DNA from: Desulfobulbaceae bacterium
GTDB lineage: Bacteria; Desulfobacterota; Desulfobulbia; Desulfobulbales; BM004
Direction: 5' to 3'
NCBI GenBank assembly: GCA_002868955.1
Contig: PKTW01000164.1
Coordinates: 1-43,133, forward strand
DNA: 43,133 nucleotides
Both the position numbers and the translations under genes were made by a program. The number at the start of each line of letters is the position of its first letter. Within the stretch, counting starts at the first letter, position 1. The notes beneath the pieces were generated by a model. That model was not told the origin of the DNA. It made no database searches and saw only the letters and a list, made by a program, of their open reading frames with translations. Below are positions 1 to 43,133 of the stretch, piece by piece.

Positions 1-372
1 ATCCGACTACACCCTGTGTAAGCATTATAATTATTTGATCAATCATGACTGGCCTCCTTTAAGTCTTTTATCCGGCGGTGTATCCTTTTTGCTGTTTCCA
101 GGTCGCCCCTTTGTGACCTGAATCAAGATCTGCGGTTTTCGATTTAATTTGCTTTCACTTTAATAAATACAATATGTGTGCCAAATTTCTGCAAAGGGAT
201 GAATTATTAGAATATTTCTATTAACCTGTTGAAATAATTTATTTTTTATTTTTATAATGCACAGAGTCAGCCAGTAATGACATCATTTATATGAGGCAGG
301 CTGTTGAGTAATTAAGCAGTGTGTTGAATTTTTCAGCACTGCAGGTTCAAGTCATTTAGTCCACTGGGTAAG

Positions 373-1158
373 TTATTCTTTAAATGTGTCATGGGTATGG
401 CAATAGAGAAAGCATTGTTCCATGACCCTTTTAGTTATGCTCTGTGGCAGTTCGTTCAGCATATCAAAATCCGGCAGACCCCCGTCGGGAAGTGTTATAC
501 CTAGCTGTTTGTCCACTTTACGATTTATTTCGGTGGTAATCAAAGCAGCCAGCCTGTACATTTCGACTTCAAACCACTGTATGGCAGCGGCGCCGTAAAA
601 CAGCTTCTTGAGGTTTTTCACCAGTCTCGTTGGGCGCAGCAGCACTAACCAGCCGTTTTCATATGGGGACGTATTTGCCAACTGCGGCTGGTTGGTAAGA
701 TCTTCATTGACTTTTTCCACATAGCCTTCCACAGGTGGCATCAAGGGGATATTAAGGCCTCTCGCCTTAAGCCGTATGCTCTTCTTGCCAATCTTTTCAT
801 CGCGTAGTGGCAGGCATATCTTCTCGATCGGCCCCAGGATATTCTGCCCGAAATCATCTAATCCGATGCGCACAAAGGCATTTTCTTCGACCTTTGCCCA
901 GGTGTGGCAGTGCGAGTAAAAGCGGTGGGTGCATATTTTCCCGCCTCTGCAAAGGACCCTCCTGGGGATCAACTCTTTTCCCCCACGCATGACAATATCA
1001 AATGAGCAGTTGATACAATCAAAACCCAAATCGCATAACTTGTAAGGTATGACACCGGCCTCGGCCCAGACACATTCCTGTTCGCCATCAGGAACGATCT
1101 TTCTGCACCCAGTAAGCCGTTCCGGTATTCTTTCGAATAGCTTCTTTTCCAAGATCAT
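373..1158 (-). CDS. GcvH-like (glycine cleavage H / lipoyl-domain fold) protein, Cys-rich N-terminus
   Basis: HTWAKVEENAFVRIGLDDFGQNILGPI...PPVEGYVEKVN resembles the GcvH fold. Start moved to internal ATG at 1158 (MILEKKLF) preceded by GGGGGAG RBS. No clear lipoyl-lysine motif. Confidence 0.7.
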   Translation of the reverse strand: MILEKKLFERIPERLTGCRKIVPDGEQECVWAEAGVIPYKLCDLGFDCINCSFDIVMRGGKELIPRRVLCRGGKICTHRFYSHCHTWAKVEENAFVRIGLDDFGQNILGPIEKICLPLRDEKIGKKSIRLKARGLNIPLMPPVEGYVEKVNEDLTNQPQLANTSPYENGWLVLLRPTRLVKNLKKLFYGAAAIQWFEVEMYRLAALITTEINRKVDKQLGITLPDGGLPDFDMLNELPQSITKRVMEQCFLYCHTHDTFKE

Positions 1159-1270
1159 TTTTTCTCCCCCTTTGCTGCATGCAGGTTTGATGTCCAGCAC
1201 TGCCAAACCACGCAATTTGTGGAAAACTTGCACTCATTTACATCGGCTTGGGGCATTTGGCAGCAAGCTG

Positions 1271-1981
1271 TCAAGTCAGGAAAAACTCCCTCAGGAGCAA
1301 GTCCCATTCCTCCGCATCGATATTCTTTGCCATTCCGGCAACCGGGATACCGCCGTCCTGCATGACAGCACCAAGTTCCGGGTTTATCCTCTGGCGCAGC
1401 TGCTTTACTACTTCCTCCATCCATTTTTTGGCTAAATCACCGGACAGCAAGCCTTTACGCTCCCGCTCAAAATTCTCGGGAATGACTTTAAGCAGCCACC
1501 CTTTGCCATAAGGATCGGCGTCCAACGCTTCAATATTATTGCCAGTTTTTTCAAGTTCTGCCAGTAAGGCAATATTGACTTCGACCACTTCTCCGCTTAT
1601 AGGGGCAAGCATATCAACGGATTTTTCGCCATCCTGCAGACTCCAGCTCTTTTCCCCCTGCCTGATGATGGCTCCCACAGTCGGATTGTTCCTGAGCCTC
1701 ATTGGACCTGCCATTTTCAGCGCAAAATCATCCATGCCGACCCTTACTAAGCCAGGTGACGACTTTTCAGGTCTGATCCAGGTGTGCCCCTGATGATACA
1801 GGATGTTTTCAGGGACCCTGAACCAGTCGACCAGTTGATCGACGCTTGAGCTGATGGCAGCAGTGACCTTCTCAAACCTCTGCGAAGTGAAGTAGAGATA
1901 AAAGGCGGTGAATAATGCCAGAAATCCCAGGATTAGCAGATACTCAAATCCTTTTGTTGCATATATGGCTAAGTTACCCAT
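1271..1981 (-). CDS. Membrane-anchored GcvH-like protein
   Basis: N-terminal TM helix, then HTWIRPEKSSPGLVRVGMDDFALKMAGP...EKSVDMLAPISGEVVEVN; shares a C-terminal (P/Q)DGG(L/I)P motif with the 373..1158 product. Confidence 0.75.
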   Translation of the reverse strand: MGNLAIYATKGFEYLLILGFLALFTAFYLYFTSQRFEKVTAAISSSVDQLVDWFRVPENILYHQGHTWIRPEKSSPGLVRVGMDDFALKMAGPMRLRNNPTVGAIIRQGEKSWSLQDGEKSVDMLAPISGEVVEVNIALLAELEKTGNNIEALDADPYGKGWLLKVIPENFERERKGLLSGDLAKKWMEEVVKQLRQRINPELGAVMQDGGIPVAGMAKNIDAEEWDLLLREFFLT

Positions 1982-2027
1982 TGTGCTTCCTCCTCGAAAA
2001 TTTTGTGTCAGCTCAATGAAAGCTTTT

Positions 2028-3314
2028 CTATTTTTTTACTGGTTGCACGACTGCGCCAGCCGGTAGAGTTTGCTTAACTTCATCATCCAGAGTTTTCACC
2101 CACCGGGGTGATTCGGAGAACACAGGCATCCTGTTGGCTACCCAGCGGAAAGCCCAGATTTCACCAAAGACAACAGCCAGGGTGATGACAATTTCAATCC
2201 ATGAAGGCACGTAATGCCCGGGTGCGTACCATTTAAATGCTATAACAGAGACATTGAGACGGTTCAAAATTATACCCACAGCACTGATGATAGCCCCGCT
2301 CAGCAATAGTTTCCGGTTGCGGTTTTTTGCGCCTGTTACAAAGATCAGAAACGGCAGAACCACAAACCCTATGACCTCAACCAGGTAAAGGTACCCCATG
2401 GGCGTCATCAGTAAATGAAATTGCATGGAGTGGACCAGCACCAGGATTTTCATGAAGAAATAGACAAAGAGGGCAGCTGCTGCCAGCCGGCTGAGTCCCA
2501 CCATGATATCCATGTGTTCGGCATGGTTTTTAGTACTTATCAGATGACTGAAAGCACGATGGCTGATGGTGCCTTCAATGATGACAATCGACATCCCGGC
2601 GAAGACGCTGGAAACAATGAAAAGAACCGGGATGTACTCCGTGTACCAAAGAGGATGGATTTTTGCCGGAGCCAGCAGGAACAGTGCCCCCAGACCTGAC
2701 TGATGCAGCATGGAAAGGCATATTCCGAAGATCACTGCACCTACAGTAAGAGAGCCCAGTATTTTTCTCAACTTTTTGAGCCCGAGCCATTCCGCGACAG
2801 CAGGGGAAAATTCAATAAACTGGGCCATCATGTAAAGCAGGAAATGCCAGGCCACAAGGAAAAGAACAGAACTCACGCCAAAGCTGTTGCCGATAATTGG
2901 GTTGATTATCTTCCACGGCCGCCCGAGGTCGAGGGTGAGGGCCCCGGCATAAAAGACATATGCAAGAAATCCGTTTAAGACAGTGGCCCGGACAATGGAG
3001 TGGTATTTGTCCATGCGCAGGACATAAACCATAAAGGTCACGATATAAGCACCGGCAGCAAAGGCGACGCCGGTGACAACATCGAAGCCGATCCAGATTC
3101 CCCAGGGAAATTCCTGGCTGAGATTGGTTGTTGCGCCCAGCCCTTTAGTAAAGCGCAGGATAATAAGAACCAGACCAAGAAGAATAATCGGTCCTGAAAT
3201 GAGATTAAATGGCGTGAGCAGCTTGCCCTTGGGCTTGAGTTCTTCCCGGAGAAATTCCCACAGGTCTTGCCCAACCCTTCTGTATGCTGGTGTTGAAGTG
3301 TCTGTAGTGTTCAC
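2028..3314 (-). CDS. NrfD/HybB-type integral membrane quinone-interacting subunit
   Basis: Polytopic protein with EFPWGIWIGFDVVTGVAFAAGAY and LDLGRPWKIINP typical of NrfD/PsrC/HybB family. Confidence 0.88.
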   Translation of the reverse strand: MNTTDTSTPAYRRVGQDLWEFLREELKPKGKLLTPFNLISGPIILLGLVLIILRFTKGLGATTNLSQEFPWGIWIGFDVVTGVAFAAGAYIVTFMVYVLRMDKYHSIVRATVLNGFLAYVFYAGALTLDLGRPWKIINPIIGNSFGVSSVLFLVAWHFLLYMMAQFIEFSPAVAEWLGLKKLRKILGSLTVGAVIFGICLSMLHQSGLGALFLLAPAKIHPLWYTEYIPVLFIVSSVFAGMSIVIIEGTISHRAFSHLISTKNHAEHMDIMVGLSRLAAAALFVYFFMKILVLVHSMQFHLLMTPMGYLYLVEVIGFVVLPFLIFVTGAKNRNRKLLLSGAIISAVGIILNRLNVSVIAFKWYAPGHYVPSWIEIVITLAVVFGEIWAFRWVANRMPVFSESPRWVKTLDDEVKQTLPAGAVVQPVKK

Positions 3315-3363
3315 TTTTATTCTCCTTTATTGTTTAACAGCCGCCATAAAGAATTGTTTTAAC

Positions 3364-4224
3364 TTAGTCCTTGTCGCCTTTTCCCTTTGTGGCATGGCGC
3401 AGTCCCAGCATGAATGCCGGTGCAAGCAACAGTGCCAGGGGAACGGAATACAGGAATGTCTTGGTATATTCCGGGTAGGGAGTGGTGCCCAGGTCGGTTC
3501 TGAACCCCAACTGCTCAAAAGGAACACCTGCCAGGTAGAGCATATTGGTGCCGCCAACCTCGTGTTCACCATAAATATGGCGGACATATTCAGTGGGACG
3601 GTCGTAGATTCGCTTTCTGGCAATATCCAGCAGTTCTCGCCTTTTACCGAACAGGATTGCTTCCTGGGGGCAGGCTTCAGCGCATGCCGGCATCTGGCCT
3701 TCGGTGAGACGGTCATAACACATTATACATTTTCTGATTTTCGGGTTCAGGCTGCCATACTCAAACTTTGGCACGTCATAGGGGCAGGCGATCATGCAGT
3801 AACGGCATCCCATGCACTTGTCTTCGCGCCAGATCACCGGGCCCTCGTCAGTTTTATACATAGCATTTACCAGGCAGGCGGAAACGCATGCGGGTTGATC
3901 GCAGTGCATACACTGAGTTTTAGCGAAAACTATCCCTTTATTTTTTGTGGAATGAGCATTAACAACCGTGAGCACTTCAGTGCCGGAGCTTCTTGGGCTC
4001 CCGATCTCGGGTTTTGCCTCAGGCAGCGGAAAACAGTTTTTATCTGCACAGGCCCGTTCACAGGCCTGGCAGCCATTGCACCTGGTGGTGTCATTCAGCA
4101 TGGCATAGTGCTGCGAATTATCCTTCTTAGCTATTGCCCCATAAGTGCTTTTCGGCCCCATAAGAAGACCAGCGCCGACTGCCACCCCGGTTAACTGCAG
4201 AAATTTTCTTCTGGTAGTTTTCAT
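3364..4224 (-). CDS. Tat-exported 4x[4Fe-4S] ferredoxin-like subunit (HybA/DsrO-like), C-terminal TM helix
   Basis: TRRKFLQLTG Tat signal; CNGCQACERAC, CMHCDQPACVSAC, CMGCRYCMIACP, CIMCYDRLTEGQMPACAEACP; hydrophobic C-terminus. Confidence 0.88.
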   Translation of the reverse strand: MKTTRRKFLQLTGVAVGAGLLMGPKSTYGAIAKKDNSQHYAMLNDTTRCNGCQACERACADKNCFPLPEAKPEIGSPRSSGTEVLTVVNAHSTKNKGIVFAKTQCMHCDQPACVSACLVNAMYKTDEGPVIWREDKCMGCRYCMIACPYDVPKFEYGSLNPKIRKCIMCYDRLTEGQMPACAEACPQEAILFGKRRELLDIARKRIYDRPTEYVRHIYGEHEVGGTNMLYLAGVPFEQLGFRTDLGTTPYPEYTKTFLYSVPLALLLAPAFMLGLRHATKGKGDKD

Positions 4225-4302
4225 GCCTCTATCCTTTATTTAGTATTATTGCAGAGCCAAGCGACCAATTTATAATCAGTCGGAAGAAACCGCTATTTCC
4301 GC

Positions 4303-4773
4303 CTAATCCTTGCATAAACTGTCTTCCTTTTTCAGGTGGCAGTCTTGGCAGCCCGTTACCGTATCCATTTTTTCGTGACATCCCACACACATCAAGTGGT
4401 AGGCCCTTGTCAAGCCGGCCGTGTCAATATGAAACAGTTGTGATTGTTGCGATTCTTTTACCTTCTCAGCACATCCGGGACAGGCTGAATGGCAGTCTAT
4501 GCATGCTACCTCGCATGATGTGCAGCTGTCCGCGTGACATTGCACACATTTTTCATCCTCTGTCGGCATGCCGGTTGTGTGATGATGGCAGGCTGCACAG
4601 GAAGCGATGTCCATATGCATAATATGATCAAAAGTTACCGGCCCGTATAAATTACCAATGCCGTCCAGCTCAATTACTCCAGGAACCTCTGAGGCGGAAG
4701 GTATATTTGAAGAGATAGCGAGCACACTGACTAAAAGAATACTGGCAAGTAAAATGCTCTTTTTAGGGCCCAT
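4303..4773 (-). CDS. Periplasmic multiheme c-type cytochrome (five CxxCH)
   Basis: Signal peptide; CAACH, CVQCH, CIDCH, CVGCH, CQDCH plus two extra CxxC not followed by His. Confidence 0.85.
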   Translation of the reverse strand: MGPKKSILLASILLVSVLAISSNIPSASEVPGVIELDGIGNLYGPVTFDHIMHMDIASCAACHHHTTGMPTEDEKCVQCHADSCTSCEVACIDCHSACPGCAEKVKESQQSQLFHIDTAGLTRAYHLMCVGCHEKMDTVTGCQDCHLKKEDSLCKD

Positions 4774-4874
4774 TTTGTTTCTCCTTTATTCTGTAGTTGT
4801 GCCAAAAAGAATGCCGAATCTACATTTTTTTTAGTTTTTACGAGACGATGGAATATTGATTCACCTCCATAAAT

Positions 4875-4890
4875 AGCAACAAGTATGCCA
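4875..4890 (-). promoter_or_regulatory. Candidate sigma54 (-24/-12) promoter of the cytochrome/FeS/NrfD/GcvH-like operon
   Basis: Minus strand TGGCATACTTGTTGCT; GG and GC at correct spacing; about 100 bp upstream of the ATG at 4773. Confidence 0.7.
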
Positions 4891-4926
4891 GTTGCGGTGG
4901 CCTGCTGAACGGATATTGGACAACCT

Positions 4927-4944
4927 ATTGTTTTGACAAACAAT
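4927..4944. promoter_or_regulatory. Inverted repeat, candidate activator site
   Basis: ATTGTTT-TGAC-AAACAAT perfect 7-bp arms; nested within GATATTG(4912-4918)...CAATATC(4941-4947). Confidence 0.5.
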
Positions 4945-5042
4945 ATCTTTCAGCCGGCTTGATCTGAAAACGGGAATCTCTTACGATGAGATCCCCAAAG
5001 CTGACTTTTTTGACGGAAAGGATAAAAAATATGTTGAAAAAT

Positions 5043-5059
5043 TCTACACTAGGTGTAGA
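5043..5059. promoter_or_regulatory. Inverted repeat in divergent intergenic region, candidate operator/UAS
   Basis: TCTACAC-TAG-GTGTAGA, perfect 7-bp arms. Confidence 0.45.
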
Positions 5060-5167
5060 GATATTTTACACATGTCATCATGCCAGTTAAGATTTTTGGG
5101 GGTAATTTTCTGGAAGTTTGATGGATGAGGGTTTTTAGGGGAATAACAAATTATTGGAGCCTGTGTC

Positions 5168-6529
5168 ATGACAAAAGGAAGCTCAAATGAGAATGTGCGG
5201 ATCCTCATAGTTGATGATGAATTTTCGGTGCGGCATTCTTTGACAGCCTGGTTTGAGGATGAAGGGTATACCGTTGGCGTGGCGTCCAGCGGCAAGGAAG
5301 CCCTGGCCAAACTTGCTGAAAATAAGTGGGATATATTTTTTCTCGATTTAAAAATGCCCGGCATGAGCGGCCTTGAACTGCAGAAAAAAATCAAGGAGAT
5401 TCAACCGGACGGCACGATCATAATTATTACTGCCTTCGCATCTGTTGAATCAGCGGTAGAAGCCATGCAAAGCGGCGCCTATGACTATTTATCAAAACCT
5501 TTTGATCCTGATTACCTTGCCCTCATGGTGCGGAATATCATCGAGCGCAAGAAATTAAAGGAAGAAACCGCCAGCCTCAAAAAAACCATTGACGTTGTTT
5601 ATACCTCGAAGGAAATCATCGGCGAGAGTTCGGGCATCCAGAAGATGATGGAAGATATCAGGGCTGTTGCCGATACCGGCTCGACGGTTCTTATCCGCGG
5701 TGAGAGCGGCACCGGGAAAGAGCTTGTCGCCAGGGCTATCCATGCAAACAGCAAGCGGCGTTATGCGCCGATTGTCACCATCAACTGCGGGGCGCTGCCC
5801 GAATCCATCCTTGAAAGCGAACTTTTCGGGCATGAAAAAGGGGCTTTCACCGGGGCCCAGTATGCCCGGAAAGGCAAATTCGAAATGGCGGACGGGGGTA
5901 CCATTTTTCTTGATGAGATAGGCAACATCAGCCCCAAGATACAAATGGAACTTTTGCGCGTGCTGGAGGATAAAAAGTTTTTTCGCCTTGGCGGCAGCAA
6001 GGAGCTCAAGGCGGACTTCAGAACAATCGCTGCAACCAACAAAGACCTGGAAGCAGCCATGGAAAAGGGAGAGTTCAGAAATGATCTCTTCTACAGGCTG
6101 AACGTGTTTGTCATTGAGATTCCCCCGCTTCGTGAGCGGAAGAGCGATATTGAGATTCTGGCCCAGAATTTTCTCAACGTTTTTACCTCGCAGATGAATA
6201 AGCCCATTGCCAGGATAAGCCCAGCAGCCATGAAACTTCTTGCAGACTATGACTGGCCCGGAAATGTCAGGGAACTGGAAAATGCCATTGAGCGCGCAGT
6301 GGTTGTTTGCAAAGCAAAGGAAATCAAGCCTTCTGACTTCCCCTTTTTTCATGCGCGCCCGGAAGAAGAAGCGACAACAGACGACTCGCTGGAATCCCTG
6401 CAGAGGAAACACATCAAGAAGGTACTCGAGCAGACAGGATGGAATATAAGCAAGGCAGCATCCGTTCTGCAGATAGACAGGGTGACGCTTTATAATAAAA
6501 TCAGTAAATACAATCTGAAAAAACCGTAA
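5168..6529 (+). CDS. NtrC-family sigma54-dependent response regulator (REC-AAA+-Fis HTH)
   Basis: REC domain FFLDLKMPG; GESGTGKE Walker A; canonical GAFTGA; C-terminal Fis-type HTH. Confidence 0.95.
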   Translation: MTKGSSNENVRILIVDDEFSVRHSLTAWFEDEGYTVGVASSGKEALAKLAENKWDIFFLDLKMPGMSGLELQKKIKEIQPDGTIIIITAFASVESAVEAMQSGAYDYLSKPFDPDYLALMVRNIIERKKLKEETASLKKTIDVVYTSKEIIGESSGIQKMMEDIRAVADTGSTVLIRGESGTGKELVARAIHANSKRRYAPIVTINCGALPESILESELFGHEKGAFTGAQYARKGKFEMADGGTIFLDEIGNISPKIQMELLRVLEDKKFFRLGGSKELKADFRTIAATNKDLEAAMEKGEFRNDLFYRLNVFVIEIPPLRERKSDIEILAQNFLNVFTSQMNKPIARISPAAMKLLADYDWPGNVRELENAIERAVVVCKAKEIKPSDFPFFHARPEEEATTDDSLESLQRKHIKKVLEQTGWNISKAASVLQIDRVTLYNKISKYNLKKP

Positions 6530-6540
6530 GTTCCTGCCCG

Positions 6541-7077
6541 ATGCAAAATATCGTTCTCATTCCCATAGGCACAATGAAGTACGATGTCGCAGATTTTTTG
6601 TCCTTGTCCCTGCCGGGGATATTGCATGTCCCGTGCCGGGTTCTGGCAGAAGATATTGGACTGGAGCCTTTTTACAGCAGTGATCGCAAACAATACCACT
6701 CAACAGAAATTTTGCGGGAGCTCTTGCCCTTTGCCGTTGGGCAAGAGCAGCACATTCTCGGCATAATGGATGTGGACCTCTACATCCCTATTCTTACCTT
6801 TGTTTTTGGTGAGGCGCAGCTTAATGGCCGGTGTGCCTTGATGTCCGGGCACAGGTTGCATCAGGAGTTTTACGGGCTGCCGGAAGACGATTCACTTTAT
6901 CTGCACCGCTGCGAAAAAGAAGCAGTCCATGAGCTTGGCCATACACTCGGATTGAAACACTGCGATAATTTCGAGTGCGTAATGCGCTACTCAAATTCCA
7001 TTGCTGACATTGACATCAAGCGCAACGTGTTCTGTCCCGGTTGTTCGCAGGTACTGGGCATACCTGTTCTCTGGTAG
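6541..7077 (+). CDS. amzA: Archaemetzincin-type zinc metalloprotease
   Basis: HELGHTLGLKHC...C(V)MRYSNS...CPGC: HExxHxxGxxHC followed by cysteines typical of archaemetzincins. Confidence 0.85.
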   Translation: MQNIVLIPIGTMKYDVADFLSLSLPGILHVPCRVLAEDIGLEPFYSSDRKQYHSTEILRELLPFAVGQEQHILGIMDVDLYIPILTFVFGEAQLNGRCALMSGHRLHQEFYGLPEDDSLYLHRCEKEAVHELGHTLGLKHCDNFECVMRYSNSIADIDIKRNVFCPGCSQVLGIPVLW

Positions 7078-7093
7078 CAGAGAACAGGTATGC
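7058..7093. other. Perfect hairpin spanning the stop codon of amzA
   Basis: GCATACCTGTTCTCT-GGTAGC-AGAGAACAGGTATGC, 15-bp arms; no T-tract either side. Confidence 0.75.
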
Positions 7094-7103
7094 AGGGCAG
7101 GGA

Positions 7104-8753
7104 TTATGCCTGTTCTCTGTGTGCTGGAGGCTCCTGAGGCAGGCAAATGGTAATGGTGGTGCCTTTCCCCAGTTCGGATTCGACTTCAATGCTTCCCTGG
7201 TGGGATTTGACAATTTCATAAACAACGGAAACACCCAGGCCGCTGTTTAGGCTTGATTCCTTTTCTGGGGAAACCGTCTTTGTTGTAAAGAACGGTTCAA
7301 ACATATGGGACCTGGTCTCCTCATCCATGCCGATGCCATTGTCACTAATGGCAATTCCCACCCTTTTCTTTTCTTCCATTAAGTATGTGCTGATGTCAAT
7401 GAAGCCGGTGTCACTCTGCACCGCATCACAGGCGTTGAGCAGCAGTGCCACGAGCGCCTGCTTTATTTTCTGGTCATCGCAGCTTATTTGCGGTGATTCC
7501 GAGGCAAGCTCCAGTTTAATCTCTATATTGAGTAGATCAATTTGGTGCTGAACAAGACGCAGCGTTTCCTCCACCAGGGTGTTTATATCATGCTGGCCGA
7601 TTTTTGGCTTGGTGGGCCGGGCAAACTGCAGCAGCCCCCTGACAATCTCACCGCATCGCGCAGATTCACTCTCAATGGTTTCAATATATTGAATGTACTT
7701 TACGGCGTCACCGGGAAAAAGCTCGGCGCCCCGTTTCAGCATCAGCTTGGCATAGGTGCGGATGCCGGCAAGAGGGTTGTTGATCTCATGGGCAACAATG
7801 GCGGCTAGGCGTCCCATGGAGGCCATTTTCTCCGCCTGTATGGCATTTTCCTGTGCCCGTTTCAGCTGGGCCGTCCTTTCCTCCACAAGATCTTCCAGCG
7901 TCAGGGTCCAGTTGGTAATTTCATCCCTTGCCTCTTTTAATTCATGGGTCATGATGTTAAATGATCGGGCAAGATCACCAATTTCATCAGAAGAGCGGGC
8001 CTGAATCTCAAAGTCCAGATCGCCTGCTGCGACTTTTTTTACTCCACCTGCCAACCTTTGCACCCGGCGGCTGATAAATTTTTCAATCATGGCATAGCTT
8101 ATGACGATGATTGCAAGCAGGGCCAGGATGGTTGTTAAAATTGTCCGGTTTTTTGCTGCGGTTACCGTCCTAAGGGCTCTCTCCACATTGGTTTTTACGA
8201 TCATGCCTCCGATAATCTTTCTGGAAGAACCATGGCAGTGAAAACAGGCTTCTTCATTAAGAATCGGCTCTATGATTATGATATGTCTTTTGCCGTCGAT
8301 CTCAGCCTCAAACGATTCCTTCGGAGCCTCACCGGATTGCAGTAAAAGAGCTAAGGCCGCCATGGGCTCTGCATTATTTATCGTATTAGTAATGTTTGTG
8401 TAAATTTTATCCCTGTGCGTCGACCAGGTGATGAGCTGATTGGTATCGCAAATGAAGACCTCGATGCCCTCCATTTTTTCACGGATGTCGGTCAGTACCT
8501 GTTCCACTGCGGAACTGTCACCGACAGACATGGGATATTTAATGCCGGAATAGGTGGAAGCGGCAAGATCCAAACTGAGCGTTTCCATGAGTTTAATGGC
8601 GTCTTTTTTGCCAAAATAAAGATCCAGGATAATCTCAAAGCTCATGACCAGGGTTATGGAGACGATAATGGTCGCCATTATCCTGTGGCCCAGTTTTTTC
8701 CTAATAAAGTCGGGCAAGCGGTTCTTGATAAAGTATTTTATGCTATCAGTCAT
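7104..8753 (-). CDS. Membrane sensor histidine kinase with periplasmic heme-c motif and HAMP
   Basis: TM, periplasmic domain with EEACFHCHGSSRK (CxxCH), TM, HAMP, HAIVAHEINNPLAG H-box, HATPase. Confidence 0.9.
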   Translation of the reverse strand: MTDSIKYFIKNRLPDFIRKKLGHRIMATIIVSITLVMSFEIILDLYFGKKDAIKLMETLSLDLAASTYSGIKYPMSVGDSSAVEQVLTDIREKMEGIEVFICDTNQLITWSTHRDKIYTNITNTINNAEPMAALALLLQSGEAPKESFEAEIDGKRHIIIIEPILNEEACFHCHGSSRKIIGGMIVKTNVERALRTVTAAKNRTILTTILALLAIIVISYAMIEKFISRRVQRLAGGVKKVAAGDLDFEIQARSSDEIGDLARSFNIMTHELKEARDEITNWTLTLEDLVEERTAQLKRAQENAIQAEKMASMGRLAAIVAHEINNPLAGIRTYAKLMLKRGAELFPGDAVKYIQYIETIESESARCGEIVRGLLQFARPTKPKIGQHDINTLVEETLRLVQHQIDLLNIEIKLELASESPQISCDDQKIKQALVALLLNACDAVQSDTGFIDISTYLMEEKKRVGIAISDNGIGMDEETRSHMFEPFFTTKTVSPEKESSLNSGLGVSVVYEIVKSHQGSIEVESELGKGTTITICLPQEPPAHREQA

Positions 8754-8787
8754 CTATCTGGAGCCTGCTATCATTGATTTAAAGAGC

Positions 8788-9303
8788 CTAATGCGCTCCG
8801 CCATGGATCAAGGGTTTATACTTGAAAGCTTTGACACGTTCTGAAATGTGGCAGACCTCGCAATCTTTTTTGCTCATATTGCTGATTATTGCACCTGGTT
8901 CTGCTGTCCTGGCATGTTCTGCTCCTGGCCCATGGCAGACCTCACAGCCGGCATTCTTGAGATGCGGGGTTTCTGCGAGGCTGATAAATCCACCTGGCTG
9001 TCCATAGCCTGTGGTGTGACAGGGATAGCACTGCTTGATCTCGTCAGGAGTAAGGTGTCTCATTTGTTTCTCAATACTTTGAAATGATGTGCTTTTTTTG
9101 GCGTATGTCATGAAATTGTCGTATTCCTCAGGATGACAGTCTTTGCAAGCCAGTGAACCGACGTATATGGGCTCTTCATTATTTTCGTTTCCCTGCGATG
9201 GAGAAAAACAACCTAAAACCATAAGTATTGCTATTGCTGGCAATAGGGGCTGCTTTCTGCTTAAATTTTGGCTGGATATTTTTATTGTTTTCATATGATG
9301 CAC
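8788..9303 (-). CDS. Tetraheme c-type cytochrome (cytochrome c554-like)
   Basis: CKDCH, CYPCH, CEVCHGPGAEHA, CEVCH; N-terminal signal sequence. Confidence 0.82.
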   Translation of the reverse strand: MHHMKTIKISSQNLSRKQPLLPAIAILMVLGCFSPSQGNENNEEPIYVGSLACKDCHPEEYDNFMTYAKKSTSFQSIEKQMRHLTPDEIKQCYPCHTTGYGQPGGFISLAETPHLKNAGCEVCHGPGAEHARTAEPGAIISNMSKKDCEVCHISERVKAFKYKPLIHGGAH

Positions 9304-9320
9304 CTCCCAATATTGGGTGC

Positions 9321-10034
9321 CTAATTTGTTGGGGGAACAGAACCTTCACTGAATGCGGAGAAATAAGATGCAAACTTTTCCAGGTCATGCTTGAGCGCTG
9401 AATGAAGCGAGACTGTCAGCGTATCGAGGATGGTAATGGCATTCAGGGTGGAGTCATTTTCACAGAATGCACGCAGCCGTTTACATATCTGGGTATTGAC
9501 GATATGGACATTGCTGTAAATGCTTTCGAGCCTGCTGAAATCCGTTGGGATGCAGCCGCTTTTCTTGTGGATGAAATACTGTGCCAGGAGAAACATTGTC
9601 GTTGCCCGGTAAATTTTTTCTTCCGTGTCGGCAAAAGGCAGATGGTACCTGGACATGGGCCTGAAATATCTGGTATGAGGGCAGCCGCTGGCAGGGATGA
9701 TCAGCCCAAGCAATGAACTTAAAGCCCTCTGCAACGTCATATCTGCTGAAACTACCCTGTTGTTATATGCAACCTCGGCATGGACTTCATCATAGGACAG
9801 GAAATTATGTATTTTCGATATAACACTGTCTATGGCTCGTGCAAGTGGACAGAACGGGCACTCTTCCGAATTGAGGGGGCAATGGCTGCACTTGTGAAAA
9901 GCAAGCCGGGTCCAATCTTTTTCACCATCATTGAGATTGAGAAGAGAAAAATCCATCCTGTCAAAAACCAGGTCAATACTGAAATCTATGTCAGTGGATT
10001 CAAGGGTGTATTTTATGTTTATGGTTTCTCTCAT
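9321..10034 (-). CDS. Uncharacterised Cys-rich cytoplasmic protein (possibly DUF6901-like, from memory)
   Basis: CSHCPLNSEECPFCPLA motif; 17-bp gap to the cytochrome gene; intact ORF in operon. Confidence 0.65.
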   Translation of the reverse strand: MRETINIKYTLESTDIDFSIDLVFDRMDFSLLNLNDGEKDWTRLAFHKCSHCPLNSEECPFCPLARAIDSVISKIHNFLSYDEVHAEVAYNNRVVSADMTLQRALSSLLGLIIPASGCPHTRYFRPMSRYHLPFADTEEKIYRATTMFLLAQYFIHKKSGCIPTDFSRLESIYSNVHIVNTQICKRLRAFCENDSTLNAITILDTLTVSLHSALKHDLEKFASYFSAFSEGSVPPTN

Positions 10035-10071
10035 GATTTAAACCCTAGCAGGAGTATGGCCCATTTGACTT

Positions 10072-11145
10072 TTAAAATTCAGAAGCTCGTGCTGCTGGTC
10101 GTGTTAAAGTGAACGGCAGCTTTATTATAACAGATGTTCCTTTATTTTTTTCATTAACGATTTCTAAATCACCCCCGTGATCAAAGATTATCTGCTTGCA
10201 CAACGCGAGCCCCAGGCCCATTTTTCCTGGTCTAGTAGTCATAAAAGGATGCATAGCCTGAGATGACGACAACTCTTTGAAACCACCCCCCGAGTCAATA
10301 AATTCAATATGAAGATTATCCCAGCACAGTAAAACCTTGATAGTAATCTTGCCTCCACTATCGGCCATGGCATCGAGGCTGTTTTCAAAAATGTGCCAGA
10401 AAGCCTGGCGCATCAGTGACCAATCGATATACATTGCGGGCAGCTCATCATCTATTTCAAAATCCGCTGCCACGCCGGAAAGTCGCGTTTCAGTTTTTAG
10501 TACTTTGCACCAACTTTCAACAAAATCGTTCATATCGATTAGATTGAATTGAGGTTTCAGAGGGCGAACCACGTCGCAGATATCACTTATCAACTCCTCG
10601 ATATGCTGCACATGATGACTGATATGTTTCAGCTGTTTTCTGGAACCGTGCGGCAGGTCAATTCTTGTCATCATCCTACGTACAAGACCACCGATGATCA
10701 TGAGAGGATTGCGTAACTCATGGGTCATGCGGTAAGAAATTTCTCCAATTGCTGCCATTGTATCCAGATGGGACACTTTTTTTTCCAGGCGAAGTTTTTC
10801 ATCCTGAATAGCAATAATTTCCCAGAGGAATAAAGCCCCGACATGATCAAGGACCTTGATGCTGGCAAGCTTGTTATTATGGATATCAGCGAGCACCCTG
10901 TCGTCTCCAGTCAGCTCTATGATAAGGTCAAGCTCTTTGTTTTGCAGAAAGGGCTGGCAGTCAGAAGTGGTTGCTATGCCGAGACGCTCTGCCAGGCGTC
11001 TGCCAATTGCCTCAATATTTGGGTCTGCCACGCCAATTATTTGTGGTTTGAAATGATAGGGAGGATAGGACTTTAGATGGTGCAGGATATCATAACATCC
11101 TTTCCCGCCACCGACAAAGGCTACGGTAATGACTTGCTTGCTCAT
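10072..11145 (-). CDS. Soluble histidine kinase with N-terminal Rossmann-like domain
   Basis: N-term VITVAFVGGGKGCYDILHHL...IIGVADPN resembles NAD(P)-binding Rossmann; C-term RMTHELRNPLMIIGGL H-box and HATPase G boxes. Confidence 0.85.
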   Translation of the reverse strand: MSKQVITVAFVGGGKGCYDILHHLKSYPPYHFKPQIIGVADPNIEAIGRRLAERLGIATTSDCQPFLQNKELDLIIELTGDDRVLADIHNNKLASIKVLDHVGALFLWEIIAIQDEKLRLEKKVSHLDTMAAIGEISYRMTHELRNPLMIIGGLVRRMMTRIDLPHGSRKQLKHISHHVQHIEELISDICDVVRPLKPQFNLIDMNDFVESWCKVLKTETRLSGVAADFEIDDELPAMYIDWSLMRQAFWHIFENSLDAMADSGGKITIKVLLCWDNLHIEFIDSGGGFKELSSSQAMHPFMTTRPGKMGLGLALCKQIIFDHGGDLEIVNEKNKGTSVIIKLPFTLTRPAARASEF

Positions 11146-11390
11146 AAGGAATGACCAGAAGTGGTTAGCGCTTATGCCCTATTATCAATAATACCGAATT
11201 TTTCGGTGTATAGATAATTGAACAATCCCGAAACGCTATTCCCTGCCATACAGCCTGGTTAGGCATTCTCAAATCTAATGTATATACTGGTAAAAATACC
11301 CATGTCAAGCTTCTTTTCTAGTTGGCATTTCAAGGTAAAGCCACAATGTGGCAGGTGGGAAAGGCTGTGCGGGAGATGAAGTTGATAAAA

Positions 11391-11426
11391 AAAGAGCCAG
11401 GCGATTTTCTTCTCGCCTGGCTCTTT
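11391..11426 (-). terminator. Rho-independent terminator of the yedE...rhodanese operon
   Basis: Minus strand AAAGAGCCAGGCGA-(GAAGAAAA)-TCGCCTGGCTCTTT followed by T-rich tract. Confidence 0.88.
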
Positions 11427-11452
11427 CGGTATTGGCAAATTTTTAAAGAGAT

Positions 11453-12493
11453 CTAGTCTTTATTATCCTCTTTTTCTATGGCCTCTTCAAGTTTTTTGAT
11501 CTTTTTCTCCAGTGCTTTGAGTTTCTTGTTTACACCGTCAAAATTATACCATTGTTGACCGTTTGAAGCGACAACCGGACGGTTGGCACCCAGATCGGAT
11601 GCATAGACCCTCCAGGATTCATCCCAGTTGGCCGGGTCTTTAAAACCCATCAGTCTCAATTGCAGATAGGTGAGGGTGGAACGGGTCCCGGTCTGGCAGT
11701 ATGCGACGGTGCGTTTACTCTTATCAAGAGTGCCGAATTTTTCCTGCAATCCCTTAGAATCCATAAAACCGGTGGCTTCCATCTTTTCGGTTTTCTTGTC
11801 CATTTCCTGGAGCATGGTATCCTTGTGTGAGACATTGATTGTTGTATTGGGAACATGGCCGCCCCTTATCGCCCGGATATCACTCCCAGCATTCTCCTTT
11901 GAGCTGCGGGAATCAATGAGTTGGGCACCATTTGTTTTACCTGTTGCTATATCAGTTATCTCATCAGTAGTTGCCAAACGGTTTGCAACCACATTGGCTT
12001 TGAATGTCTTTGGTTCCTTTATAGTCGGTTCCTTTTCGAGGCGGAAGCCTGAATTACGCCAGGCTTCCAGGCCGCCGTCCATGAAGTGCACCTTGTCATG
12101 GCCCAGATATTCCATAACCCAGAAACCCACCGAAGCATCGGTCAGGGTCTTTATATCGCCGTGATAGAAAACCACATGAGTGTTATTGTCGATCCCGGCT
12201 TTGCCTAGCAGGCTTTCATATTTTGATACATCGGAAAATACCCTTGAAGTCGGGTCACGCAATGCCTTTTTAACCCGTTTGCCCAGGCTGATGGCTCCTG
12301 GTATATGGCCCTTGGCGTAATCCTTCAAATCCCTGGAATCAATAACCACCCAGTCAGGTTTATCCATGTTTTTCTCTAATGCTTCAGGGGTAATAAGCAG
12401 GTCCGGATTGGTCCACTCGGCAGCAACTGCCATACCTGTCATAAGGAGCAGAAAGACTCCCGCCATAATCAATATTCTCATTTTTTTCTGCAT
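11453..12493 (-). CDS. Exported thiosulfate sulfurtransferase, tandem rhodanese domains (SseA-like)
   Basis: Signal peptide from start at 12493 (MQKKMRILIMAGV, AGGAGG RBS); C-terminal rhodanese active site CQTGTRST; first domain lacks active Cys; C-terminal Lys/Glu-rich coiled-coil-like tail. Confidence 0.88.
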   Translation of the reverse strand: MQKKMRILIMAGVFLLLMTGMAVAAEWTNPDLLITPEALEKNMDKPDWVVIDSRDLKDYAKGHIPGAISLGKRVKKALRDPTSRVFSDVSKYESLLGKAGIDNNTHVVFYHGDIKTLTDASVGFWVMEYLGHDKVHFMDGGLEAWRNSGFRLEKEPTIKEPKTFKANVVANRLATTDEITDIATGKTNGAQLIDSRSSKENAGSDIRAIRGGHVPNTTINVSHKDTMLQEMDKKTEKMEATGFMDSKGLQEKFGTLDKSKRTVAYCQTGTRSTLTYLQLRLMGFKDPANWDESWRVYASDLGANRPVVASNGQQWYNFDGVNKKLKALEKKIKKLEEAIEKEDNKD

Positions 12494-12599
12494 AGTGTAC
12501 CTCCTAAAATTTTTTGTTATTTGCAGTGTCAATACCCGACAAATATCCTTATTGGTCAGTTCTTCACACCGCTTTTATCCCGGGTAAATTAACGGATCA

Positions 12600-13079
12600 T
12601 TACCTGGCAATTAAAACAGCCATTTTTGCATTATTGGCCACTTCCCTGCTGATGCTCCCCATCCAGAGATTCTGTAATCTTTTCCCCCGGGAACCCATTA
12701 TGATCATCTCAACTCCATTCTCCTCGGCAGCTTTCAGGATCTCTTCAGCCGGATGCCCCTGCCGCACCAGCGAATCTACTCCTGAGAATCCACGCTTTTC
12801 CAAACGGTCTTTAAAATAGTGCAGCACTTTTTCAGCATGCTGGTCCAGTTTTTCCTGGTACTCGGTGCCCTTGAGTGATTCCTTCAGGGTTTCCGTTTCG
12901 GAAGTGCTGAGCAGGAGTCCGCCCATGACCGAACGTCCCTCCAGCCTTTCGACATAGAGCAGGATAATGTTTTTGGGAACACAACCGCCGCCGACACAAT
13001 CGCCCAGAAGGCTATTGAGTATCTCAACCACGGACTCCGACCCTTTTGTGTCATCAACTGCAAGGAGTATTTTATCCAT
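12600..13079 (-). CDS. Universal stress protein (UspA family)
   Basis: MDKILLAVDDTKGSES...IIMGSRGKRLQNLWMGSISREVANNAKMAVLI. Confidence 0.9.
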   Translation of the reverse strand: MDKILLAVDDTKGSESVVEILNSLLGDCVGGGCVPKNIILLYVERLEGRSVMGGLLLSTSETETLKESLKGTEYQEKLDQHAEKVLHYFKDRLEKRGFSGVDSLVRQGHPAEEILKAAEENGVEMIIMGSRGKRLQNLWMGSISREVANNAKMAVLIAR

Positions 13080-13082
13080 TTG

Positions 13083-13286
13083 TTATTTCCCGAGTGTCTT
13101 GTAATAATCTTGTATTTCATCTGATAGGCCTTCGATCTTTTCTTCAGCGGCACCACCATAGCCGGCTGCCTCTACAGCACCGAAGTACCCGGGTTCCGTA
13201 CCGGTGTGGGCCGATACCGCATAGCCGCCGGCAAAGCCGAGGCTCAGTGTTAGAATCGTCAAAATCAGCCAATATGTATTTTTCAT
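13083..13286 (-). CDS. Small single-TM hypothetical protein
   Basis: 67 aa, N-terminal TM (YWLILTILTLSLGFAGGYAVS); 3-bp gap to uspA. Confidence 0.7.
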   Translation of the reverse strand: MKNTYWLILTILTLSLGFAGGYAVSAHTGTEPGYFGAVEAAGYGGAAEEKIEGLSDEIQDYYKTLGK

Positions 13287-13298
13287 AGCCGCACCTTC

Positions 13299-13493
13299 CT
13301 ATTCTTCCTCTTCATCTTCGTATAAATGCTCATACTGTTTCAAAATATCGTCTGGCAGCGGGGCACCCTCTTCAAGCAGATCAATATTGTCTCCAAAACC
13401 AACTTCAAGAAAAGGTGGAACACTGTACCCCATCATGAAACCGAGAAAGCCTGCAACGATAATTATTACCATCCATAGGTTTTTCTTTTCCAT
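13299..13493 (-). CDS. Small single-TM hypothetical protein with acidic C-terminus
   Basis: 64 aa, N-terminal TM (LWMVIIIVAGFLGFMMGYSVP); same architecture as neighbouring 67-aa ORF. Confidence 0.7.
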   Translation of the reverse strand: MEKKNLWMVIIIVAGFLGFMMGYSVPPFLEVGFGDNIDLLEEGAPLPDDILKQYEHLYEDEEEE

Positions 13494-13570
13494 TCTTCTG
13501 TCCTCTTTACAGTCCTTATTAAAAGGCCTCGTTTGTTTTCGAGCCTAAAAAGGTATCCAGCATAATCCTG

Positions 13571-13822
13571 TTAAGCTTTTTGAATTGTGAAGATGAATTT
13601 AGCCCCATCCCTCTTTTGATCGAGAACCGGGTTGCCCTCATTTGTGCACATGGCAGAGATGGACTCTGCTGAAGAGGGGTTGTCAAAAACCAGCTCAAGC
13701 TTGTCGCCGCTGTGCAGTTTTTCCATAACTTTCTTTGTATAGAGCTGGGGATGGGGGCAGACATAGCCGGTAACATCCAGGGTATATAATCCATGTTCTA
13801 CTTGTTTAAATTGCATTGCCAT
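13571..13822 (-). CDS. tusA: TusA-family sulfurtransferase
   Basis: LDVTGYVCPHPQLYTKKVMEKLHSGDKLELVFDNPSS; CPxP motif. Confidence 0.92.
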   Translation of the reverse strand: MAMQFKQVEHGLYTLDVTGYVCPHPQLYTKKVMEKLHSGDKLELVFDNPSSAESISAMCTNEGNPVLDQKRDGAKFIFTIQKA

Positions 13823-13846
13823 AATATGGAACCTCCCGTATTGAAT

Positions 13847-15355
13847 TTATAAGTCAAAATCGATATTGGCCATTTCTTTGGCCATTTTCCTTTCCGTATA
13901 CCAGTTGAAAAATTTCACGCCGATAAAGGCGCCGCCAATCATACCCAAACCGAAAGACCACCCGGAAACATCACCGTTGGCGGTTCTGACAAAAAAGGCC
14001 CCGACATTACAGCCAAGCGCCAGCCTGGAACCAATTCCCATCAGGGCTCCACCGATCAGGGCCCATATAGCCAGCTCCTTGGTGGGTTTTTTCCACTTAA
14101 ACTCGTTATTCATCAGGGCCATTACAGCAGCGCCGCCGATAAGAGCCACCGACATCCAGTCAGCCGGGTTAATGGCCGGACTGGGGATGCCGTTCACCCA
14201 GCCAAAGTAAATATTGTCCATGTTGTTAAAACCCAGCTTCTGGGCCACCCATCCAACCCACTGGGCCTCCTGGGTGGTGACATACCAGTAGCCCGGGTCA
14301 AAAACTGTGCCTTTGGCGGAGATGCCGTAATCAAAGCCGATGCGCTGCAGGATGGTGCCGGCATTCTTGACACCGAATTTCATGCGCAAGCCTTCGATGA
14401 CAAACATCTGCAGGCCGCAGGCAATACCGAGGAACAGGCCGGCAATTGCGGTCCGCTTGGAGGATATTATCATGGACCAGAAGCCCCGCACGTGGTCAGC
14501 TAATCCTGCACTGCGCCCCTCGTTGGTTTTCAGGTCCATGACGTACCGTTTACGCGACCAGAAAATGTAAACTATGATTAACAGGAGAACCGCCGGCAGA
14601 AAAACGCCTACGAAGGTGTTGGCATACAGGGCACCGACCAGGGAATGGTCATCCAGGCCGAGGAGTTTGGCAAAGGTAATTACCGGCTGCTCCCAGACAT
14701 AGCCGGCCAGGTACTGGTCAACCCAGCCGTCAGAAACATTGATGGAGCTTGGCAGACCCTTGGTGAGTGCGGCTTCGGCCCAGGATTTTGGTACCAGCTT
14801 ATTGGCCCAGCCGCCAACATCTACAAAGGCCGCCTGGGTGACACTGATGGACAGGATGACCAGCATTGAAACACCGTTGCCCTCACCGGCCTTGTATAGT
14901 GAACCGGAAGCACAGCCGCCGGCAAAGACCATGCCGACCCCGAAGATGATCCCGGCAATAACGGCATGGACGCTCCAGGGCGCGGCATGGAAGGTGGACC
15001 AGCCCGTTGCGGCTACCAGGGAAGAGGTGATTGAGAAGAGAACGGTGGCAATCATGATGCCGACCACCATGCGCGGCACCCCGACCGCAAACAGGTCCCG
15101 GAATGCGGAAGCAAAACAGAACCGGCCATACTGCAGGCACATACCGTAAATAAAACCGAACCAGAGATAAGCGGAAAGATAAAGGTAATACTCGTGCATG
15201 GCATAGGTGGCAATGCTTACCAGGCCAAAAAAGCCCACAATGATATAAACCCACATAATGTTTTTCCGCGGCACAGTTTGAACAATCGGTTTGCTTTCAC
15301 TACAGCAATCTGTTGACTTGGGTTCTGTTAGTGTTCCTGTGACTATGGCGTCCAC
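13847..15355 (-). CDS. yedE: YeeE/YedE-family (thio)sulfur transporter
   Basis: Polytopic; two conserved motifs AGGCASGSLYKAGEGN and LGCNVGAFFVRTANGDVSGW. Confidence 0.93.
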   Translation of the reverse strand: MDAIVTGTLTEPKSTDCCSESKPIVQTVPRKNIMWVYIIVGFFGLVSIATYAMHEYYLYLSAYLWFGFIYGMCLQYGRFCFASAFRDLFAVGVPRMVVGIMIATVLFSITSSLVAATGWSTFHAAPWSVHAVIAGIIFGVGMVFAGGCASGSLYKAGEGNGVSMLVILSISVTQAAFVDVGGWANKLVPKSWAEAALTKGLPSSINVSDGWVDQYLAGYVWEQPVITFAKLLGLDDHSLVGALYANTFVGVFLPAVLLLIIVYIFWSRKRYVMDLKTNEGRSAGLADHVRGFWSMIISSKRTAIAGLFLGIACGLQMFVIEGLRMKFGVKNAGTILQRIGFDYGISAKGTVFDPGYWYVTTQEAQWVGWVAQKLGFNNMDNIYFGWVNGIPSPAINPADWMSVALIGGAAVMALMNNEFKWKKPTKELAIWALIGGALMGIGSRLALGCNVGAFFVRTANGDVSGWSFGLGMIGGAFIGVKFFNWYTERKMAKEMANIDFDL

Positions 15356-15439
15356 CTGCCACCTCCTTTTCTGTAAACTTGTTTCTAATTTTCTATAATT
15401 ATTTGACGCTTATTGTTAATAAAATGTATAATTATACCC

Positions 15440-15455
15440 TGCAAGGCTCGTGCCA
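15440..15455 (-). promoter_or_regulatory. sigma54 promoter of the yedE-tusA operon
   Basis: Minus strand TGGCACGAGCCTTGCA, full match to TGGCACGNNNNTTGCA; about 85 bp upstream of the yedE ATG. Confidence 0.85.
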
Positions 15456-15599
15456 CATTGTGGTACATGCTCTTGAATGAGATCCCGACGGATTCTATAA
15501 AAAGCCCTGAAAACAACCCTGATAAGCCGTAAGGGTTTTTTTGAGATATTTTGTGCACAGGTTGCCGGTCAAAGGACAGCTTTGTGTTTTATCAGATAA

Positions 15600-15617
15600 T
15601 TGTCCTGATCGGCACAC
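15600..15617. promoter_or_regulatory. Candidate upstream activator site C for yedE promoter
   Basis: TTGTCCTGATCGGCACAC; 14/18 identity to reverse complement of site B. Confidence 0.5.
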
Positions 15618-15631
15618 CCTATTACGTAGAA

Positions 15632-15649
15632 TTGTGCCGTTTGGGACAA
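15632..15649. promoter_or_regulatory. Candidate upstream activator site B for yedE promoter
   Basis: TTGTGCCGTTTGGGACAA; its reverse complement matches site A (17578-17595) at 16/18. Confidence 0.6.
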
Positions 15650-15669
15650 TATTGGGAGGGCAGAGGGAA

Positions 15670-17346
15670 TTAAATCGTATCAAAGATCGTAATAAAGGTC
15701 TGGTAGCGGAACACCCTGGAGCTGTTGGTAAACTTTTTGATCACCCTGCTGGATGGATATTTCTGTGCCAACTGCTCCGGCATGCTGCTGATTGGTTCGC
15801 TTGAAATGACTACAACAGGGAGTTGCAGGTCAGCATATTTTATGTCCCGGTAGTAAGCCGGTTGCTTGAGTTCCCAGGTAAAACGCAATGAAGCGTTCTG
15901 CGCTCTCCGGTATCCTTCTTCAGAGTTCCAGGTTTGGTTCTGGTAAATTTCTTTGTCTGTATAAAGATCCAAGATAGGGACCATAACAGAGGTGTTACCA
16001 AGAGAATGCACTTGGGGCAGACAATATACTTCAACGGCTTCAGTTTGAAGTGTATTCAAAAATCTGCCTCCATTTTTCAGATTCGACACACTCGTCATTG
16101 CCAGGAACGGCTTGTATACCCAAATACCGATCACCAGTGAAGACAACACGCCACAGTAAGCGATGTATCTCCTGACCTGGGCATGGGTTATCGCCTGCAG
16201 GCCGTAAGCGGCAGTCAAAGACAGAAAGGGCAGAAGAGGCAGGAGATACCGTAATCTTTTCAGTTCCAGGAAAAACACCAGGACAGCGAACCAGACAACA
16301 ATAAATATTTTTCTGTCACGATTGATTGCAGCACGGCAGCATCCGAAGAATGAAGCCAGCAATATATATGGATGGGCCTGGAAGAAAAACACTGCCACAT
16401 ATCCTTCCTGCCAATTTTTTAACCCGGATAGCTGATAGGTGCGCAGGACATTGATCTGCTCTAAGATCAAGGCACCCTTCCACATAAAAATAATCCCCAG
16501 CAGCATACCTGTCAGAGCTGCCACACCCAGTGAGCGCTTTATTACTATCCTGGGCTGTGTATCTATCCTGATCAGTGCGATGATGCCAAGTACGCCAAGC
16601 ATAGGCCAAGTTGAATACTTGCAGAATAGGGCAAGGATGATGGCTATGGCAGCACCGAGCGTTAAAACAAAGCCGCCCCGCTCAAGAGCGTACAGGAAGG
16701 TGTACACTGCCAGCAGCAGGAAGAACATGACGTGAATATCAACCAGCATGAGAGGGACCTGGGTGAGAAGATAAGGGGATGCAATGATAAATACACCGGC
16801 AAGAAAGCCTGTTGTCCGGTCCCACAGGAGCCGGCCGATTAAATAAGTGATTATTGGGATGAGACCAAAGAGCAGCACATTAAATATCGCAATGACCGGT
16901 TTGGTTTCCCCGAACAGTCTAAAGAGAATCCCATAGAACATCGGCACAAGGGGCAGGTCGGTCCATGCAGTGATCTCTCCACCCCATTCCTGGAAAAATT
17001 CACTTATGCCATACTCTTTCAGGTATTTTGCCTGCAGAAAATATCTTGCCGAGTCCAGCAGGTATTCAGGGCTGTTTATGAATGGCAGACAGCTGAGCAC
17101 TGATAGAAGAAAGAGGGAAACGGCAGGGTGTTTTTCCGGCAAGTTGGAGCTGGACAGCGGCACAGCCAGCAGGGGCGCCGGTAATAACAGCAGAAAAACG
17201 CTGCCCGGCCCCTTGTCTGCAAAAACCCAACGCCAGCTTGTCAGAGTGCTCATATCCAGTGAGCGACTGATGTACTGCAGGGGAAAAATCAGCAGCGTTA
17301 AGAATAAAACAAGCAGCAGCCATTCTGTTCTGGTAAATCGTAGCAA
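15670..17346 (-). CDS. Polytopic glycosyltransferase, GT39/ArnT-like
   Basis: Multiple TM helices; SARYFLQAKYLKEYG and WTDLPLVPMFYGILFRLFGE typical of PMT/ArnT family. Confidence 0.8.
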   Translation of the reverse strand: MLRFTRTEWLLLVLFLTLLIFPLQYISRSLDMSTLTSWRWVFADKGPGSVFLLLLPAPLLAVPLSSSNLPEKHPAVSLFLLSVLSCLPFINSPEYLLDSARYFLQAKYLKEYGISEFFQEWGGEITAWTDLPLVPMFYGILFRLFGETKPVIAIFNVLLFGLIPIITYLIGRLLWDRTTGFLAGVFIIASPYLLTQVPLMLVDIHVMFFLLLAVYTFLYALERGGFVLTLGAAIAIILALFCKYSTWPMLGVLGIIALIRIDTQPRIVIKRSLGVAALTGMLLGIIFMWKGALILEQINVLRTYQLSGLKNWQEGYVAVFFFQAHPYILLASFFGCCRAAINRDRKIFIVVWFAVLVFFLELKRLRYLLPLLPFLSLTAAYGLQAITHAQVRRYIAYCGVLSSLVIGIWVYKPFLAMTSVSNLKNGGRFLNTLQTEAVEVYCLPQVHSLGNTSVMVPILDLYTDKEIYQNQTWNSEEGYRRAQNASLRFTWELKQPAYYRDIKYADLQLPVVVISSEPISSMPEQLAQKYPSSRVIKKFTNSSRVFRYQTFITIFDTI

Positions 17347-17577
17347 AGGATTTTATAACCTCTTTTTCATTTCATGGCATGAAGGTTCACAGCCTATTTA
17401 CCGACTGTAAATCTTCACCTTTATTTGTGTGTTACCATTTGTGCAGGTTTTTTGAATGTGGCATTTTCCTTGCAACAACAATGCCATGAATGCCTGGTAA
17501 AAATGATGTTTGCCTGCTGACTGAGCGAGATCCAGCCCATTTTTTTTGTTTAATTGTTACCAGTCTGTTAAACTTGG

Positions 17578-17595
17578 TTGTCCCAAATGGGACAA
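17578..17595. promoter_or_regulatory. Palindrome site A just upstream of HK/RR operon
   Basis: TTGTCCC-AAAT-GGGACAA perfect 7-bp arms, 20 bp upstream of HK start. Confidence 0.65.
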
Positions 17596-17615
17596 CTTCG
17601 TAAAACAAGAGCGAA

Positions 17616-19307
17616 ATGGAAGATATCTATTCTTTAACAAACGACATATTTTCAAAAGAATTCCTGCTCAAGTATCATAACGTTGAGGAAATTCTTATTG
17701 GCATAATATGTCTGTTGATCGCGATAAGGGCATTCAGAGCCAGCGGCTTTAAAATAAGCAGGAACCAGATCAAGAGCAGCAGGATCTTTCTTGTAGGTGC
17801 CAGCTTTATTATCCTCGGAAGCAGCAGCCTGATCCATGCCTTGATCCATGCCACAGATTCTGACCTGAATCTTCTCTACCATACACTATTGGGGTACAGC
17901 CTTGGACTTTTCATCCTAATCATAGCTATTTCCGTTGAAAATCCGCAGAACAAAATAGCTCTGCCCCTGCTCTACATTCCTCTGCTGGCCCTGTTGCACC
18001 CCATGGCCTATGAAAAGTTTCCTCTTTTCGGGCAATTCCGGCCTCTTGTCTGGATATTGATCGCTTACCTCTCCGGCATAGTCTGCATGCTCTATATCGG
18101 TACATTTTACCGCAGGCGAAGCAAGCAGTTCCTGTTTTCGGCAGTTGGCCATCTTATTATCTGTATCGGTGCAATTTTTCTTTTTTTCCCAGCGCCTATT
18201 GGATCCACGGTCTGGCTCCATGGGCACATAATGAGACCGCTTGGGTTTGTAATATTATTTTTTAGCATGAGCAGGACAGAATTACTCAAAATGGAGGGTT
18301 CTATCCTTTACAGGGCCCTGGCCGCCTTTTCCATTCTTACCGCGATTCCGCTCCTCTTCTTTGGGACCTTTGTCTTTTACGATAATATTTCCCCGGTAAC
18401 CATAATAGGACGCCGCTTTATTGTATTTCTCCTCCTTCTCATCACCCTTATTTCCGGTCTCCTTTTCGGCTTGGGCATGATCATCAGGTTGATTCGCCCG
18501 ATTCTGCAGCTGAAGAGCTCAGTTGACGGAATGGTGGGAGAGAGCAAGGTGCAACGCATACCTATCCAGAGTAATGATGAGATAGGTGAACTTTCGAATG
18601 CCTTTAATGAAATGTTAAACAGGCTGGATAACGCCATCGAGGAACAGGAGAGGATGTGCCGGCTGGCTGCAACCGGCGAACTTGCAGCAACCCTGGCACA
18701 CGAAATAAAGAACCCGCTCAATGCCATAGGCGGCGCCGCAAATTATATAGGCAAAAACGTAAAGGGCAGTCTGGTTAAAGAATTTGTAACAGTTATCTCC
18801 AGCGAGGTTTCCCGTATAAACAACCTGACCAGCACCTTGCTGAGCTTTTCCAAAACCGCTGAACCCGATCCCCAACCAGTAGAGATAAACAAATGCGCGA
18901 AAGAGGCGCTCTACTTGCTCAGCAAAGAATCACCAGACCTTAAGGTGGCATTAAATGAAGACCTGGCCGCAGACCTGCCCCTGGTCGACTGCGATTATAA
19001 CCAGATCAAACAGATCATTATCAACCTTTTGATCAATGCGCTCGATGCAGTTGATGAACACGGTGTAATCACGGTAAGAACCTGGCATAAGAGAGATAAA
19101 ACGTATCTGGAAGTCGAAGATAACGGCAAGGGCATTTCACCGGAAATTATCCACAATATCTTTAATCCTTTTTTCACAACCAAGACCCGTGGTACGGGTC
19201 TTGGTCTGGCCATATCGAAAAAGATCGCCCGGGAACACGGGGGCAATCTTACCGTTGAGAGCACACCGGGTAAGGGCAGCACCTTCACCCTTGTGCTAAA
19301 TGATTAG
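17616..19307 (+). CDS. Polytopic membrane sensor histidine kinase (multi-TM sensor, HAMP, HisKA, HATPase)
   Basis: Many N-terminal TM helices; HAMP; TLAHEIKNPLNAIG H-box; GTGLGLAISKKI. Confidence 0.93.
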   Translation: MEDIYSLTNDIFSKEFLLKYHNVEEILIGIICLLIAIRAFRASGFKISRNQIKSSRIFLVGASFIILGSSSLIHALIHATDSDLNLLYHTLLGYSLGLFILIIAISVENPQNKIALPLLYIPLLALLHPMAYEKFPLFGQFRPLVWILIAYLSGIVCMLYIGTFYRRRSKQFLFSAVGHLIICIGAIFLFFPAPIGSTVWLHGHIMRPLGFVILFFSMSRTELLKMEGSILYRALAAFSILTAIPLLFFGTFVFYDNISPVTIIGRRFIVFLLLLITLISGLLFGLGMIIRLIRPILQLKSSVDGMVGESKVQRIPIQSNDEIGELSNAFNEMLNRLDNAIEEQERMCRLAATGELAATLAHEIKNPLNAIGGAANYIGKNVKGSLVKEFVTVISSEVSRINNLTSTLLSFSKTAEPDPQPVEINKCAKEALYLLSKESPDLKVALNEDLAADLPLVDCDYNQIKQIIINLLINALDAVDEHGVITVRTWHKRDKTYLEVEDNGKGISPEIIHNIFNPFFTTKTRGTGLGLAISKKIAREHGGNLTVESTPGKGSTFTLVLND

Positions 19308-19318
19308 GAGTTGCGTTT

Positions 19319-20662
19319 ATGGTGCACAATATTCTGATAGTTGACGACGAAGTAAATTCATTGAAGGTGTTGTCTGCTGCTTTGAAAAAAGGCAAGACAG
19401 AGATTGATACCGCACGGTCCGGCGAAGAGGCCCTTGATCTGATAAAAAAGAAAAAATACTCAATCGTTATTTCCGATTTCAAAATGGGGGGCATGAGTGG
19501 GGAGCAGCTGCTGGAAAAAACAAAGACTCTTTCACCGGATTTGCCTTTTGTTCTTCTCACAGCGCACGGCACTATTGAATTGGCAGTGAATGCCATGCGT
19601 AAAGGTGCTTACACCTATCTCACCAAACCCGTGGATATGAATCTGCTTGAATCAATGGTCAATGATATTCTGGTTAACGGGATGCCAAAAACAGGCAAAG
19701 CAGCCCCGGCTAAGCTTGAGTTCATGAATATTATAGGCCGCACCCCTGCAATGCAGGAGGTTTTTTCTCTGATCAGGCGGGTGAGCAAGACGGATGCCAA
19801 CATTCTTATTCTGGGAGAATCGGGGACCGGCAAGGAACTCGTTGCGAGGGCAATACATTACACTTCCCTGCGGGTTGATAAACCGTTTATCCCGATTGAT
19901 TGTACGACCATCCCTCCAGAACTCATGGAAAGTGAACTGTTCGGTTATGAAAAGGGAGCTTTCACCTGCGCAGTCGAGCGCAAACTCGGCTTAATAGAGA
20001 TGGCACAGGGCGGCACAACCTTTTTTGATGAAATAGGCGACCTTGATTTCGTCCTCCAGAAGAAACTGCTTCGTTTCCTGCAGGAAAAGGAAATACGGAG
20101 AATCTCAGGCAAAGAAAAAATTAAAGTGGATGTCAGGGTGCTTTCCGCCACAAACAGAAATATAGAAGAATCCCTGAAGAACGATGAGTTCCGCTCAGAC
20201 CTTTACTACAGGCTCAATGTTATTACTATACGTATCCCTCCCCTGCGGGAAAGAATAGACGATATCTCTATATTGGCAAATCATTATCTGCAACATTTCC
20301 GGGAAAAAAACAAGAAGGAAATCCGCGAAATAGAGCATGGGGCGCTGGCTGCCCTCAACAGCTATGACTGGCCTGGCAATGTGCGTGAACTGGAGAATGT
20401 AATGGAACGGGCGGTAATACTCTGCCCCCATGATACGATAAATGTTGAGTGCCTGCCGAAGAAAATGCAAGTGCTTGCAGGTGAAGAATATCCCGAGATT
20501 AAGGAATTTAACCTGCCTGAAATTGAAAAAAGAACCATTATCAAGGCGCTTGATAAAACATCCTGGAATCAATCCAGGGCAGCGGCTCTACTTGGCATAA
20601 GCCGCAAACAGTTACGGACCAAAATGAAAAACCTTGAATTGCTCCCTGTCTCTGAAAAATAA
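19319..20662 (+). CDS. NtrC-family response regulator with variant GAFTCA loop
   Basis: REC, GESGTGKE Walker A, GAFTCA (tgc confirmed in sequence), Fis-type HTH; 11-bp gap from HK. Confidence 0.94.
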   Translation: MVHNILIVDDEVNSLKVLSAALKKGKTEIDTARSGEEALDLIKKKKYSIVISDFKMGGMSGEQLLEKTKTLSPDLPFVLLTAHGTIELAVNAMRKGAYTYLTKPVDMNLLESMVNDILVNGMPKTGKAAPAKLEFMNIIGRTPAMQEVFSLIRRVSKTDANILILGESGTGKELVARAIHYTSLRVDKPFIPIDCTTIPPELMESELFGYEKGAFTCAVERKLGLIEMAQGGTTFFDEIGDLDFVLQKKLLRFLQEKEIRRISGKEKIKVDVRVLSATNRNIEESLKNDEFRSDLYYRLNVITIRIPPLRERIDDISILANHYLQHFREKNKKEIREIEHGALAALNSYDWPGNVRELENVMERAVILCPHDTINVECLPKKMQVLAGEEYPEIKEFNLPEIEKRTIIKALDKTSWNQSRAAALLGISRKQLRTKMKNLELLPVSEK

Positions 20663-20836
20663 AAATTTCCTGCCCCAATAGAGTATTCTTTTTTTAATTC
20701 AGCCTTAAATAGCGACTGGCTTTTTTAGCCATTACTCCTCCTTGCAAGTATAAAATTGTTCTTGACACCAGGGGAGAAGTATTGTCCAAATTTTAATGGG
20801 CGACATGAAATACATAACAATAAAGGAGGGAATGGT

Positions 20837-21379
20837 ATGAAAACGGCATTTCTCATTATTGCATCGGTCGCAATTCTTGTCTTTTCAGGAAGCTCATTTG
20901 CAGCCATACATGGAACTGTTGATGACAGGGAGGATCTTAGGCCTGATTCAGCTTCTGATCTCAATAGTATTTCATCAGAGTTAGCCGAGAAGGAACAATT
21001 AAAAATCTTACTGCAAAAACTCAATGATCAAGATCCATTTGTCAGGGTAGAGGCAGTTCAAGGCTTAGGAGAAATATATCAAGAAAAGTCCCTTGCCTTG
21101 GTTTGCGGCTGCCTCACCGATGATAATCTCTATGTAAGGGCTTATGCAGCGGAGGCTCTGGGTAAGATCGGGCGGATAGATATTTCCCACACTATATCAA
21201 AGCTGCTTCCAGCCCTGGATGATCCATCGCCCTATGTCAGGTCAATGATGATCTTGGCTCTGGGTGAACTTCAGGATAAAAGAGCGATAGATTCAATCAG
21301 GAGTTTCCTGCATGATAAAGATCAAAGCGTCAGGGGAATGGCAGCATGGGCCTTGCGTAATATTGAAAATTCTCAATAA
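20837..21379 (+). CDS. Exported HEAT-repeat protein
   Basis: Start at 20837 after AAAGGAGGG; signal peptide; repeats DPFVRVEAVQGLGEI, NLYVRAYAAEALGKI, SPYVRSMMILALGEL, DQSVRGMAAWALRNI. Confidence 0.85.
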   Translation: MKTAFLIIASVAILVFSGSSFAAIHGTVDDREDLRPDSASDLNSISSELAEKEQLKILLQKLNDQDPFVRVEAVQGLGEIYQEKSLALVCGCLTDDNLYVRAYAAEALGKIGRIDISHTISKLLPALDDPSPYVRSMMILALGELQDKRAIDSIRSFLHDKDQSVRGMAAWALRNIENSQ

Positions 21380-21523
21380 AAACAAGCGTATTTCTTCTTA
21401 CAGTTAAAATTGGCTTTGGTCGTGCTGTATTTCTCAATATGAGATGAGCAGTGCAAAGCTGCTTTGTTCTATGGCACGTGATTTTTTTCGTTTTGATCCG
21501 GCCTGAAATGTCGAGAAACCGCC

Positions 21524-22186
21524 TTATTGCTGGACCATCTCGAGCACTGCCATGACAAGTTTTTCAGCACCTTCCCCGATCTGGTCAACCCGGGCATCGA
21601 GCATATAACATGGAGTCGTAACAACATTGTGCGCCTTGTCTATGGTAATTTCACCATGGGTGGTTTTTTCGTGGACTGCCCCCATTTTGCTCAGGGCTGC
21701 TTCGGTGGCCGCATCCTGACCAATGGTTACCGTTATATTGCCCAGGACCTTGGCAACGATTGCAGGAGCGATACAGAGTGCACCAATCGGTTTTTTGTGT
21801 GCGGCTGTTTCTACTAAAGCCCTGGATACGTCTTCATTCACAGTACAGTCCGGCCCGTCAAAGGCAAAGGTTGATAGATTCTTTGCCGCCCCAAGCCCTC
21901 CCGGCATGATAAGCCCATCGAAGTCTGCAGCCTTATAATCTTTGAGATTTTTTATATTGCCCCGGGCTATTCGGGCCGATTCGACCAGAACATTGCGGGA
22001 TTCAGCCATCTCCTGGCCGGTAATAAAATTGAGGACATGGTGCTGGGGTATATCCGGGGCAAAACACTGGTACTCAGCCCCATGTTTATGGATAGCCCAC
22101 AGGGTCATCACCGATTCATGGATCTCTGCTCCATCCTTGTTACCGCAGCCCGAAAGGATCACTGCGAATCTCTTCTTCTCACCCAT
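21524..22186 (-). CDS. elbB: ElbB/DJ-1-PfpI family protein
   Basis: AVILSGCGNKDGAEIHESVMTLWAI...DGLIMPGGLGAAKNLSTFA...GALCIAPA; start at 22186 with GGAGG RBS. Confidence 0.9.
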   Translation of the reverse strand: MGEKKRFAVILSGCGNKDGAEIHESVMTLWAIHKHGAEYQCFAPDIPQHHVLNFITGQEMAESRNVLVESARIARGNIKNLKDYKAADFDGLIMPGGLGAAKNLSTFAFDGPDCTVNEDVSRALVETAAHKKPIGALCIAPAIVAKVLGNITVTIGQDAATEAALSKMGAVHEKTTHGEITIDKAHNVVTTPCYMLDARVDQIGEGAEKLVMAVLEMVQQ

Positions 22187-22242
22187 TTTTTTGCCTCCAG
22201 GTTCTACAAAGAAATTTTTCAGGCACAAAAATACATAAGTTA

Positions 22243-22272
22243 TAAGTGCCTAAAGTGAGCTAAAGTGCCTAA
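22243..22272. repeat. Short phased intergenic repeat TAAAGTGNNC
   Basis: TAAGTGCCTAAAGTGAGCTAAAGTGCCTAA: three ~10-bp units. Confidence 0.55.
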
Positions 22273-22319
22273 CGTTATTAATCTGCGTAATGTGTTGTAA
22301 CTCCAACGCACACATAACT

Positions 22320-22838
22320 TCAATCGTCTAGTAAATGATACACTTCTGTAAGCTGGCGGTATTTTTCCCGGCAGTCCAAACCGTAGCCCACCAGAAAGCC
22401 CCTCTTCACTTCAAAACCCACATAATCAATTGCGACTTCAACTTCTCGCCGTTCCGTCTTGTTGATCAGGGCGCAGAAGCGGACCGATCGTGCCCCGCGT
22501 CCCGCAAAAGAGTGCCGCAGGTGGGCCATGGTAAGGCCGGTGTCAATAATATCTTCGACAACAAGGATGTCCTTGTCCTGAATATCCAGTTCAATGTCCT
22601 TGGTAATGCGCAGAGAGCCCGAGGTCGTTTCCATTCCGTAACTGGCCATCCTGACAAAGTCAATTTCCAACTCACGCTTTATTTCCCTGACCAGGTCAGC
22701 CATGAATATAAAGGCGCCATTCAAGATGCCTACGACCACAAGTTGGTTCTTCTCGTAATCCCTCGTAATTGCAGCGCCAATCTCTTTAACGCGTTTGACA
22801 ATATCTGCTTGTGCTATGACAAGCTCTTTTCCAGGCAT
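22320..22838 (-). CDS. hpt: Hypoxanthine phosphoribosyltransferase
   Basis: ILVVEDIIDTGLTM PRPP-binding motif; VGYGLDCREKYRQL; start likely internal Met at 22838. Confidence 0.92.
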   Translation of the reverse strand: MPGKELVIAQADIVKRVKEIGAAITRDYEKNQLVVVGILNGAFIFMADLVREIKRELEIDFVRMASYGMETTSGSLRITKDIELDIQDKDILVVEDIIDTGLTMAHLRHSFAGRGARSVRFCALINKTERREVEVAIDYVGFEVKRGFLVGYGLDCREKYRQLTEVYHLLDD

Positions 22839-23030
22839 GGTTTCCTTGCAATGAAGTGATAGGTTTTGGTTGAAAATGTAGTTTTCTTTTTTCACCAACT
22901 CAAGGATTTTTTAAAATCACGAAAATTCTAACGGTTTTATTCATCAATTAAATACGATATAGTGCTCCCATTAATAGTAATCAATTCAGCAGCGGTTGAG
23001 GGCATAATTGTTTGAAGGCATGCAAAAAGT

Positions 23031-23747
23031 ATGAAAGAAAAGGGCAATAACACGCTTTTTGTCACAGGAACAGACACGTCAGTAGGCAAAACGTATGTCT
23101 GCGCCAGGCTCCTGGAATTTTTGAATGCAAAGGGGATACAGGCAGGCTACCAGAAATGGGTTGCCACCGGCGTCAAGGCCGGGCTGCCTGAAGACCTGGC
23201 TCTCTGTTTAAAGGCTGCCTCCATTTCACCAAAGCCTGAGCTTGTAAAACAGCAGGCCCCATATTGTTTCAGTTTTCCTGCTTCGCCGCACCTGGCTGCA
23301 GAAATGGAAGACCGAACAGTGGATTCTGAGGTCATAGAAGCGAACTATAAATTCCTTGCTGCAAAGTATGAATGGCTCATTGTCGAGGGCGTGGGAGGCA
23401 TAATGGTTCCTTTGCGGCGGAACCTGCTTCTGGCTGACCTGCTTAAACGGCTGCAGCCCAGGACCCTGGTAGTAGCCAGAAGCGGCCTTGGCACTTTAAA
23501 CCATACCCTGCTTACCCTTGAGGCCCTGCGCAACAGGGAAATTCCTGTGCTGGGTGTGGTTTTTTCTGACTCAAAGGACCGGGAAGACGAAAGGTTGGTG
23601 CAGGATAATATGAAAATCATTGAGGAAATTGGAATGGCAAGGGTATTTGGCCGGCTGCCGCGGCAGCAAAATGACGCAAAGGCGAGGAGCGCATTTATGC
23701 CTGTAGGGCAGGCTATTTGGGAGCAACTGCTCCATGATGAATCCTGA
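23031..23747 (+). CDS. bioD: Dethiobiotin synthetase
   Basis: LFVTGTDTSVGKTYVCARLL P-loop; VEGVGGIMVPL. Confidence 0.9.
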   Translation: MKEKGNNTLFVTGTDTSVGKTYVCARLLEFLNAKGIQAGYQKWVATGVKAGLPEDLALCLKAASISPKPELVKQQAPYCFSFPASPHLAAEMEDRTVDSEVIEANYKFLAAKYEWLIVEGVGGIMVPLRRNLLLADLLKRLQPRTLVVARSGLGTLNHTLLTLEALRNREIPVLGVVFSDSKDREDERLVQDNMKIIEEIGMARVFGRLPRQQNDAKARSAFMPVGQAIWEQLLHDES

Positions 23748-24209
23748 ATTTGTGGCAGGGAAAAACGTTTCTAATCAACAAAGCGCCTTTTTAAAAGGTG
23801 CTTGAAAAACAGGGTCAGATTGCATTCATCTGGCAGCATTGGAATAAACCACCCTGCGGCACTGCCCGCCGCGCCGGAGTGCCGGTGTTTGTTCCCCTCT
23901 GTGGGTACTAAAAAAGAGTGCCCAGAATGGGTGTAAGCGCCAGACCAGCATGGGAAATCCAAGCTCCAACCGAGTCGTTCCTGGCCCTGGATACATCTTA
24001 GGCTTGCGGATTCAGTAAAATAAAAAAATGCACTTTGGAAAATTATAGGTAGAACTACTGGTTTTTTTATGATATGTTTTTCGCCTGTCGTATTGACAAA
24101 GAGTAGTCTTTTATGTAATTTCGACAGGTCGCATTTCCTAGTTATGGTGAGTGTTTAATACGGGCGCTATGCTCTAACTGTATTATATTATTTAAAAAAG
24201 AGGTTTCTT

Positions 24210-24773
24210 ATGTCTGTGACGACCAAGGAAATCACCCCTGCCTTTAATTCTGAAGTAACGAATGCAGAGGGCGGTCAACATCTCAACGGTTGTTTTTCCT
24301 GCGGTGCCTGCAGCGGTATATGTCCTGTCAGCCAGGCAATTTCCGACTTTGATCCCCGCAAGATCATCCATATGGTCCGCATGGGTTTAAAGGACAGGCT
24401 GCTGAAGTCCGACCTGCTCTGGTTTTGTTCCCAGTGTAAAAGTTGTGTTTTTGTATGCCCCCAGGATGTTCGTTTTGCCGAGATCGTGCAGGCTCTCTGG
24501 GATATGGCATATGAACAGGGTTATATTACCGACCAGGATATCCTTGATAAAGGAAAAGCTGCCTGGGTTGAGCGCGACAAATGTGTATCCTGCCTTACCT
24601 GTGTCCGGGTATGTCCATGGGAGATTCCCAAGTTAGATGCAGAGGGTGTCGCCACCATCGGTGTCAGGGATTGCAAAGCCTGCGGGATCTGCGTGGCGGA
24701 ATGTCCGGCCCAGGCCATCATGCTTAATCAATCCCAGGATGAAATTCTGATCGCTGCATGCGGCAGTAAATAA
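24210..24773 (+). CDS. HdrC-like protein fused to a C-terminal 2x[4Fe-4S] ferredoxin
   Basis: CFSCGACSGICP, CSQCKSCVFVCP, then CVSCLTCVRVCP, CKACGICVAECP. Confidence 0.87.
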   Translation: MSVTTKEITPAFNSEVTNAEGGQHLNGCFSCGACSGICPVSQAISDFDPRKIIHMVRMGLKDRLLKSDLLWFCSQCKSCVFVCPQDVRFAEIVQALWDMAYEQGYITDQDILDKGKAAWVERDKCVSCLTCVRVCPWEIPKLDAEGVATIGVRDCKACGICVAECPAQAIMLNQSQDEILIAACGSK

Positions 24774-24799
24774 GACCACCTTTTAGGCTGGAGTGTACA

Positions 24800-25225
24800 A
24801 TGAGCGATTTTACACCTGATATTAAAGCATTTTGTTGTCATTACACCTCGCAGCAAACCTGTGCTGAAGGAACTGAAGGCCTTAAGCAGGATGGATTTCC
24901 GGGAAGTGTTTCATTATTCCGTGTTCCGTGCACAGGCAAAATCCAGGTCAGCACCCTGCTGCAGGCCTTTGAGGATGGCGCGGATGCTGTCTATGTCGTT
25001 GGATGTCCAGTTGACGGCTGCCACAATGTCAAAGGCAGCCAGAGGGCCGCCAAAAGAGTCGGTGCCGTAAAGCAGGCCCTAAGTGAACTGGATGTGGAAG
25101 CTGAGCGCATTGAAATGTTTCACCTGGAACGGGGATTTCACCCTGAATTTGTAGCAGTAGCCCAGGAAATGGATAAAAAAATCAAAAAATTAGGACCGAG
25201 CCCGCTCAAAGGAGAATCAGCATGA
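24800..25225 (+). CDS. mvhD: MvhD-like hydrogenase/heterodisulfide reductase iron-sulfur subunit
   Basis: FCCHYTSQQTCAEG...FRVPCTGKIQVSTLLQAFEDGADAVYVVGCPVDGCHNVKGSQRAAKRV. Confidence 0.9.
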   Translation: MSDFTPDIKAFCCHYTSQQTCAEGTEGLKQDGFPGSVSLFRVPCTGKIQVSTLLQAFEDGADAVYVVGCPVDGCHNVKGSQRAAKRVGAVKQALSELDVEAERIEMFHLERGFHPEFVAVAQEMDKKIKKLGPSPLKGESA

Positions 25226-25890
25226 TAATTGCCGAGCGCAAGCCTATTGCAGAGATAGTTGAAATGACCAGGGATCATGAAAAGATCCTGGTCCTGGGAT
25301 GCCGCGGATGTGTTACAGTGTGCTCCGCAGGGGGCGAAAGGGAAGTCGAACTGCTTGCCTCTCTTCTCCGTTTGGGCGCCAAAAAAGAGGGGCGCAAGAT
25401 CGAGGTCCAGGAAGGAAGCCTTGTCCGCCAGTGTGATAAAGAGTATGTGGACAGTTTGGATTCCTGGAACGGTGAGTATGATGCCATAGTATCCATGGCC
25501 TGCGGCGTCGGGGTCAACTTCATTGCCAACCTGCGCTCCAGCACCATGGTCTATCCCGCTGTAAATACAACCTTTTTCGGTGGTTCTCCAGAACAGGGCA
25601 TTTGGACTGAACAGTGTGCCGGCTGCGGCAACTGTGTCCTGCATCTGACCGGTGGCCTGTGTCCGGTTGCCCGCTGCGCCAAGAGTTTGATGAATGGCCC
25701 ATGTGGTGGATCCCAGAACGGCAAGTGCGAGATTCATTCAGAGGTTGACTGCATCTGGCAGATGATCCATGACCGTCTTGAGCACCTTGATCGCAAAGAG
25801 CAGATGCTGGAAGTCGCCCCGATTCGTGACTGGCGCACAGCCGGACATGGCGGTCCACGAAAAACCAAACGCGACGACCTGACCATTTAA
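25222..25890 (+). CDS. metV: MetV-like (methylenetetrahydrofolate reductase C-terminal domain / zinc-FeS subunit)
   Basis: LTGGLCPVARCAKSLMNGPCGGSQNGKCEI; N-terminal LGCRGCVTVCSAGGEREV; 4-bp overlap with mvhD. Confidence 0.88.
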   Translation: MIIAERKPIAEIVEMTRDHEKILVLGCRGCVTVCSAGGEREVELLASLLRLGAKKEGRKIEVQEGSLVRQCDKEYVDSLDSWNGEYDAIVSMACGVGVNFIANLRSSTMVYPAVNTTFFGGSPEQGIWTEQCAGCGNCVLHLTGGLCPVARCAKSLMNGPCGGSQNGKCEIHSEVDCIWQMIHDRLEHLDRKEQMLEVAPIRDWRTAGHGGPRKTKRDDLTI

Positions 25891-25900
25891 GGAATCATTC

Positions 25901-26395
25901 ATGCCGCCTGTTCTGGCACTCATAGGCAAACCGAACTGCGGCAAGACCACCCTCATAGAAAAACTTATCCCTGCCCTTGCGCGCAAGGGCGTGCGCACAG
26001 GCACGATTAAACACCATCACGGTCCAATCCGGATGGATACACCCGGCAAGGATACCTGGCGCCATAAGCAGGCCGGGGCCCAGGCAGTCCTCTTGTCATC
26101 TTCTACTGGCATAGCGTTTATTCAGGACTCTACTGAAGATACACCTGTCGAGGATCTTGCCAGCCAATATTTTCACGATGTTGACCTGATTATTGCCGAA
26201 GGTTATAAATGGTCCTCGCTCCCCAAAATGGAAGTTTTCAGAAGCACGGTTTACGATGAGCCTATTCAGGACCCGGGTGAAACGCTTATTGCCATGGTAA
26301 GCGATATCCGGATACACCCGGAGCTTCCCTGGTTCAAGCCTGAAGACATCGACGGGCTTGTTGCATTCATCCTGGAGAATATCCTGAACCAATAA
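25901..26395 (+). CDS. mobB: Molybdopterin-guanine dinucleotide biosynthesis protein B
   Basis: LALIGKPNCGKTTLIEKLIPAL, TIKHHHGPIRMDTPGKDTWRHKQAGA. Confidence 0.92.
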   Translation: MPPVLALIGKPNCGKTTLIEKLIPALARKGVRTGTIKHHHGPIRMDTPGKDTWRHKQAGAQAVLLSSSTGIAFIQDSTEDTPVEDLASQYFHDVDLIIAEGYKWSSLPKMEVFRSTVYDEPIQDPGETLIAMVSDIRIHPELPWFKPEDIDGLVAFILENILNQ

Positions 26396-26400
26396 AGCAG

Positions 26401-26997
26401 ATGGAGACGATACAGGACATTACAGGAGTCGTCCTGGCAGGAGGGCAAAGCAAACGCTTTGGCTCAAATAAGGCCCTGGCACTTCTGCAGGGAATGCCTC
26501 TTATCCAACACGTTGTGGACACTGCGGCTGCCATTTTTAAAGATTGTTTGTTGGTCACAAATACCCCGGAGCACTATGGTTTTCTGAACATGCCAATGAT
26601 AAGGGATCAATATCAGGGCATGGGACCATTGGCAGGCATTCATGCCGCTTTGCTTCATACAGGTAAACCGTGGATATTTGTAATCGGTTGTGACATGCCG
26701 GCAGTTACGCCTGATTTAATCACCTTTCTGTGCGGTTTTGCCAGGGAGGAATACGATGCGGTGATTCCCTGGCTGGAAACAGGTGCCGAGCCTCTTTGCG
26801 GTCTGTACCACAAAACAGCGCTTGATAAAATTGAACCGCAGCTGCGGAACAATAAAAGGCAGGTCAAGGAACTGCTGGAAAAACTGTCTGTAAGAAAGGT
26901 AACAGAGGAAGAACTGCAATCAGTTACAGGCGGCCTTCAGGTCTTTTCTAATGTTAACCGTGAACAGGATTTGGTCAGGGTGCCCAGAGCCAAATGA
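26401..26997 (+). CDS. mobA: Molybdenum cofactor guanylyltransferase
   Basis: GVVLAGGQSKRFGSNKALALLQG; MGPLAGIHAAL; VIGCDMPAV. Confidence 0.93.
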   Translation: METIQDITGVVLAGGQSKRFGSNKALALLQGMPLIQHVVDTAAAIFKDCLLVTNTPEHYGFLNMPMIRDQYQGMGPLAGIHAALLHTGKPWIFVIGCDMPAVTPDLITFLCGFAREEYDAVIPWLETGAEPLCGLYHKTALDKIEPQLRNNKRQVKELLEKLSVRKVTEEELQSVTGGLQVFSNVNREQDLVRVPRAK

Positions 26998-27290
26998 CCA
27001 ACTGCTGATAGGTCATTATTTTCCTTAACATCAAATGAACAGAGGGCAATTTAACATTCAAAGGCCGAAATCAAAAAACCAAAACTACCATATGTTATAG
27101 TTGGAACCGGGGGGATTTGTAACTGTTGTTTTGGGAAATGTGGGTTGCTGTGATAGGTAAAGAAAGAGAACATTCGGGCTTTATTTTTCGGATAATTATT
27201 TGACATTAAAATATTTTTTCTGTATTTCTGTAAGTAGCGAAATAGTTAAAAGTGGTGAAATTAACCGGGGAGATTACAAGTGGGCACTGC

Positions 27291-28058
27291 CTATTGGCTT
27301 GCCCGGATTTTTGAAGCATTTGCACGGCATATATCGGAACAATATACTTTTCTGCCTTTGCGGTGGACCACAAAAAAATTGCTGCAGTGATCACAAAAAC
27401 CGAAATAATCAATATCCCCCAGCATGAAGAATTTTAAAGCAATATGCGACAAGATAACTTCTGTTGGAATGCCTAGTTCAGCATGTGGATACTTTTCTGT
27501 AAAAGATACAACGTGATGAAACCCCCTGATTTTATCAAAAGTCAGAGATTTCCTTATTCCATTATAATTTGAAACCAAATGCTTGATACCAGCAAATGTA
27601 TCTGAACTGAACATCTCGGGAGCATCATTCTCCTTCAACTTCTTAAACCAATTTAGAATAAACCGACGATCCATATACATGTGTATTACAGATTTTAATA
27701 CACTCTCAAAATACGTATCGGGATACCTGTCTGAATAGGAATTTTCTTTCAAATCAGACAAGAAATCATAAATTCTTAAGGGGTCATGAATATCACGAAA
27801 TGATTCAATGAAAGAAATACCCCCTTTATCTTTGAGTGTATATGCATGATAGATGTAATAATCCCAGACCTTCAGTTTTTGGATTTTATCAATAATTGTT
27901 AGACTCAAATCATTTAAAGATAGGGTATAATCAAGATTCAAAACTGTAATGGCTTCCTGGAACTGCTTTTTTAGCTGCCATGTTTTTATATCTTTTCCTA
28001 GTAATACGTTGAGCCACTCGCCATACTTAACCATTGCGGCATAATCATTTTTAGGCAT
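27291..28058 (-). CDS. Uncharacterised protein with C-terminal CGNR-like zinc finger
   Basis: FGFCDHCSNFFVVHRKGRKVYCSDICRANASK at C-terminus; rest unrecognised; AT-rich. Confidence 0.65.
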   Translation of the reverse strand: MPKNDYAAMVKYGEWLNVLLGKDIKTWQLKKQFQEAITVLNLDYTLSLNDLSLTIIDKIQKLKVWDYYIYHAYTLKDKGGISFIESFRDIHDPLRIYDFLSDLKENSYSDRYPDTYFESVLKSVIHMYMDRRFILNWFKKLKENDAPEMFSSDTFAGIKHLVSNYNGIRKSLTFDKIRGFHHVVSFTEKYPHAELGIPTEVILSHIALKFFMLGDIDYFGFCDHCSNFFVVHRKGRKVYCSDICRANASKIRASQ

Positions 28059-28454
28059 TATTCTGAACCCCCAAGTTTATGATTTTTCAGTTTTGCTGCA
28101 ACATCCTTGAATCCAGCTAAACATTAGGGTGAAGGCAGGGTAAAATGAAAAAACAATTTCGGTACCAATCGTACCAATCGCACTCAAATGTAACGAATTG
28201 TGCAATAAAAGTAAAAAGAAAATGCGGTGTATGCCAACGGGCCGCTGGAATTTTTTATTGAGAGGTCTTCCGGGGGCATATTATAGGAAATTTAAGTATC
28301 ATGAATCGGGGTGGCTTGTCCTGTCTGCCCTGATTTTTTGGGTAATATTTAAAAAACTCGGACGTATCACTTTTTCACCAATTATCTGGTATGCTGGGTC
28401 AAGTATTTATTCTGATCTGCACAGAAAAGTGAAGAAAATTTTTCCGGCAGTCGC

Positions 28455-29279
28455 TTACTTCTGGCATTTTGGGCAGAAAAAAGTGGAACGGCCGGCCATG
28501 GTTTTTTGGGCAATGAGTGTCGAACAGCAATTACAGGGCTTGCCCTGCTTGCCATATGCCTGCAGTTTGAGCTGGAAATAGCCGCTTTTGCCGCTTTCGT
28601 TGACAAAGTCGCTTATTGTCGTGCCGCCGCTTTCAATAGCTTGCTGCAGAACATGTTTGCTGCTTGCCACGACTCTTGTCCATTCCTTCATGGTGAGCCT
28701 GCAGATCTTTTTGGCTGGATTTATGCCGGCATGAAAAAGGATCTCGCAGGCATAAATATTGCCTATACCGGCAATTTCCCGGCTGTCCATCAAAAAATTT
28801 TTTAGCGGTCTGTTTTTGCCAACAGCACGGCTTTGCAGGTACTCCGGGGTAAAGTCTATCCCTAGTGGTTCAGGGCCAAGGTTTGCCAGCATTGTATTCA
28901 TAAAATTACGGCCCGGCGCAAGAACCTGGATGAAACCGAACCGCCTGCTATCATTGAAACGGAGTTGCATGTTGTTATCAAGCAGCAACCGGAGATGGTC
29001 ATGCTTTGTCCGGGGAGTCCCTGTGGGAAAAAGTCCCAGCCTGCCAGTCATGCCAAGGTGGACGATAAGGGATGCCCCATTGTCCATTGCGATCAGAAGA
29101 AACTTGGCGCGCCTGTCAACGGATTTGATCCGCGCGCCCTGGATATGGTTTTTTAAGTATTTGCGTGGCATGGGCAGACGCAGTTTTTTGTTGCCGGCCA
29201 CAATGCCAAGTACTTTGCATCCGGGCAAATGATTATGGAGGCCGCGACGGATAACCTCAACTTCCGGGAGTTCTGGCAT
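28455..29279 (-). CDS. mutM: Formamidopyrimidine-DNA glycosylase
   Basis: MPELPEVEVIRRGL; NIYACEILFHAGINP; C-terminal zinc finger CNCC...FFCPKCQK. Confidence 0.95.
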   Translation of the reverse strand: MPELPEVEVIRRGLHNHLPGCKVLGIVAGNKKLRLPMPRKYLKNHIQGARIKSVDRRAKFLLIAMDNGASLIVHLGMTGRLGLFPTGTPRTKHDHLRLLLDNNMQLRFNDSRRFGFIQVLAPGRNFMNTMLANLGPEPLGIDFTPEYLQSRAVGKNRPLKNFLMDSREIAGIGNIYACEILFHAGINPAKKICRLTMKEWTRVVASSKHVLQQAIESGGTTISDFVNESGKSGYFQLKLQAYGKQGKPCNCCSTLIAQKTMAGRSTFFCPKCQK

Positions 29280-29465
29280 TGTTTTATATTTGTCTTATAT
29301 TTCTGATAGTTATGGGCTGCTTTACTACGTAAAATGTCATTTTTATTTTGGTTTTTCTGCTAATTCTAAAAGGAACAGATGCAGATACGGGGAGCAGGGA
29401 ATTCGGCTATATAGTCAATATGCCGAATTCCCTGAGACAAAGTAGATGCGCCAGTTCCAGCGTGT

Positions 29466-30149
29466 TTATAGTTTGCTCTCACCTTCGGCAAGATCCTCAA
29501 GCCCTGTTCTGTCAACGAGAGTTATATGCGGGCCATTTATCCTGACAAGCTCTTTGTTTGTCATCTTTGTAAAAATTCTTGAGAGTGTCTCTGGAATTGT
29601 ACCCAGAAAACTCGCCAGCTGAGACTTGGCAATGTCGAGTTCAAATTGATCTATGCTGCCGTTCTTGTCGCTCAGGTAAAGGAGGTAGGATGCGAGCCTT
29701 CCTGGGACCTCCTTAAGGGAGAGGGCTTCAATCAAATGGGAAAACTGCTTTAAGCGTTGCGAGAGGGAAGCCATCATGTTCATGGCAAGCGAAGGGTTAT
29801 CATGGATGAGTTTTACGAAATCTTTCTTGGGGAAAAAAAAGAGCCTGCTGTGGTCCATGGCTTCACCATTCGCAGGGTAGCGTGATCCTTCAAAAACGGG
29901 CACTTCCGCAAAGGGTTGCCCCGGCCCAAAAATGTGCATGATCTGTTCCTTGCCATCTGGAGAAACCTTATATACCTTAACCCGGCCGCTGATTACTAGA
30001 TAAAAGCCAATACCTTCATCTCCGTCAGAGAAGACCGGTTCACTCTTCCTGTACTCTTTAACAGAAACAATTCGGGCGACCTCATCAAGCTGCTGGAGAG
30101 ATAGGCCGTTAAAAAGATCTACCTGGGATAAGTGCTTTCTGATATCCAT
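29466..30149 (-). CDS. Crp/Fnr-family transcriptional regulator
   Basis: cNMP-binding fold and HTH (ASFLGTIPETLSRIFTKM); no N-terminal FNR-type Cys cluster. Confidence 0.92.
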   Translation of the reverse strand: MDIRKHLSQVDLFNGLSLQQLDEVARIVSVKEYRKSEPVFSDGDEGIGFYLVISGRVKVYKVSPDGKEQIMHIFGPGQPFAEVPVFEGSRYPANGEAMDHSRLFFFPKKDFVKLIHDNPSLAMNMMASLSQRLKQFSHLIEALSLKEVPGRLASYLLYLSDKNGSIDQFELDIAKSQLASFLGTIPETLSRIFTKMTNKELVRINGPHITLVDRTGLEDLAEGESKL

Positions 30150-30188
30150 ACCACGGACCTGTAATTTAGCTGACTCATTAAAGAAAGT

Positions 30189-31010
30189 TCATGCAACAGT
30201 ATCACTCCTTGCTGTAAGTGCCAAGGCATAATCGACAATATGGCTTACAGCGACCCTACATTGGTGAGTAACCGGATTACCATGTACATCGATATGTTGC
30301 CATGTGAAAATAAATCTCCAGGAGGCGGGGCCATTATGAGAAGGCCCCGCATTGATTTCTGCGAGTTCAAGCTCCAAAAACCCAGGCAGGGAATTCATGT
30401 TGGCAACCTTGCGTAATGCCTCTTTGGCAGCCCACAACCTGGTAAGAATAGAGCTTTGATTTGCGCGGGATGCACTAAAAAATGACGCGAGAATATGCGC
30501 CTCATTGGGGGAACAAAAACGTTCGCGCACCTTAACAACCCGGTCCGTAACCTTCTGGATGTCGATGCCGCAAAAACCTGTGCTGACAGCCATGGCAGCT
30601 GCCAGGTTGCCACTGTGCGAGATGGAGATATCAGGCATTGCGGCCCCGTTTTCCCCGGAAGCGATAAACGGCCTGCCATTTTTATCAGCAATAACTGCCA
30701 GATTGGACCAGGGCAGGGTATTTCCGTTCTGGGCAAGCATCCCGGTGGCAGCGTACTTGGCAGCAAAACGACCACCAAGCCATTCCCTTTTCCGCTTGCC
30801 GGAGGTTAGTCTCTTTAGATAAACCTGCTCCAGACTCGACAAAAAAGGGATTGCAACATCTTGCTCTGCAATTTTCAGCAGCTCTTTTTCCAACCTCTGG
30901 AGATCGAGAAGAAGATATGTCATGCCATGGGGATATTGCAGCATTTCCCGGACCAGTGGGACAGAAAGTATCTCAGCAGAAACTAGGCAGTTTTGAAAGG
31001 GAAAATCCAT
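30189..31010 (-). CDS. 4'-phosphopantetheinyl transferase superfamily protein
   Basis: DISISHSGNLAAAMAVSTGFCGIDIQKV and RLWAAKEALRKV motifs. Confidence 0.88.
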   Translation of the reverse strand: MDFPFQNCLVSAEILSVPLVREMLQYPHGMTYLLLDLQRLEKELLKIAEQDVAIPFLSSLEQVYLKRLTSGKRKREWLGGRFAAKYAATGMLAQNGNTLPWSNLAVIADKNGRPFIASGENGAAMPDISISHSGNLAAAMAVSTGFCGIDIQKVTDRVVKVRERFCSPNEAHILASFFSASRANQSSILTRLWAAKEALRKVANMNSLPGFLELELAEINAGPSHNGPASWRFIFTWQHIDVHGNPVTHQCRVAVSHIVDYALALTARSDTVA

Positions 31011-31195
31011 GTGTTTATAGCTGCAACTTATTGGGGCCCGAAATGATTACAATATGCCTCAGGAATGAAAAACCTGAGAAATTCCTTGCTATTTGTAATG
31101 AAAAAAGTTCTTTTATAATAGATGGTTGTAATATATTTATGATAATTAATCACAAGTTTTTAACATGTTTGCATTGCTGATTTTGGAATAATTAT

Positions 31196-31771
31196 ATGGA
31201 ATGGCTGGCCGAGACCTCTGCTTTTGACGTTCTGGTACTTGCAATCTTTCTGGCTTTTTTGGCCCGGGGCATCTGGATAGGCTTTATTCGTCAAATTTCC
31301 TCATTGCTTGCCATGCTTGGCGGATTTTTGCTCGCCGGCTATTTTGATAACGAGTTTTATCGCCTTATTTTACCCTATTTTAATGATTCCCATACAGCGT
31401 TTCTCATAACCTATATTCTACTGTTTATTGCATTCTTTTTCCTGATCAAGCTTGTGGGGCTTGGACTGACCAAGGTTATGGATATTACCCTTTCGACCTG
31501 GTTTGATAGGGCTGTTGGAGGGCTGTTTGGTATTTTCAAGGGAATTTTTGTTACCAGCCTTATCTTTGTCGTTATCACAAGCTACCTGTCAGGGTCGAAC
31601 AAATATCTTAATAAATCGATTACATATCCATTTCTTAAGCAAAGCTCCAAGGTTATCCTGACATTTATCAGAGACCATGACCTCAGATCTTATTTTATTC
31701 CCAAGGAACCGGCCATTAAACTTCCCTTTTTTGACAAACTGCCAGACGATGCGGCACAGCCTGAAAAATGA
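31196..31771 (+). CDS. cvpA: CvpA family membrane protein
   Basis: FDVLVLAIFLAFLARGIWIGFIRQISSLLAMLGGFLLAGYF. Confidence 0.88.
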   Translation: MEWLAETSAFDVLVLAIFLAFLARGIWIGFIRQISSLLAMLGGFLLAGYFDNEFYRLILPYFNDSHTAFLITYILLFIAFFFLIKLVGLGLTKVMDITLSTWFDRAVGGLFGIFKGIFVTSLIFVVITSYLSGSNKYLNKSITYPFLKQSSKVILTFIRDHDLRSYFIPKEPAIKLPFFDKLPDDAAQPEK

Positions 31772-31976
31772 TAACCCCTAAATCTGAAGCGAGTCAGCGC
31801 AAAATGTGACCTCGACAAAAGGGTGTAGGATTCTTTTGCAGTGTTGCTGGGGCCAGCGGCCAGATTTTACTTTGCCCCATCAGTTTCTTTATTTGTGCTT
31901 GTTCGCAGATAAGCGAAACGCAATGAGCGCTTCGATTGATGCAGCTAAATGCCAGCACATTTTGTTTTTGAACCCG

Positions 31977-32681
31977 TTAGGCCCATTTGGAACGATACCA
32001 TTCCGCCAGTTTCTGCGGGTTCACCCCAAGCAGGTACCCGATGATGATTGCCTGGTTTATGACAGTTGTGCGCAGGAGTCCTACTTTCCTCCAGCGCCGT
32101 GGAGAAGTTTGTGCGGCAAGGGAAAGGATTTTAATGGCACCTTTGCGCTTCAGCCTCCGCACCAGTTCAAAATCCTCCATGATGGGCTGGTCGGGAAACC
32201 CTCCCACGGAGGCAAACATGTCAGCCCTGATAAAAATTCCCTGGTCGCCATATGGCATTTGCAGAACCAGGGAGCGAAAGTTGGCAAGCCATTCAATTAT
32301 GCGCAGGCCCCAACCCTTGCCGTCAATAGCCAGGCGGAAGGCACCAGCTGCAACCCCGGGCCGGTCTAAAACATTTCGTACCTGGTCGGCAAACCCCGGG
32401 TTCAGTGCTGTGTCAGCATGGAGAAATAGCAGGATATAGCCCTGGGCAGCTTCGGCCCCTGCGTTCATCTGGAGAGCCTTGCCTGGCGCTGAGTGCAATA
32501 CTTTTGCTCCTAGAGCCTTGACAGTGTCAACGGTTTTGTCAATGCTGCCGCCGTCAACAACAATCACCTCAAGGTCTTGGTCGATAGAAACCAGCTGCGG
32601 CAGTTGGTTGCGAAGTGATTCTGCCTCGTTAAGGGCTGGTATTATGATCGAGATGCTTAAGGTCTTCAGGTCTGTCGACAT
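31977..32681 (-). CDS. Family 2 glycosyltransferase (TIGR04283-type)
   Basis: ISIIIPALNEAESLRNQLPQL...VIVVDGGSIDKT...LLFLHADTALNPGF...YGDQGIF; start at internal Met 32681. Confidence 0.88.
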   Translation of the reverse strand: MSTDLKTLSISIIIPALNEAESLRNQLPQLVSIDQDLEVIVVDGGSIDKTVDTVKALGAKVLHSAPGKALQMNAGAEAAQGYILLFLHADTALNPGFADQVRNVLDRPGVAAGAFRLAIDGKGWGLRIIEWLANFRSLVLQMPYGDQGIFIRADMFASVGGFPDQPIMEDFELVRRLKRKGAIKILSLAAQTSPRRWRKVGLLRTTVINQAIIIGYLLGVNPQKLAEWYRSKWA

Positions 32682-33258
32682 CGTGCAACTCTTCCAGGAT
32701 TTCAGTTGATAAGCCAAGTTGTTGGGCCAGGGAAAAGGTTGTTTCGAATACCCTGTCAGAACCCCAGGGAATATTTTCAAATAATTCATCAAGGGGGCGC
32801 TTTATGCCTATGAGGTAATAGCCGCCGTCAGTGGCCGGTCCGAGAACGAGTTCGTTAAAGTAAAGGGCATCAAAAGCCCTGTTGATATGCTCTTTGGAAA
32901 GGCCGGGACAGTCACAGCCAATGGTGACAACCCTTTGCGCACCAGCATTAAAGGCATCACCAAATGCCCGTTTAAGTTTTTCACCCAGGTCCCCTGTCCC
33001 CTGTGGTTTATACTGCCGGTCCTGCCCAAGCCAGCTTTGCATGGCGGCCAGTCCCCCCCCTTCAAAGTATATGACCGGCTCATAGGTAGTGGTTTGCACC
33101 AGCTGATCAATTTCTTGAACTGTTTTTTCGGTCAGTTCTTTCTGCAGGGCTGCGGCGCCATCCTTTCCCAGGGCACCAATCAGGCGTGTCTTGGTCTGTC
33201 CCGGTTTAGGGTACCTGGTAAAAATTGTCAGTTGATCAATCAAATGTATGCTTTTCAT
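32629..33258 (-). CDS. TIGR04282-type glycosyltransferase
   Basis: LTIFTRYPKPGQTKTRLIGALG; IGCDCPGLS; GPATDGGYYLIGIKRP; overlaps the next glycosyltransferase by ~53 bp. Confidence 0.9.
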   Translation of the reverse strand: MKSIHLIDQLTIFTRYPKPGQTKTRLIGALGKDGAAALQKELTEKTVQEIDQLVQTTTYEPVIYFEGGGLAAMQSWLGQDRQYKPQGTGDLGEKLKRAFGDAFNAGAQRVVTIGCDCPGLSKEHINRAFDALYFNELVLGPATDGGYYLIGIKRPLDELFENIPWGSDRVFETTFSLAQQLGLSTEILEELHDVDRPEDLKHLDHNTSP

Positions 33259-33324
33259 CCTGTATTCATTAGGGTATTGTTGCTTGCCGATGCATCAATT
33301 CAGGTGCTGCAAGAGTTATGTACC

Positions 33325-34095
33325 ATGAACGGGAAAAAAAGAAAAAAAAACTCTTCTAATGCCCATAACAGAAGAACCTATCGCCAGGTAGTCGCTGCCG
33401 ACGGCCTGGTCTCATCTTTTGTTACGGTCAAGGAGACGGACCTGCATATCCTGGCCATAAGAAATATTGCTGAAGAGTGTTACCATTATGTCCACCGTTA
33501 CCGTAATCAACTGGAAAACTATATCAATGCACACCCTGATTTCTTAACAGCCCTTGTGCCTTTGGCGCAGGATACCCTGGCACCACCCATGGTCAAGGGT
33601 ATGCTCAAGGCTGCAGCTGCAGCAAATGTTGGACCCATGGCTGCGGTTGCCGGGGCCATCGCGGAATACGTCGGCAGGGATCTTCTTGATTCAGGCCTTC
33701 CTGAAATAATGGTTGAAAACGGTGGCGATATTTTTTTAAAAAGAAACAAGGATTGCGTGGCGGCGATATTTGCCGGCCAGTCACCCCTTAATCAGAAGGT
33801 GGGTATAAGTATACCGGCAACCCTGATGCCGGTTGGGCTCTGCACCTCATCAGGTACTATTGGCCATTCTCTCAGCCTTGGGAAGGCCGATTCTGTTACC
33901 GTGCTGGCCCCATCAGCACTGCTGGCCGACGCTGCAGCGACCCGGCTCGGCAATGAGGTTTCAACTGCGGACAAAAAAAATATCAACAAAGCTCTGACCC
34001 TTGCCAGGAGTATATCAGGACTTTTCGGGGTGGTAATTATCTGTGGAAAACAGATGGGGGTTTGGGGTGAAATTGACCTGGTAGGACTGCACTAG
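33325..34095 (+). CDS. UPF0280 family protein
   Basis: NVGPMAAVAGAIAEYVGRDLL; MVENGGDIFL; GLCTSSGTIGHSLSLGKADSV; start at 33325 rather than 32887, which would overlap an opposite-strand gene. Confidence 0.88.
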   Translation: MNGKKRKKNSSNAHNRRTYRQVVAADGLVSSFVTVKETDLHILAIRNIAEECYHYVHRYRNQLENYINAHPDFLTALVPLAQDTLAPPMVKGMLKAAAAANVGPMAAVAGAIAEYVGRDLLDSGLPEIMVENGGDIFLKRNKDCVAAIFAGQSPLNQKVGISIPATLMPVGLCTSSGTIGHSLSLGKADSVTVLAPSALLADAAATRLGNEVSTADKKNINKALTLARSISGLFGVVIICGKQMGVWGEIDLVGLH

Positions 34096-34152
34096 AAATA
34101 GTTGGTTAAACATGCTATATCCAAGTAATAATTAATTTCAGGGAGGCTGCAG

Positions 34153-35556
34153 ATGACACATATCCAACCCGTAATACTTGCCGGTGGGACCGGTTCGAGG
34201 CTTTGGCCTTTGTCCAGGGAACTTTACCCCAAGCAGCTTTTAAACCTGACCGGTGATATTTCCCTGCTCCAGGCCACCATCAAAAGAATTATCAGCCTGC
34301 CTGATATGCTGCCGCCACTCGTTGTTGTGGGGCATGAGCATCGTTTTCTGACCCAGAACCAGATCGAAGAACTCGGCCTCGCGGATACAATATCCATCAT
34401 TCTTGAGCCGATAGGACGTGATACAGCGCCTGCCATTTGTGCCGCAGCAGTCTATGCTCTTGCAAAGCAGGACGAGGATACCATTCTGCTGGTGCTGCCG
34501 GCAGATCATTTGATCAGCAAGCAGGAGGCCTTCCTGCAGGGCATTAAGGAGGCAGAAAAACTGGCAGCTGACGGCTACCTGGTAACATTCGGCATTACGC
34601 CGCACAGCGCGGAGACAGGTTACGGCTATATTAAGAAAGGGGAAGGAAACAAGGTTCTCTCCTTTGTTGAGAAACCTGACAAGAAAACGGCCGAGCGCTA
34701 TCTGGCCGAGGGCAATTATTACTGGAACAGCGGCATGTTTGCCTTTTCGATCAAGACTTTTTTGACCGAGGTGAAAAAACATGCACCGCAGACCTGCTCA
34801 TCCATGGAAGATTCTGTAGAAAAGGGAGAGGTGGATGAGCCTTTTTTCCGGCTTGATCACATGAGTATGGCGGCCTGTGCCTGTGAATCAATAGACTATT
34901 TATTAATGGAGAAGTCTGAACGGGTGGCAGTGGTGCCCGTTGATATGAAATGGAACGATATCGGCTCATGGCGAGCACTCTGGGATGTTTCTGCTAAAGA
35001 TCCTGATGGCAATGTGGTACACGGCGATGTTATTTTAGAAGATGTCCACAACAGCCTTATTCGTGCTGAAAACAGGCTGGTGGCAGGTGTCGGTCTGGTA
35101 GATACCCTGGTGGTGGAAACGGCTGATGCCATACTGGTGGCTCCTCTTGCCAAGGCCCAGGACGTCAAGAAGATTGTAAACCGCATCAAGGCGGAGAAAA
35201 AAGAGGAATACCGGCTGCACAGGACCGTCTACCGCCCTTGGGGGAGTTATACCGTGTTGGAAGAGCAGCCACGGTACAAGATCAAGCGCATAACTGTCAA
35301 TCCGGGTGCAAAGCTTTCACTGCAGATGCACCATCATCGCTCAGAGCATTGGATAGTGGTCAAAGGGACAGCAAAAGTGACCTGCGGTGACAAAGCCTTT
35401 CTTGTGCATGAAAATGAATCGACCTATATTTCTGCCGGCCAGAACCACAGGCTCGAAAATGACGGTGTCATTCCCCTTGAGCTTATCGAGGTCCAGAACG
35501 GCAGCTATCTGGGAGAAGACGATATAGTCCGGTTCGATGATGTTTATGGACGATAA
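34153..35556 (+). CDS. manC: Mannose-1-phosphate guanylyltransferase / mannose-6-phosphate isomerase
   Basis: VILAGGTGSRLWPLSRELYPKQLL; FVEKPDKKTAERYL; C-terminal cupin RPWGSYTVLEEQPRYKIKRITVNPGAKLSLQMHHHRSEHW. Confidence 0.96.
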   Translation: MTHIQPVILAGGTGSRLWPLSRELYPKQLLNLTGDISLLQATIKRIISLPDMLPPLVVVGHEHRFLTQNQIEELGLADTISIILEPIGRDTAPAICAAAVYALAKQDEDTILLVLPADHLISKQEAFLQGIKEAEKLAADGYLVTFGITPHSAETGYGYIKKGEGNKVLSFVEKPDKKTAERYLAEGNYYWNSGMFAFSIKTFLTEVKKHAPQTCSSMEDSVEKGEVDEPFFRLDHMSMAACACESIDYLLMEKSERVAVVPVDMKWNDIGSWRALWDVSAKDPDGNVVHGDVILEDVHNSLIRAENRLVAGVGLVDTLVVETADAILVAPLAKAQDVKKIVNRIKAEKKEEYRLHRTVYRPWGSYTVLEEQPRYKIKRITVNPGAKLSLQMHHHRSEHWIVVKGTAKVTCGDKAFLVHENESTYISAGQNHRLENDGVIPLELIEVQNGSYLGEDDIVRFDDVYGR

Positions 35557-35573
35557 AATGTTTAAGAACTGCT

Positions 35574-36005
35574 ATGACAAGTAATATGCGTCTTGCCAAA
35601 CGAATTTCCGTTGAGCTTCGGGTTAAGGTTTATCTCTTTGACAACAAGGGAAAAACCAGAATTGGAGATCCCGTCGGCGGCCGTATCACTAATTTCTCAC
35701 CCCTTGGAGCGGCACTGAGTGTTCCCGCAATCATGATGGGGGAGAAGCATCTCTTCTATACCTGTAATGACAATCCTGACTTCGTGCTCCAGTTGGAGTT
35801 TGAGCTTCGTGATTCCTCTGAAAAAATTATAACTGTGCCCGCCACCCCGGTCTGGTTTGACAGGGACCATGAGCCAGACATAAAACAGTTTAATGTGGGC
35901 CTGAAATTTCTTGCAGATAGCAAGAGCCCGGAGATACAAACGCTCAGCAAAGAAGCCTGCAAGGATGAAAAGATGCTTGTTTCCATCTGGAAAAAACTTT
36001 TCTAG
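35574..36005 (+). CDS. PilZ-domain-like protein
   Basis: AKRISVELRVKVYL...GGRITNFSPLGAALSV; QFNVGLKFL. Confidence 0.75.
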   Translation: MTSNMRLAKRISVELRVKVYLFDNKGKTRIGDPVGGRITNFSPLGAALSVPAIMMGEKHLFYTCNDNPDFVLQLEFELRDSSEKIITVPATPVWFDRDHEPDIKQFNVGLKFLADSKSPEIQTLSKEACKDEKMLVSIWKKLF

Positions 36006-37357
36006 AAGCTTTCAATTCTCTGTCGGAACCATCGGATGAGTTCATTGCGGGCCATGGTCATGTCAAGGTGATATATCTCCTTGGGAAAAAGCAGGTCAGC
36101 CACTCCTGAGTCAAAAATTCTTTTTACTTCGTATTCGTCGTGGGAAACATCCTTTTTGTAAATGTAATCAAGGTATGTTTTGTTGGTGTGCACGATAAAC
36201 TCAACGCGCATACCGCCCATACGCGCAAAAAATTTCATCATCGGGGTGGAGGCGCTGCTGCCGATGTTTGAACTGGCGTGACAGTTGCTTCCATCAAGGG
36301 TGTCGCTAATATCTTCAAGACTCATGAATGATTTTGCCTTGATGGCACTTTCAGTCAAATGTTTTTGAAATTGCTTAACCTCTGCTGCAGTATCCAGAAC
36401 ACCCAGAAGACCCAGCTCATCATCAACAGCAACAGCCGGGTTTTCTTCACCCTTGCGTATCAGCTTCAGGACTTTTGCCTCCGGGGCCTTTTTGCGCACA
36501 CTTACATAGATGGGAACCTCATAACTGTCGGTCCGGAAACGCCGGCGCTTGATAAGGGTCAGCTTTTGTCCTTGCTGTGGTGTGATTTTTCCTGCCTCGG
36601 CCTCGTTTAAAACTTTCACATCAGTACAGGAAAATCTTTCCGGCTCATGGTGACTCAGAAGGTAAAAAAGATTCAGCTCGCCTATCTTGATATCAGGGCT
36701 CCAGACATACTTGTTCAAAAAGTGAAGAAATTCTGCAAACTTGTTTTCAATATCTGTTTCCCGTTCCCGCTGGTCAATGGAGCCGGCAAGACTCATGAGA
36801 ATAAGTTTTCTTTTGGCTTCAAAGCGGGCTTTTTTATGATACCGGTTATCGAACATGATCAACAGCAGGTCTACAGGGGAGCTGGCGATGTCAATTTCAT
36901 TTGTAATCTCGATGAATGGCGAGTAGCGGGAAAGGACCTTGTTGTTCAAATAACGGATCACGGAATCAGCAGTTTGGGAGTAGCTGTTTACCCTGGATAT
37001 GATCTCTCTTTCGCTGCCATGGATGCCGAACATATTGCCCAGAAGCAGATAGGCGCGTCGGTCTGCTTCCTGCCGCCTTGGCCTGTCTTTTATAAGAAGC
37101 TGGACCTCTGTATAGGAATTGACGTTTAACAGTTCAAGTATCTGGTTGCGGGTTGCCCTGTACTTGGCAACCATGTATTTTTGCCGCAGCTCAGTCGCCC
37201 TTTTGCGTGATAATGTATTGAAGAGAGAGATGCCGGGCGGTGTGTCGGCTGTGGCGAAAGGACCTTCCTGGTCCAGCAGAGCATATATGGTATTACCCCA
37301 GTTTCGTGACATAGTTGTATAAGGCCATTGAGGCACGCGACTTATTGTGCCTGACAA
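36002..37357 (-). CDS. Uncharacterised 451-aa protein
   Basis: Long intact ORF, 38-bp gap from the upstream GATase gene; no family confidently recognised. Confidence 0.75.
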   Translation of the reverse strand: MSGTISRVPQWPYTTMSRNWGNTIYALLDQEGPFATADTPPGISLFNTLSRKRATELRQKYMVAKYRATRNQILELLNVNSYTEVQLLIKDRPRRQEADRRAYLLLGNMFGIHGSEREIISRVNSYSQTADSVIRYLNNKVLSRYSPFIEITNEIDIASSPVDLLLIMFDNRYHKKARFEAKRKLILMSLAGSIDQRERETDIENKFAEFLHFLNKYVWSPDIKIGELNLFYLLSHHEPERFSCTDVKVLNEAEAGKITPQQGQKLTLIKRRRFRTDSYEVPIYVSVRKKAPEAKVLKLIRKGEENPAVAVDDELGLLGVLDTAAEVKQFQKHLTESAIKAKSFMSLEDISDTLDGSNCHASSNIGSSASTPMMKFFARMGGMRVEFIVHTNKTYLDYIYKKDVSHDEYEVKRIFDSGVADLLFPKEIYHLDMTMARNELIRWFRQRIESF

Positions 37358-37395
37358 GTTTGTAAAAAAGTTTTAGCATCCTGAAGGTAGTTTAA

Positions 37396-38121
37396 TTAAT
37401 GAATAAGAGAGAAGAAATTGTCAAACAGTTTCGTGAACTGCATCCGGATAGTTTCTTGGTTTTTCTGCGCATCTTCCAGCAGTGTAATAGTATTAACCGC
37501 CTTGTCCCGTATGGTTGCGAGCCATTTGGCGTCCATGGTGAGCCAGTTTTTTACATTATCCGGGGCAGCTGCATGATTGTCAAACTGCAGACCAAGGATA
37601 TGGGGCCGACCATGCAGCGAGATTGCTTCAACCTGGCATTCTGCTGATGTGGCCAAGATGGTAACACAACTTGGAAGAGGCTCCTGTACTGCCTGTCCGT
37701 GCCATTTAAACAAGGGGAGCTGCTGGGGTATATCTTTGAAAACCGGATGAATTCTTCCTTCGTGGGTCAGAAAGCCCTGGATATATCCAAGGCTGGGTTG
37801 AAAATTGGGTCCGACTTTTGCCCCCAGTACATCGGCAAGTAACTGGTGTCCCAGGCAAAAACCGAGATAGGGCATATCCTCGGATATGGCCTTTTTGATT
37901 ATTCTTTTTTCTTCTGTCAAAAAGGGGTAAAGATGTTCCTGGTCAACATTTGGCCCGCCGCCGAGAACTATAATGGCCATATAGCCTTTAAGCGCAGGGA
38001 TCCTTTCTTCCCAGACACGGATAATGTCCATTTTTATTTTATGCTGTTTTGCAGCACTGACAAGAAATTGTCCCGGTCCCTCCCATGGGTTGTGCTGAAA
38101 AACAATAACCTTTCTGATCAT
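37396..38121 (-). CDS. Class I glutamine amidotransferase-like protein
   Basis: MAIIVLGGGPNVDQEHLYPFL; YLGFCLGHQLLADVLGAKVG. Confidence 0.9.
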   Translation of the reverse strand: MIRKVIVFQHNPWEGPGQFLVSAAKQHKIKMDIIRVWEERIPALKGYMAIIVLGGGPNVDQEHLYPFLTEEKRIIKKAISEDMPYLGFCLGHQLLADVLGAKVGPNFQPSLGYIQGFLTHEGRIHPVFKDIPQQLPLFKWHGQAVQEPLPSCVTILATSAECQVEAISLHGRPHILGLQFDNHAAAPDNVKNWLTMDAKWLATIRDKAVNTITLLEDAQKNQETIRMQFTKLFDNFFSLIH

Positions 38122-38286
38122 AATCCGATTCTTTTGGATGTAAAATTAACGTATTTAATTTTATGCATTTTTGATGAAGTAATCGCAGACTCAGCAGGCC
38201 TGTTGAAACGGAGGCCGGCCGGGGGAAAGGCCGGCCTCCATGAGGTTGGGGAGAGGAATTAAGCCCCCTTGTCGCAAAAATGATTA

Positions 38287-39039
38287 TTAGAATGAAAAGC
38301 TGACCGAGACACCACCATAGAGAAAGTTGGCATCATCACTCAAGGTAGGATCTTTAATATAATCTTTTGCATCACTGGTAAGAGCAAAAGAATAGTACAG
38401 TTCTGGCGTAATGGACGCATACTTGCCGATCGGGAATGACATTGATGCTGAAAGATTACCGTCATGGAGCTCTGCATAGCCATCATTGTCATCCAGGTAG
38501 CCAAACGCCAGTCCAAGATCAAGACTATATTTTTCAGCAATCATAAATGAGTGACTGAACCCCAGGTTGGCATACCATAAACCTGCGTTGCGATCAGTAT
38601 CGTAATAAATAGTAAACGAAGGAGCCAGCAGTACATCATAGCTCAGGGTGCCGTACCACTCCTGGGTATCAGGGAAGCCATCCTCGAGGGCATAATAGAT
38701 CCAGCCCACCCCATAACCCAGTTTTTCATAGGCACCGTCATATGACAGGGTGAAGTCGGTTTCGTTCCAATTGTGCGTTTCAGACCAATATTCGTCTGTA
38801 TCAAGGTTGGCCCAGAGGTTGGCGCCAAAGCCCATGTATGATACGCTTAGTGAAGGCTGAATAACTAAGCTGTCTTTGCTAAGTTCAAAGCCACGCCAGA
38901 CATATTTGCTTAAAAAAGCAACCGCAGCATCGGCTGAAGGTACTTCCTCCTCTGCCATTGCAGCCGGAATCCCGGCTGCAGAAAGAAATGATAATGCCAT
39001 GAATCCAATAATCAGTTTTTTCGTTCCATTAAAGTTCAT
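38287..39039 (-). CDS. TorF-family putative porin
   Basis: Signal peptide; AAVAFLSKYVWRGFELSKDSLVIQPSLSVSYMGFGANLWANLDTD; terminal Phe; start at 39039 with GGAG RBS. Confidence 0.82.
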   Translation of the reverse strand: MNFNGTKKLIIGFMALSFLSAAGIPAAMAEEEVPSADAAVAFLSKYVWRGFELSKDSLVIQPSLSVSYMGFGANLWANLDTDEYWSETHNWNETDFTLSYDGAYEKLGYGVGWIYYALEDGFPDTQEWYGTLSYDVLLAPSFTIYYDTDRNAGLWYANLGFSHSFMIAEKYSLDLGLAFGYLDDNDGYAELHDGNLSASMSFPIGKYASITPELYYSFALTSDAKDYIKDPTLSDDANFLYGGVSVSFSF

Positions 39040-39114
39040 TTTCAGTGTCTCCTTCGTTATATAATTTTCTCTTATCTCCATGCGCGATATGCGCCTTTCT
39101 ATTGTGGGTTTAAT

Positions 39115-40440
39115 TTATTTGTTTGTAAATTCCGGGTATGCTTCAAGGCCGCACTCCGCGATGTCAACACCTTCGAGCTCTTCCTCTTCACTGACACGGA
39201 TTCCCATAACAGCTTTCATAATTGACCAGACGACGATACTTGTTCCAAAGACCCAGGCAAAGATAACGCCGATACCCGTGAGCTGAGCCACCAGCGAAGC
39301 TTCAGGGTTGGTAAATGCCACGGCAATCAAGCCCCAGATCCCGACCACGCCGTGCACTGAAATAGCACCTACCGGGTCGTCAATTCGAGCCTTGTCGATA
39401 AAAACAATAGAGGGAACAACAATAAGGCCACCGATTACACCTACAAGGGTTGCAATCAATGGTGTTGGGGTGAGTGGTTCTGCCGTAATGGCTACGAGAC
39501 CAGCTAAAGCGCCGTTGAGGGCCATGGTAAGGTCAGCCTTGCCGAACCATATCTGTGAGAGCAGCAGGGCAGCAACCAGACCCCCGGCTGCAGCCATATT
39601 GGTGTTAACAAAAACCATGGAAACTGCATTGGCTTCTTCGATATTACTGATCATCAGTTCAGAACCACCGTTGAAACCAAACCATCCCATCCAGAGGATA
39701 AAGGTTCCCAGGGTAGCGAGGGGCAGGTTGGAGCCAGGGATGGCTTTAACCTTTCCACCCTCATACTTGCCTTTCCGTGCGCCCAGAATCAGAACACCGG
39801 CAAGGGCAGCCGAGGCACCGCAGAGATGAACGACTCCGGAACCGGCAAAATCCAGGAAGCCAAGGCCATCCAGGAAACCGCCGCCCCATTTCCAATATCC
39901 TTCAACAGGGTAGATAAACCCGGTAAGGACAATTGCGAAAATGAGAAAACTCCAGAGTTTCATTCTTTCGGCAACCGCACCTGAAACAATAGACATAGCA
40001 GCGCCCACGAAAACGACCTGGAAGAAAAAATCGGACATGGTTGAATAATAAGTCTCTCCTCCGCTTGATAATACAGCATCAACAGCATTGTCAGCGCCAA
40101 GCAGAAAACTGAAACCAGGTATAAAGCCGTTGGGGCCGCCACCGTACATAATGTTATAGCCGACAAGCATGTACATGATGCTGGCTATTGCGTAGAGGGC
40201 AATGTTTTTGGTCAGGATTTCAACCACATTCTTACTACGAACAAGACCTGCTTCAAGCATGGCAAACCCGCAAGCCATCCACATGACCAGGGCGCCGGAC
40301 ATGAGAAAATAAAAGGTGTCGATTGAGTATGCCAAATTAATGAGGGTGTCGCCTACACTAGGCTCCTCTGCAAATGCTGGAACAGCTGACAGGGTTGCCA
40401 GGACCAGCGTCATTAATGATAAAATAGTAACCCTTTTCAT
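39115..40440 (-). CDS. amt: Ammonium transporter
   Basis: Signal peptide; FAMLEAGLVRSKN; FAGSGVVHLCGASAAL; WMGWFGFNGGSEL. Confidence 0.96.
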   Translation of the reverse strand: MKRVTILSLMTLVLATLSAVPAFAEEPSVGDTLINLAYSIDTFYFLMSGALVMWMACGFAMLEAGLVRSKNVVEILTKNIALYAIASIMYMLVGYNIMYGGGPNGFIPGFSFLLGADNAVDAVLSSGGETYYSTMSDFFFQVVFVGAAMSIVSGAVAERMKLWSFLIFAIVLTGFIYPVEGYWKWGGGFLDGLGFLDFAGSGVVHLCGASAALAGVLILGARKGKYEGGKVKAIPGSNLPLATLGTFILWMGWFGFNGGSELMISNIEEANAVSMVFVNTNMAAAGGLVAALLLSQIWFGKADLTMALNGALAGLVAITAEPLTPTPLIATLVGVIGGLIVVPSIVFIDKARIDDPVGAISVHGVVGIWGLIAVAFTNPEASLVAQLTGIGVIFAWVFGTSIVVWSIMKAVMGIRVSEEEELEGVDIAECGLEAYPEFTNK

Positions 40441-40473
40441 TGTTTTTATCTCCTTTAGTTACAAAATTGTAAA

Positions 40474-40824
<351 letters not shown>

Positions 40825-40875
40825 TTATTTCATTATTGTAAAAAAATAAATTTTAACTGGATTTACATGTAGTAA

Positions 40876-40891
40876 TTCAACAACTGTGCCA
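40876..40891 (-). promoter_or_regulatory. Candidate sigma54 promoter of glnK-amt-torF
   Basis: Minus strand TGGCACAGTTGTTGAA; good -24, -12 has GA instead of GC. Confidence 0.5.
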
Positions 40892-41264
40892 AAAAATAAT
40901 TAACAGATACATTAATTCATATAATATATTGTTTTAATTGAAAATAAAAAATATATATACCCGCATTTACGGGGGGTGAACCAGGCTAATTAATGACAAA
41001 TATGTCAAATTTTTTTAATTTATATTAAATTTATAACAAAAAAGTTATAAATAAGATTTTGGGTGGCACGGGCACGGGTTTGAATTTGCCTGCAGGTAAC
41101 TTGGATGTGTAATCTTTGCGGGAAAGATGGGACGTAGATATATTACATATTTGTAATTTTTAATATATAATATTAACGTAAATGTAGCAAATGATTTTGT
41201 TCGAGCCCAGAGTATTTTGTATTTTGTTATTTCATATCAATCGATTAGCTTCATATTTTTTTTC

Positions 41265-41280
41265 TGGCATACCATTTGCT
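41265..41280 (+). promoter_or_regulatory. Candidate sigma54 promoter of amt2
   Basis: TGGCATACCATTTGCT with correct GG-N10-GC spacing; about 90 bp upstream of the ATG. Confidence 0.75.
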
Positions 41281-41370
41281 TATCATGGTTACATTACATG
41301 GCACAACGCAATTTGGTTCTGGTCATCCATATAAAGTATTCAACAAATATATAATGAGGAGGCAATTATA

Positions 41371-42585
41371 ATGAATAGCGGAGATACTGCATTCATGCTC
41401 GTGGCCACGGCCCTTGTAATGTTTATGACACCCGGGCTGGCCCTTTTTTATGGAGGTCTTGTCCGGTCCAAAAATGTCCTTAGTACGATTATGCAGAGTT
41501 TTATATGCCTGGGACTCATTTCATTAACCTGGGTGTTTTTCGGATATTCCCTTGCATTTGGACCCGATGTTGGCGGATTTATCGGAAATCTTGACTGGGC
41601 CCTATTAAAAGGTGTAGGTCTTTCGCCTGGACCCTATTCGGATACAATACCTGACCTTCTTTTTGTTGCCTTTCAGATGATGTTTGCCATCATCACTCCT
41701 GCATTAATCACTGGCGCCTTTGCTGAACGTATGAAGTTTACAGCCTATATACTGTTTGCCCTTCTGTGGAGTACCCTGGTGTATCTGCCGGTCTGCCACT
41801 GGGTGTGGGGAGGTGGCTGGATTGGAGCCCATGGGGCTTTGGATTTTGCCGGTGGAACCGTTATCCATATTAACTCAGGAGCAGCAGCCCTTGTTGCAGC
41901 CATTGTTATCGGCAAACGTAAAGGATATGGTAAAGAGCTTTTTCATCCTCATAACCTGAGCATGACTATTCTGGGGGCTTCTATCCTCTGGATTGGCTGG
42001 TTCGGCTTTAATGCCGGCTCCGCACTCGCAGCTGGGGAAATTGCGACGCTGGCCTTTTTTACAACCCAGGTAGCTGCAGGAACCGCTGCCCTGTCGTGGG
42101 TAATTGCTGAATGGATGGTTCAGGGTAAGCCTACCACCCTTGGAGCTGCTTCAGGTGCCGTTGCCGGTCTCGTGGCCGTGACTCCGGCGGCCGGTTTTGT
42201 CAGTCCTGTTTCAGCAATTATTATAGGTTTGATTGCTGGCGTTATCTGCTACCTGGCAGTATTGCTAAAGGCCAAGCTCCGTTATGACGACGCCCTGGAT
42301 GTTGTTGCTGTCCACGGTATAGGCGGTCTCTGGGGCGCATTGGCAACAGGTCTTTTGGCTAGTACTGCCTGGAATCCCGGTGGTGCTGACGGACTTTTCT
42401 TCGGCAATCCCAAGCTTTTTGCTGTGCAGGCATACGGGGCCTTTGCTACGATTGCCTACTCGATGATCGTTACCTTTATTATTCTTAAGGTCATTGATGT
42501 TGTTGTCGGTTTGCGGGTGGATGAAGAATCCGAGGAGCGCGGACTGGATCTGGCAGAGCACAGTGAGACTGGTTATACGATATAA
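41371..42585 (+). CDS. amt: Ammonium transporter (second paralog)
   Basis: FMTPGLALFYGGLVRSKNVL; FAGGTVIHINSGAAALVAAIVIGKRKGYG; ILWIGWFGFNAGS; preceded by GAGGAG RBS. Confidence 0.96.
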   Translation: MNSGDTAFMLVATALVMFMTPGLALFYGGLVRSKNVLSTIMQSFICLGLISLTWVFFGYSLAFGPDVGGFIGNLDWALLKGVGLSPGPYSDTIPDLLFVAFQMMFAIITPALITGAFAERMKFTAYILFALLWSTLVYLPVCHWVWGGGWIGAHGALDFAGGTVIHINSGAAALVAAIVIGKRKGYGKELFHPHNLSMTILGASILWIGWFGFNAGSALAAGEIATLAFFTTQVAAGTAALSWVIAEWMVQGKPTTLGAASGAVAGLVAVTPAAGFVSPVSAIIIGLIAGVICYLAVLLKAKLRYDDALDVVAVHGIGGLWGALATGLLASTAWNPGGADGLFFGNPKLFAVQAYGAFATIAYSMIVTFIILKVIDVVVGLRVDEESEERGLDLAEHSETGYTI

Positions 42586-42611
42586 AAGATTAATCTCCGT
42601 CAGTAATTGTG

Positions 42612-42636
42612 CACAAAATTGTTTAACAATTTTGTG
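42612..42636. other. Near-perfect palindrome between amt2 and truncated amt3
   Basis: CACAAAATTGTT-T-AACAATTTTGTG, 12-bp arms around one base; no T-tract. Confidence 0.65.
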
Positions 42637-42742
42637 AGAAAAGTAAAGGATTATTACAAAAACGTCGACAATTTAGACGAATATTTTGTCTGTAAATATT
42701 GAAAAAATAAGCATTTAAGGAGGTTATAAGGCAGATATCCAC

Positions 42743-42758
42743 TGGCATCCATTTTGCT
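42743..42758 (+). promoter_or_regulatory. Candidate sigma54 promoter of internally deleted amt3
   Basis: TGGCATCCATTTTGCT, correct spacing; about 60 bp upstream of the GTG start. Confidence 0.7.
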
Positions 42759-42819
42759 ATACTTTTCCCGATAATCTTTGCTAGATAAGTTTTTTAATCC
42801 CAAAAAGGAGAGGAGCAAA

Positions 42820-43133
42820 GTGATTGATACAGGGGATACCGCTTTTATTTTAGCAGCAGCAATTGTTCTCAGGCCACGCAAAGGATATGGCAAGGAAAGC
42901 TTTATGCCGCATAATTTGCCAATGACTCTTATAGGCACAGGACTCTTATTGTTTGGCTGGTTCGGCTTTAACGGCGGGTCAGCTCTGGCGGCAAACGGCA
43001 TAGCTGCTACAGCATTTGTTTCAACGCATCTTGGCGGTATGGCTGGTATGGCAATGTGGACCCTGGTAGAGTGGCTGCACCGGGGTAAACCGACAACACT
43101 TGGCGCTGCCTCAGGAGCGATTGCCGGTCTGGC
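42820..43133 (+). pseudogene. Third ammonium transporter gene with large in-frame internal deletion (runs off window)
   Basis: GTG start with AAAGGAG/AGGAG RBS; VIDTGDTAFILAAAIVLRPRKGYGKESFMPHNLPMTLIGTGLLLFGWFGFNGGSALAANGIAATAFV: Amt N-terminus joined directly to mid-protein region equivalent to amt2 codon ~178. Absent from the supplied ORF list, apparently because it starts with GTG. Confidence 0.75.

Follow-up and report, generated by a model that had tools for sequence, protein, structure and literature searches.

How thiosulfate or elemental sulfur enters sulfate reducers and disproportionators is an open question, for which the YTD cluster is the leading candidate marker. We examined a 43,133-nt stretch of DNA (the window; contig PKTW01000164.1, assembly GCA_002868955.1) from a sulfate-reducer-like Desulfobulbaceae bacterium, in which a sequence-only reading had described a complete sigma54-driven sulfur operon resembling the YTD cluster. 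The locus raises the question of what kind of system this operon encodes. Its gene set is common to several phyla and probably serves the uptake of sulfur compounds: we compared it with 48 homologous loci from Desulfobulbales, Nitrospirota and MAGs labelled Proteobacteria, Acidobacteriota and Rokubacteria.

Operon layout and predicted control

All the operon parts named in the sequence-only reading were found on the minus strand by Pfam matches and sequence inspection, in the order sigma54 element, yedE, tusA, smA, smB, uspA, exported tandem rhodanese and terminator. The features of the operon and its surroundings are the following:

10072..11145, minus strand: second histidine kinase, downstream of the operon (Pfam HisKA/HATPase_c)
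11339..11353, no strand: second palindrome copy, AGCCACAATGTGGCA, downstream of the terminator
11383..11427, minus strand: strong predicted intrinsic terminator with a U tract (the hairpin at 11390-11427 folds at -27.9 kcal/mol, z -7.1)
11453..12493, minus strand: exported tandem rhodanese, 346 aa (Pfam Rhodanese, two stretches, 2e-28; signal peptide ending AVAA)
12600..13079, minus strand: uspA, universal stress protein, 159 aa (Pfam Usp 1e-19)
13083..13286, minus strand: smB, paralogue of smA, small single-TM protein of 67 aa with the motif TGTEPGYFxAVEAAGYGG
13299..13493, minus strand: smA, small single-TM protein, 64 aa, GYSVPPFLEVGFG motif, conserved in related loci
13571..13822, minus strand: tusA, 83 aa, CPHPQ motif (Pfam TusA 2e-20)
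13847..15355, minus strand: yedE, TsuA-like importer, 502 aa (Pfam Sulf_transp 3e-39; GTG start; AAGGAGG ribosome site)
15440..15455, minus strand: predicted sigma54 -24/-12 element, TGGCACGAGCCTTGCA (TGGCACG-N4-TTGCA, perfect match), upstream of yedE
15451..15465, no strand: palindrome TGCCACATTGTGGTA, candidate operator, overlapping the -24 box
15670..17346, minus strand: GT39/PMT-like glycosyltransferase, upstream neighbour (Pfam PMT_2 5e-8)
17616..19307, plus strand: divergent histidine kinase, candidate regulator (Pfam HAMP/HisKA/HATPase)
19319..20662, plus strand: sigma54-activating response regulator (EBP), candidate activator (Pfam Sigma54_activat 2e-66, Response_reg, HTH_8)

The gap between uspA and the rhodanese gene is 107 bp, which makes a single transcript through the rhodanese plausible. 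The sigma54 element lies about 85 bp ahead of the yedE GTG start (15355), and the strict pattern occurs four times in the 43 kb window. Among related loci, it was found upstream of yedE in 29 out of 42, compared with 5 out of 2564 control 400-bp pieces (0.2%). This recurrence of a -24/-12 element with exact spacing supports sigma54 control of the operon from a predicted promoter, as had been proposed. The palindrome over the -24 box is present at the same place in three related loci (L011, L012 and L013), and L012 and L013 also have its second copy after the rhodanese gene; a sigma54 site at this second copy (11339) was rejected, as the spacing is one base short. The overlap with the -24 box suggests that regulation is more than a simple EBP switch.

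The divergent kinase/EBP pair, which was found upstream of yedE in many relatives, would switch the operon on, while the second histidine kinase is kept in near relatives (after the rhodanese in L012, L013 and L056). These genes could also belong to a sensing or stress module for sulfane sulfur, in which YedE would import a signal and the small proteins and Usp would report to the adjacent kinases, as has been proposed for the signalling SoxT of Hyphomicrobium, a YeeE-like protein whose signalling role has been described (PMC11582611). The adjoining kinase/EBP pair, the second kinase downstream, the UspA inside the operon and the sigma54 promoter are in line with such a module. However, kinases do not adjoin every locus, uspA occupies the same place in 35 out of 48 loci and is missing from several, and TusA together with DsrE/F/H suggests flux; we thus consider sensing quite improbable. 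In Desulfolithobacter, GF1_10730, GF1_10760 and GF1_10800 (Usp, response regulator) were found only under thiosulfate disproportionation (PMC9751629); these proteins resembled those of the present gene set at first sight and were left out of the comparison.

The YedE-TusA pair and the small membrane proteins

The yedE product matched Spirochaeta YeeE (PDB 6leo/8j4c), and its C80, C148 and C449 aligned with C22, C91 and C293 of StYeeE, i.e. the cysteine ladder of TsuA-TsuB. These three cysteines, together with R86, K155, E158 and E418, were present in essentially all of the 46 YedE homologues, and the CPHPQ motif in 48 out of 49 TusA homologues. Judged by sequence, the operon YedE has the half order and transport cysteines of YeeE/TsuA, a thiosulfate importer of solved structure, and the acceptor cysteine in the CPxP motif of YeeD/TsuB is present in TusA; the conservation of all three transport cysteines speaks for the path of import by YedE and relay by TusA put forward earlier. 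The mechanism of StYeeE and StYeeE-YeeD has been reported (PMC11073785). TsuA-TsuB (YeeE-YeeD) of Spirochaeta thermophila and E. coli shares the half order and the three transport cysteines, and likewise pairs its importer with a CPxP TusA-like acceptor, but its importer is shorter (339 aa versus about 500 aa) and carries R98 where the operon YedE has K155. The operon type also adds the small-protein pair, Usp, and rhodanese or DsrEFH, and its YedE is far below the cut-offs of the NCBIfam TsuA models (106 bits versus 400, and 65 versus 645), as is its TusA for TsuB (39 of 147.5 bits). The SoxT1 importers of sulfur oxidizers, likened here from the literature, are YeeE-family proteins whose import is proposed to feed a cytoplasmic sulfur relay, with a paralogue reported to have a signalling role; their Sox or sHdr context was not seen at the operon.

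The best NCBIfam models were selenium-related: selen_YedE_FdhT for YedE (142 bits) and YedF for TusA (53 bits). The rhodanese, in addition, weakly matched ExtH. An importer and relay for selenite or a related compound, similar to YedE/YedF of the same superfamily, would account for those matches, yet all of them fall below their cut-offs (350, 79 and 200 bits, respectively), a separate host YedE on contig C25 passes its selenium cut-off (382 bits versus 200), and the genomic linkage of the operon type is with DsrE/F/H. A selenium function is therefore highly improbable.

We then examined smA and smB, which are paralogues (hhalign E=2e-18), contain no cysteine and matched no family in Pfam or NCBIfam. 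AlphaFold2 predicted helices at residues 2-30 and 48-59 in smA (pLDDT 74) and at 2-28, 37-45 and 56-66 in smB (pLDDT 75); both begin with a TM helix, end with a C-terminal helix and have a conserved segment rich in Gly and Tyr. The differences between close relatives fall mostly at third codon positions (134/74/418 per codon position for smB and 42/16/126 for smA), so the small ORFs are coding. Their conservation beside yedE-tusA, on which the sequence-only reading had staked its interpretation, was confirmed: in 46 out of 48 loci one or more small proteins come after yedE-tusA, and 43 loci have two copies or more. When smB was used as the only query against 243 genomes of the order, strong matches appeared only at loci of the same yedE-tusA kind; these matches (L085-L098) lie on contigs of the same lengths as loci already counted, and thus represent an independent query that adds no loci. 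Among 345 genomes of the phylum, smB matched only the window. At the sequence level, smA and smB are tied to the same YedE-TusA pair across phyla. We found no paper describing them in the openly accessible literature.

DsrE/F/H, exported rhodanese and the YTD cluster

The gene order in relatives was TusA2-DsrF-DsrH-DsrE-GT39-YedE-TusA-smA-smB-Usp, with the DsrE/F/H-like triple just upstream in most related loci. The operon of the window has no dsrE, as noted before, though dsrE is present elsewhere in the genome: contig C172 carries tusA-dsrE-dsrF-dsrH adjoining a yedE-tusA-small-usp paralogue. Because most relatives carry the triple and the host keeps these genes on C172, the missing DsrE is a trait of the rhodanese variant. 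The placement of the rhodanese after uspA recurs in relatives, and rhodanese loci are without the triple (21:7, zero overlap); this swap suggests that DsrE/F/H and the exported rhodanese do equivalent jobs. The rhodanese has two domains and a signal peptide, in line with the exported tandem protein described before, but its catalytic cysteine, in the active loop CQTGTR, is kept only in the second domain, according to the homologue alignment.

The published YTD cluster (yedE-tusA-dsrE-chp1-chp2, now yeeE-tusA-dsrEFH type II) has the same component types, and its Chp1 and Chp2 are DsrF/DsrH-like proteins (2026 papers PMC13047784, PMC13293266). The DsrE/F/H-like genes that occupy the same neighbourhood in most operon relatives are homologous to the canonical ones (hhalign 8e-18, 2e-12). 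The proposed YTD resemblance is half right; the identification of smA/smB with the YTD hypotheticals was not supported, as smA/smB are single-TM paralogues and the DsrF/H-like genes stand apart from them in the same clusters. The YTD cluster is without small TM proteins, Usp and GT39 as parts, while the rhodanese variant is without DsrEFH, and dsrE with two Chp genes does not accompany yedE-tusA in the window operon. In 12 out of 12 cases, the halves of canonical YTD YedE (410-450 aa) are swapped relative to those of the operon YedE, and the main half matches show 22-36% identity. The two form separate clans in the tree, whose depth is inflated by the half swap; an apparent gap of canonical YedE at C293 was an artefact of the same swap. 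The operon could still be a true YTD member that lost dsrE in the host lineage, as relatives hold every YTD component type in one cluster, but the reversed halves, the intact tusA-dsrEFH core on C172 and the presence of both clusters in some genomes (e.g. G409, with smB on C120 and canonical YTD on C69) make this very unlikely. The operon gene set overlaps with the YTD cluster and is not identical to it.

In 30 out of 37 loci GT39 lies upstream of yedE at a distance of no more than 3 kb, and an FAD oxidoreductase (amine-oxidase-like) and/or an HpnJ/BchE-like B12-radical-SAM gene is found downstream in nearly all DsrEFH-type loci. These neighbours do not fit a simple sulfur relay.

The imported sulfur could alternatively serve biosynthesis and not energy, building or modifying a membrane lipid or glycan with the products of these three genes. 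Besides their linkage, the B12-radical-SAM gene adjoins some canonical YTD loci too, and MAGs labelled Proteobacteria and Acidobacteriota are among those that carry the loci. Against such a supply, the FAD and radical-SAM genes are absent from the operon in the window clade, DsrE/F/H and rhodanese are sulfur-trafficking proteins, and the host carries dsrA, dsrD and aprA; we regard it as unlikely.

Proposed function and meaning

With moderate confidence, and on sequence grounds, we favour a sigma54-controlled importer and relay of the TsuA/TsuB type for thiosulfate or other sulfane sulfur, with an undescribed membrane subunit pair and two alternative back-ends for sulfur handling; its substrate and its role in physiology are inferred. 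YedE would hand sulfur along its cysteine ladder to TusA, and smA/smB may assist or regulate YedE as a membrane subunit without carrying sulfur themselves. At the outer face, the exported rhodanese would work on sulfane sulfur, replacing the DsrE/F/H-like acceptors of other loci, UspA may tune the importer system, and the imported sulfur would most likely enter the host Dsr/Apr system.

It is an even call whether these loci represent a second, widespread YTD-like kind of sulfur trafficking, with a TsuA-order YedE-TusA pair, a near-constant, undescribed paired small membrane subunit, sigma54 control and two back-ends that exclude each other, one made up of DsrE/F/H with FAD oxidoreductase/B12-radical-SAM and the other an exported rhodanese, which would have arisen at least twice. 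A parallel cluster that shares YTD parts means that gene-based YTD calls may confuse two systems, and smA and smB are two small conserved membrane proteins that are directly testable as importer subunits.

Operon and sigma54 promoter

The operon proposed in the sequence-only reading, a sigma54-driven sulfur unit resembling the published YTD cluster (yedE-tusA-dsrE-chp1-chp2), was found as described on the minus strand of the window.

Sigma54-related features of the window
15455-15440, minus strand: perfect -24/-12 element, 5' of yedE
15355, minus strand: GTG start of yedE, the first gene after this element
4890, minus strand: second sigma54-like element, 5' of a gene group within 373-4890
5168-6529: sigma54 activator, divergent from the 4890 element

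After yedE follow tusA, two small ORFs (smA and smB), uspA, the gene for a rhodanese that bears a signal peptide, and finally a terminator of -27.9 kcal/mol (z -7.1), with ORF starts assigned mechanically. The strict sigma54 pattern was present in 29 out of 42 yedE upstream regions versus 5 out of 2564 control pieces. A palindrome kept in the nearest relatives overlaps the -24 box and has a second copy 3' of the rhodanese gene, and a divergent kinase/sigma54-activating response regulator pair lies upstream of the operon in the window and many relatives. A near-perfect sigma70-like promoter (TTGACG-18-TATAAT, 11/12) occupies the opposite, plus strand within the yedE leader (15403-15432).

The group after the 4890 element looks like another redox operon: a 156-aa ORF and the genes for a 4Fe-4S protein, for an NrfD-like membrane protein and for two proteins with a GcvH domain. 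The sigma54-like element 5' of an ammonium transporter, with a second transporter nearby (41265-42585 and 39115-40440), probably reflects ordinary nitrogen control. Finally, a DUF6901 protein, a multihaem cytochrome c554-like protein and a histidine kinase lie 3' of the operon (7104-10034), also in near relatives.

Conservation and relation to YTD

Scanning 84,980 species genomes, all those behind the loci being drafts or MAGs, with the window YedE sequence gave 49 loci, whose neighbourhoods were annotated with iterated profiles; the set comprises matches to this query, and the outer edge of the family lies outside it. The loci came from Desulfobulbales, Nitrospirota and MAGs labelled Alpha-, Beta- and Gammaproteobacteria, Acidobacteria and Rokubacteria, of which single MAGs may be mis-binned. 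Among the 48 sets with YedE (window included), TusA followed it in 45 and Usp in 35. The expected conservation of small ORFs beside yedE-tusA was borne out: 46 sets had one or more small TM proteins, and 43 had two or more. GT39 was found upstream of yedE in 30 of the 37 loci with enough flank. A serious rival reading of the operon is a biosynthetic function connected with GT39 and the radical-SAM enzyme.

The small TM proteins had been likened to the two YTD hypotheticals, but those are DsrF/DsrH-like (PMC13047784, PMC13293266, both 2026); therefore, the small TM proteins are not those of YTD. Most relatives carry a DsrF-, DsrH-, DsrE-like triple immediately 5' of GT39-yedE, homologous to the canonical YTD one (hhalign 8e-18 for DsrE, 2e-12 for DsrF), and 11 of 13 matched Pfam DsrE. 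The host has tusA-dsrE-dsrF-dsrH on another contig (C172), where a second yedE-tusA-small-usp cluster lies approximately 6 kb away, an arrangement common to close relatives (L142-L146). The YedE of this second cluster is 52% identical to that of the window. Another host contig (L010, C144) groups a MarR-like regulator and a YedE split across two ORFs of 175 aa each with TusA and a DsrE2-like protein.

Canonical YTD YedE (12 loci, among L133-L152) differs from window YedE and TsuA/StYeeE in having its halves in reverse order: the window N half aligns with the canonical C half, and vice versa. Because of this swap, the order in which TsuA profiles match also differs between the two. The tree separates both types at 100/100, with branch lengths inflated by the swap.

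Alternative back-ends and small membrane proteins

Rhodanese followed Usp in none of the 21 loci with DsrE/F/H-like genes, and these genes were found in none of the 7 rhodanese loci, both counts being drawn from loci whose flanks were long enough on either side (Fisher 8e-7, ignoring kinship among loci). The rhodanese label requires at least two changes on the tree. The second domains of the rhodaneses have the loop CQTG(T/S)R in common; in the window protein, no catalytic cysteine is present in the first domain. In some loci (L041:6279-8416, L039), the rhodanese is followed by a YeiH/PF03601 membrane protein and by another rhodanese-like protein that is also exported.

The small ORFs are real genes, since differences between close relatives fall mostly at third codon positions. 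smA (motif GYSVPPFLEVGFG) and smB (motif TGTEPGYFxAVEAAGYGG) are paralogous to each other (hhalign E=2e-18), matched no Pfam or NCBIfam family, and lack cysteine in the window copies. AlphaFold2 predicted one N-terminal and one C-terminal helix for each (pLDDT ~75). A search with smB alone matched 16 of 243 genomes of the order; strong matches occurred only at yedE-tusA loci of the window kind, with one further weak match, which ties smB to yedE-tusA within the order. In some loci (L008:4471-4890, in the second yedE-tusA-usp cluster on host C172; L046; L051), the pair is replaced by a single relative, a small TM protein lengthened by many GGYGA(P)-type repeats.

Proposed sulfur path

YedE keeps C80, C148 and C449 (C22, C91 and C293 of StYeeE), and TusA keeps CPHPQ. 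A selenium role for the operon is unlikely, since the host has a separate selenium YedE scoring over its cut-off. Judging from the analogous YeeE-YeeD structure (PMC11073785), thiosulfate or sulfane sulfur would likely pass through YedE and then to TusA; we infer the roles proposed for the smA-smB pair, Usp and rhodanese. As the host has dsrA, dsrD and aprA, the cytoplasmic sink for this sulfur is probably the Dsr/Apr system.
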